Virus record (IMG/VR): IMGVR_UViG_3300035698_033352
Span: 1-43,148 of that record
From: a virus
DNA: 43,148 bases
Strand: one strand, 5' to 3'
Shown here: in pieces, positions 1 through 43,148 of the stretch
Position numbering within the stretch: position 1 is the first letter of the stretch
Layout: every line of letters starts with the position of its first letter
Notes under the pieces: generated by a model
Seen by the model: only the letters and a program-made list of their open reading frames with translations
The model's database searches: none
What the model was told of the DNA's origin: nothing
Program-made: the position numbers and the translations under genes

Positions 1-2
1 AT

Positions 3-179
3 GAAGACTACAGGACATCAAAAGGCAGCAATGCTTTGAGACGGTTTGAAACGAGTTACAATCTTGAGACTAACATTCAACGGTTTACTGAGTTGTTTGA
101 GCGGGTCTACAGTAAAAGCCGCACGTTCGTTGCCGACGATGTCTGGTTGAACGAGTGGATGGACGAGAAAGATGGCTAA
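3..179 (+). CDS. C-terminal end of an unidentified protein, possibly a glycosyltransferase (partial)
   Basis: An open frame enters from the left edge and runs 58 codons to a TAA at 177-179. The visible tail is charged and helical (it ends VWLNEWMDEKDG), like the last helices of many GT-B glycosyltransferases, but no catalytic motif is visible, so the family is a guess from the neighbouring sugar genes. The stop overlaps the ATG of the next gene (ATGGCTAA), which places it in the same operon. An ATG at position 1 is in another frame and closes after 12 codons. Confidence 0.6.
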   Translation, partial: EDYRTSKGSNALRRFETSYNLETNIQRFTELFERVYSKSRTFVADDVWLNEWMDEKDG

Positions 180-1038
180 GATTAGAATTAGGAAAGCGAT
201 GGTCCTCGGCGGCGAAGGCCAAATTGGTAGGCCTCTTTGCAAACATCTTGAACATCAGGGGATCGAAGTCTACAACGTGGATCTTCTTCATGGTCCACAA
301 GAAGATCTGAGGTTGCCAGAAAGTGCCGACCCAGCAATCGAACGCTGGTTATGCGACACTGACTTTGTGTTTTTCCTTGCTTACGATATCGGCGGCGCCA
401 AGTTTTTAAAGGCCGAGCAAGGCAAGTTCCAGTTCCTTGCCAACAATACCGAAATTATGTCAAACACGTTTTCACTGTTGAAAAGATATGATAAACCCTT
501 TATTTTTGCGTCGTCTGTTATGGCTGAAATGCCATGGTCAACTTATGGGAATTTAAAGAGATTGGGGGAACACTTCACTCAATCTTTGGGTGGAATTACA
601 ACCCGATTTTGGAATGTTTACGGCCCAGAACATGATGAGGTAAAGTCACATGTAATTACAGATTTCATTCACAAGGCCCGCAACACTGGCAATGTCGATA
701 TGATGACAGATGGTACAGAAGTTAGACAGTTTTTGTATACGGATGATTGCTCACGTATACTCCACACCCTTGCAGTAAATTTTGAAGAGGCTCAGAAACA
801 TCAAACATTTGATGTCTCAACACACAAGTGGACTTCGATTTCGGAGATTGCTAATATCGTTGCCAGACACTATGGCGCTAAGATAACCTCGGGTTCTACA
901 AAGGATACTGTGCAAAACGATTCGCAAATTCAGCCAGACGTGAATCCATTGAACAAGTTCTGGAATCATACAAATGCTATCTCGGTGCAGGAGGGCATCA
1001 CCAAAATGATCGAACATTATGAAGCGGCAGCTAAATGA
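172..1038 (+). CDS. NAD-dependent sugar epimerase/dehydratase (extended SDR family)
   Basis: A 288-residue protein of the extended short-chain dehydrogenase family, which acts on nucleotide-linked sugars in the cytoplasm. The N-terminus has the Rossmann glycine motif GGEGQIG (about residues 13-19), followed by an acidic residue at the end of beta-2 (YNVDLL) that suits NAD. The catalytic pair is visible as YGNLK, preceded by the usual Ser run (FASSVMAE). The length is typical, if slightly short, for the family. The substrate cannot be told. It is tightly packed with a HAD phosphatase and a nucleotidyltransferase downstream (ATGA overlap at 1035), which suggests a pathway from a sugar phosphate to an NDP-sugar. 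The chosen start overlaps the previous stop and follows GAGAAAG. Confidence 0.85.
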   Translation: MAKIRIRKAMVLGGEGQIGRPLCKHLEHQGIEVYNVDLLHGPQEDLRLPESADPAIERWLCDTDFVFFLAYDIGGAKFLKAEQGKFQFLANNTEIMSNTFSLLKRYDKPFIFASSVMAEMPWSTYGNLKRLGEHFTQSLGGITTRFWNVYGPEHDEVKSHVITDFIHKARNTGNVDMMTDGTEVRQFLYTDDCSRILHTLAVNFEEAQKHQTFDVSTHKWTSISEIANIVARHYGAKITSGSTKDTVQNDSQIQPDVNPLNKFWNHTNAISVQEGITKMIEHYEAAAK

Positions 1039-1646
1039 CTAAAGTTGTTCTATTTGATCTTGATGGTGTTCTGGTAGATGCTTGTGACTGGCACTATGCA
1101 GCTCTCAACAAGGCCCTAATGGAAATATGTGGATTTGGAATTGGTCGTGAAGAGCACGACAGTACGTTCAATGGCTTGCCCACTAAGCAGAAACTGCTCA
1201 TGCTACAGTTGCAAGGTAGGATGAAGAGCGAAGATTTCGATGCGGTATGGGCAGCTAAGCAAGACCAAACATTTAAGACGATTAAAGAGGCCACTGTCCA
1301 AGACCGAACCAAATTGGAGCTTATCGAAGCTCTTGCTTGCAAAGGTATACGCTCTGCTTGTGTCACCAACAGCATTCGCAAATCAGCCGAAATGATGCTG
1401 GACAAAATTCAAGTCACTGACAGTTTAGAATTCATCATAGCAAACGAAGACGTTGACAATGCAAAGCCAGCACCTGATGGGTACAATAAAGCCATGGCTA
1501 AATTAGGAGTCACGCCTGATAGGACTGTTATTGTAGAAGATTCAGACAAGGGGTACGCTGCTGCGCTAGCAAGTGGCTGCAAGGACGTGCGTAAGGTGAA
1601 AAACGCAACTCAAGTAAACCTAGAGCTATTCAAAGATATCTTATGA
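1035..1646 (+). CDS. HAD-superfamily phosphatase/phosphomutase (beta-phosphoglucomutase-like)
   Basis: A 203-residue haloacid dehalogenase-like hydrolase. Motif I is complete (FDLDGVLVD, nucleophile Asp8 and acid/base Asp10). Motif II is T-N-S at 111-113. Motif III lysine is Lys144 (AKPAPDGY), and motif IV is VEDSDKG at about 167-173. The helical cap between residues 15 and 90 matches the beta-phosphoglucomutase/GPH subgroup. In the family such enzymes remove or move phosphate on small sugar phosphates. It is coupled to both neighbours by ATGA overlaps (1035 and 1643), so it probably acts on the same sugar as the epimerase and the nucleotidyltransferase. The exact substrate is unknown. Confidence 0.85.
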   Translation: MTKVVLFDLDGVLVDACDWHYAALNKALMEICGFGIGREEHDSTFNGLPTKQKLLMLQLQGRMKSEDFDAVWAAKQDQTFKTIKEATVQDRTKLELIEALACKGIRSACVTNSIRKSAEMMLDKIQVTDSLEFIIANEDVDNAKPAPDGYNKAMAKLGVTPDRTVIVEDSDKGYAAALASGCKDVRKVKNATQVNLELFKDIL

Positions 1647-2404
1647 ACAAAAAACCCAAGACAAACCTGGTGATTCCCATGGCTGGTCGTGGCAGCCGAT
1701 TTATTGAAGCAGGTTGGGCCACGCCTAAGCCATTCATTCAATTTGGAAATGGGAAAAGATTAATCGAGGTTGTAACTGAAAATGTTACTCCAAAAAGGGG
1801 CTTCCACGATGTGCGGTACTTGGCACTTTCAGAACATGTCGATGACCTTCAATACAAAGATGTTTTACCAGAAGAAAAAATCTATAGAGTGGAGCAGGTG
1901 ACAGAGGGTGCTGCTTGCACGGTGCTGCTCGTTGAAGATTTTATTAACAACGATAACCCGTTGCTTCTGGCCAACTCAGACCAGTATGTTATCCAAAATA
2001 TGAAGAAAAAAGTTAAGATGTTTTCTATCGACGACTTCATTAAAGATGCCCTTGGTCGTGGTTTGGATGGTTCAATTGTGACATTCACTGCTTCAGAACC
2101 CAAATGGAGTTTCGCTAAACTATCGGGAGAGACTGGGTTAGTAACTGAAGTTGCTGAAAAGCAGCCTATATCTGATATAGCAACTGTTGGTATTTATTGG
2201 TTTCGGCACGGTTCAGATTTTGTCAAATATGCAAAACAGATGATTGATAAGGATATAAGAGTTAATGGTGAATTTTATGTGTGTCCAGTGTTCAACGAGG
2301 CCATTGGTGATGGCAAAAAAATTGGTATATACCATGTAAACGAGATGCTTGGATTCGGCACTCCAGAAGATTTAGCAGCCAATGCTTGGCTTTTTAATGT
2401 TTGA
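1643..2404 (+). CDS. Sugar-phosphate nucleotidyltransferase (NTP_transferase family)
   Basis: A 253-residue GT-A fold nucleotidyltransferase that would join a sugar 1-phosphate to an NTP. The N-terminal signature IPMAGRGSRF (residues 11-20) followed by TPKPF (27-31) is the nucleotide-binding loop of the family. LLANSDQYV (about 107-115) holds the metal-binding aspartate at the position of the usual GD. C-terminal segments (VNGEFYVCPVFNEAI, GFGTPEDL) match family members that end without an extra acyltransferase domain. The nucleotide and sugar cannot be assigned. It follows the HAD gene with an ATGA overlap and likely completes an NDP-sugar branch separate from the GDP-fucose branch downstream. 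Confidence 0.85.
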   Translation: MNKKPKTNLVIPMAGRGSRFIEAGWATPKPFIQFGNGKRLIEVVTENVTPKRGFHDVRYLALSEHVDDLQYKDVLPEEKIYRVEQVTEGAACTVLLVEDFINNDNPLLLANSDQYVIQNMKKKVKMFSIDDFIKDALGRGLDGSIVTFTASEPKWSFAKLSGETGLVTEVAEKQPISDIATVGIYWFRHGSDFVKYAKQMIDKDIRVNGEFYVCPVFNEAIGDGKKIGIYHVNEMLGFGTPEDLAANAWLFNV

Positions 2405-2428
2405 ACGCATCTGAAAATGAAAAACTAA

Positions 2429-3448
2429 ATGAAAAACTATTTGATAATCGACCCAACCAGTTGTATGCCTTCACTGTATTTTGTTCTTACGCACGGTACA
2501 GATGTTGTGTCCTACTACCACAACTCAAAAAAGACTACTTGGCCTCACGGACCCTATACCAAGGGGGAATTTAATCCCATGTACGGATTTACAGCGAAGT
2601 GCCTGGAAACTGTGTCTGACCGTGAAGAAATCTCAAGCGAAACTTGGGATGTGGCATTTGTCATTTTCCCTCTGTGTACTGCGTTCCCTAGGAATTACCA
2701 AGGTGCACGTGATTACTTGGTAAACCTGGTCCGTGACATAAGAGAAAAAAGCACAATTAAAAAGCTTGTATTTATTGACAACTCTGATGAACCACTTGAC
2801 AGTACAAACGCTCTCAGTGAGTTTGACTTAGGATTAGACGTGGTCTTAAAAAGAGAATATAATTCACAGGTAGAAAATTACACAGACTTGTTTGTTCCGT
2901 TTCCTTATGTTGCTTTAGGTTACAAAGACCCGCTTTGGCTGCTAAACGAAAAAAAGTGGTTTAAGCCTACGGAAGAAAAGTTAGACCGAGTGTATTACGC
3001 TGGCTCTAGTGTGAGAGCAGACGACCCAATCAACCGTAATTACCACAACAGAAAGAAGTTGCTTCAAGACTGTGCGGAAATACTGACAACCGACAAGGCA
3101 GTGTCTGGTAGGCAGTATGCGAATGACAAATACATGGATGAACTGGCCACGTCCAGGTTTTGTATGTACCCAAGAGGGTGTGCAAAACTAACAAGGAGGT
3201 TGTTCGAAATTCTTTCTGTGGGTTCATTGGCGCTTATTCAGAATAACGGCATTGTTATGAATTTTGTCGGGAATGGGTTTGCACGTGAAGTTCACTTCGA
3301 TCTTCCGAGTGAACTGCGCCTAAAAGTGACGGCGCTTCGTAATGATCCATCCTTGTATGATTACTGTATGTTAGAGCAGGACAGAGTATGTGAAGAAAAT
3401 TATACTTACGATGCTATCAGGAAATATATTTTGAGGTATGTTGAATGA
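2429..3448 (+). CDS. Exostosin-like / family 1-like glycosyltransferase
   Basis: A 339-residue cytoplasmic protein. Residues 234-275 (KYMDELATSRFCMYPRG, then RLFEILSVGSLALI) match the nucleotide-sugar-binding segment of exostosin-like and related GT-B transferases: the arrangement S-x-F-C-x-x-P-x-G followed by R-x-x-E-x-x-x-x-G-x. The N-terminal half has no familiar motif. Its place between an NDP-sugar synthesis set and a methyltransferase fits a transferase of that sugar. The start at 2429 follows a 24-base gap and lacks a strong ribosome-binding site; an ATG at 2417 is followed at once by an in-frame stop. The donor and acceptor are unknown. Confidence 0.65.
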   Translation: MKNYLIIDPTSCMPSLYFVLTHGTDVVSYYHNSKKTTWPHGPYTKGEFNPMYGFTAKCLETVSDREEISSETWDVAFVIFPLCTAFPRNYQGARDYLVNLVRDIREKSTIKKLVFIDNSDEPLDSTNALSEFDLGLDVVLKREYNSQVENYTDLFVPFPYVALGYKDPLWLLNEKKWFKPTEEKLDRVYYAGSSVRADDPINRNYHNRKKLLQDCAEILTTDKAVSGRQYANDKYMDELATSRFCMYPRGCAKLTRRLFEILSVGSLALIQNNGIVMNFVGNGFAREVHFDLPSELRLKVTALRNDPSLYDYCMLEQDRVCEENYTYDAIRKYILRYVE

Positions 3449-4161
3449 GTAAAACAGATATTAATAATGCAATTCCTGAAACAAATATTGATGTTTTCAC
3501 AGCCTACAACAACTTAATGTTCTCGGGTGATCTGAGAGTGATGTCAAAAATGTTGAAAAGAACGGAGTTCTTTTTGCAAACAAAAAACTTGCCTGGTGAC
3601 ATTTTGGAATTCGGTGTTTTTAAAGGAGCTTCAATGGCCTTGTGGTTAACTCTCAAACAGGTCTACACCCCAAACTCACAGTCGAAAGTAATTGGGTTCG
3701 ACTTTTTCGGAAAGCAGCAAACGCTGAATGTGCTTGACGGTGAGGACAAGGAGTGTATGAAGGCAGTTCTTTCCCGTGCTTCTACGGAGGAAATAAGCTT
3801 ACCAGCCGTGACCAGCAAGCTCGAATCAATGTCATGCAACGTCAAAGAGAAAAAAGACTTTATTTTGGTTCAAGGAAATGCAAGCGAAACATCATTGCAA
3901 ATGCGAACTAGGAACCCAGGGTTGAAAATCAAGCTTTTATATATGGACCTAGATTTACAGAAGCCAACTTATGATGTCCTGATGAATTTGTGGGACAACG
4001 TTATGGTGGGGGGTATCATTGTTTTTGATGAGTATGCATTTCACTGTTGGTCAGAAAGTGCAGGCGTCGATCAGTTCCTCAAGGAAAAAAAAGTAAAAGA
4101 ACAACTTCAAACAACTGGTGTCTTGCCACCCACAGCCTATATAGTCAAATCAGGATATTGA
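3445..4161 (+). CDS. TylF/MycF-like SAM-dependent O-methyltransferase
   Basis: A 238-residue class I methyltransferase. The SAM motif is DILEFGVFKG (52-61), the hallmark of the TylF family, in which the usual second glycine loop is replaced by GVFKG. LLYMDLDL (164-171) carries the Asp pair, and VFDEYAFH (193-200) the metal and catalytic region; known TylF/MycF enzymes are metal-dependent sugar O-methyltransferases. By context it would methylate a hydroxyl on the sugar made or attached by this operon. It is joined to the previous gene by an ATGA overlap. The length is within the family range. Confidence 0.8.
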   Translation: MSKTDINNAIPETNIDVFTAYNNLMFSGDLRVMSKMLKRTEFFLQTKNLPGDILEFGVFKGASMALWLTLKQVYTPNSQSKVIGFDFFGKQQTLNVLDGEDKECMKAVLSRASTEEISLPAVTSKLESMSCNVKEKKDFILVQGNASETSLQMRTRNPGLKIKLLYMDLDLQKPTYDVLMNLWDNVMVGGIIVFDEYAFHCWSESAGVDQFLKEKKVKEQLQTTGVLPPTAYIVKSGY

Positions 4162-4190
4162 ACCTGTGCTAATTGTTGGACGGTGAATAC

Positions 4191-4637
4191 ATGTTTTTAA
4201 TTGCACATAGAGGGAACAGGGTTGGAAGAGTTACTGAATGCGAAAACAACCCTAAATATGTGATGGAGGCTCTAGCAGAGGGTTTTGATGCAGAAATTGA
4301 CGTATGGTGGCGAGCTGGTAGCTTTTGGTTGGGTCACGACAACCCTCAATATAAGATTACAATGGAATTTCTTACAGTGCAAAGTCTTTGGTGCCATGCG
4401 AAGAACTTAGATGCCGTTGAGCAACTGGCAAACCAGCAAAGTATTCACTGGTTCTGGCATGAGGCAGATAAAGTAACGATCACCAGTAAAGGTTACATCT
4501 GGACATTACCAGGAGTTAGTGTTCCACGTTCCATTGTGAACCAACCAAGCGATATCATCAGGTCGTTCGAAACAAACCCATTGGGTATCTGTGCAGATGA
4601 TTTTAAATCTTTGATACGAAAGCAGGAAAATAAATGA
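4191..4637 (+). CDS. Glycerophosphodiester phosphodiesterase-like protein
   Basis: A 148-residue protein that starts IAHRGN (His6-Arg7-Gly8-Asn9), followed by Glu17-x-Asn, EID at 35-37 and GHD at 48-50. This spacing is that of the GDPD catalytic core, although the protein is about half the length of a full TIM-barrel GDPD. Similar short members occur in capsule and LPS gene clusters, where their role is not established. A longer frame begins at TTG 4173, but ATG 4191 puts the catalytic histidine at the usual position near the N-terminus. It sits within the glycan operon. Hydrolysis of a phosphodiester-linked substituent is an inference. Confidence 0.65.
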   Translation: MFLIAHRGNRVGRVTECENNPKYVMEALAEGFDAEIDVWWRAGSFWLGHDNPQYKITMEFLTVQSLWCHAKNLDAVEQLANQQSIHWFWHEADKVTITSKGYIWTLPGVSVPRSIVNQPSDIIRSFETNPLGICADDFKSLIRKQENK

Positions 4638-4661
4638 AAAAAATTAACATAGCAAATTTTT

Positions 4662-5252
4662 GTGCAGGAGGTAGTCGATAATGGTCCAAATATGCCGTTA
4701 GACGCCCCGCACTACTCAATTATAAAAAAGCAACAGGAACCTTTCGAACACTTGAAAGACCAGCCTGCGGGTGCTGGCCTTTATTACAGCTTTTTGTATA
4801 ATGTTGTCAACAAACTTAAACCTAAAAATATCGTGGAATTAGGAAATAGGGAGGGCAGCTCTACAATTTCAATTGCCGCAGGCATGGATGAGTCACAAAC
4901 GCTATACACGGTGGGCATCAAGAAAAATCTCCACCGTGTCCCACCTTTCGTTTTGGAGCAGGATAACATCCATACCATCTTTGGTTCAAGTATAGATCCT
5001 GGTGTTGTCAACAGTCTGCCAGACAACATTGACTTTTTATTCATTGATACTTTGCACGAATATTCGCATCTCAAGCTGGAATGGGTTTACTACCAAAAGA
5101 AATTGAGCGACGGGGCTATTGTCGCTTGTGACGACATAAATTGGACAGGAATGGAAAAATTTATCGACGACATTAAGCATTATGATCACATAAATGAGCC
5201 TAAACTGCATGGTAGTGGCTTCCTAGTATTCCAGTACGTTAAAGGGCTGTAG
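4662..5252 (+). CDS. SAM-dependent methyltransferase (Methyltransf_24-like)
   Basis: A class I methyltransferase of 186-196 residues. IVELGNREGSST is the SAM-binding loop (about 57-68 from the GTG), FLFIDTLHEY is the motif with the acidic residue after strand 4, and VACDDINW follows. These match small surface-polysaccharide methyltransferases. The start is uncertain. GTG 4662 is used here because it gives the longest frame, but the strong AGGAGGT (4666-4672) lies inside it and points to ATG 4681 in the wrong frame, or, at a long spacing, to the in-frame ATG 4692. The preceding ATGA-coupled frame at 4634 closes after 15 codons. See the findings. Confidence 0.75.
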   Translation: MQEVVDNGPNMPLDAPHYSIIKKQQEPFEHLKDQPAGAGLYYSFLYNVVNKLKPKNIVELGNREGSSTISIAAGMDESQTLYTVGIKKNLHRVPPFVLEQDNIHTIFGSSIDPGVVNSLPDNIDFLFIDTLHEYSHLKLEWVYYQKKLSDGAIVACDDINWTGMEKFIDDIKHYDHINEPKLHGSGFLVFQYVKGL

Positions 5253-5267
5253 GCACAGGAAAATGCC

Positions 5268-6206
5268 ATGAGAAAAGATTTACTTGTTACAGGCGGTACT
5301 GGCATGGTGGGGAGAGCTGTCGAGCGCAATTTGCCAGATGGAACTCAGGCTGTTTTCATCAGCTCAAAACAGTTTGATCTGCGTAAGAAGGCGGATGCTC
5401 GCAATATGATGCGGACATACAAGCCAAAGGCAGTTATTCATCTGGCAGCTCGTGTTGGTGGAGTCAAAGCGAATACAGAATTTGTCGCTGACTTCTTCAA
5501 TGAGAATATTCTGATTAACACAAACGTGTTGATGGCTGCTCATGCTCTTGATGTAAACAACGTCGTTTCTTTGTTGAGTACCTGTGTGTACCCAGATAGC
5601 AAATGGGTCAATTACCCATTGTCCGAAGACCAACTCCACCACGGTCCACCACATGAATCAAATTTTGGCTATGCCTATGCCAAACGAATGGTGGAGGTGC
5701 AATCGAGAGCGTTTCGTCAGCAGTATAAGAGAAATTTCACTACAGCTATCCCAAACAACATCTATGGAGAGGAAGATAATTTTGACCTGGAAGACAGCCA
5801 CGTCCTTCCTGCGATCATCCGCAAGATCTACGAGGCGAAACACCTGAAGAAAACTCCGACATTTTGGGGAAATGGTCAGGCTCTTCGTGAGTTTACTTTG
5901 GCTGACGACATCGCTGTGTGTCTCCTAAAAATGACAGGTGAGTTTGGCTGTGATGTTTATGACAGCGTTGTACCCTGTAACATTGGAACAGACGAAGAGG
6001 TCTCAATAAAACATGCAGTCGACCTTGTAGCCCAAATTATGGAATACAAAGGGCCAATTTGTTGGGATGAGACTAAGCCATCTGGGCAACACAGGAAACC
6101 AAGTCAAGGAAGTCGAATTCCCCACAAATACACTTCTCTCAAGGATGGGCTGAAGCAAACGTGTGATTGGTTTGAGGCTGCTTATCCTTTAGTTAGGGGT
6201 ATTTAG
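5268..6206 (+). CDS. fcl: GDP-L-fucose synthase (GDP-4-keto-6-deoxymannose 3,5-epimerase-4-reductase)
   Basis: A 312-residue extended SDR enzyme that converts GDP-4-keto-6-deoxy-D-mannose to GDP-L-fucose with NADPH. TGGTGMVG (8-15) is the cofactor loop. HLAARVGGVKAN is a strong GDP-fucose synthase signature. STCVYPD holds the conserved catalytic Ser/Cys segment, YAYAK the Tyr-Lys pair, and the run NNIYGEEDNF the conserved substrate region. The length is typical. A CAGGA site precedes the ATG. Its substrate is the product of the gmd gene just downstream, so the phage carries both steps from GDP-mannose. Confidence 0.93.
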   Translation: MRKDLLVTGGTGMVGRAVERNLPDGTQAVFISSKQFDLRKKADARNMMRTYKPKAVIHLAARVGGVKANTEFVADFFNENILINTNVLMAAHALDVNNVVSLLSTCVYPDSKWVNYPLSEDQLHHGPPHESNFGYAYAKRMVEVQSRAFRQQYKRNFTTAIPNNIYGEEDNFDLEDSHVLPAIIRKIYEAKHLKKTPTFWGNGQALREFTLADDIAVCLLKMTGEFGCDVYDSVVPCNIGTDEEVSIKHAVDLVAQIMEYKGPICWDETKPSGQHRKPSQGSRIPHKYTSLKDGLKQTCDWFEAAYPLVRGI

Positions 6207-6248
6207 TTGTCTTTAAACAGGCATCAGCTCCAAGAATCATAATACATG

Positions 6249-6282
6249 CACCCCCTGAGGAGAAAAACTACAGTTCAGGGTG
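6249..6282 (+). promoter_or_regulatory. Possible hairpin covering the gmd ribosome-binding site
   Basis: CACCCCCTGA (6249-6258) can pair with TCAGGGTG (6275-6282) as an 8-bp stem with a two-C bulge and a 16-base loop. The right arm contains AGGG, the ribosome-binding site of gmd, five bases before its ATG at 6286. Pairing would hide that site. The 79-base gap here is one of the larger gaps within the operon. Whether the hairpin forms is not known. Confidence 0.3.
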
Positions 6283-6285
6283 TAA

Positions 6286-7278
6286 ATGGCTATAAAACCA
6301 TATAATGAACGAGTTGCTCTAATAACTGGAGTAACGGGACAGGACGGGAGCTATCTTGCTGAGCTGCTGCTTGACAAGGGCTACAAAAAAGTAGTTGGCC
6401 TAAGACGTCGTACTTCCACTTTCAATACTGAGAGAGTGGAGCATATTTTTAATAATCCAAGGTTCACAATGGAATGGGGTAACATGATTGACTCCCATTC
6501 GCTTTGGCGTGTATGCTATAAATGGCAGCCAGATGAGGTCTACAACCTCGCAGCTCAGTCACACGTCAAGGTTTCTTTTGACGTACCTGAGGAGACCTTG
6601 GACGTCGTCGCTAAAGGGACCCTCAAGCTTTTGAACGTCTGTAAAGAAATTCTGCCAGAAACACGTATTTACCAGGCTTCGTCCTCTGAAATGTTCGGGG
6701 ACAATACTCAGGTTCCACAAAGCGAGACAACTAGGATGACACCTGCGTCCCCCTATGCCTGTGCAAAGCTTTATGCACACAACCTGTGTCGGAACTACCG
6801 AGAAGCATATGGCATGCACATATCGTCGGGCATACTTTTTAATCACGAAAGTGAGCGTCGTGGAGAAACGTTTGTTACACGCAAGATTACACAGGCAGCT
6901 GCCAGAATCAAACTTGGCAAGCAGGAAATTCTAGAACTGGGAAACTTAGACGCAAAGCGAGATTGGGGTCATGCAAAAGACTTCATACAAGGGATGTGGC
7001 TAATGCTCCAGCAAGACAAGCCAGATGATTATGTCCTCGCTACTGGTGAGACACATACGGTTCGTGAATTCCTTGAAGAGGTCTTTGAACAAGCAGGTTT
7101 GGATATAGGCCAACACGTACGAATTAACCCACGTTATTTCCGTCCACATGAGGTCCCACTTCTTTTGGGTGACCCTACCAAAGCAAAAAAGAACCTCGGA
7201 TGGGAGCCAAAAATAAAATTTAAAGACCTGGCTAGGTTAATGTATGAATCAGATTTTGACAAGGAACTAGGACTATGA
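6286..7278 (+). CDS. gmd: GDP-mannose 4,6-dehydratase
   Basis: A 330-residue extended SDR enzyme that makes GDP-4-keto-6-deoxy-D-mannose from GDP-mannose. ALITGVTGQDGSYLAELLL (11-29) is the near-invariant GMD cofactor loop, followed by GLRRRTSTFNTERVEHI. YNLAAQSHVKVSF is a GMD signature. The catalytic residues are in SSEMFG and SPYACAK. FNHESERRGETFVTRKI and WGHAKDF are also family hallmarks. It pairs with fcl upstream. The product is also the precursor of GDP-rhamnose and GDP-perosamine, but fcl makes L-fucose the likely end point. The ATG follows AGGG, which may be hidden in a hairpin. Confidence 0.96.
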   Translation: MAIKPYNERVALITGVTGQDGSYLAELLLDKGYKKVVGLRRRTSTFNTERVEHIFNNPRFTMEWGNMIDSHSLWRVCYKWQPDEVYNLAAQSHVKVSFDVPEETLDVVAKGTLKLLNVCKEILPETRIYQASSSEMFGDNTQVPQSETTRMTPASPYACAKLYAHNLCRNYREAYGMHISSGILFNHESERRGETFVTRKITQAAARIKLGKQEILELGNLDAKRDWGHAKDFIQGMWLMLQQDKPDDYVLATGETHTVREFLEEVFEQAGLDIGQHVRINPRYFRPHEVPLLLGDPTKAKKNLGWEPKIKFKDLARLMYESDFDKELGL

Positions 7279-8198
7279 CGTTTGAACCACAAACAGATGA
7301 GTTGCAGCTTGAAACTTTCAAGCGACTAAGTGAGGGTTTCACCGACACCCTTTCAGTGCTCAAGCATGGTGAAGTTGAAAAAACAGATAAGAAGCAAGTA
7401 AAAGAGGAGTGGGAGGAAATTATTGCCAAGCTGTACAGTTTGTACACTACCAAAGAACTTCGAAGTGATTTTCTGCACAACTCTGTTATAACGCACGCAT
7501 TGTTTATGAATAGCCAGGGAGACTTAATGGCGCATCAAATTGAACTTTGCAAACAGCAATTCTCTATTGATGAGTTAAAGGACACCCTGAAGGAGAGTCC
7601 AGTTGGAAAACCGCCGAAGGCAATGACCTGGGAGTTTGACACAACCCATAATTCGATACACCATCTTTACCATATGTCTCGATACAAGCGCAGGACCAAA
7701 AAAACCCCCGCAGCAGCCTCAAGAGTAATTGAGTGGGGCGGTGGGTATGGTAACTTCTGCAAGCTTGTTTGCAAGCTGCCAAATTCTCAACTAAAGACAT
7801 ACACCATTATTGACCTGCCAGAAATATCTGCCTTACAGTGGATCTACCTTTCCTCGGTTTTTGGTGAAGATAAGGTAAACATTGTAGCAGGAAGCAACAA
7901 GGTTGAAGAAGGTAAGATTAACCTGGTCTCAATCCCTAATCTAGACAAGGTGGACTCGGGCTACAACTTGTTTGTTTCTACCTGGGCACTTTCAGAAAGC
8001 CCAGTTGAAATGCATCAGTTCGTAGAAGGAAAAAACTGGTTTAATGCTGACTCAATGCTTATGGCTATTCATCAATGCGGCGACCACATTCCTTTTATGA
8101 AAGAATCAACAAATGTTGGACTTCTGGCAAAGAAGTTCGGAGCTAAAATCGAAGATGTGCAGGTAATACCTGGCAAAAACTACTACATTTTCAAATGA
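7275..8198 (+). CDS. Putative sugar O-methyltransferase
   Basis: A 307-residue protein with a class I SAM-binding loop VIEWGGGYGNF (151-161), then TYTIIDLPEISALQWIYL, where the acidic residue after strand 2 lies, and STWALSES further on. This order matches the putative sugar O-methyltransferase family found in surface-polysaccharide clusters. The N-terminal 110 residues are helical and probably form the acceptor cap. It overlaps gmd by ATGA, so it likely methylates the deoxysugar or the finished glycan. It is the third methyltransferase in the operon. Confidence 0.75.
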   Translation: MTFEPQTDELQLETFKRLSEGFTDTLSVLKHGEVEKTDKKQVKEEWEEIIAKLYSLYTTKELRSDFLHNSVITHALFMNSQGDLMAHQIELCKQQFSIDELKDTLKESPVGKPPKAMTWEFDTTHNSIHHLYHMSRYKRRTKKTPAAASRVIEWGGGYGNFCKLVCKLPNSQLKTYTIIDLPEISALQWIYLSSVFGEDKVNIVAGSNKVEEGKINLVSIPNLDKVDSGYNLFVSTWALSESPVEMHQFVEGKNWFNADSMLMAIHQCGDHIPFMKESTNVGLLAKKFGAKIEDVQVIPGKNYYIFK

Positions 8199-8261
8199 CT
8201 TGATGTACAAAGCCAAGCAAACCAAAGACAATACAAGTAACATAAGGACGTCAAAGTAGAC

Positions 8262-9785
8262 ATGACTGAATCACTATTAGAAGTTGATAACGAATTATTG
8301 GGCGATGACTTGTTCATCAAACCACAGAAGAAAAGGAAGATTCTTTTCTTGTCTGACCATCCATTAGCCCCATCTGGGGTTGGTGTACAAGCAAGATTTC
8401 TGATCGAAGGGCTTGTTAAGACAGGGCGGTATTCGTTCCGCTGCCTTGGTGGTGCTATCAAACACCAGGATTATCGAACTATCAAAGTCAATGACGATTT
8501 TGTTGTGAAACCAGTTGATGGTTTTGGTTCGGCTGAGATGATTCGGCAGCTTATTATCACAGAGAAGCCAGATGCTCTCATGATTTTCACAGACCCACGC
8601 CAGTTTATATGGCTCTGGGAGATTGAAGACGAGATTCATCAGGTGTGCCCGATTACCTATTGGCATGTCTGGGACAATGACCCATACCCAGCTTACAACA
8701 AAACTTGGTATGACTCAACCGATCTAATCAACTGCCTGTCATACAAGACTTACGAGCTTGTGAAGCCGAACCACCCAGAGAAAACTCACTATATCCCGCA
8801 TGCATTCCCGAAGCACATCTTTTTCGAGATGCCCAAGCAGGAACGTGATCATCTGATGGTTCAGAACTTTGGCCCCCGAGCCAACTGGTTCAAGGCCCTT
8901 TGGGTTAACCGCAATGCCACTCGAAAACTCCCAGCAGATGTGCTCGCCTCCTGGGGCTTGTTCCTTGACAAGCTTGAGAAGAAGCACGGACATCGCAATG
9001 CATTGATGATTATGCATACAGATCCCAAGGACCCAGAAGGCCCAGACCTTCTTGCAGTAGCCGAGCAACTAGGGTTGTCAGACAATGTGTGGTTTTCAAC
9101 CGAGAAGCTACAGTTTGATAAGATGAATATCCTGCACAACCTGGCTGACACCACAGTCAATGTCTCCAAGAATGAAGGTTTTGGACTTTCTACCCTTATC
9201 TCCATGCAAGTCGGCAAGCCAGTAATTGCTTTGAAGACAGGCGGGGAAATAAGCAAGGTGGTAGACTACCGAGACGGTTCAACACATGGCGTAGCAATCG
9301 AACCATGTAAGCGAGCCCTGGTAGGGTCTCAACTAGTTCCATATATTTATGAAGATTATGCGAGCCAGGAAGATGTCGCCAACGCCTTTCTAACTGTACA
9401 TGACTACACACCTGAGGAGAAAGAACAACTCCGTAAGAAGTGTCTTGACTATGTTGATCTTGAGTTTACTCATGACAACATTGTAAAGAAGTGGGACAAG
9501 ACTCTCACGGAATGCATCGATAACTTCAAGAAGAATGGACCTGAGTCACGTTGGGAACTGATGAGCCTAACCACGACACTTGAAGTTCCAGCTGATCGCA
9601 GTCCTGACACGCTGGAGAAGAAGAAGAAGACGCACGAAAACAAAGAAGCAGCGAAGCTACAGCAGTTTTTGGACAACCAGCAACCAGCGGTGTCACAAGG
9701 TGCAAAGAAGGTTCGCAAACCAGGTTCCAGCAACAAAACCACAAAGAGGAAGCCAAAGGCTTCTAGTAAAAGGAGGAAGAAATGA
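8262..9785 (+). CDS. Large GT-B glycosyltransferase with basic C-terminal tail
   Basis: A 507-residue protein. The N-terminal motif LSDHPLAPSGVGVQARFL is the acceptor-side loop of GT4-like enzymes. The C-terminal domain carries NVSKNEGFGLSTLISMQVG (about 300-318), the E-x-F-G-x-x-x-x-E/S-type motif that binds the NDP-sugar. From about residue 440 to the end the chain becomes very rich in Lys/Arg and ends GSSNKTTKRKPKASSKRRKK-like. Such a tail is unusual for a soluble transferase and might bind nucleic acid or an anionic glycan; that is speculation. It overlaps the next transferase by ATGA behind a strong AGGAGGAAG site. Confidence 0.8.
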   Translation: MTESLLEVDNELLGDDLFIKPQKKRKILFLSDHPLAPSGVGVQARFLIEGLVKTGRYSFRCLGGAIKHQDYRTIKVNDDFVVKPVDGFGSAEMIRQLIITEKPDALMIFTDPRQFIWLWEIEDEIHQVCPITYWHVWDNDPYPAYNKTWYDSTDLINCLSYKTYELVKPNHPEKTHYIPHAFPKHIFFEMPKQERDHLMVQNFGPRANWFKALWVNRNATRKLPADVLASWGLFLDKLEKKHGHRNALMIMHTDPKDPEGPDLLAVAEQLGLSDNVWFSTEKLQFDKMNILHNLADTTVNVSKNEGFGLSTLISMQVGKPVIALKTGGEISKVVDYRDGSTHGVAIEPCKRALVGSQLVPYIYEDYASQEDVANAFLTVHDYTPEEKEQLRKKCLDYVDLEFTHDNIVKKWDKTLTECIDNFKKNGPESRWELMSLTTTLEVPADRSPDTLEKKKKTHENKEAAKLQQFLDNQQPAVSQGAKKVRKPGSSNKTTKRKPKASSKRRKK

Positions 9786-11038
9786 GCAAAAAACGTAAGA
9801 TCGAATCGGCTGAGTTGCTACCTGTGTCAGATTCAGGCAGTGACAACCTCCTGCTAGGCCAGAAAAAGAAGAGAGTGATTCTTCGTGCCCCTGTGTTAAC
9901 ACAGTCGGGATATGGAGTACATTCAAGACAGGTTGCTCGATGGCTTTTCAATCAGTTGGATTCCAGGGATGACCTTGAGGTTCACATTGAACCGCTGAAC
10001 TGGGGTGCTACACCATGGATAGTTAATGTTGAAGCCTATAACGGACTTATCGGACGTATGGTACAGCATGCACAACAGGCTGACCACTATGACGTCTCCC
10101 TTCAGTTGCAACTCCCAAATGAGTGGAACCCATTCCTTGCTGATTACAACGTCGGCCTAACGGCAGCAGTTGAGACTGACAGGTGCAATCCTTCATGGGT
10201 TGGAAACGTCAATCAAATGGACTTGGTGATTGTGCCTTCCGAATTTGTGAAAAGAACCATAATGAACTCGGGCGAAGTTACGACCAAGCTCGTAGTAGTT
10301 CCAGAGGCGTTTACAGACGAATGCCTAGATGGTGCCCCAATGCCTGAAATGCCAATGGAAAAAATCGATACAGATTTTAATCTGCTAGTATTTGGGCAGT
10401 TTTGTGGAAACAATCCTGACAATGACCGAAAAAATCTGGCGTACACGATTAAGTGGATGTCAGAAGCCTACAAAGACAACCCAGATGTGGGCGTCATTAT
10501 CAAGACTAACTTTGGCAAAAACTCTAAGTTGGACCGTGCTAACACCATTAATGTGCTTGCGAAAGTACTAATGGAAACGAAGCAGGGGAACGGTCCTAAA
10601 TTTTATCTACTCCACGGAAACATGTTGAATGACGAAGTGGCCGCCCTATATAGGCATCCAAAGGTGAGTGCGTTGGTTTCCTTTACACGTGGTGAGGGAT
10701 TCGGGCTGCCTCTCCTTGAAGCTGCGGCATGCGGCCTCCCAGTGGTAGCAACCAATTGGAGTGCTCATACTGAGTTCCTAAAAAAGGGTAAGTTTGTGAA
10801 AGTAGATTACAAACTTGCCAATATCCACCCAAGTCGTGTAGACAACAAAATATTCCTTCAGGAAATGCGCTGGGCCAATCCAAGTGAAGCTGACGCCAAA
10901 AAGAAACTGAAGAGACTGTACCGCAGTCCTGGCATGCCCCAAAAATGGGCAAAGGACCTAGCGAAGAAATTACAGGAATCACATAGCTTTTCAGCTATCA
11001 GTGATCAGTACTCGGAAGTCTTAAAAGACGTAATCTGA
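9782..11038 (+). CDS. GT-B glycosyltransferase (GT4-like)
   Basis: A 418-residue protein. ILRAPVLTQSGYGVHSRQV near the N-terminus is the acceptor-domain glycine loop, and SFTRGEGFGLPLLEAAACG (about 300-318) followed by LPVVATNWS is a textbook GT4 donor-binding motif with the E-x-G-F-G-x-P-x-x-E signature. It lies directly after a divergent homologue with which it shares the same two-domain layout, so the pair could act in sequence on one acceptor. The start has a near-perfect ribosome-binding site (AGGAGG) and ATGA coupling to the gene before it. The target (host surface glycan, virion protein or DNA base) cannot be told. Confidence 0.85.
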   Translation: MSKKRKIESAELLPVSDSGSDNLLLGQKKKRVILRAPVLTQSGYGVHSRQVARWLFNQLDSRDDLEVHIEPLNWGATPWIVNVEAYNGLIGRMVQHAQQADHYDVSLQLQLPNEWNPFLADYNVGLTAAVETDRCNPSWVGNVNQMDLVIVPSEFVKRTIMNSGEVTTKLVVVPEAFTDECLDGAPMPEMPMEKIDTDFNLLVFGQFCGNNPDNDRKNLAYTIKWMSEAYKDNPDVGVIIKTNFGKNSKLDRANTINVLAKVLMETKQGNGPKFYLLHGNMLNDEVAALYRHPKVSALVSFTRGEGFGLPLLEAAACGLPVVATNWSAHTEFLKKGKFVKVDYKLANIHPSRVDNKIFLQEMRWANPSEADAKKKLKRLYRSPGMPQKWAKDLAKKLQESHSFSAISDQYSEVLKDVI

Positions 11039-11472
11039 TGCTGACTTGGATACTCATAGGTGTCAACGTATTGTTGTTTGTAGCTCTTGCATTTGCAGTT
11101 CACTATTTGTGGAAGTTCGCTAAAATTATCATGGTGTTTGAAGACGACATCAATGACACTTTAAATGCGCTTGGTGCAGTAGAAACCGCTATTGTTGGAG
11201 TTTTGCAAATGCAATTGTTTTTCGATAGCCCAGAAGTCAAGAAAGCAGTTTTAAACGTACTAGAAGAGGTAAAGCTTTGCAGAGGAGTTATAAACCAAAC
11301 CATTGGTAGGTTTACAGCAAGAAGTAAGCAAAAATACGTTCTAATAAGAGAGGACGACTCTTTTGAACAGCAGGAAATACCGAGACTTCCTGGCCAACCA
11401 CCTGGAACACCCAATCCACTTGAGATGCTCCAATCCGAAGGGACGTTGATCGATGTCCGACACCAAAGATAG
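11038..11472 (+). CDS. Small membrane-anchored protein of unknown function
   Basis: A 144-residue protein with one clear transmembrane helix at residues 3-27 (WILIGVNVLLFVALAFAVHY). A helical soluble part follows (EDDINDTLNALGAVETAIVG, then a second amphipathic helix), and the end is Pro-rich and acidic. With no signal-peptidase motif it is probably anchored in the inner membrane with the rest in the cytoplasm. I do not recognise the family. Its ATG overlaps the stop of the transferase upstream, and it overlaps the late sigma gene by 20 bases, so it links the glycan operon to the late-transcription gene. Confidence 0.8.
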   Translation: MLTWILIGVNVLLFVALAFAVHYLWKFAKIIMVFEDDINDTLNALGAVETAIVGVLQMQLFFDSPEVKKAVLNVLEEVKLCRGVINQTIGRFTARSKQKYVLIREDDSFEQQEIPRLPGQPPGTPNPLEMLQSEGTLIDVRHQR

Positions 11473-12316
11473 TAATGGCACCCAGCCAGTTAATATAAAA
11501 GTCAAAAGAATCCCCGTGGGAGTCAGCGGACTTCCAAAAGATGAAGATGGCAACATAATCAAACCGACTTTTAAGAGGCGAGGCAAGAAGAGAAAACGAC
11601 GTAAGATTTCACGACGCAAACCAGGTACCAAGCCTGCTAGTCAATATTTTACAATGGACACGCAGGCAGCGATTGTTCGCTACCAAGATTCCGACGACGA
11701 TATGTATCGTGAGATGACATATGTGAAAGAGGTTCTTCCAGCCTTTGATTCCCTGGTGGAAAACCTTATCAACGTGTATGGCTTTAGAGTCATGCACGAA
11801 TCTAAACAAGATTTAAAGTCAGAGTGTTTAGAATTTCTGTATGGAGCTGTTCATAAGTTCGATCCCACTAAAGGATCAAAAGCGTTCTCCTACTTCAACG
11901 TAGTGGCCAAGAACTGGCTTACCATAAAATCCAAACAGAATTCTAAGAAGCTCAAAAAGTACATTAGCCTCGACTTCAAGGAAGGTCTCTCACAGACAGA
12001 CTTGGATGCAATTGAACGTAATAATGTTGTCCCTGGGCTTGATGAACTCATGGCTCCTCAAGATGTGCGGGGAATGCTCGAAGCAATTGTGGGAGAGCTA
12101 GAAAACAGAGTGCGCTCAGATAACGAAAAAGCTACACTTGAGGCGATAAAAGTGATCATTGATAATCTCGATGACATCGACCTTCTCAGCAAGCGTGCTG
12201 TCTTACTCTACATACGTGAGATTACGGGCCTCTCATCCAAACAATTGTCCATCGTGCTCTCTTCGCTAAAAAAGCATTATAGGGAAATACGAACCTTGGA
12301 AGAATACGCATACTGA
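11453..12316 (+). CDS. 55: Late-transcription sigma factor (T4 gp55-like)
   Basis: A 287-residue protein related to T4 gp55, the small sigma that directs host RNA polymerase to late promoters together with the sliding clamp. The diagnostic stretch is about 117-165: KSECLEFLYGAVHKFDP, then KGSKAFSYFNVVAKNWL, the sigma region 2-like segment conserved in T4-type phages. A basic extension at about 41-60 (KRRGKKRKRR and onward) is longer than in T4 gp55 (185 residues). This protein is therefore about 100 residues longer overall, with added N-terminal and C-terminal parts. Its presence implies AT-rich late promoters, although I found no convincing TATAAATA upstream of the virion genes. Confidence 0.85.
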   Translation: MSDTKDSNGTQPVNIKVKRIPVGVSGLPKDEDGNIIKPTFKRRGKKRKRRKISRRKPGTKPASQYFTMDTQAAIVRYQDSDDDMYREMTYVKEVLPAFDSLVENLINVYGFRVMHESKQDLKSECLEFLYGAVHKFDPTKGSKAFSYFNVVAKNWLTIKSKQNSKKLKKYISLDFKEGLSQTDLDAIERNNVVPGLDELMAPQDVRGMLEAIVGELENRVRSDNEKATLEAIKVIIDNLDDIDLLSKRAVLLYIREITGLSSKQLSIVLSSLKKHYREIRTLEEYAY

Positions 12317-12387
12317 ACAAACCCTGGCGTTTGTGAATGTTTGGTAGTTGTCAATGCATTGTTATGTAACTGAGTCATGCTGATTGC

Positions 12388-13290
12388 GTGATTCATGAAT
12401 ACAGAAACAAGGATTGGCTCGTTGAGCACTATATAGATAAAAAATATTCTTCGTTGGTGTTGGCAAAAATTTGTGGTTGTTCGGGAACAACGATCAGAAA
12501 TTGGTTGCGAAAATTCAACATAAAAATTCGTTCTAAAAGTGAAGCGTGTTCTGGGGTGCTTCACCACTTTTGGGGAAAAAAAAGACCCAAGATGTCCGAA
12601 AGATTTTCTGGTGAAGATAATCCAATGTATGGCCGACCTGTCAGCAAAGAGACAAGAGTAAAGCTCTCAAAGGCTGGAGCGGGGCGCAAACACTCGGAGG
12701 AAACAAAAGAGAAAATAAGACAACGGTTTGCTGGTAAGCCAAAAAGTGAAGAACACAAAAGGAAGTTGTCCAAAGCTGCCAAGAAAAGATTTCGCAACAA
12801 GGAAGACCATCCCATGTACGGCAGAGAAAATTCCTGGGGTTCACATACAGAAGAAGTAAAAGAGAGAATTGCGAAACGTATGAGCGGCGAAGACAATCCG
12901 ATGTATGGCAAATGCGGCCCTAAGAACCCTATGTGGGGACTCAAAGGTAAGAAACATCCAGCTTGGGTCGAACCAAGAAAGAGAAAAGCAACTCTCTATA
13001 ACCAAATACGCACTTGTGAAGAAGGCCTGGCTTGGAGAAAAAACGTTTATAGTCGAGATGAGTACACTTGTCAAATTTGCGGCGATAACAGAGGCGGAAA
13101 TCTCAACGCAGACCATATTAAACCATTAGCTGTAATAGTACATGTGAATAGGATATCGACATTACAGCAAGCTAAAAACTGTAATGAACTATGGGACGTG
13201 AGCAATGGTCGGACACTCTGTGTCATCTGTCACAAAAACACTCCAACGTTTGCAAAAGGCATCAATAAACTTTTGGAGTTTGAGTACTAG
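12388..13290 (+). mobile_element. Free-standing HNH homing endonuclease with NUMOD3 repeats
   Basis: A 300-residue protein. Residues about 20-45 form a helix-turn-helix (LAKICGCSGTTIRNWLRKF). Residues about 70-190 contain several NUMOD3 repeats (GEDNPMYG, HSEETKEKIR, GKPKSEEHKRKLS, EDHPMYG, GEDNPMYG, KNPMWG), which bind DNA in homing enzymes. The C-terminus is an HNH nuclease: CQICG, DHIKPL, then a distant Asn and CVICHKN, with four Cys for structural zinc. The start is the GTG at 12388; the next in-frame ATG is at 12594, inside the repeats, and a stop lies at 12367. No intron is apparent around it. The 71-base gap from the sigma gene suggests insertion between gene 55 and the switch in coding strand. 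Confidence 0.85.
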
Positions 13291-13318
13291 ATCCTTCAAA
13301 AGGGTTTTGTGAATTTCC

Positions 13319-13338
13319 CTCACCACGCTCAGAGTGAG
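13319..13338 (+). terminator. Weak hairpin in a convergent gap
   Basis: The 66-base gap between the convergent HNH gene and the minus-strand block holds CTCAC (13319-13323) pairing with GTGAG (13334-13338), followed two bases later by TTTT. The stem is short and the loop is ten bases, so terminator activity is only possible. Confidence 0.2.
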
Positions 13339-13356
13339 ACTTTTACTGTGAATTGC

Positions 13357-14352
13357 TTATGGCACTAATGGGTTCTCACTAGTGTACTTAAAGAGGTAGT
13401 AGCGTTCTTCTTCACCATCTTCGCCCTCAAGTTCTTCTTTATCGAACGCTTGTAGAAAATCTATTGAGTCCCACTCACTTACGGGGACCCAGCTTGAGCC
13501 ATCCCATACTTGCAAGTATGCAGCGCCTATTTGACCAGGCCAAATGTAGGCCTCAGACCGTGAGTCGCTTGTACCTAAGTCATCTTCAACTAATTCATCG
13601 TCATTAAAGCCTGATGGTGACACCTTGAGAACAACTGGCACAAGGCCATCTTCGTGTGGGTTGTCACTGTTGCTGTTGGCAAAGTCTTCTGCACGACTCA
13701 CCCAAAAGGAAATGCCATCTTCCTCTGTGAGAAATATTCCTTTTGCCGCATGAGTATCATATGACGTAGACCCTATGGAACGACTTGAACCAGGCCTCAA
13801 GCCTTTTTGTGAAATACTATCGAGCCTTCCTGAGTAGGTGACATGGTATAGAGGTTCAACTTGTTCTTCATCTTGCTCTTTGAGGAGTCCAGCTAGTTCT
13901 TGTGAGACGACTTGTTCGACAAGTTGCTGAAACAGTTTTGTGGAAATGCGGCCCTTCTCCATCGCAGAGGAAATCGCTTCATCAGGAAGTACGTCCGAGT
14001 CCACAAGTCGAACCTTGGCACTTGTGTCACCAAGGAAGGCTTTGGCAGCAAGGCGGTGGTTTCCATCTTGGATGAGAAACTGCCCATCGGGCAATGCCCA
14101 TACTAACGGCAAGGGCTCGATGTCAGGCGCTCCCTTTTTTATCAGGTCAACGACCTGTTCACGGTCAACACTTTCTTGGGTCGACACAAGGTCTGCCAAC
14201 GTCACAGTTTCTACTGTAGCGAACTGTATCCATTCCTTTGGAAGATTGATTGAGCGACCTAACGAGAAAGGCAGTTGAACATCACCTGGCCAGCCATCAG
14301 GCTCAGGCATGGACATTACACGTTGGACTGCTTTCGATAGATTCATGCTCAC
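13357..14352 (-). CDS. ParB-like domain fused to an ADP-ribosyltransferase-like domain
   Basis: A 331-residue protein. Residues about 45-115 look like a ParB/sulfiredoxin-type fold: VTLADLV, then PLPLVWALPDGQFLIQDGNH, with the conserved DGNHRL motif. Residues about 172-310 begin PLYHVTYSGRLDSISQKGLR, which resembles the Y-H-x-T start of ADP-ribosyltransferase/KptA-like folds. GIFLTEEDGISFWV and SEAYIWPGQI follow and may supply the second and third active-site positions. Both assignments rest on motif reading. T4 injects ADP-ribosyltransferases (Alt, ModA and ModB act on host proteins), so a host-modifying role is possible but unproven. It is the last gene of the virion block, 77 bases after a structural gene. 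Confidence 0.7.
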   Translation of the reverse strand: MSMNLSKAVQRVMSMPEPDGWPGDVQLPFSLGRSINLPKEWIQFATVETVTLADLVSTQESVDREQVVDLIKKGAPDIEPLPLVWALPDGQFLIQDGNHRLAAKAFLGDTSAKVRLVDSDVLPDEAISSAMEKGRISTKLFQQLVEQVVSQELAGLLKEQDEEQVEPLYHVTYSGRLDSISQKGLRPGSSRSIGSTSYDTHAAKGIFLTEEDGISFWVSRAEDFANSNSDNPHEDGLVPVVLKVSPSGFNDDELVEDDLGTSDSRSEAYIWPGQIGAAYLQVWDGSSWVPVSEWDSIDFLQAFDKEELEGEDGEEERYYLFKYTSENPLVP

Positions 14353-14429
14353 TTGGCTAAGTATTCACTTTCGACTACTTGTATCCGCCAGCAGCCTGTA
14401 TCTTGCCATGAGAGGTAACATTTATTCAA

Positions 14430-15380
14430 CTATTCGAAAATAATTGTGAAAAGGTTGATGTAGGTATCAACACCATTGTCGTCGCCATAAATCTTTCCTG
14501 CAAAAAACACGTGACGGTCTCTTCCATTTTCTACGGGGAAGGTGCCAAAATCGATGACATCAAGCTTGGACAGTTCATTCTGTGAAGACTCAAAAAACTG
14601 GGCGAAGATATTGCTCTGTTTTGATGTTTCCGTGAAATAGATCGTGTCCATGTATCCATCACTTTCCAGCTTTTTGAGTTCAGGTTCTAGGTCATCAAAA
14701 TTGTAGACTGGTTGTTGTTGTAAGTTAACGTAGTCTCCGAGAGGTGAGACAGAACTTTCCCCGAGCCTTGCCCTGTTTACTGGTGGCAGGAACTGGTAGT
14801 TTGGGATATGGCTTAGTCGACGGTCCTGAAAAAAACTATCTGCCTTCGTTACATCAACTTGCGAAATCTCTGCCTCACTAAAAGGCTTACGATTGGTTAT
14901 GCTGTAGGTTACAGCCATAGGGCCAATCATGAATTCCTTGCCTTCCAGTTCCAGAGGGTCAGGGGAACGAAGGATATACTGCTTGTTGAAGTTATCAATC
15001 GAGCAGTTGAGCAGACCATTTACTAAGCTTGCGTATTGGGAGCCCGTAACAGCCACTGACTCGTTCTCTGAAGATGAAGATAGTATCTGGCCTCCACGAA
15101 ATACATAACGGTCTGAGCCGCTTATAGGGAATCCTGTGAGACGCCCTGAATCATCGGCTTCAATGGTAATGGTATCTTGCAGCCAAGAGGCAGCTTCAAG
15201 CTGAATCCTGTAGGTCTCATCGAGCCCGCCTGAAACTATTGTCTCTTGGGAGTAGTGAGTTCCTGCATCTGTAAACGAATAGAACTCAGCCTTCAGTTTG
15301 CCCTGGGCAATCTGTTTCCGACCTTCGGTTGTAAGAATCGTATCGAGGATTCTTTTTTTGCTATCGAGTATGCCTGCCAT
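14430..15380 (-). CDS. Virion structural protein, unidentified
   Basis: A 316-residue protein with no catalytic motif. The N-terminus (GILDSKKRILDTILTTEGRK) is helical and well charged, and the rest is beta-rich with aromatic repeats typical of tail or fibre parts. It ends in a run of alternating hydrophobics (YINLFTIIFE). By position it belongs to the minus-strand tail and baseplate operon, and it is read directly after the 414-residue protein. The ATG is preceded by no strong ribosome-binding site. I do not recognise the family; function as a tail or baseplate component is inferred from context. Confidence 0.75.
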   Translation of the reverse strand: MAGILDSKKRILDTILTTEGRKQIAQGKLKAEFYSFTDAGTHYSQETIVSGGLDETYRIQLEAASWLQDTITIEADDSGRLTGFPISGSDRYVFRGGQILSSSSENESVAVTGSQYASLVNGLLNCSIDNFNKQYILRSPDPLELEGKEFMIGPMAVTYSITNRKPFSEAEISQVDVTKADSFFQDRRLSHIPNYQFLPPVNRARLGESSVSPLGDYVNLQQQPVYNFDDLEPELKKLESDGYMDTIYFTETSKQSNIFAQFFESSQNELSKLDVIDFGTFPVENGRDRHVFFAGKIYGDDNGVDTYINLFTIIFE

Positions 15381-15389
15381 TTAGGTTAA

Positions 15390-16634
15390 CTATCTGTCGT
15401 CGAAAAAGGGCTGCCCAGATCTGTATTCCAAATCATATATACCAGAATCGGTTGTATTGTAATCAGGATTGGTGGCAGTGACATAATCAATGGAACGTGC
15501 AATCGTCGTTGGGTTGTTAACGAACCTAACGCTAACTGGGCTAAACACTGTTGTACTAGTCTTTTGGTCTAAAAATTTGGTTACTGGCCTCTGTTCGAGC
15601 ATATCACGGACCTGACCAAATTTTCCAACACGGTACACGCAACTAGTACTCGTTTTATTGGCATTATACACTCCATATTTGAACCCTCTGAGGTTAAAAT
15701 CCCAAGGAAAAAAGAAAATAGTGGCAAGCTGAAATACTTCTGAGGTGGGTACCTTGTTGCGGATTGTAGTACCCCCAACCCCATCGCCAATGCCGAAAAA
15801 GTTTAAAAAGTAGACGTTAGGTGAGATTGAGCCTGCGTTACTTAAATTGCTTGGGGAGGTGAAGTTTGTCCGTGTTGGGTATGGAGCACCAGCAAAATGC
15901 ATCCAACCTAGTTGGAATCTTGGAAATGGACCCACGGCTGGACCAGCCGCCACTAGGAAATTGCTGGAAGATACAGGCGTAACAGTGTTATTTTCAACAT
16001 CGGTGGACATGGTGTATGTTCTAGGGAGTAAGCCATTAAAACTCGTTAGCCTCTCTACGCCTTTGTACTTGCTTTCCATGGGAAAGCGTGCGTACCACTC
16101 GGTATCTATTGCACTGTCAGGAAATGTAACTGACACCTGGGGCCCACCTAACCAGGAATGGGCTATGCCACCCGTACCATCCACGCCCAGAGTACCTACA
16201 ACATTTTTAATGCCCCAACGTTCTGAGCCTGTTATCAACATGGAAATGTTCCAAAATAAAAGGTCATCTGCTGTTCTTAGGTGTATATCCAATGGGTTGG
16301 GCATAATTGAATCAAAGAAGATTTCAGAGTCAGATGCCAACCGATTAAATCTCTGGGCACGTCCTGCAAAACTGCCTGAGGCATACCCTTGCAAAATCCA
16401 ATAAGGCACATACTGCCGATTGAAAAAAGTAGATAGGTTAGTGCTTGTGGCGCTATCTCCAGCCAGGCTTCTCTCGTTATTGCCTGTAGTGTTACCGCCT
16501 CCTAAGGAGTCCCCAAACACAACGTCAGAAAGATAGCTTCCACTATAAAAAGTAGATGAGTCTGTTTCGAATTGATCTAAAGCACTAATCATCAGTAAAG
16601 CCTTTGAAATATTTTGGGCGCAACAATCATCCAA
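15390..16634 (-). CDS. Virion structural protein, unidentified (probable tail component)
   Basis: A 414-residue Ser/Thr/Asn/Gly-rich, beta-dominated protein with many aromatic residues (FYSGSYLSDVVFGDSLGGG and similar), as in phage fibre and adsorption proteins. No recognised domain. The longest frame starts with TTG at 16634 overlapping the stop of the upstream gene by eight bases; the first in-frame ATG is at 16592 (14 codons in) and may be the true start. Its neighbours are LamG-bearing structural proteins upstream and another structural protein downstream, so a role in the distal tail is likely. Confidence 0.7.
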   Translation of the reverse strand: MDDCCAQNISKALLMISALDQFETDSSTFYSGSYLSDVVFGDSLGGGNTTGNNERSLAGDSATSTNLSTFFNRQYVPYWILQGYASGSFAGRAQRFNRLASDSEIFFDSIMPNPLDIHLRTADDLLFWNISMLITGSERWGIKNVVGTLGVDGTGGIAHSWLGGPQVSVTFPDSAIDTEWYARFPMESKYKGVERLTSFNGLLPRTYTMSTDVENNTVTPVSSSNFLVAAGPAVGPFPRFQLGWMHFAGAPYPTRTNFTSPSNLSNAGSISPNVYFLNFFGIGDGVGGTTIRNKVPTSEVFQLATIFFFPWDFNLRGFKYGVYNANKTSTSCVYRVGKFGQVRDMLEQRPVTKFLDQKTSTTVFSPVSVRFVNNPTTIARSIDYVTATNPDYNTTDSGIYDLEYRSGQPFFDDR

Positions 16635-19296
16635 TCACCTCATGAATTGCATCAGAAGTTAACAATTGGTTGAGTGTATCGTGCACCTCCCTGTCTTCAG
16701 AAAGTCGTGACCCATAAATGGTTAACTTATACTGGCCTGGAGCAAAAACAACATGGCAAAATGTCCTATCAGTGACAGTGTCAAAAAATGGGCTTTCTAC
16801 AAAGGGCAATTGCCAACCCAAAAATAAAGAATCGCCAGGTTTTACCAGAAACGGATTAATTTTCTTCCTCGTGGCCGGCACGCCAAGCTTAAACGGTGTG
16901 ATGTCAAAATCGGGTGCTAATGTGATCCATACATCAGAAAACCTATCTTCAGCAGCAAGAAATGGGCTTCTACGATTTCTTCCACTCGGTGCGAACAGCC
17001 CTAGGCCGTTGCTCCCTCCTTGAAATTGACTCATGGCTGCCCTCAGGTCTGTCCTGGAGATGTAAGATGAGAATACGTTCTCGGAGGTAACTGGTGTGGC
17101 TGCTTCAAATTCATGCTTTACGCTTTGTGACCAATTGACACCCGAGACGCTGGTGTCGCTACCATGTTCAATGTTGATCTCACGGTCCATCAGATCCCCA
17201 ATTGTAATATTGCTGGCATTTGTTTGCCACGTTCCTCCCGTGGGAATGAAATCACGAGCGCCAGATGCATAAGAAGTGACCTGACTCCATCCTACTAAAT
17301 CTCTAATGGTTCTTACATCGAACACAGTGTCTCCAGAGCCTGTGATCCTGGTTGGCGAAACAAAATACAGTGGTTCGAAAGTACCAGCATCACCAGGGAA
17401 TGAACCCAAAGTACCTGGGCCAAGACTATTAAACATATCGAAACTTTTACTCAAGAATGCCGTTCTTTGTATGCCAACGAATAGGGTATTGATAGAAGCG
17501 CTACAGTAGTCATCAGCATAATAGCGAATGCCTGAGCCAATGTGGAATGAGGTAGAAAGTTCGATGCTAAATTTTTCAATGAGGAAAGGCTCATCAATGT
17601 AATCTGACAGATTGATCAGTTGGCTGCTGGTTGCGTGATATTTTGCATGTGCAGGAAAACCAAAGGCGTTGGTTACATATCCAGCACCCGCAGACCTATA
17701 TGGTTGATCTAACGGTAAAAGACTTGGCGCAAATCCCATTATTTCATCATCAAGCGCCTCACGAATACTTGCAAAGCTAGTCTCGGGTCTTCCTCTGCCA
17801 ATTCCCTCAAAGATTCCAGTATCAAAGTTGTGATATGCCATTGAGTGGCTTTCCCTGGTCGCATCCGACGAGTCAACTCTTATGGAGATTGAGTGTTCGG
17901 TTGGTATGTTGATAGGGATTTCGATTTTCGTCTTCGACCAAAGAGGTTGTTGCAGATCGCTTCCAAATATCGAAGGATTAGACCCAGTCACATAAAAAGG
18001 ATTTCCTGACGACTTCCCATCAACAGCTGGGTTGTCATTGTCTTTGAATGGCGTTAGGTCTTGCCCAGGAGTGAAGTGTACTTGGGTGTCTCCAATTCCT
18101 TTTCTCACTGAGCCACTTGTGAGAATCAATGTAGTTACTTGTTCACTATCCTCAATCCACTTCGAATTTTTATTCAATCCGATGCCAGCAACTACTCCAT
18201 TAATCGGTGCTACGAGGCTGTCTTGAACATTGGGTAAGGCAATGCCATCAGAAGAAGGCTGCAACTCGTGTTGAATGCTTTGTCTGTAGAAAGCAACCTC
18301 ACAAATATACCCAGGGAAATTTGGCGTAGCTAAATCAGAAGCACCTATCACAACTGGGTTGCTGTTGTATGTCTGGCCAGTGTATGTACCAACGTCACCA
18401 ATATTGTCTTCCGATTCTTTTGGTTCACTGCCTCTTTGGAGAATTATGTCCGCTGAATCAAATGTGTTTAAGCAACTTGCACGAACCATAGTCCATTCAT
18501 TGAGTGCAACTGGGAAAGAGGAAGAGCTTTCGATCTTGTTGCTTAGGTCATTGTAAAGACTGAGTACCAAAAGGCCGTTGTTGTCTATGTCTAGTGACCA
18601 GTCAATATCGGTACGATTCAAGGCAGCTTTACAGGCAACGGTCATACCGCTAGCAGGGTATGCAGAAGCAGTTATTTTTACCCACGCCGACACACCCCAA
18701 CTCTGCTCCCCTCCGCCGCCGCCTTCGATTGGCGCAAACAAAGTGCCACTATAGACAGAGGCAACTGACCAAAGATCTGAGTTGGCGCTTACATTATGTT
18801 GAAATTTTAGGGCGCCGCCAATATCTCCAAATGCGGACCGCTCACCTGTTTTCAGGGAGAATGGCAGGTCATCTGTGACTAACTCAACAGCCTGACCCGT
18901 GTTCCCTGTAACATACATGATTATCTGAGTGTCGGTGTAGTTCTTACCAACACCGCCCTGCTGGGTTCCTAAATAACCGTCCCCGTTAGGCACAGGCCCA
19001 TAGTCAACTATGTAGTCCCCAGGGGCCTGCGACACGTATGAACCTGAATTAAACTTCCAATATCCTAGTAATTCATCTTTAACAAGGGGGCCATTAATAA
19101 AGAGGTTTTCCTGATGGGTGATAGCGCCAAAATTTATCGTATTGGTGTCATTCCAGCTGATAGGATATTTACCTGTTCTGTTGTCAGACGATGTTCGAAC
19201 TTTAGACGGATAGCTCCCCGTCCTGGCGTCTTTCGTCTGGAGTTGAATTCTTGGCGGGATGCCTTTGATCCTGGTTTTTTTGTTTCTTCTGGCCAA
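16627..19296 (-). CDS. Large LamG-domain tail/fibre protein
   Basis: An 889-residue protein. Residues about 75-345 read as a concanavalin/LamG-like jelly roll: DELLGYWKFNSGSY, then WGVSAWVKITAS, LNEWTMVRASC and PGYICEVAFYRQSI, the order seen in Laminin_G_3-type domains that bind carbohydrate. The basic N-terminus (MARRNKKTRIKG) may be an assembly segment. The rest is beta-rich and unassigned. The start is TTG at 19296, one base after the previous stop, with AGAGG eight bases upstream. No nearby in-frame ATG would preserve the basic start. It is the second of three consecutive LamG-like proteins on this strand. Confidence 0.75.
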   Translation of the reverse strand: MARRNKKTRIKGIPPRIQLQTKDARTGSYPSKVRTSSDNRTGKYPISWNDTNTINFGAITHQENLFINGPLVKDELLGYWKFNSGSYVSQAPGDYIVDYGPVPNGDGYLGTQQGGVGKNYTDTQIIMYVTGNTGQAVELVTDDLPFSLKTGERSAFGDIGGALKFQHNVSANSDLWSVASVYSGTLFAPIEGGGGGEQSWGVSAWVKITASAYPASGMTVACKAALNRTDIDWSLDIDNNGLLVLSLYNDLSNKIESSSSFPVALNEWTMVRASCLNTFDSADIILQRGSEPKESEDNIGDVGTYTGQTYNSNPVVIGASDLATPNFPGYICEVAFYRQSIQHELQPSSDGIALPNVQDSLVAPINGVVAGIGLNKNSKWIEDSEQVTTLILTSGSVRKGIGDTQVHFTPGQDLTPFKDNDNPAVDGKSSGNPFYVTGSNPSIFGSDLQQPLWSKTKIEIPINIPTEHSISIRVDSSDATRESHSMAYHNFDTGIFEGIGRGRPETSFASIREALDDEIMGFAPSLLPLDQPYRSAGAGYVTNAFGFPAHAKYHATSSQLINLSDYIDEPFLIEKFSIELSTSFHIGSGIRYYADDYCSASINTLFVGIQRTAFLSKSFDMFNSLGPGTLGSFPGDAGTFEPLYFVSPTRITGSGDTVFDVRTIRDLVGWSQVTSYASGARDFIPTGGTWQTNASNITIGDLMDREINIEHGSDTSVSGVNWSQSVKHEFEAATPVTSENVFSSYISRTDLRAAMSQFQGGSNGLGLFAPSGRNRRSPFLAAEDRFSDVWITLAPDFDITPFKLGVPATRKKINPFLVKPGDSLFLGWQLPFVESPFFDTVTDRTFCHVVFAPGQYKLTIYGSRLSEDREVHDTLNQLLTSDAIHEVIG

Positions 19297-19297
19297 G

Positions 19298-20911
19298 CTA
19301 CGAACCTCTGATTAACCCTCTATATGCGATAGAGTCTGTCCCATATCTTGCGGAATCGGGACCATATACATCACCACCTGCGGCAGCTGATTTTTTAGTA
19401 AATGTGCCTCGAATGTCTTCACTCAAATCAAAGTCGAGTTCTTTCAATCTGCTAATGAATGTCGCATCAGTAGTACTGATTTGTTCAACAATTCTTTCAT
19501 CACCCGTATCATCAAATGGGTCTGCATCTCTCTGGATGAATGCCACGTAGCCATCTACTTTTACTGACTGGCGTAGTGCTGCATCATCTCGCCCAGATTC
19601 GTAAGGAAAGCCAGCTGCATACTCGGCAAAAATTTGCTCCTCGCTTAGAACTGTGTCATGAAATTTCAACCCTGCGATACTCCCGCTAAACTCGGCGCCG
19701 TACGGCGGCACGGCAGCGCCAAGATAGACACCTCCCACTTGTAAAAATTGTTGAGGCGAACCGCCAGCAGTAGGTGGAGTTGTTTGGCCTTGGCCTAGTA
19801 GGACGCCATCTGAATATATTCTCACAAATCCATTTTCTGTCCTGGTTACGGCGAAGTGGAACCAGTTGTTTAGACTCCATGCATAGTTGCCAGACACCTG
19901 GGCCAGCGTTTGTGCTGCTGATGTTTGGTGGGTATATATTATTCTGTTAAATATGGTTGACATGATCACGGCGAAAAGAATATTGTCATTCTCAGCAGCA
20001 GAGCTTGTGTCACCGCCTATAACAAACAGGTATTGCGACTCTTGTTCGCTGACATTTACAAAACCTTGGACAGATATGGCACCAGTTACCTGGAGTGTTG
20101 AATCGGTAGCACCAGTTAGAACTGTGAAGTTATCGAGCACTAGACTATTTGTTACAGTTTCAGACCGTGGCAGGCCCGCACCGTAAGCCAGAGTGCCAGA
20201 AGCAAGTGTTAGGTTATATCCTGTGTCTGTCAGGTCAAGTGAGGTATTATCGAAAATGTAGCTTGCCGTCGGCTCATAACTTGTGGCAGCCCCAAATACT
20301 GTCGCATAGGCAGTTGGACCCCAGTACTCCACGCCCTCATCTAGAAAAAACCTTGCAGTACGTGGTTGGTTGTACTCAATGAACTGTTCCACACGATTTG
20401 TTCCACCATCATAGTTGTCAAAGTTGTTGCCGTCCTCCAAACCAGCTTTTGGTGTCCGTGGCACAAAGTTTCCGAATGGATTTGCTTTACGGAATGGAAT
20501 GGTAAAAGGCTCAACAATTGCCTCTTCTTCTTGTTGGGGTCCGTTGTTGAAAATAATCGGGAACGGGTAGTCTTCATCTTCAATGTACCAAGAGGGGTTG
20601 AATTCGGGCAACTCTTCGAATTTTGGGTCATCCTCAAACTCTGTGAAGTCACGAGCCTGTCCAATGGTTATAACTCGAACAGCATGACCTAGATTGCCAG
20701 CCCAAATTTTTGGCTGAGTGGTTTCGAAAAGATGCCGTGAAGTACGTATGGAGACACCCTGTCGGTATTGATTAATTTGGGCGGTGTCATATCCTTGTGT
20801 AGCATTTGCGAAATTTTGAATGGCCTTCTGAACCCTGGGCGTATCAGTATCCTGAAACGGGGTGAATTGGCCACCTTCAAAGTCTTCGTTTTCATTGATT
20901 GTTGATGACAT
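19298..20911 (-). CDS. LamG-domain virion protein
   Basis: A 537-residue protein. Residues about 225-435 form a LamG-like jelly roll: SLVLDNFTVLTGATDSTLQV, then AISVQGFVNVSEQESQYLFV, NNWFHFAVTRTENGFVRIYS with DGVLLGQG, and GSIAGLKFHDTVLSEEQI, the characteristic last strand. The N-terminal 200 residues (QKAIQNFANATQGYDTAQIN) look helical and may attach it to the baseplate. It ends one base before the TTG of the next gene, so the two are probably translated together. A receptor or glycan-binding role is inferred from the fold. Confidence 0.75.
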   Translation of the reverse strand: MSSTINENEDFEGGQFTPFQDTDTPRVQKAIQNFANATQGYDTAQINQYRQGVSIRTSRHLFETTQPKIWAGNLGHAVRVITIGQARDFTEFEDDPKFEELPEFNPSWYIEDEDYPFPIIFNNGPQQEEEAIVEPFTIPFRKANPFGNFVPRTPKAGLEDGNNFDNYDGGTNRVEQFIEYNQPRTARFFLDEGVEYWGPTAYATVFGAATSYEPTASYIFDNTSLDLTDTGYNLTLASGTLAYGAGLPRSETVTNSLVLDNFTVLTGATDSTLQVTGAISVQGFVNVSEQESQYLFVIGGDTSSAAENDNILFAVIMSTIFNRIIYTHQTSAAQTLAQVSGNYAWSLNNWFHFAVTRTENGFVRIYSDGVLLGQGQTTPPTAGGSPQQFLQVGGVYLGAAVPPYGAEFSGSIAGLKFHDTVLSEEQIFAEYAAGFPYESGRDDAALRQSVKVDGYVAFIQRDADPFDDTGDERIVEQISTTDATFISRLKELDFDLSEDIRGTFTKKSAAAGGDVYGPDSARYGTDSIAYRGLIRGS

Positions 20912-21042
20912 CTTTTATCTCTAGTTCACTGACGATTAGGGTTAAAAGGCCCTAGGTCAACATTCACTTCCTTAAGTAGGCTTCTTATTAGATTGTGAAG
21001 TTTATCAGAAATTGGCCATATCTGAGGATACGTTTTGCCTCG

Positions 21043-24000
21043 TTAATATCGGGAAAAGGTCCCTGTGATAAGTTGAAGCAGGATAGTGTCTTTCAATGAA
21101 TGCCTAGTGTTGTCACCAAGATAGATATCCGAATAGAGGTATTCTACCTTTGGCCGCTCCAACATGTGAGACTCTACTACGAAGTTGGTACCAAGGAACT
21201 TAGTTTTCCTGGGAATGAGCTGTTCAATAAAAGTTCCAATGTTTGTGTCAAACCATTTGTAGAATTCAAAGAACAACTTGAGGTTCATCTTATCCACCAG
21301 TTTGTTGAAATAGGCATCTCGCAAGCTTTCAAGATCTGGGTAATCAGGTGAAAAAGCAAGCTCAGGTGAACCTATAGAGTTGTCAAAAGATTGCAGGTTG
21401 GCAAACAAAGTAATGATGTCTTGATCAAGAGCATCTACAACAGAAAAATCAACAGTGAACCTAGTGTTGTCCGTCGGACTTTCTGAGCGTACAATTTCGT
21501 ATACAGGAGCAACTTGAGCCCAAGGAGTATCTTGCACGTTTTCAAAGTTTTGGAAGGAACGAACTCTCACCTTCTCTGTCGTCGCAGCTTGATCAAATTT
21601 AGGGGAAGGTGAACTATAGTAGAAGCGCTCAGCCACGGCGACTGACCTGTTTGTCGGGAAATTACTACCTGAGGCCGTGATTGTGTTTTGGGCAAAGTTT
21701 GTTAGTGCGATAACACCAGAACCATCTGAAGCAGTTACTGGCTGGTCGGTTGAAAAGTCGAATCTAAGACGTTCCCAGGAGCCCGAGTTGGTGGTGACGA
21801 AGTTGAAGTTGGTAGCTGGGTTAGTGACGCCAACTGAGCGGAAGTTGCGAGCGTGCTCTTTCCATTCATTTTCGTTAATGTACTTAGACCAAAGCTTCCA
21901 GTGTCCCGATTTTCCGTCAAATACCTGCGTCCTGTCAATTTCTTGAGTTAGGTTTGCAGCAGCCAGGGAACTGGACCCGACAGCAAAAAACATCCCGTCG
22001 GCACTCGCCGCAAGGTCGGGTATGTATGATTCGAACAACTGGGCACCCGTACCACCCGTATGGTCATCCACAAATGAAGCCGTAGAATATGATTCCACGA
22101 TTTCTCCATAGACTGCCTTCGCCGCACGCAAGAAGTAGGAGGAAGACACTCGTGAGTTTAAGCCGTCATCGTTCCTTCGCCTTCCAAAAGATACAAACCA
22201 TAGGCCACCGTCGTAGATGTCTGGGCCATCTAGTTCAAAGGTGTGGTCATCGCCTGTCACCTGGTAATCATGAGCTAGCCTAATTTTACCACTTCCTGAT
22301 ATTGAAGTGACATTTAGCGGAACCCGATAAGATGTCCCATCAAACTCATGGAGTCGAGCCAGGCTCTGAGTGGAGTTGGTCAAGGGATTTGACATCTTCC
22401 AGTACCCAGAGAAGGTGAAGGAGCCGCTAAGGAGGGAGAAGTCATCGTTAGTGCTGCTCGGTGTAGGGTAGCCAGGTTCTGTTCTTGCACTGGTTAAATA
22501 CAGGCCAGATGTTTTCACAAGGCCGCCACTAACGAAATCAATTAAGGTTGATACCTCATTCCTTTTTTCCCGTGTGAAGTTCAATGGAAGTTTATTGGGT
22601 CCACCGTATTCACGAATACGGAAGTTGTTATCTGGGTCAATTCCAACAGAACGAATGAATGACTTCACAGAGTGCATCGTCCCCTTGGAACGTAGGACAT
22701 CTTGGAGGTTTATTAGGATACGTCGCCAAATTTGATTTCGGACCCCTTGAAGTGTCAAATCGTTTGTACTAATATCGCTCTGAATATTTTCACCTTCAAG
22801 AAATTGCTCTATGCTAGAACCATCAAATAGTGGCGGGAGTTCTATGCCCTGATTTCGAGCAAGCGTCAACAGGAATTGATCAGGAACCGTGTCAATACTA
22901 TTATAATCGACTGCATTCAGGGTGCTGAATGCCTGTACATACAACTTCATTTCATCAAAGAATTTGGCCCACGTATAGAGGAGAAGCAGCAGAGCTTGCG
23001 TTCCGCCAAGGTTTACAGATCTGGGGTCCGTTCCAGACTCTAGGATGGTAGTTATATCACCCTCTTGGCTGCTCAATCCATCTTCCGCCTGGCCCTCCAA
23101 GAAATAATGAACAGGCACCAACTTAGTTATCAGGTTCGGATTATCCAAATCATACCTGGATGCGGAAATCAAGATTTCCGTCCTAAGGTCAATCAGGTCA
23201 GGTTGGGTTGGGAATAAAACAGGTGAGTCGGCAATCTTTTCGTAAGTCATCGGCGAAGGGCCTGCAATATTACCTGTCGCTACGTTGCGAACGCCGAGCA
23301 AGAATCCATTATTGTTCAGCCTGCCGTGCACCGAGTTGCTGGAGTGGTCGAGAACAACCAGGGAATTGCTCCCAGAAGCTTCGTTAAGCTTATAATACAG
23401 TTTGAGGTCATCTTGTGCGAAGATGGCCTTTTTTGCAGAAAGCTTAAGTTGATCAATGCTTCGAACTGAATGCCAGATGCGAACTTCATCCAGCGCTCCA
23501 GAAAAGGTGGATGTCGGATTGAACACACCAGTCACAGTTGTAGAAAGCTGGCTCCCCGACCCGATGTAAAGGTTGGCTGCTTGAGTTGTCAGCGTATCGA
23601 ACTCAATTCCCTGGGAAGAGGAATTTATGAACTCTTGATTTAGGTACCCGAGAATTTTCTGAACACCCAGAGAACGGTCCCAGGTGAAAGCAACGTGATT
23701 CCAGGCACCTTTAGCCACAGTCAACGAGGCACTGGTTGACAGGGCACCAGATGCAACATACATTGACACAGAACCTGAAGCAGAGCCTGTTATAGCATTA
23801 GCAGAAGGCTCGACCGCCACAATAAACCCCTGGCTGCCAGTTACCTTGCTGAATATAGACGACCCTGAATTTTCCTGTGCTGGTAAATACATCCAGAACT
23901 CTATTGTCATGGAGCTATCAGCAGGGTTGATTACCGTCTCACCTGTTCTCAGTGTGGAAACGGTTGGGAACGCAGAGCCAGCGACGTCTTTAACAGTGAT

Positions 24001-24453
24001 ATAGGTCCCACTGCCATCTTCACTCTCCTGTGCCCCACTAAAAAACATGTACCCAAGGTTCTTCGGAAACTGATCATAGACCCACTTTTCATAACCCGTG
24101 AGTCCCGAGAAGAAGTTTTCGAATTCCTGCTTGGAACCGTCAAACGGAAACTCATTGAATATTTTTTCAAACGCCACATTGGTCTTGACTTGTGCGGAAT
24201 TGAAAAAGGTGTGGTTCTCAAACTCACTCCAGCCAATATTAAGTTGTTGGGTTGAGCGAAGACCAGTTCCGTCTACCGAGTACTTATAAGAGCCCGTATT
24301 CTGAATACTGCTGTCTGCTAGTTGGTCATCTTGTGGGCTAAAGTTAATGCTCTGGTGAGACGCACCTTGCCTAATCCCACGAACGACTGTAGGTGAAAAA
24401 AGACCTGGTTTATTAAGTGACAGGTTCCTGGTGTTGTCTCTGTTCTCAGCCAT
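21043..24453 (-). CDS. Giant baseplate/tail protein with a LamG domain
   Basis: A 1136-residue protein. Residues about 180-365 hold a LamG jelly roll: SMTIEFWMYLPAQ, WNHVAFTWDRSLG, GALDEVRIWHSVRS, then LKLYYKLNEASG. Residues about 425-650 carry a conserved baseplate-like region: LITKLVPVHYFLEG, RRILINLQDVLRSKGTMHSV, FRIREYGGPNKLPL. The motif L-x-x-K-G-T-x-x-S with a later I-R-E-Y-G-G-P recurs in large baseplate wedge or fibre proteins of marine myophages, possibly the functional counterpart of T4 gp7. The C-terminal 450 residues are beta-rich and end in a helical part (FYKWFDTNIGTFIEQLIPR). The start lacks an obvious ribosome-binding site. Confidence 0.8.
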   Translation of the reverse strand: MAENRDNTRNLSLNKPGLFSPTVVRGIRQGASHQSINFSPQDDQLADSSIQNTGSYKYSVDGTGLRSTQQLNIGWSEFENHTFFNSAQVKTNVAFEKIFNEFPFDGSKQEFENFFSGLTGYEKWVYDQFPKNLGYMFFSGAQESEDGSGTYITVKDVAGSAFPTVSTLRTGETVINPADSSMTIEFWMYLPAQENSGSSIFSKVTGSQGFIVAVEPSANAITGSASGSVSMYVASGALSTSASLTVAKGAWNHVAFTWDRSLGVQKILGYLNQEFINSSSQGIEFDTLTTQAANLYIGSGSQLSTTVTGVFNPTSTFSGALDEVRIWHSVRSIDQLKLSAKKAIFAQDDLKLYYKLNEASGSNSLVVLDHSSNSVHGRLNNNGFLLGVRNVATGNIAGPSPMTYEKIADSPVLFPTQPDLIDLRTEILISASRYDLDNPNLITKLVPVHYFLEGQAEDGLSSQEGDITTILESGTDPRSVNLGGTQALLLLLYTWAKFFDEMKLYVQAFSTLNAVDYNSIDTVPDQFLLTLARNQGIELPPLFDGSSIEQFLEGENIQSDISTNDLTLQGVRNQIWRRILINLQDVLRSKGTMHSVKSFIRSVGIDPDNNFRIREYGGPNKLPLNFTREKRNEVSTLIDFVSGGLVKTSGLYLTSARTEPGYPTPSSTNDDFSLLSGSFTFSGYWKMSNPLTNSTQSLARLHEFDGTSYRVPLNVTSISGSGKIRLAHDYQVTGDDHTFELDGPDIYDGGLWFVSFGRRRNDDGLNSRVSSSYFLRAAKAVYGEIVESYSTASFVDDHTGGTGAQLFESYIPDLAASADGMFFAVGSSSLAAANLTQEIDRTQVFDGKSGHWKLWSKYINENEWKEHARNFRSVGVTNPATNFNFVTTNSGSWERLRFDFSTDQPVTASDGSGVIALTNFAQNTITASGSNFPTNRSVAVAERFYYSSPSPKFDQAATTEKVRVRSFQNFENVQDTPWAQVAPVYEIVRSESPTDNTRFTVDFSVVDALDQDIITLFANLQSFDNSIGSPELAFSPDYPDLESLRDAYFNKLVDKMNLKLFFEFYKWFDTNIGTFIEQLIPRKTKFLGTNFVVESHMLERPKVEYLYSDIYLGDNTRHSLKDTILLQLITGTFSRY

Positions 24454-24500
24454 TGACTATAACTAGTTTCATCGGATTATTTGATTTTTTCATCCACGCT

Positions 24501-24566
24501 TTAGTATTCGACTAACATACCATTTCTTGAAAAATGTCTCAGTTTGTCCGAAGCTACCTTGTTCAT
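24501..24566 (-). CDS. Possible 21-residue micro-ORF in an intergenic gap
   Basis: The 138-base gap between two large virion genes (24454-24591) contains a short minus-strand frame starting at ATG 24566, with product MNKVASDKLRHFSRNGMLVE plus Tyr. The frame is open for ten more codons upstream, back to a stop, and that part also reads like protein (QHKLDYGA). Composition resembles a real protein C-terminus, so this may be a micro-gene or a relic. No clear ribosome-binding site is seen. The rest of the gap shows nothing I can name. Confidence 0.25.
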   Translation of the reverse strand: MNKVASDKLRHFSRNGMLVEY

Positions 24567-24591
24567 TGCACCGTAGTCTAATTTGTGTTGC

Positions 24592-26172
24592 CTAGACTAG
24601 GACTTTGAATCGGAACCCGCTGTTTGTAATAGTAATGTCTCTTCCAATACCTGTTGAACAAAGAAGTTCAAACTCATATACCTCGTTGATGTCCAAGTCG
24701 TTGAAATACATGTCAAAATACATGCCTTCTGCGTCTGTTGACATTCTGGTGGACGTACTCCATGGAACTACAATTTCCCTGGTCCAAGCTTTTATCAGTC
24801 GCCATCTAAGATCGGATAAAATGACTGAGTCAAGGTTCAACGGTAGCTTGTAGCCTGGTACTTCTTGGTTGTAATCAGCGGCGAACACTCGCAATCTTTG
24901 GGTCTCATTAGAGTTGTACTCATCCTTGAGGTTTGTGATGTTTACAACCAGATTCATCTCCAAGGCATTTGCAGCAAACCCTTCGATTTTCCTGAGTGTC
25001 ACATAATTCTGGGCGTAATTCACTGTTCCGTCAATGCTTTTCCACATGACCTTGAAAGGGATCTCTTTAGCGTTTGAAACAAAAGCCCCTAGTTCAGCGT
25101 CCTCGGTTGTTGAAAGGTGGAATGGGGCCGAGTAAATACCTGTTTGCGCCAGGGTCCCAAAAGTAAACTGAGACCCTGAATAAGACCTGGAAAAATAAGT
25201 CAGGCTTCGTGTTATGATATTGATGCTTGCGCTGTGTGAAGGACTCCAAACACTAACAGTGGAACTGACACTCTTGGAGGCTGCTAGTTCCATGGCTAGG
25301 GAGTTGGCTCCTGTGATTTCTGTACTGCCCGAAAAATAGTTCCTGTGTGTCCCACGAATTGAGTTGTAGGTGTACAAGCTCTGTGACATGTCAAAGAAAG
25401 GTCGAGGCCCTGGGTCCGCAATTACATCGTCATAAGTAACGACGAGTTCTGGGTGTAAATCTTTATTGAAAGTATGCCGTGAACCAAATCGTTTAACGAA
25501 ACGGGTTGTAGAATCAGTTTCTTCGGAATCAATAAACGAGATTCTGAAACCGTTATTAGGCAGGATTCCTGCAAGGGTCGCTGAGACAATAGTTGTTACG
25601 TCCATTGAAAGGTCTTCATCACCACGAGCGAACGTTTGTACGATCCTCAGGTCTTGAAGGCCCGATCCTACATTCCCGCTGGCTATGACATCTATATCAT
25701 CACCTAGGACTCCAACAGCTCCTGCACCTGGTTGTGACCAGGTTACGACAGGAGAGAGAGAAGCAGTAACCCAATTTGCAGCATCAATATCACGGTATGC
25801 AATAACATCATATCCTCTACCTTCGTTGAAAGATTTTGACAGCGGTAGTAACTCGACTGTAAAGTTGGAGGGTACGGCCTGGCCACCATAAATGTCTTTT
25901 AGTTTTATGGCAGCGGCAAAATTACCCGATGAGTAATCTAAAACAGAACCTGTCAGGGCTTCTATTTTGCCGTAGTCAAACTGGATCAGTAGACGAGTAA
26001 CTTCAGTGACGCTAGGGACAGGTGACCCACCGCTTATAACGACTGTTTCATTGTATAATTTGTACAGGTCTAGCGTTCCCGCCTGACCTACGTTTGCATC
26101 TAGCGAACGAGAACCAGCAATATATTTGTTGGTGATGTAGCCATCTTTGCTGGCGCTGAGAATCCTATACAT
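24592..26172 (-). CDS. Virion protein with a DNRLRE-like beta domain
   Basis: A 526-residue protein. It opens YRILSASKDGYITNKYIAGS, with a segment LLIQFDYGKI and FTVELLPLSKSFNEGRGYDV then NWVTASL further on. This order (a start describing a decorated surface, a strand with R-L-L-x-F-D, then W-x-x-A) resembles DNRLRE-type beta domains found in surface and tail fibre proteins. The C-terminal half is also beta-rich. It directly follows the gp6-like gene with a four-base gap, so it is likely part of, or attached to, the baseplate. The DNRLRE call is tentative. Confidence 0.7.
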   Translation of the reverse strand: MYRILSASKDGYITNKYIAGSRSLDANVGQAGTLDLYKLYNETVVISGGSPVPSVTEVTRLLIQFDYGKIEALTGSVLDYSSGNFAAAIKLKDIYGGQAVPSNFTVELLPLSKSFNEGRGYDVIAYRDIDAANWVTASLSPVVTWSQPGAGAVGVLGDDIDVIASGNVGSGLQDLRIVQTFARGDEDLSMDVTTIVSATLAGILPNNGFRISFIDSEETDSTTRFVKRFGSRHTFNKDLHPELVVTYDDVIADPGPRPFFDMSQSLYTYNSIRGTHRNYFSGSTEITGANSLAMELAASKSVSSTVSVWSPSHSASINIITRSLTYFSRSYSGSQFTFGTLAQTGIYSAPFHLSTTEDAELGAFVSNAKEIPFKVMWKSIDGTVNYAQNYVTLRKIEGFAANALEMNLVVNITNLKDEYNSNETQRLRVFAADYNQEVPGYKLPLNLDSVILSDLRWRLIKAWTREIVVPWSTSTRMSTDAEGMYFDMYFNDLDINEVYEFELLCSTGIGRDITITNSGFRFKVLV

Positions 26173-26176
26173 GTTG

Positions 26177-28024
26177 TTATACCGTGCTTCCGATTATGTC
26201 GTAACTCTTATAGCGAATTTCGAACATGGATCCTGGAGGTCCAATAACAATTCCCCTATCCGTGTTTGCCTCTACGTCAAACTGTATATCTGAATATTGC
26301 CTGGGGTTAGAGTTGCCAACTGTTCCAGTTTGGTTTTTGATGTCGATTGAGTTAACAGTTAGGACACCTGGGTTATTGAAAATGACATTCTGGATCTCAG
26401 CGATAATGATCGGCTGGTCAATCTCGTAATTTTTGATATTGAAGAACTTATTGAGCCTGGCGATAACGTTCTGAAGCACTAGCGTAGAGTTGAAGTTTGG
26501 GTCGACGACAATGGAAAAATCAATCTTAAGGTTGATCACTTGTGCATCTAGAATGTCAATAGCATCTGAGATGAGTCGGTACTCATTGAGAAAACGTCGC
26601 AGGTTCAACTTTAGGCTGTCTGGAGACATTGTGAGTCGTTGTTCGTTGTCCCTTGAGATGATGAACAACTGAGCAGCGAGCGGGTTGTTCGGGTTTGGCT
26701 GGATTGATGCTCGGAATACTCGGCCGAAGTTAGACGGCATCGTATATACACGGGCAAGCAAATCTTCCTTGGTTACAATACGGCCCTGTGAAGCCTTAAC
26801 AGCAGGAACCCTTTGCTTGAGTTCATCAACCGTGGGAGCATCCTCGCCACCTGCGGCAGACTCAAAGTTCTGGGCATCAATTGACTGACGCACAAACTGG
26901 GAAACTTCGGGTGTGGGCCGCCCAGGGAAACTGATGACAAGGTTGGTTAGGCCACGAATAGATCTCCTACCAATGTTGTGATTCAGTCCGCCACCGTAGC
27001 GATACTCAATCGTCAGTGTACTGTTCGGTGCCAAGACTCCAAAAGTAGTAGTTTGCAGCAGATTGCCTGGGTTGAGCGTGAACCTGGAGAATGTTTTCTT
27101 ACCGTAAAGGGGAACAGCAAACTCGGAAGGATCTGGGATAATGTCGTCATTTAGGCTCTGTGCACTTCCACCACCAAAAGTTAGCGTCGTTAGCCGTGTT
27201 TGTAGGCCTGTGCCAGCTGTAAAACGATAGGGGGCTGGGATAGGGACAATGGCTTCTTGCACTAAGTCAGAATCGTTTGTAATGTTTGGGATTGCCTCAA
27301 ATATTGTGTCCTGTGTCAGGTAATCAACCTCGTAGTACTTGTTGCCCTGGTTATCTGTGACTCGGATGATCTCAGTAACGTTCTCCTTAGACAGGGTGTG
27401 TTTTTTGAAAGCTTGAAACCCACCGACCGAAAAGGATTCCACCTGACGGAAACCTGAGATGGCTACGGCTTCTCTTGTGAGTATGAATGTGGTTGGGTTG
27501 TTGCTGCTGTCACGGTTACCAACTGTAACAGACGCTTCAAGTTCACCAGCGTTGTCTGTTTCCCTGAAGTCAATGTCTTCTACTAGTTCAAATTGTGTTC
27601 CGTTTTGAGCACGTACTACAGTACCTTCGTGGATAATTGGCAAAGCCTCAGTGTTAGGCTCCGCTGGAGTTCCAGTTGCTGGCACTTCGATTATGAAAGA
27701 ACAATTTAGGACAGCTGGAGACGCACCGACGATTGGAACACCTGCATTTTTTATATGACGTTCAATGTTGACAGTTTCTACAGCTGTATCAATTGACATC
27801 TCGTGAAATTGGTGATCCAAATAGAATGAAGTTACATCGCCTGTGTAGGCTGCAAGATCCAACAGCATTCCTCCAAGGCTGGCCTCGGAAAAATCCCGAA
27901 TCTGGTCTGGGAAGTTAGTCCTGGCGTATTCAAGCAGGTCACCTTTCAGCGAATCGAAGTCCTTGTTCAGGTACTTGCGCTGTTTGATCTGTTTGAGTAG
28001 TCTTTTTTTGCTGCTTACTGGCAC
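26177..28024 (-). CDS. 6: Baseplate wedge protein, T4 gp6-like (baseplate J family)
   Basis: A 615-residue protein. The N-terminus (KYLNKDFDSLKGDLLEYART, then DFSEASLGGMLLDLAAYTGD and VTSFYLDHQFHEMSIDTA) is the well-known gp6/baseplate J signature of T4-type phages, in which gp6 forms the inner iris that triggers sheath contraction. The middle contains the barrel region and the C-terminus the dimerisation parts (RVPAVKASQGRIVTKEDLL). The length is near T4 gp6 (660). The start is GTG at 28024 after a 12-base gap from the gp25-like gene, which is the usual partner order gp25-gp6. Confidence 0.9.
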   Translation of the reverse strand: MPVSSKKRLLKQIKQRKYLNKDFDSLKGDLLEYARTNFPDQIRDFSEASLGGMLLDLAAYTGDVTSFYLDHQFHEMSIDTAVETVNIERHIKNAGVPIVGASPAVLNCSFIIEVPATGTPAEPNTEALPIIHEGTVVRAQNGTQFELVEDIDFRETDNAGELEASVTVGNRDSSNNPTTFILTREAVAISGFRQVESFSVGGFQAFKKHTLSKENVTEIIRVTDNQGNKYYEVDYLTQDTIFEAIPNITNDSDLVQEAIVPIPAPYRFTAGTGLQTRLTTLTFGGGSAQSLNDDIIPDPSEFAVPLYGKKTFSRFTLNPGNLLQTTTFGVLAPNSTLTIEYRYGGGLNHNIGRRSIRGLTNLVISFPGRPTPEVSQFVRQSIDAQNFESAAGGEDAPTVDELKQRVPAVKASQGRIVTKEDLLARVYTMPSNFGRVFRASIQPNPNNPLAAQLFIISRDNEQRLTMSPDSLKLNLRRFLNEYRLISDAIDILDAQVINLKIDFSIVVDPNFNSTLVLQNVIARLNKFFNIKNYEIDQPIIIAEIQNVIFNNPGVLTVNSIDIKNQTGTVGNSNPRQYSDIQFDVEANTDRGIVIGPPGSMFEIRYKSYDIIGSTV

Positions 28025-28035
28025 GTTAGGTTACC

Positions 28036-28509
28036 TTAAATAATGTAGAGTTCCAGTTCCATGTTTTTGTCATTGATATTGAGTCGTGGAACTGCGTAGG
28101 AAAGAAAAATACGGACTCGGCCCGTGAACTGGTTTTCTTCCAAATCTGGAAAGCTTTCGAATCCCAAGGGAGTGACAAAAGGAATCCACTTGGTGATTGC
28201 CGTATTGATTCGAACCATTGCCTCAGTGTCAAAATCGTCTTTGTTGCTGTATTCGGTAAGCAAGGGACGTAAATTGGCCCCAAAATTGTAAAGAGCAATT
28301 CGCTCTCCCCAATTGGTAAGAAGAAGGTTGCGAAGGTTGTCTTCGATTTGATCTGCGATGTTATCATGGGTTTGAAACATGCTGGAACCGCCCACAAGTT
28401 CAAGAGGGGTTTTAATACCAATTGGCAATCGTGAGCGATTTGCAATGAGCGGGTTATTACGAATAACCTCGTTTCTTACGCCAACATCCTTGAAGCTTCT
28501 TCTAATCAT
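28036..28509 (-). CDS. 25: Baseplate wedge protein, gp25-like
   Basis: A 157-residue protein of the GPW/gp25 family, which clamps gp6 and seeds the sheath. The family hallmark is present: IADQIEDNLRNLLLTNWGER followed by LYNFGANLRPLLTE, with the conserved G-E-R and F-G-x-x-L. The C-terminal strands (FTGRVRIFLSYAVP and the last residues) form the handshake with sheath subunits in known structures. The length is close to T4 gp25 (132), with a longer N-terminus. It precedes the gp6-like gene on the same strand. Confidence 0.9.
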   Translation of the reverse strand: MIRRSFKDVGVRNEVIRNNPLIANRSRLPIGIKTPLELVGGSSMFQTHDNIADQIEDNLRNLLLTNWGERIALYNFGANLRPLLTEYSNKDDFDTEAMVRINTAITKWIPFVTPLGFESFPDLEENQFTGRVRIFLSYAVPRLNINDKNMELELYII

Positions 28510-28542
28510 CAGAGGTAAGTATTAGCCAGGGACAATACGTGT

Positions 28543-28872
28543 TTACAAAGAGGCTATTCCAGTTACTAATTCAAGAGCTTCAACACGATTCCTGACATCC
28601 ACCACAACACCTTCAAGTGTTTTGATTTTTTCAAGAAGCTCACTAATAACCGTATCGGTGATTGCCCTAGCACGCTCCCTGGCTTCAGTTTCTCCTCCTA
28701 AAGTTGTAATATCCGTACGCTCCGATTCCGAAACCTCAGAACCTTCTGATGAATTTGCTGTCCGAGCCTCAGCAATCTTTCTTTCAACGGAATCATTGAT
28801 TGTGGAAGTTGATTCAAGCCAGGCTTGTTCGAGCAAGCCAATTAATCTTTCTTTTTCATTTGGTGAGGGCAT
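28543..28872 (-). CDS. Small coiled-coil protein of unknown function
   Basis: A 109-residue acidic protein, helical throughout, with a heptad-like C-terminal half (ITDTVISELLEKIKTLEGVV then VRNRVEALEL). It sits between the central-spike-like gene and the gp25-like gene in the virion block and is probably a small baseplate or chaperone component. No membrane segment or catalytic motif. The ATG has no strong ribosome-binding site. Confidence 0.65.
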   Translation of the reverse strand: MPSPNEKERLIGLLEQAWLESTSTINDSVERKIAEARTANSSEGSEVSESERTDITTLGGETEARERARAITDTVISELLEKIKTLEGVVVDVRNRVEALELVTGIASL

Positions 28873-28927
28873 ATTTTCTCCATGTATCCAATTATTTTTC
28901 TGGCAAAACCAGGTTGGCTAACCTCAA

Positions 28928-30679
28928 TTATTCCCCGAAGATCTTTTCACTGGCCGCAGCCTCTACTGAACTATCAGTGTTGCTTTTGCCGTCCGAGTGT
29001 GCCTGGGTTGCTTCTTGGGAATTTTGTTGTAGGTCAACTTGCAGTTGAGTTCCTAGCAACCCTATATTTACAGCAATTGCCGATAGCGCAGCGATTGGAC
29101 TATAAGGTATGGCAATCGCCCCCGCAAACGCCGACTGCAATAGTGTCGTGAGTTGATCAAACTTTTCATGCGTCTTTGTGTCCTGCGCCACAAGCGCATC
29201 TTTTAGTGCTTCAATCTCCGTCTGTAGGTGATCAACTGTGTCTCTGAACTTGGACCACCTGATATATGGCTCACCACCAGGTGTTGGGTCACCACCAGCT
29301 CCTGCTACTTCTGCCAGGCCTCTGCCGAGAACAATCTTGGGTCCGTCAATATGTACGCCTTCTTTGGACATATAGATTACATCTAAATCTGTCTCGGCAG
29401 CTCCTTCACGGAGCAAAAGAATAGTTCCTTCAATTTCGTTGTCAGTGTCTTTGCGGGCGATCATCCTAAGATGGTCAGCCTTCTGAACCACATAACTCTT
29501 ATTGAGAGTCCCTTGTTCACCTGCCCTAGGTTGTACCAACTCATTTAAGTTGTCCCCTGCTGGCAGGGTGTTCTCAGTGTATTCAATCTCTGTAAGGCCG
29601 TAGTTCACGTCCACCTCTGATTGCATCGTGACATATATCCTGGCAGCATCACGCACAAGGTCTGGGTCGCCCTCAACAAGATTGTCTGAAAGTTGGTTAG
29701 TGCCTGGCACCCTAAGGTAGCGAGCCTTGTCTGTTTCATTTACATTTCGGGTGTTGCCCACCACCCAAGGCGCTGTATTACCTTCGAAAGCGTCGCCTGG
29801 GTCTACGTTGGGTTCTGGCAAGATTCTCCCACGTCCCACGACAATGTCTATTGAGCCTGCTTGCCCAGATGCATCTGGGTTTTCTTCTGCTCGAACGCCA
29901 AGTACGTCTCCTTTTCTGTCCTCTCCGAGGCAGATAAGTGTGTTGTTGGCACCTTGAAACACTAGCTCCTGTGGTCGTTTACGCCAACGAGGAACTGATT
30001 CAAAGGTTTGGAGAGGTATAGCATCCGCATCCCCACCCTTGTGACTAGTTGCGTTTAGGAGTATTCTGTCGTAGGCATTATCAGTTGAACCACTTTGAGC
30101 TAACACAAATGTTGATGGTGTGTTGGCACCATTAGGGAAACCAGGGTCAGGTTGGTCTACTTTGCGAGCCTGGCGTTCTTCGGAGGAAAAGTTGCTTGGG
30201 TTTCTTGAGGGCAGCAAAATCCTATCTTGATGTGTGTAGTTGACATCTTCTACGGTCCTTGTTGAACTTGTACGAGTCATCCAATAACCGACTTGTTGCC
30301 CGCCATACGAATAATCCTCATAGATCACTTCGACGCTTTCGCCAGCTTGAATTGGCAATTGAAAGTGTGAGGAGAAGAATGGGAATAGTATGGTGTTGGT
30401 TCTCGCAGCTCGACCACCCTCGTTGCTAACAATGCGAGCGACAATTGAGTTAACAGGCATAATGTCAGCCCACCTTGGGTTATTGACGACTCCTTTTATC
30501 TGCTCAATTTGCTCGACCGTCAGGATGTTTGGATCCATGATAACATCAACGACGATCGCTCTTTGGAGAGTTGGCGCAGCAGCTTGTGTTTGCGCACCTT
30601 GTATTGCACCACCAATACGATTGGCGGCTGAGCCGCCAACGATACTTCTGGTTGCTGGTGATCCTGTTCTTCTTGCCAT
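28928..30679 (-). CDS. Virion protein with a gp5-like OB-fold N-terminus (baseplate hub candidate)
   Basis: A 583-residue protein. Residues about 70-150 (PVNSIVARIVSNEGG, ILFPFFSSHFQLPIQAGESV, GQQVGYWMTRTSS, VEDVNYTHQDRILL) resemble the OB-fold region of hub and spike proteins in T4-type phages, in which a phrase such as P-F-F-x-x-H-x-x-L-P-x-x-x-G-E-x-V leads into G-Y-W-M. The middle is beta-rich with GRGRILPEPN and similar loops; the C-terminus has a helix and a short acidic tail. It is the second gene of the minus-strand block, read next before the coiled-coil and gp25-like genes. No lysozyme domain is apparent. Confidence 0.7.
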   Translation of the reverse strand: MARRTGSPATRSIVGGSAANRIGGAIQGAQTQAAAPTLQRAIVVDVIMDPNILTVEQIEQIKGVVNNPRWADIMPVNSIVARIVSNEGGRAARTNTILFPFFSSHFQLPIQAGESVEVIYEDYSYGGQQVGYWMTRTSSTRTVEDVNYTHQDRILLPSRNPSNFSSEERQARKVDQPDPGFPNGANTPSTFVLAQSGSTDNAYDRILLNATSHKGGDADAIPLQTFESVPRWRKRPQELVFQGANNTLICLGEDRKGDVLGVRAEENPDASGQAGSIDIVVGRGRILPEPNVDPGDAFEGNTAPWVVGNTRNVNETDKARYLRVPGTNQLSDNLVEGDPDLVRDAARIYVTMQSEVDVNYGLTEIEYTENTLPAGDNLNELVQPRAGEQGTLNKSYVVQKADHLRMIARKDTDNEIEGTILLLREGAAETDLDVIYMSKEGVHIDGPKIVLGRGLAEVAGAGGDPTPGGEPYIRWSKFRDTVDHLQTEIEALKDALVAQDTKTHEKFDQLTTLLQSAFAGAIAIPYSPIAALSAIAVNIGLLGTQLQVDLQQNSQEATQAHSDGKSNTDSSVEAAASEKIFGE

Positions 30680-30760
30680 AGGTGTAGGTATATACTAGAC
30701 AAGATTACAAGAAATTGGCTATGAGATTATAGACTAAGGTAACTTTCATTTCTGTAAATG

Positions 30761-31321
30761 TTAGTCGTCCAATAAAGCTAGAAGTTCTGGTGAGAAAGCT
30801 TCGGCCAGCTCACTGTCATTCCAAATGCTCCGCATGAGTTCAACATCTTGATCCTCGTGCCAGAGCTGATTGGCTGCCATATAAGTCTCATCGCCCTGCC
30901 CAGGAATCCAGGGTTCAAAATCTTCAGGCATCCTAGTCCAATCGCCAAATATATTGAAAGCAGGGTGTAAAGGAATTTTAAGTTGGTCGCTTTCACTTAC
31001 TGGGATTGAACCATCCAGCAATTTGATAGCTTCAGATGGAGACACGACTTCAACATTTCTAATTGGTAGTTTTTCCACGTGCCACATCACCTCTTCAGGG
31101 AATGCAACATCTGGAAGAAGAGCTGTTTCAAATATTACAGCAGCGGAACGGACTTTGGCCCTGCCCATTGAGGACTGTTGAACTCCTGGAACATGTTTTG
31201 CCCCTTCGGCAACGGCAAATACAGAACCAGCTGGGCCATAGCTCGATTGCCACAATTCTTGTGACTCCTGAATGGCCATAGCATCCTTCTGATTGGTAAA
31301 GTGGATATATCGTCTACTCAT
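30761..31321 (-). CDS. Small ADP-ribosyltransferase-like protein (tentative)
   Basis: A 186-residue protein that starts SRRYIHFTNQKDAMAIQESQ, resembling the first strand and helix of ADP-ribosyltransferase-type folds (an aromatic-x-H-x-T motif followed by an amphipathic helix). GPAGSVFAVAEGAKHVPG follows, then a hydrophobic strand VRSAAVIFETALLP and PEEVMWHVEKLPI. The C-terminal third is acidic. The three-position active site cannot be fixed by eye. Its start lies 35 bases from the start of the divergent plus-strand gene. An alternative is a structural role only. Confidence 0.6.
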   Translation of the reverse strand: MSRRYIHFTNQKDAMAIQESQELWQSSYGPAGSVFAVAEGAKHVPGVQQSSMGRAKVRSAAVIFETALLPDVAFPEEVMWHVEKLPIRNVEVVSPSEAIKLLDGSIPVSESDQLKIPLHPAFNIFGDWTRMPEDFEPWIPGQGDETYMAANQLWHEDQDVELMRSIWNDSELAEAFSPELLALLDD

Positions 31322-31356
31322 TGGTTGTTTCTCGCCTGTTGTTGATAATTACCGAC

Positions 31357-31887
31357 ATGGCGACAGATAATCCAAAAACCCCTGAAGAAGAACTAGGCGA
31401 ACTACTTGAAGACGAATTTGCTGCTGGGCTTGAAGAAAATGCAGAGAATTACGAGTACGTGCCTCAGTCATTTAACCCGCAAGTCCCTGAATGGAAGTTT
31501 GAGGCACCAGACATTAAAGATTTGGATACACGAACAAATCGCCAGCTGCTTGACTTTAGCGCCCTGCTTGATACGCTTTCTTCACTCGAAGAAAAGAAGA
31601 AACTTCTCTGGCGTCAGATCTATGAGAACGCTGTAAGCGACCGCAAGAATGCCTATATTTTATTTGGCGATCTCTATAAAGATGTTCACAACAAACCAAA
31701 TGAGCATGCCATTATGGGACCTATCCTTTCAAAATACATGGAGCGACTAGAGAAATCCAATGCACAGCTCATTAAGCTTGCAGAGATGATTGATGAAGTC
31801 GCTGAGACCGAAGAAGAATGGATGACTGATGAAGACGCCATGTATAAACGCATCCTGGATAACAAAGACAAAGAAGGTAAAAAATGA
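31357..31887 (+). CDS. Candidate small terminase subunit (gp16-like) or other helical DNA-packaging protein
   Basis: A 176-residue, acidic, mainly helical protein. Residues about 65-145 form two long helices (SALLDTLSSLEEKKKLLWRQ, NAVSDRKNAYILFGDLYKDV, then NEHAIMGPILSKYMERLEKS and AQLIKLAEMIDEV). This pattern resembles small terminase proteins of marine T4-like phages, but I am working from memory of the family. ATG 31357 is preferred over an upstream TTG at 31321, which would overlap the divergent gene. It overlaps the next gene by ATGA. The large terminase is not in this window. Confidence 0.5.
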   Translation: MATDNPKTPEEELGELLEDEFAAGLEENAENYEYVPQSFNPQVPEWKFEAPDIKDLDTRTNRQLLDFSALLDTLSSLEEKKKLLWRQIYENAVSDRKNAYILFGDLYKDVHNKPNEHAIMGPILSKYMERLEKSNAQLIKLAEMIDEVAETEEEWMTDEDAMYKRILDNKDKEGKK

Positions 31888-33944
31888 CTGACAGTGCTTT
31901 AAGGCTTCTTATTGAGCGTGAAGTCGAAGAGGCTATTAGTCTGCTTGGGGAGGGGATCGTACACCTGGATAAACTCAAGTGGCATGACATGCTCGACTTC
32001 CTCAAGGCTTGGAATCTCGACAAGGCTAAATTTCACGTGACAGAAAAAATGGATGGAGTCGCCATGATACTTGGAGTTGAGAATGGCAAGTTCTACATGC
32101 GTAGCAAGAACATGGTCTTTCACTCGTTGGAAGACATTTCTGATGCCTCGTTCCTGTCTGATTTCAAATCCTACTTCGACAAACTCCAAAGTGTCCCCTG
32201 GGATAGCATTGTCACAAAACTGGCAGCCAAACATGGTTTCGAGTATGACGGAAACTTGGAAATCGAAGGCGAAGCCATTCCCTCTTGGGACCATAACATC
32301 GTCATGTATGATGAGGCTAAGATCGGCGACGGAATTTTTGTTATCTTCAACACCAAGACAGGTTTGGGCAAGAAGGACAAAACAGGACGGCTAACGCTCC
32401 CAGAGATGTGGAAAGACCTCGCAGAGGAAGCGAACAAGTACAGTACGATCAAGTTCTTCCAGGTCCCTGAGATGGATATCTCAGGGTTGGAGTTTGACAA
32501 CGACATTGTTGTATCCCTTGAAGACCTGGTAGAGAAGCACGGAAATTTCCTGAGAAAGCCAGCTCGTACGCCCGCAGCGAAAGAACTTAAAGCCAAGCTC
32601 TTGCAACGGGTTAAAGAGATCGGTCTCCAGGCAAAAAACCAAGCCCTTGGACATGATGTCTCAGGCAAATTTGGCAAAGACGTAGAAGGTGTTGTCATTT
32701 CTGGACCAGACGGAAAGCTTATCAAAATTGTAGACACCGAAAAGTTTACTGAGGTTGGTCAAAGAAATTGGCATTATCTGGGCAGGATTTTTGATTCCGA
32801 AAACAGATTCAGGAAAGCGCTCAAGGCTGACCCAGATTCATGGGATGTCGGTCTAGAGCAGCACCAAGACGAAGTGGATGAAGTCGAACGTGAGTTCGAA
32901 GAGAACGGCCACGAGATGGTTACCATTAAAAGGAAGCAACGGGAAACACGAGAGCGAATTGATTACCAGAAAGCTCTAATAGCAAAACTGCGTCGCCTGG
33001 CTGAGGAAATGCCACTGGACGAGGTCATCGAGCTTTTTGTCGACAAGAAGATTGTTCCAGAGGGTGTAGTCAGGAAAGACCTTAGAGCAGCACTCAATGA
33101 GTCTGCTATCCAAGAAGGTGGAAACGTATTTGATGGTATGAACTCCGTGGTGCCCAAGCCTTTATTGGAGCCTAGCATCAGTAATGCATTGAGCCTAGCT
33201 GGCTTTGATGGCCTAGAATACGAAATCGTTGGCAATAAAAGCAAAAAGTTCTTCAATGATATCGACATAGCAGTGAGTCTAGACAAGTTGGCTGACTATT
33301 TGGGCATGTCCGAGCTAACAGATATACATGAGTTTTGGAGCGTGCTTGATGGCCACCTAGCAAACTCGACTGTCGAAAGCTTTTCTATCATAAAAGGCTT
33401 GAAGCAGTTTCACCTCCTGGCACCGTTGGTTGATTCCTCAGGCGAGCAGATGAATGCTTTCACCGCCGAAGGCGATCGTACAGATGAACCAGGCATGATC
33501 CAGATCGATGTCTTCGTTGGCAACCTCAACTGGATGAAAGACATCAACTCGGGTGCCCCTGAATCAAGTAAAAAGAAGGCTGTTTGGCGAAATTTGCTTT
33601 ACTACGCCATTGCCACCGTCGTTCGCTGGAAAGAACCAGGAGACCCAGATGATGTTTGGAACAGATACATCATGGATTTCCGTAGCGGATTAAAGAAAAG
33701 AAAGTTCCAAATCATTCCACCAAGCGGTCGCCGCAAAAAAGACAAGAAGGTAACACTAGAGGATGAAATCGTAACCACTAGTCCTGATGGACTTGTGCAA
33801 GAGTTCTTTGGTCCTGGTATTACTTGGTCGGATGTAAACTCATATGAGGCGCTGATCAAGATGATCAACTCCAGCAGGTTTAGATTTAAAGAAGACAGGC
33901 CAGAGATTTTAGCAGCCTTCAAAAAGAAGATGAACAATGACTAG
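31884..33944 (+). CDS. Polynucleotide ligase fused to a pol-beta-type nucleotidyltransferase
   Basis: A 686-residue two-domain protein. Residues about 45-300 have the covalent nucleotidyltransferase motifs: motif I TEKMDGVA (Lys55-x-Asp57-Gly58), LEIEGEAIPSWD (125-136), DVEGVVI (266-272) and motif V KLIKIVD (278-284, Lys281). Residues about 430-600 look like the DNA polymerase beta nucleotidyltransferase fold: GNKSKKFFNDIDIAV (450-464, Asp459 and Asp461), then a third carboxylate in MIQIDVFVG (Asp542). The two are joined by a charged helical linker. The N-terminus (LRLLIEREVEEAISLLGE to residue 23) matches the putative capsid-targeting pattern of nearby genes, and another L-N-E lies in the linker (404-406). 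Likely role: sealing or repairing nucleic acid ends. Confidence 0.8.
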   Translation: MTDSALRLLIEREVEEAISLLGEGIVHLDKLKWHDMLDFLKAWNLDKAKFHVTEKMDGVAMILGVENGKFYMRSKNMVFHSLEDISDASFLSDFKSYFDKLQSVPWDSIVTKLAAKHGFEYDGNLEIEGEAIPSWDHNIVMYDEAKIGDGIFVIFNTKTGLGKKDKTGRLTLPEMWKDLAEEANKYSTIKFFQVPEMDISGLEFDNDIVVSLEDLVEKHGNFLRKPARTPAAKELKAKLLQRVKEIGLQAKNQALGHDVSGKFGKDVEGVVISGPDGKLIKIVDTEKFTEVGQRNWHYLGRIFDSENRFRKALKADPDSWDVGLEQHQDEVDEVEREFEENGHEMVTIKRKQRETRERIDYQKALIAKLRRLAEEMPLDEVIELFVDKKIVPEGVVRKDLRAALNESAIQEGGNVFDGMNSVVPKPLLEPSISNALSLAGFDGLEYEIVGNKSKKFFNDIDIAVSLDKLADYLGMSELTDIHEFWSVLDGHLANSTVESFSIIKGLKQFHLLAPLVDSSGEQMNAFTAEGDRTDEPGMIQIDVFVGNLNWMKDINSGAPESSKKKAVWRNLLYYAIATVVRWKEPGDPDDVWNRYIMDFRSGLKKRKFQIIPPSGRRKKDKKVTLEDEIVTTSPDGLVQEFFGPGITWSDVNSYEALIKMINSSRFRFKEDRPEILAAFKKKMNND

Positions 33945-34206
33945 GTTTTCCAAGGAACGCTGGAGAAGATTAGCTGGACTCTTGAATGAGGGCAGTCTGG
34001 GAGTCCCAAGTTTGATCGATGCAGATAAACTGCCAAACATTGGACCGCCTGAAGGCCCACAACAAGATGTCATGCCCAAGAAACAAATCCTTGAAGAACT
34101 AACAGCAGTGCTTGCAGAAGTTTTAAGTGAGACGGCTGATGAAGCTTGGTATGCTGGAGCCGAGTATCTCGCTGATGCGCTTAGGGTCCGTATCGAAGAA
34201 CTTTAG
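33937..34206 (+). CDS. Small protein with KERWxxLAGIL-type N-terminal segment
   Basis: An 89-residue protein beginning MTRFSKERWRRLAGLLNEG. The first 18 residues are nearly the same as in three proteins encoded on the minus strand at 39417-41054, while the rest differs. L-N-E at 16-18 would fit a prohead-protease site. The C-terminal half is an acidic helix (EELTAVLAEVLSETADEA). It overlaps the ligase gene by eight bases and converges with the next gene, overlapping it by four. Function unknown; a capsid-targeted internal protein is the inference. Confidence 0.75.
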   Translation: MTRFSKERWRRLAGLLNEGSLGVPSLIDADKLPNIGPPEGPQQDVMPKKQILEELTAVLAEVLSETADEAWYAGAEYLADALRVRIEEL

Positions 34207-34385
34207 TCGAGGTCGATCCCAGCGAGAGCTTCTTCTATGAGAGCCATAATCATTTCTTGAAGCTCCTCTTCGCCACTCACATCTTCATCATCCATGAGCA
34301 GTAGTTTCTTTTTGCCGCCGACATCAACTGTCTTCTTGTTGGCGTCTTTGTATTCTTCGGTTTGTTCTTTATCTCGGTCTACCAT
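34203..34385 (-). CDS. Small acidic protein of unknown function
   Basis: A 60-residue, strongly charged protein with a lysine patch (GGKKKLLLMDDED) and an acidic amphipathic C-terminus (EEELQEMIMALIEEALAGID). It is the last gene of a short minus-strand run; its ATG overlaps the stop of the preceding gene by one base (TAATG), which suggests coupling. It overlaps the convergent plus-strand gene by four bases. No domain recognised. Confidence 0.65.
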   Translation of the reverse strand: MVDRDKEQTEEYKDANKKTVDVGGKKKLLLMDDEDVSGEEELQEMIMALIEEALAGIDLD

Positions 34386-34786
34386 TAGTTGGCCTGGTCC
34401 TTTCGGAGGTAATCAAGTACTGCCTGCAACTTCTCAGGGTCTGTGCTAGCTTGATCAATTTCATAGTACACTTGTTTCTTTAAATTTTGCAACTTCTTGG
34501 ATTGCTCAAGCTTTTTGCGATTGGCAGCCCCAACCTTACCCTTAGGTAAAGTCTTGTCCGATCCAAAGTCCTCACCAGTACCTGCTTGTTTTTCAGCTGC
34601 CTTTTGTGCGGCAGTCTTTTTAGCTTTTTCTGCATTGGACTGAAAAGTCTGTGTGCTTGTCTTCCCAGCGAAGCCCGCCAGGCCTTTTGGTGTATTTTGT
34701 GAGCCCCACACAGGTGCCTGTTCGCTTAGTTGCTCACGGACAGCCTTGCGAATCATCTCTTTGAGTTGTTTGCTTGTTATTTTCAT
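34385..34786 (-). CDS. Small basic protein with putative capsid-targeting N-terminus
   Basis: A 133-residue Lys/Ala/Gln-rich protein. It starts MKITSKQLKEMIRKAVREQL then SEQ, an amphipathic basic helix ending in L-S-E (20-22), like the targeting segment of internal head proteins. The middle is low-complexity and basic (NAEKAKKTAAQKAAEKQAG), as in DNA-bound internal proteins, and the end is a short helix (PEKLQAVLDYLRKDQ). The neighbours with similar starts support the same class. Function inferred only. Confidence 0.7.
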   Translation of the reverse strand: MKITSKQLKEMIRKAVREQLSEQAPVWGSQNTPKGLAGFAGKTSTQTFQSNAEKAKKTAAQKAAEKQAGTGEDFGSDKTLPKGKVGAANRKKLEQSKKLQNLKKQVYYEIDQASTDPEKLQAVLDYLRKDQAN

Positions 34787-34797
34787 ATTGTTACCTA

Positions 34798-35508
34798 CTA
34801 TGAGTAGTGCTTTCTTAATACATCGGGAGTGATCCCGTAGTCGATCAAAACTGGTATTTGTTTCCCACCTCGACTGACCACACCCCAGGAACTCGGCCGA
34901 CCCATATCCCCAGCTGACATGTCGTGGTTAGCAATCATCCCCATGATGTCATTGAACATTTCACTTTCGTAGACTTGCTCAAGAATTTCTTTGCTTACGT
35001 TTGGTTCTATGCTAGGGTGAGTTCGTCCACCCCTAAGACGTTTCCGAATTTGAAATGTGAGAACGTCATACCAGTCAAAGAAGCTAATCTGGATACCAGT
35101 TAACTTTGGCCATAAGCTTGTTTTTTTGAGCCGCTCAGCTCTCTCCATTTCAAGCCATGTGCTATCGTCGTCGAAGTCGTAAACTTTAGCGATGTGCTCA
35201 TAGCCAATTTTTCCAGCATCTATCTCAACGTCGTTTTGTGCTACGCCTTTTTCATTGAGCGCTACCTTAAGAACCGTGTCACCATCGACAGGAAACACGA
35301 TTCGTGCTGAACCTTTGCCAAGTTTTTTACCGAAGTGTCGTTGGAGGTAGCGAGTTTTTCCAGCCATACCACGATAGCCTTTTAACTCCTCGAATGAGAA
35401 GGATTCTGGGTATTCAGCTTCATCGAGCCAGATTTCATTAAGCGAAGCTCTAGACGCTTCCTCCAGAGCTTCTTTGACTAAATTGTTGATAATTGATTGC
35501 AGTTTCAT
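34798..35508 (-). CDS. Protein-kinase-like protein with putative capsid-targeting N-terminus
   Basis: A 236-residue protein. Residues 62-70 (KLGKGSARI) look like a glycine-rich loop, Lys81 in TVLKVAL like the ATP-binding lysine, WLEMERAE (118-125) like the hinge, and IANHDMSAGDMGRPSSWGVV (192-211) with VLIDYG (220-225) like the catalytic loop and the D-F/Y-G metal site. The spacing is short, so it is a minimal or divergent kinase fold. The N-terminus (MKLQSIINNLVKEALEEASR then ASLNE) ends in L-N-E at 23-25. The ATG at 35508 overlaps the upstream stop (ATGA) and is preferred over a longer frame from 35535. Activity is unproven. Confidence 0.7.
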   Translation of the reverse strand: MKLQSIINNLVKEALEEASRASLNEIWLDEAEYPESFSFEELKGYRGMAGKTRYLQRHFGKKLGKGSARIVFPVDGDTVLKVALNEKGVAQNDVEIDAGKIGYEHIAKVYDFDDDSTWLEMERAERLKKTSLWPKLTGIQISFFDWYDVLTFQIRKRLRGGRTHPSIEPNVSKEILEQVYESEMFNDIMGMIANHDMSAGDMGRPSSWGVVSRGGKQIPVLIDYGITPDVLRKHYS

Positions 35509-35933
35509 CGGTATAGTCTCTCTTCGCTTTGCCATCTATCAGCTTCAGCTGTACCCATCGCACGGACAACCAGTGTAGTGTATGCACGTGGGTCTCCCTT
35601 ACCGAGGGTTAGTTGTTCAAGCGCTGACAGCATATTTGATGCAGCTGGAAAGACCGAGTACGGTTGCACAAGTGGTCGAAGGCCTATGATGCATTCATCA
35701 GCGTGATAACCATATGGCTGTACTTCTTCGCCCTCGTAAGTCGAATCAATCTCATCCAGGAGAACCGAAGCAATGTGGTCCCACATTCCACCATTTGTGG
35801 AGCCTTCCTCTTCGACAGTAGCGTCGTCATAGGAAATTTCCGAGAGAGTCTCGGCAGCCAGAGCACGAACAAGTTGTTCCATGCTATAATGCATTGGGTC
35901 TGAGTGATGCATGCCTTTAAGTAGGCATTTCAT
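35505..35933 (-). CDS. Small protein of unknown function, possible capsid-targeting N-terminus
   Basis: A frame of up to 142 residues. The longest start is at 35933; methionines at 35912, 35894 and 35882 are alternatives. From the last (MEQLVRALAAETLSEISYDD) the protein would begin with a short amphipathic helix ending L-S-E at 13-15, like its neighbours, so 35882 may be the real start. The rest is acidic with GKGDPRAYTTLVVRAMG near the end and no known motif. It is coupled to the kinase-like gene by an ATGA overlap. Confidence 0.6.
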   Translation of the reverse strand: MKCLLKGMHHSDPMHYSMEQLVRALAAETLSEISYDDATVEEEGSTNGGMWDHIASVLLDEIDSTYEGEEVQPYGYHADECIIGLRPLVQPYSVFPAASNMLSALEQLTLGKGDPRAYTTLVVRAMGTAEADRWQSEERLYR

Positions 35934-35962
35934 AAGCTTGGCTGACAGGCCATGCGACAGAT

Positions 35963-36005
35963 TTAGAAAAACGCAATGGAATTTAGAAATGTACGCTTAG
36001 AAAAA
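35963..36005. repeat. Three TTAGAAA direct repeats in a divergent region
   Basis: TTAGAAA occurs at 35963, 35983 and 35997, spaced 20 and 14 bases, in the 122-base divergent gap between the minus-strand small-protein run and the plus-strand membrane protein/actin-like pair. A TATACT (36007-36012) follows directly, which could be a -10 box, although no good -35 is seen. Iterons upstream of an actin-like gene recall the parC site of ParM systems; that parallel is inference. Confidence 0.35.
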
Positions 36006-36015
36006 GTATACTAAC

Positions 36016-36042
36016 AAAGAAAGATGCAGTGCATCTTTCTTT
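36016..36042. promoter_or_regulatory. Perfect 13-bp inverted repeat
   Basis: AAAGAAAGATGCA (36016-36028), a single centre G, then TGCATCTTTCTTT (36030-36042), with no mismatch. It lies between the repeats and the ATG of the membrane protein at 36056. As RNA it would form a 12-bp stem with a three-base loop; as DNA it could be an operator. A GTG start at 36029 that would extend the membrane protein falls at its centre, which makes that start unlikely. Confidence 0.6.
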
Positions 36043-36055
36043 CAATAACACAGTC

Positions 36056-36385
36056 ATGCTCATACTAGAAATTGTAATTGGGATCATACTTTTTATCGTT
36101 GGTTATATCCTTGGTCGACTCAACTTACTGCAAAGAAACTTGCAAAGACCTAACGACCTACAGCGTTTAGACAAAACAGGGCGTGTATCTGAATGGAAGG
36201 TAAGCTCTGTGAAGCAACACAAACCAACAAGGACTATCAATATTGATGAGAGTAAGTTTGTTACAGATGTCAGCACAGATTCATTCACATCGAAACATAA
36301 GAGCTTAGGAAAGAAAACAGTGTCACAAGATAGTGGTATAGGAGCTTCAGTCTCTAAACTGAAGAATCTCAAGGAGAGAAAATAA
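36056..36385 (+). CDS. Membrane-anchored protein preceding the actin-like ATPase
   Basis: A 109-residue protein. Residues 1-21 form one transmembrane helix (MLILEIVIGIILFIVGYILG) followed by RLNLLQRNLQ, so the positive side suggests a cytoplasmic C-terminal tail. The tail (about 30-109) is polar, basic and Ser/Lys-rich, ending SKLKNLKERK, without a domain. It lies 25 bases before the actin-like gene, read the same way, so it could anchor or recruit the filament to the membrane; that is inference. The ATG at 36056 is chosen over GTG 36029. Confidence 0.7.
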   Translation: MLILEIVIGIILFIVGYILGRLNLLQRNLQRPNDLQRLDKTGRVSEWKVSSVKQHKPTRTINIDESKFVTDVSTDSFTSKHKSLGKKTVSQDSGIGASVSKLKNLKERK

Positions 36386-36410
36386 TGATCAAAACAAACA
36401 AGGTGACACA

Positions 36411-38531
36411 ATGACGGTTGGGTTGGACGTGGGAACGTCATTTGTAGTAAAGGCTTCTGAGGGCAAAGAAGAAGGAAGTGTGGAGTTCAAGGACTTCCGT
36501 GATGCGTTCTATGTAATCAAGCCAAGCACACCCATAGCCACCAAAATGATTGAAAAGGGCCTCAAGGACAAAATTTTTGTCAAGGATGAGGAGGATGGTT
36601 CATTCATCCTACTTGGTATGGATGCAATCGAAAAAGCTGTTGAGCGTAACGACTCCGCAAAGCGCCCAATGTACCGTGGAGTTGTCTCTGCGAAAGAGAA
36701 GCATGCCCGCAAAGTACTCTCTTATATCCTAAAAGAGGTAGTAGGCAAAGCCAAGAAGAAGAATGAGAAGCTCGTCTTCTGTATCCCAGCACAACCAATT
36801 GACCAAGAGGATGATGAGTTCGATGTAGGCTACCACGAGGATGTTGTCACAAAGATTCTACTGGAACAAGGTTATCAGGCCCGTGCAATCAATGAGGCAG
36901 AAGCTCTCTGCTATTCGGAGCTTGAAAATGATGACTATACAGGAGTTGCGCTCTCCTGCCTTGTTCCTGGCACCAAAATTTACACAAGAAAAGGAATCAC
37001 AAACATAGAAGATGTACAAAAGGGTGATGAGGTTTTTACCCACAAAGGCAGGTGGCGCCAAGTAAACAATGTAGTTACCAAACAGTTTGAAGGAGTATCT
37101 ACAAGTGTAAAATTGCAAGGGTATTCAAACGACTTCGAGGATTATAAATTTGTTGATAACCACGAACTTTATGTGAAAAGAGATAACCGCTGGCAGTGGG
37201 TTGGATGTGAAGAACTTGCAGTCGGAGAAATTGTTGGAGAGCGTATTGCGAAACGAAATCGTTTCGGCAAAGGGCAACCAGGAATAACGTTGTGTGAACG
37301 CAAAACAAATTCAAGTGATTATACCAAAACACGTGTTTCGTGTTCACCGAACGTTCAACGGCTTGTCGGGTATTTTCTAGGCGACGGGAGTGTCAATCTG
37401 TCCGAATCATGTGTGCAATTTGATTTTGGCATTGCCGAAAAAGCTAATATTCAAGATGTGCAAGAAATTCTTGCAAGGAATTTCAATAAAGCTTGTACGG
37501 TAATTCCAAAAGGCGACGGCTGTTTGCGAATTAAGTGTTATTCTAAAGGGTTAGCAAACTGGTTCTCAGGTCACCTATACAACGACAACAAAGAAAAATA
37601 TTTTCCATGGGACTTGTCCAGACTTTCGAAGTCTGAATGTGCCAATCTTTTAGCTGGTTTGGTTCGTTCAGACGGCCATTTCGAAAATGTTGGATTTCGT
37701 TTCAGTAACACCAATACACACCTCATTTGGCTTGCACGACAGCTGTGTGCTCGGCTTGGATTTGCGGCTGCAACAAATTACAGAGAACCACGACCAGGCG
37801 GTATTGTCGACGATAGACAAATTTCAGGAAAGAAACGAGAGTGGGTAGTTTCAGTTTCTGGTAAAATGAGTTCCGTTTCAATGGTTGAATATATCAAAAA
37901 TGTGACATGTGAAACTAGTAAAACGACAGAACGCATTTTCCTCGACGACGGCTTTATCTGCTCACGGGTCCAGGATATTAGACATGAGGAATATTGCGGG
38001 GCCGTTTACGACCTTCAGGTAGAAGAAGACCACTCTTTTTCTGGCCCATTTCTCACAATCCACAACTGCGGGGCAGGAATGCAAAATGTATGCGTGATGC
38101 TAAATGGTGAACCTGTTATGAAATTCAGTGTTGCAAAATCGGGTGATTGGATCGACCGAATGGCGTCTATAGCTACTGGTGAATCAGACTCGGTTGTACA
38201 GGCTGAAAAAGAACATGGAAAATTTACGGTTGGTGTTGCCAACGAAAATCCCGTACTAGATGCAGTTCAAGCTTACTATGTAAGGTTAATTGATTACGTT
38301 GTGCAAAACTTAGTTTTGCATTTTAAGGAATCAAATTCTCTTCCTAAGTTTTCAAAACCTTTGTCATTCGTGGTCGCTGGGGGCACATCGAAAGCAGATG
38401 GGTTTGTTGAAATTCTTGAGCAAAAATTGCTTGAACACGGATTCCCGTTAGAAATTTCTGAAGTCCGCCATGCTTCCGATCCATTGCATAGCGTCGCAAA
38501 AGGCTGTTTAATAGCGGCCCAGGTTTTTTGA
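36411..38531 (+). CDS. Actin-like (ParM/MreB-type) ATPase interrupted by an intein
   Basis: A 706-residue precursor. The N-terminal extein (1-182) starts TVGLDVGTSFVVKAS, the phosphate-1 loop of the actin/Hsp70 fold. EAEALCYSE near 165-173 is a family-like helix. The C-terminal extein (553-706) begins CGAGMQNVCVML, the phosphate-2 loop, and contains VVAGGTSKADGF (adenosine loop) and DPLHSVAKGCLIAAQVF. Spliced, the protein would be 336 residues, the size of a bare actin-like core. It would polymerise with ATP and might position phage DNA or machinery. A coupled frame follows immediately (see 38528). The ATG follows AAGGTG. Confidence 0.88.
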   Translation: MTVGLDVGTSFVVKASEGKEEGSVEFKDFRDAFYVIKPSTPIATKMIEKGLKDKIFVKDEEDGSFILLGMDAIEKAVERNDSAKRPMYRGVVSAKEKHARKVLSYILKEVVGKAKKKNEKLVFCIPAQPIDQEDDEFDVGYHEDVVTKILLEQGYQARAINEAEALCYSELENDDYTGVALSCLVPGTKIYTRKGITNIEDVQKGDEVFTHKGRWRQVNNVVTKQFEGVSTSVKLQGYSNDFEDYKFVDNHELYVKRDNRWQWVGCEELAVGEIVGERIAKRNRFGKGQPGITLCERKTNSSDYTKTRVSCSPNVQRLVGYFLGDGSVNLSESCVQFDFGIAEKANIQDVQEILARNFNKACTVIPKGDGCLRIKCYSKGLANWFSGHLYNDNKEKYFPWDLSRLSKSECANLLAGLVRSDGHFENVGFRFSNTNTHLIWLARQLCARLGFAAATNYREPRPGGIVDDRQISGKKREWVVSVSGKMSSVSMVEYIKNVTCETSKTTERIFLDDGFICSRVQDIRHEEYCGAVYDLQVEEDHSFSGPFLTIHNCGAGMQNVCVMLNGEPVMKFSVAKSGDWIDRMASIATGESDSVVQAEKEHGKFTVGVANENPVLDAVQAYYVRLIDYVVQNLVLHFKESNSLPKFSKPLSFVVAGGTSKADGFVEILEQKLLEHGFPLEISEVRHASDPLHSVAKGCLIAAQVF
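36957..38066 (+). mobile_element. Intein with LAGLIDADG homing endonuclease
   Basis: In-frame insertion of 370 residues (183-552 of the precursor). It starts CLVPGTKIYT (block A, Cys1), has VDNHELYVK as the likely block B with His, and ends VYDLQVEEDHSFSG, then LTIHN (blocks F and G) before the +1 Cys. LVGYFLGDGSVNLS and LLAGLVRSDGHF are the two LAGLIDADG segments of a homing endonuclease. All splicing residues are present, so it should be active. It splits the phosphate-2 loop of the actin-like protein exactly before CGAGMQN, a conserved site typical of inteins. Confidence 0.95.
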
Positions 38532-38626
38532 TTGACGCCGAAGAAGACGGGGAAGACGAACAAGTGAAAAAAATACTGCCTCAGCGTGTAACACACGGAG
38601 GCAGCAAAGGCTTTGGCTCGTTTTAA
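38528..38626 (+). CDS. Short acidic frame coupled to, or frameshifted from, the actin-like gene
   Basis: Directly after the actin-like stop (TGA 38529-38531) a 32-codon frame opens in the -1 frame: TTG 38528 overlaps the stop, and the product is acidic, then basic, ending THGGSKGFGSF. Too short for most gene finders. It could be a separate peptide started at TTG, or a C-terminal extension reached by a -1 shift on the run of six T at 38524-38529. No ribosome-binding site is visible. The plausible C-terminus supports a real product; the mode is undecided. Confidence 0.45.
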   Translation: MIDAEEDGEDEQVKKILPQRVTHGGSKGFGSF

Positions 38627-38643
38627 TTCAGCGCCGATGTGCG

Positions 38644-38898
38644 TCAATAGGCGTAGGTGCCATCGAAGTCTTCTAGCTCTTTAGCTAGGACATCTTTGGG
38701 AATATCATGCATGTCCGAAACATGGTCTAAGGAATATTCGTAATCTTCACCACGTCTGTACACCATGGAATACAAATATTTCAAAGCGTGGTATAGATCC
38801 TGTTTGTCCCAACTCGTCTCTTCTTGCTGTTCCCTGAACATAGCTCGAACTTCTTTTACTATTAAAGCTCGCAGCTCTGATTTCAATATCTTAATCAT
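38644..38898 (-). CDS. Small protein with amphipathic targeting-like N-terminus
   Basis: An 84-residue protein beginning MIKILKSELRALIVKEVRAM, with AGGGGG seven bases upstream, so this ATG is preferred over an ATG at 39021 that would add 41 residues of unclear character. The first 20 residues are a basic amphipathic helix like those of its neighbours, but the residue before the R-E at 22-23 is Phe rather than Leu/Ile. The rest is acidic and aromatic (YSMVYRRGEDYEYSLDHVSD). Function unknown. The 158 bases upstream (38899-39056) show no other gene. Confidence 0.65.
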   Translation of the reverse strand: MIKILKSELRALIVKEVRAMFREQQEETSWDKQDLYHALKYLYSMVYRRGEDYEYSLDHVSDMHDIPKDVLAKELEDFDGTYAY

Positions 38899-39056
38899 AT
38901 TTCCCCCTGTTAGACTTCCTTCTAAGTTGTAGCTGTGCTTAAATAGAAAACATGACCTTATTCTGTTTTTTGCATCCAGAAGTTTTTTCAAACCCAAAGC
39001 TTGCTCGGCTCGCTTGTCCATCTCCCTAGTATCGCTACCAAAGCGTATGCACTGGG

Positions 39057-39209
39057 CTAAAGCGTTTTAAACCCACCCGAGGATTCTGGGACTGCCATCT
39101 CTTTAAAGACATTGGCAACCACCTTCGCAATGACCGACTCCAGGAAGTGAGTATCAAAAGACTTGATACTCACACGCCTGGCAGGCTTGTATTTTACTGG
39201 TTCAATCAC
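39057..39209 (-). CDS. Small 50-residue protein (GTG start)
   Basis: A frame of 50 codons plus stop. From GTG 39209 the product begins VIEPVKYKPARRVSIKSFDT and ends VPESSGGFKTL. GTG 39218 would add three residues. The upstream DUF6356-like gene ends at 39202, so the two overlap by 8 bases (GTGATTGA). Composition (basic, with a helical VIAKVVANVFKEM) is protein-like. An 11-bp inverted repeat (39147-39173) lies inside the frame, so it is likely coding rather than a terminator. No clear ribosome-binding site. Confidence 0.5.
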   Translation of the reverse strand: MIEPVKYKPARRVSIKSFDTHFLESVIAKVVANVFKEMAVPESSGGFKTL

Positions 39210-39420
39210 GGCAATCACATTTTTTTATCAGGAAGTCTCTCGTGGACTTTGTATCAAATGGACACGGTGGGCAGATAAAGGGAAACACGGCGTGCAAAAC
39301 TAACCATATCGATGATAAAAAAAGGTGCACCGAAACACGCAGGGCGAACTTCGCATGTTGGAAGTAGGTCTCACCCTGGCTGGCTGGATGTTTATTAAAT
39401 AAGTTAGTGAGCCAACTCAT
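39202..39420 (-). CDS. DUF6356-like small membrane protein
   Basis: A 72-residue protein that begins MSWLTNLFNKHPASQGETYF. The motif H-P-A-S-x-G-E-T-Y-F and the hydrophobic helix LFLSSIWLVLHAVFPFIC that follows match DUF6356-like proteins, which are small, one-helix and common in Alphaproteobacteria as I remember the family. FDTKSTRDFL near the end fits their C-terminal part. Two cysteines lie just beyond the helix (ICPPCPF). It overlaps the upstream gene by ATGA. Its role is unknown; it may have come from a host. Confidence 0.65.
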   Translation of the reverse strand: MSWLTNLFNKHPASQGETYFQHAKFALRVSVHLFLSSIWLVLHAVFPFICPPCPFDTKSTRDFLIKKCDCRD

Positions 39421-39953
39421 CTATTGAGTTTCTCGTCCCATTCAGATTCGATGTCAGCATATTTGTCAAGTTCGTCACCGCCTTCATCTCTGGGTTCGGC
39501 TTCGTCGACGATTTCGACCTCACCTTCCCAGGGGTCAGCATCATCCCAGAATTCGTTTCCTGCTCCATCCAAAAGACGTTGGGTGGCAGCTTCAATTTCT
39601 TCTATGGACATCTCATCGTAATTCATATGACGAGGCCTTGTGCCGTAAGTCTCCTTGAAACTATCTCGATGGTCAGCGATGGCTAGGTACCTTGCAAGGT
39701 CTTCGCCCGTCTTTACACCGCTCTTATCCCAGTGTTCTGAGTCGTCTGCTAGCCTAAAGCCTGAACCAGACTTCCTAGAGTTGAGTTGTTTGGCATATTC
39801 ACTAGCTGTCTCTGGATAATCTCCAAGTTGCCTATTGAATGCCTCTTCTTCTTCCCGAGCAGGATCCATAGATTCTGGGGAAACATCTCCAAGTTTTTGT
39901 TCCTTAAGGATGCCTGCTAATTTCTGCCAGCGCTCTTTTAGAATCTTAGTCAT
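39417..39953 (-). CDS. Acidic protein with KERWQKLAGIL N-terminus
   Basis: A 178-residue protein beginning MTKILKERWQKLAGILKEQK, one of four copies of this N-terminal segment in the window. L-K-E at 16-18 is a potential prohead-protease site. After residue 25 the chain is very acidic (DPWEGEVEIVDEAEPRDEGG) and mostly disordered, with a helical EIEAATQRLLDGAGNEFW. No enzyme motif. Its ATG is two bases from the stop of the upstream 126-residue gene, so they are likely co-translated. An internal head protein is the inferred role. Confidence 0.75.
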   Translation of the reverse strand: MTKILKERWQKLAGILKEQKLGDVSPESMDPAREEEEAFNRQLGDYPETASEYAKQLNSRKSGSGFRLADDSEHWDKSGVKTGEDLARYLAIADHRDSFKETYGTRPRHMNYDEMSIEEIEAATQRLLDGAGNEFWDDADPWEGEVEIVDEAEPRDEGGDELDKYADIESEWDEKLNR

Positions 39954-39955
39954 GA

Positions 39956-40336
39956 TTAGTTGTCCTTCAAAAAATGCTTGATGTTGTCAATCAATTCAGC
40001 GCTGACTTGTTCGGAGCCTTCGCCAACCCCATGAAACGGCCCTGTCGAAGCTTCTTCAACTACCTTGTGAAGAAGATCCATAGCTTCAGAGAGATCCTCT
40101 TCGGGCAGCCGCCGCCACTCGTCTGGCAAATCGCCATAATCATCGTGTTGCTCTTTTGTTACAGTCGACGTTCCCTCAAATGGGTTTCCGCCCATGATTC
40201 CTGGGCTGACCATACCAAGATTCTGAAAGCCCTCAGAAAGTTCCGCCTTGAGTTTTTTCTTGTCGCCTTCTGCGATGTTGCTGGCATCGGTTGGAACGAT
40301 GCCAGCAAGTTTCTGCCAGCGTTCTTTATTAATCAT
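39956..40336 (-). CDS. Protein with KERWQKLAGI N-terminus
   Basis: A 126-residue protein beginning MINKERWQKLAGIVPTDASN then IAEGD. It shares the KERWQKLAGI core with its neighbours, and I-A-E at 21-23 would be the protease site. The remainder is acidic with helices (EEDLSEAMDLLHKVVEEAST, VSAELIDNIKHFLKD). No domain recognised. It is followed by the related 178-residue protein two bases downstream and preceded by another family member, so three such genes stand in a row. Confidence 0.75.
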   Translation of the reverse strand: MINKERWQKLAGIVPTDASNIAEGDKKKLKAELSEGFQNLGMVSPGIMGGNPFEGTSTVTKEQHDDYGDLPDEWRRLPEEDLSEAMDLLHKVVEEASTGPFHGVGEGSEQVSAELIDNIKHFLKDN

Positions 40337-40340
40337 TTTA

Positions 40341-41054
40341 TTACCATTTCTTGCACGACCAATATCGTGCTTTGTGCTTCGGCCCTGGATTGTCGCAGTT
40401 GTGACGAGCCCTAAATGACTTTCTGCGCTCAGGGTTGTTCTTTTTGATTCGCATATTAGGGTCGCCGAAGTTCACCTTTACGACGTTACCTTTAGGGTTC
40501 TTGACATAGACTTTGAACTTCTTGACGTCACCACGCATAGGTTTGTTTAATTCGACCTTGCGCCCTTGATACTCTGCCTCTTCGAGAGTGCTTTCTTTTG
40601 TGACTTTATTCCAAGACTCCTTGTCTGGGTAATCCGCATCGCCTGGCTTAGCTGGTTTTTCACCACGCTTGCGCTTGGCATGGATGTTATCCCAAAGACC
40701 TTTTTGTTTGCCCTCATCAAGGTCTTCTTCAACCATCTCATCTTCATACGCTTCAACGTGTGCATCCATTTGTTCTTCGACTGGGGATTCGTCCAAGAGA
40801 TAATGTGTTACCACATCAATCATTTCGGCAGCCAGGGTCAATTTACTCTGGACCCATGATTCAAGCTGGGCGTCGTCTGGCATTAGGTCAAGCAAGGTAT
40901 CAGCTTGACTAAAAATCTGTTCTAATTGGCCCTTGGCCATACGACCTTCGTCATCATCTTTTACGTCAATGCGTGACCCAACGAGACTAGGCTCTCGGTC
41001 AACGTCCTCGGTGAGGATGCCAGCAAGTTGTTGCCATCTACGTTTGTTGCTCAT
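40341..41054 (-). CDS. Protein with KRRWQQLAGIL N-terminus and basic C-terminal domain
   Basis: A 237-residue protein beginning MSNKRRWQQLAGILTEDVDR, with L-T-E at 14-16. The ATG at 41054 is chosen over 41126 because it places the shared motif at the N-terminus. The middle is acidic. Residues about 120-150 (LWDNIHAKRKRGEKPAKPGD) and the C-terminal part (VKKFKVYVKNPKGNVVKVNF, then NPERRKSFRARHNCDNPGPK) form a basic domain that I recall from structural or internal proteins of marine phages. It ends CKKW with a Cys in RHNCDN, which could bind metal. Function unknown. Confidence 0.75.
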   Translation of the reverse strand: MSNKRRWQQLAGILTEDVDREPSLVGSRIDVKDDDEGRMAKGQLEQIFSQADTLLDLMPDDAQLESWVQSKLTLAAEMIDVVTHYLLDESPVEEQMDAHVEAYEDEMVEEDLDEGKQKGLWDNIHAKRKRGEKPAKPGDADYPDKESWNKVTKESTLEEAEYQGRKVELNKPMRGDVKKFKVYVKNPKGNVVKVNFGDPNMRIKKNNPERRKSFRARHNCDNPGPKHKARYWSCKKW

Positions 41055-41113
41055 ATAAACCCAGCCATAAATAGTAAAAGCACACCAGTTTTTCTTCAAT
41101 TGAGTTTGCAGAA

Positions 41114-41788
41114 TTAGGAAACGCACACGAGTGGGTGGATGACCTCGTTCAAGTTAGCCCTCTTATAACGTTCCATAATCTCACGCATGTTTAGCTCGGT
41201 TGTACTTAATACATGAGCATGAAAAGAATCATTGTTGTCTTTTGAGCCAAAAGTGTTGGTTGGAATTCGGTACATCCTCTCACCATCAAGTATGCCTATG
41301 TAATGGGCGATGCTATAGAGGGCGCTTTTATTAGTGTTTTCTGTTTCTGCACCACGGCCGCTTGTTATGGTTGTAACCCTTGTAATCTCGATGTAGTCAT
41401 CAATTACCAGGAGACTCCTTTTCATTCCCTTGCGAAATTCAAAAAGTGACTCGATGGCTTCGGTAGGTGGATTTTCGAGGCTCAGGGCACATTCTACCTC
41501 GTTATCGAAAATAGGCATGGCTGTAACCTTAAGGCCTCCTGAAGCCCAACCAAATGGGTCGTCGACCTTTACCCCTTCCAGGCTACCTAGGAGTGCTCCT
41601 GGCTTTACCATCGGGTTATTTGACTTAACTCTAATGCGCTCAATTTTATCGGCCCGAGCATTGATAATTGAGTCCTTGTTCCTGGATACTTCGCCGAATT
41701 TTTTACCACAAACATCCAGTTCCCGCTCTATCTCTATTTGTAGGTCTGCTTCCGCAAGCTCCTTTAATTTTTCTTCTAGAAAATCCAT
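41114..41788 (-). CDS. Unidentified protein upstream of the small-protein run
   Basis: A 224-residue protein. ATG 41788 follows AGAGGTG at the right spacing and is preferred over an in-frame GTG at 41794. The N-terminus is helical and charged (DFLEEKLKELAEADLQIEIE). The middle has beta-like segments (KRSLLVIDDYIEITRVTTIT) and the end is helical (TTELNMREIMERYKRANLNE). No motif recognised. The gene starts about 100 bases from the divergent GSII gene, so the gap probably contains promoters for both. Confidence 0.75.
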   Translation of the reverse strand: MDFLEEKLKELAEADLQIEIERELDVCGKKFGEVSRNKDSIINARADKIERIRVKSNNPMVKPGALLGSLEGVKVDDPFGWASGGLKVTAMPIFDNEVECALSLENPPTEAIESLFEFRKGMKRSLLVIDDYIEITRVTTITSGRGAETENTNKSALYSIAHYIGILDGERMYRIPTNTFGSKDNNDSFHAHVLSTTELNMREIMERYKRANLNEVIHPLVCVS

Positions 41789-41894
41789 TTTCACCTCTAG
41801 GTGGTAGTATGGAAGTGGCTTAGTCCTATTGTTAACTCCTTAGGCAATAATAACTCTAAATCCTATCCTGGAAAGAAGAAAAGAGGCTCTGTAC

Positions 41895-42911
41895 ATGTTG
41901 ATCAAAGTAGAATACGTCTGGCTAGACGGGACAGTTCCAAATCCGCAACTCCGAAGTAAAACAAAAGTTATTATTGGTGAAGGTGAGAGTGGGACGTTTG
42001 GACTTGAAGATGTGCCGACGTGGTCTTTTGATGGGAGTTCCACAAATCAGGCCACAGGCGACAAGTCTGACTGTTTGTTAAAACCTATTCGCCTTGTTGC
42101 AGATAGAGGACGAGGTGGTGAAGGTAACGCCTGCATCGTTCTGTGTGAAGTTTGTAATGCCGACGGCACACCACACGAGACCAACCAAAGGGCTAAGTTT
42201 ACTGATGACAAAGAAGCCTGGTTCGGTTATGAACAAGAGTACACCTTCATGGTTCCAGGAACAGACCGTCCACTCGGATTTCCAGCCTCAGGCTTTCCAG
42301 AGCCTCAGGGGCCTTACTACTGTGCAGTTGGACACAAGAACGTCACAGGGCGTGAGATCGTTGAAGAACACCTAGACGTATGCCTGCACGCAGGTTTGAG
42401 TATGACTGGAGTCAATGCTGAGGTGATGCTTGGCCAATGGGAATACCAGGTATTCGGCAAGGGGGCAAAGGTAGCAGCAGACGACTGTTGGCTTGCCCGC
42501 TATTTCCTTTTCCGTGTTGCTGAAAAACACAATCTTGAGGTTTCCTTCCACCCGAAGCCCGTCCATGGAGATTGGAACGGCTCGGGGATGCATGCCAACT
42601 TCAGCACCAAGGCAATGCGTGAGGTTGGCGGTGAAAAACTATTCACAGGGATTTGTGAGAAGTTTGGTAAAACGCATGCTGAGCACATCGCTGTTTATGG
42701 GCATGATAATGATAAGCGTCTCACGGGGCTTCATGAGACACAACATATTAATTCCTTTTCATATGGGGTATCCGACAGGGGGGCTTCAATTCGCATACCA
42801 CTCGGGGTTGCAAAGAATGGTTGGAAAGGTTACCTGGAGGACCGCCGGCCCGCTTCGAACGCCGACCCTTATATGGTGGCTGCCAAGATTCTTGAAACAC
42901 TTAAGAAGTAA
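41895..42911 (+). CDS. glnII: Glutamine synthetase type II (GSII)
   Basis: A 338-residue enzyme that would make glutamine from glutamate, ammonia and ATP. The type II hallmarks are complete: WSFDGSSTNQA (43-53), WFGYEQEYTF (109-118, metal-binding Glu), NAEVMLGQWEYQ (174-185), HPKPVHGDWNGSGMHANFST (219-238), HIAVYGHDNDKRLTGLHET (264-282), SDRGASIRIP (293-302) and LEDRRPASNADPY (314-326). GSII is the form in eukaryotes and some bacteria such as rhizobia; it lacks the adenylylation loop of bacterial GSI. The length is near normal (about 350). An AGAGG precedes the ATG. It stands alone in its transcription unit. Confidence 0.95.
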   Translation: MLIKVEYVWLDGTVPNPQLRSKTKVIIGEGESGTFGLEDVPTWSFDGSSTNQATGDKSDCLLKPIRLVADRGRGGEGNACIVLCEVCNADGTPHETNQRAKFTDDKEAWFGYEQEYTFMVPGTDRPLGFPASGFPEPQGPYYCAVGHKNVTGREIVEEHLDVCLHAGLSMTGVNAEVMLGQWEYQVFGKGAKVAADDCWLARYFLFRVAEKHNLEVSFHPKPVHGDWNGSGMHANFSTKAMREVGGEKLFTGICEKFGKTHAEHIAVYGHDNDKRLTGLHETQHINSFSYGVSDRGASIRIPLGVAKNGWKGYLEDRRPASNADPYMVAAKILETLKK

Positions 42912-42936
42912 CGGACAGAAAAATTCTCTTACCTGT

Positions 42937-42964
42937 TTAACAACGAATTTACCCAGGGTATAAT
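42937..42964 (+). promoter_or_regulatory. Sigma70-like promoter for the last gene
   Basis: TTAACA (42937-42942), a 16-base spacer, then TATAAT (42959-42964), a match to the -35/-10 pair with one -35 mismatch. The gene starts 40 bases later. TATAATAT also resembles a T4-type late promoter (TATAAATA), so either class is possible. Confidence 0.5.
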
Positions 42965-43003
42965 ATTGTCAACTGTCCAACCAAACAACAAAAGAGGCAA
43001 TTG

Positions 43004-43148
43004 ATGAGTGAAGAACTAGAATATGAAGAAATGAGCCGTGCACGACGTGGCACCGCTCGGCGCCAGACAAACGAGGCAGTCTTGCCTCGTGGTGAATACA
43101 TGTACACACGTGATACCACAAGCGGTATTACCTCAGTCCGCTGCGGAC
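43004..43148 (+). CDS. N-terminal part of an unidentified protein (partial)
   Basis: An open frame from ATG 43004 to the right edge (48 codons). The start MSEELEYEEMSRARRGTARR is followed by LPRGEYMYTRDTTSGITSVR. AGAGG lies nine bases upstream. The phrase P-x-G-E-Y-x-Y-x-x-D-T-T-S-G recalls large phage proteins with vault-like repeats, but too little is visible to assign it. The preceding 92 bases hold the promoter described above. Confidence 0.65.
   Translation, partial: MSEELEYEEMSRARRGTARRQTNEAVLPRGEYMYTRDTTSGITSVRCG

Follow-up and report, generated by a model that had tools for sequence, protein, structure and literature searches.

Candidate prohead address tags of two classes on proteins of a distant T4-type myovirus

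The 43,148-base virus record analysed here (G000; the window, i.e., the whole stretch of DNA) carries an island of genes, several of whose products begin with one of two short peptides, and these N-terminal segments are very probably prohead-core address tags in two docking classes, removed by an S77 protease in the manner of the T4 capsid-targeting sequence (CTS). One class (class A) has nearly the sequence of the scaffold C-terminal tail, the spacing between tag and L/I-x-E site is kept, the tags are reused on different proteins, tagged genes are linked to the head module, and relatives encode the protease. It is also rather likely, if less firmly so, that one peptide serves both as the scaffold C-terminus and at either end of cargo proteins, that class B derives from core proteins, and that the maturation protease removes both. 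Capsid targeting had been proposed in a first-pass annotation of the window, whose interpretation is partly supported: it was right in kind, and its details need revision.

The window and its nine N-termini

The window is a fragment of a distant T4-type myovirus. T4-type baseplate wedge families (PHROGs) were found at 26177–28024 (E = 3e-14) and 28036–28509, and the wedge protein is 32–33% identical over 97% to its counterparts in Flavobacterium phage immuto, Microcystis phage Mel-JY01 and a 484-kb uncultured phage, and 61–77% identical to those of IMG/VR contigs G001–G005. The 43 kb of the window are without an S77 protease, scaffold or capsid gene. In the related contig G054, the scaffold and capsid genes lie at 188.7–193.0 kb and the window-homologous tagged genes at 194.8–205.1 kb, the island ending at an actin-like gene that corresponds to 36411–38531 in the window. 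Because the tagged island of G054 adjoins the scaffold and capsid genes, the head genes of the window's phage are probably located beyond the right edge of the window.

Table 1. Tagged island and N-terminal segments in the window, with the residue that follows each segment
Feature	Segment, next residue	Position	Strand	Protein and remarks
Island of tagged genes		31884..41054	.	Its counterpart in G054 (206 kb) comes shortly after the genes for scaffold and capsid
Class A tag	MTRFSKERWRRLAGLLNE, G	33937..33990	+	89-aa protein 33937–34206; predicted cut after E18; motif and offset as in relatives
Class A tag	MTKILKERWQKLAGILKE, Q	39900..39953	-	178-aa protein 39417–39953; predicted cut after E18
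Class A tag		40232..40336	-	126-aa protein 39956–40336; site common to relatives LSE 33–35, then G
Class A tag	MSNKRRWQQLAGILTE, D	41007..41054	-	237-aa protein 40341–41054; C-terminal HVA1-like domain
Class B tag	MKITSKQLKEMIRKAVREQLSE, Q	34721..34786	-	133-aa protein 34385–34786
Class B-like N-terminus	MTDSALRLLIEREVEEAISLLGE, G	31884..31952	+	686-aa ligase-NTase-like protein 31884–33944
N-terminal segment, LNE 23–25		35434..35508	-	Kinase-like protein 34798–35508
Class B-like N-terminus	MIKILKSELRALIVKEVRAMFRE, Q	38830..38898	-	84-aa protein 38644–38898; no L/I-x-E
Doubtful member	MHYSMEQLVRALAAETLSE	35838..35894	-	Start 35894 preferred over 35882

Gene starts were predicted with a simple caller and by inspection, and proteins are named here by the start positions of the first-pass annotation. 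The nine basic N-termini and eight L/I-x-E sites that it had listed are all present in the sequence: LGE 21–23 (31884), LNE 16–18 (33937), LSE 20–22 (34786), LNE 23–25 (35508), LSE 13–15 (35882), LKE 16–18 (39953), IAE 21–23 (40336), and LTE 14–16 (41054). The ninth protein (38898) has no L/I-x-E, its sole similar site being FRE 21–23. An L/I-x-E occurs within the first 25 residues in 8/9 of the named proteins versus 9/33 of the remaining gene calls (Fisher P = 0.0014); when the nine segments are shuffled with their composition preserved, 4.2 on average have such a site (P = 0.008); and the DNA pattern for ERWQxLAG is found twice in the window and never in dinucleotide shuffles. These window-only statistics are moderate, and relatives were therefore needed. 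A single N-terminus common to all nine proteins was not recovered; instead, two unrelated classes were distinguished, plus doubtful members (35882, 38898, 35508). The KERWQKLAGI-type residues reported for four proteins were borne out and define class A (33937, 39953, 40336, 41054).

Tag classes and their reuse on different proteins

Class A reads [K/N]-x-RWQKLAG[I/V/L], usually with L/I-x-E at once after it. Outside the tag, no homologue was found for the 33937 protein; the G002 homologue of the 39953 protein begins with MNFSSNRWKQLAGVLKE, followed by G. For the 40336 protein, the proposed IAE 21–23 gave way to positions 33–35, at which the relatives align LSE-G with LKE-G, LKE-N and LNE-G (homologues NRWQQLAG..LNEGFMNLGM, DRWMKLAG..LKEGFVNLGM, and KRWQKLAG..LKENLGNLGM), and LSE 33–35 is judged from this alignment to be the likely site.

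In the sampled relatives, 85/94 occurrences of R/K-[WFLYM]-x-x-L-A-G stand at a protein terminus (20 N-terminal, 65 C-terminal, and 9 in the middle), with a shuffle expectation of 0.45, 0.35, and 3.85, respectively (terminal 0.8 of 4.65). An L/I-x-E begins exactly one residue past LAG in 12 of the 20 N-terminal cases, and at offset 0 in one more, the 20 including the window (4) and G054 (6), which was itself found via the motif; with these two left out, the count is 6/10. The strict KERWQKLAG DNA pattern retrieved nothing from viral_contigs and the looser ERWQxLAG pattern 82 stretches, while short-peptide tblastn against cultured phages returned chance matches or none.

Class B has the form MKITxxQLKxMI...L-x-E with E near residue 22, and is represented in the window clearly by 34786 and loosely by 31884, 35508, and 38898. 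Overall, E is found at 20–23 in 21/33 class B proteins (shuffles 2.9). When one protein was kept per sequence cluster, proteins of one cluster not being independent, this position held in 13/25 (shuffles 1.9), and for class A an L/I-x-E 0–1 residues past LAG in 7/11 (shuffles 0.42), the window and G054 being part of both samples. A derivation of class B as a copy of the capsid N-terminus (MKxFTLxQLAxGI) was considered and rejected, the capsid protein reaching only about the 94th percentile of untagged proteins in position-specific scoring.

Conservation of the site was also followed in the looser members. L21, E23, and G24 are invariant in the 31884 alignment (x = G/T/T/N), and L-x-E-G is present in all five homologues with x varying (T in L004); the protein itself matches Pfam RNA_ligase below cut-off (E = 4.5e-5). 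In the 35508 family, L23 and E25 are invariant in five homologues (x = N/Y/Y/C/Y), and in four relatives the segment is internal, behind a module of about 45 residues that is a separate ORF in the window (34203–34385). The predicted structures (mean pLDDT 62 for 31884, with a low-confidence helix at 3–20, and 47 for 35508) have pLDDT <50 in the N-terminal part, and in both the helix ends just before L-x-E, which is a weak indication. For 35882, the start used by homologues lies 12 nt farther upstream (35894), and the LSE 13–15, while present, is not a conserved site, since the homologues read LSE/MSE/LGE/FDE there.

The search for the segments across relatives that had been suggested as a check thus found both tag classes recurring on unrelated proteins with L/I-x-E at a fixed offset. 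The downstream parts had been described as unrelated, and this stands insofar as the tagged proteins fall into 11 sequence clusters for class A and 25 for class B (relatives including the window and G054), while shuffled domains recur among some of them. The domain of the 38898 protein (residues 24–82, 47%, E = 1e-16) is the C-terminus of a class A-tagged G054 protein, the match beginning exactly past FRE, at residue 24; the C-terminal domain of the 41054 protein (residues 157–235, 56%) is found in G054 behind a different N-terminus, MAKQTLEEEINKLVKEEIEKNKYGRVLSEG; and a HAD-like protein carries the class A tag N-terminally in L127 and C-terminally in L158. The segments could instead be ordinary helical N-termini of E-rich proteins in which L/I-x-E is a compositional coincidence, an explanation that 35882 and 38898 would fit and that gains from the window shuffles still yielding 4.2/9; it is nevertheless quite unlikely, given the fixed tag-site spacing on unrelated proteins, far above shuffles, the almost identical sequences of class A and the scaffold tails (see below), and an L-x-E that is kept invariant in the families of 31884 and 35508 while x varies.

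Head module and scaffold tail of related phages

The relatives that share the island possess a T4-type head module with a gp23-like capsid protein, a gp22-like scaffold, and an S77 protease. Their gene order is terminase, portal, a gene of ~285 aa, S77 protease, a gene of ~137 aa, a class B gene of 140 aa, a second class B gene of 80–100 aa, a gene of ~165 aa, scaffold, and capsid (T4: portal, 67, 68, 21, 22, 23), and in many contigs the product of the class B 140-aa gene also closes with [KR]WAxLAF-type residues. The gp21-like protease gene, proposed as a further check, was located in 41/50 related contigs including G054 (PF03420 above cut-off) and was not found in the window; the nine contigs lacking it are mostly short fragments, together with G002 (67 kb) and G013 (77 kb), which are presumably incomplete. 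The capsid protein (PHROG major head protein in G002, E = 2.6e-71) has an L/I-x-E after a conserved LLENQ, the expected propeptide end, in 49/57 distinct sequences, mostly with S or A next. As L/I-x-E is thus found in the capsid propeptide, the scaffold tail (below), and the cargo tags, one short site marks all three.

In related contigs, the gene immediately preceding that of the major capsid protein encodes an acidic gp22-like protein. Among capsid loci gathered by capsid protein and not by motif, the pattern R[WFLM]xx[LM]A[GN] closes 56/59 distinct scaffold C-terminal tails, and in 52 of these 56 an L/I-x-E precedes it by no more than 28 residues (10.2 on average in shuffles), 36 of them at one spacing and 50/52 with G/S/A/N after E. 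Examples are the scaffold ends of G002 (LNESANSQTRNDPETQSSNRWQLLAGIKK), Flavobacterium phage immuto (ISEVSEQVSRWQKLAGIIK, motif part RWQKLAGIIK), and Microcystis phage Mel-JY01 (ILNESNNVVERMKKLAGIVK, motif part ERMKKLAGIVK), with a looser form, ERIKRLAGL, in Rhodothermus phage RM378. In G002, G006, and G054, the class A motif is present on the scaffold C-terminus and on cargo of one phage. The gp22 tails of T4 (VYAKVASRF) and P-HM2 (AYVQQLAKRL) bear a loose likeness to class A, which was not counted as evidence.

In the larger relatives, the class A motif is also found at the C-termini of many proteins. Upstream L/I-x-E is not enriched in this C-terminally tagged cargo (14/55 versus shuffle 10.3, P = 0.125, with the tag's own [VIL]xE left out; apparent 42/55 with it), and E-[SAG] is enriched. 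The abundance of such C-termini would fit RWxxLAG being a general interaction peptide that binds, e.g., the protease, the portal or a host factor and gathers proteins during infection without packaging them; the adjacent protease-type site, the motif on the scaffold, and the linkage to the head module point instead to the prohead, and this alternative appears unlikely. Targeting to another phage structure, e.g., actin/ParM-like filaments, would fit the presence of a filament-like gene (36411–38531) inside the island that is kept in relatives. The first three homologues and G054 do retain this gene, but they likewise retain the head module, nothing was found to connect the tag with the filament gene, and scaffolds throughout the group terminate in the motif, all of which makes such targeting very improbable.

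Proposed loading route and comparison with known systems

Under the favoured reading of the segments as prohead address tags, the tag would dock a cargo protein into the forming prohead during head assembly, the gp21-type (S77) protease would cut past L/I-x-E and free the cargo inside the head, and the freed cargo would be ejected together with the DNA; docking, cleavage, encapsidation, and ejection of the tagged proteins are what we infer from the features described above. Since RWQKLAGI nearly matches the tail in which the gp22-like scaffold ends, class A cargo probably enters via the site normally used by that tail, and this site may belong to the capsid shell, core or portal. Class B would probably dock in the core, because it forms the N-terminus of small conserved gene products encoded between protease and scaffold, where T4 has its core genes. 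Compared with the first-pass proposal of a reusable head address with subsequent gp21-type cleavage at L/I-x-E, the reuse of tags, their spacing, the S77 protease, the capsid site, and the agreement of class A with the scaffold tail are supportive, and the single tag is not. To judge by its sequence, class A is probably a copy of the scaffold's own tail, which suggests cargo loading by a copied scaffold docking signal.

Encapsulins provide a known case of a short terminal loading peptide, which puts unrelated enzymes into an HK97-fold shell, whereas they have neither maturation cleavage nor scaffold. In T4, internal proteins carry a CTS of which the first ten residues are sufficient, and gp21 cuts past L/I-x-E (PMC9026906). 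The tags described here resemble that of IPI/IPII/IPIII and Alt in being short N-terminal peptides on unrelated proteins that end in L/I-x-E, and in their association, in relatives, with a gp21-type S77 protease and a T4-type capsid protein. They are longer and differ in sequence from the IPII and IPIII N-terminus (MKTYQEFIAE followed by A), and would therefore work like a CTS while standing outside the T4 CTS family. T4 has one class, whereas two are found here, class A being the scaffold C-terminal tail and occurring also at C-termini in relatives; and packaging, known from T4, is here a prediction. P1 DarB likewise has an N-terminal head address, within 30 residues, that is sufficient for entry to a myovirus head, and the Dar N-termini have no consensus and P1 no separate scaffold (PMC9024508), whereas here a clear common sequence is found and is present on the scaffold. 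In the giant phages SPN3US and phiKZ, head proteins are cut past E by a gp21-related protease (PMC5694885), while their propeptides mostly exceed 100 residues and a gp22 counterpart was not confirmed there (PMC5694885).

Virion proteomics of these phages was not found in the literature, one Flavobacterium phage paper (immuto not named) reporting no proteome, and no paper on a cargo tag equal to a scaffold tail was found in a literature search of mainly non-subscription journals, so that this absence carries little weight. To our knowledge, the binding partner of the T4 capsid-targeting peptide is not settled, and a cargo tag in the form of the scaffold tail gives this group of phages a specific answer that can be tested. 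Tests are possible in the cultured relatives immuto and Mel-JY01, which have the same scaffold tail. The tags suggest a second peptide set by which proteins could be loaded into phage heads, and offer a means of reading lists of probably injected proteins of uncultured phages directly from sequence.

A second contig and gene content of the window

Parts of the window were matched at 99–100% identity (translated match) by the 4.8-kb contig IMGVR_UViG_3300022845_000357 (L012/L033), and by this sequence match the two would probably represent one phage recovered from different samples. The glutamine synthetase encoded in the window, itself a phage fragment, adjoins the tagged island.

Features of the window and of related locus L229
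Feature	Sequence	Coordinates	Detail
Extended cluster	Window	172–12316	Nucleotide-sugar epimerase, methyltransferase and glycosyltransferase genes
60-aa ORF	Window	34203–34385	Similar to the N-terminal module of the kinase-like protein in relatives
Actin/ParM-like gene	Window	36411–38531	Intein-like insert at about residues 183–538
Glutamine synthetase	Window	41895–42911	Pfam Gln-synt_C, E = 1e-18
Several proteins with MRLKxxLLE-type N-termini	L229	27696–32386	Near head genes of a 484-kb phage

Insertion and module fusion

Homologues of the actin/ParM-like protein on two related IMG/VR contigs, G002 and G003, were insert-free and aligned on either side of the intein-like insert. In four relatives, the kinase-like protein carries the module matching the 60-aa ORF as an N-terminal fusion; the separate position of the ORF in the window represents a gene-order rearrangement or a split.

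Terminal tags in relatives

In larger relatives (L158, L121, L135, L168, L173, and L164), the RWQKLAG tag was located at the C-terminus. Among the proteins carrying it there are HAD-like, “DGHHRW,” and P-loop kinase-like ones, and several of the tagged proteins also have the class B N-terminus (MKITxxQLKxMI...L-x-E). The MRLKxxLLE-type N-termini of the 484-kb phage are very short, comparable in length to the capsid-targeting sequence of T4. A conserved 140-aa gene 3′ of the gp21-type S77 prohead protease (L061, L070, L072, L087, L113, and others) combines a class B N-terminus with a KWAxLAF-type C-terminus, and the latter is possibly a second form of the scaffold tail.
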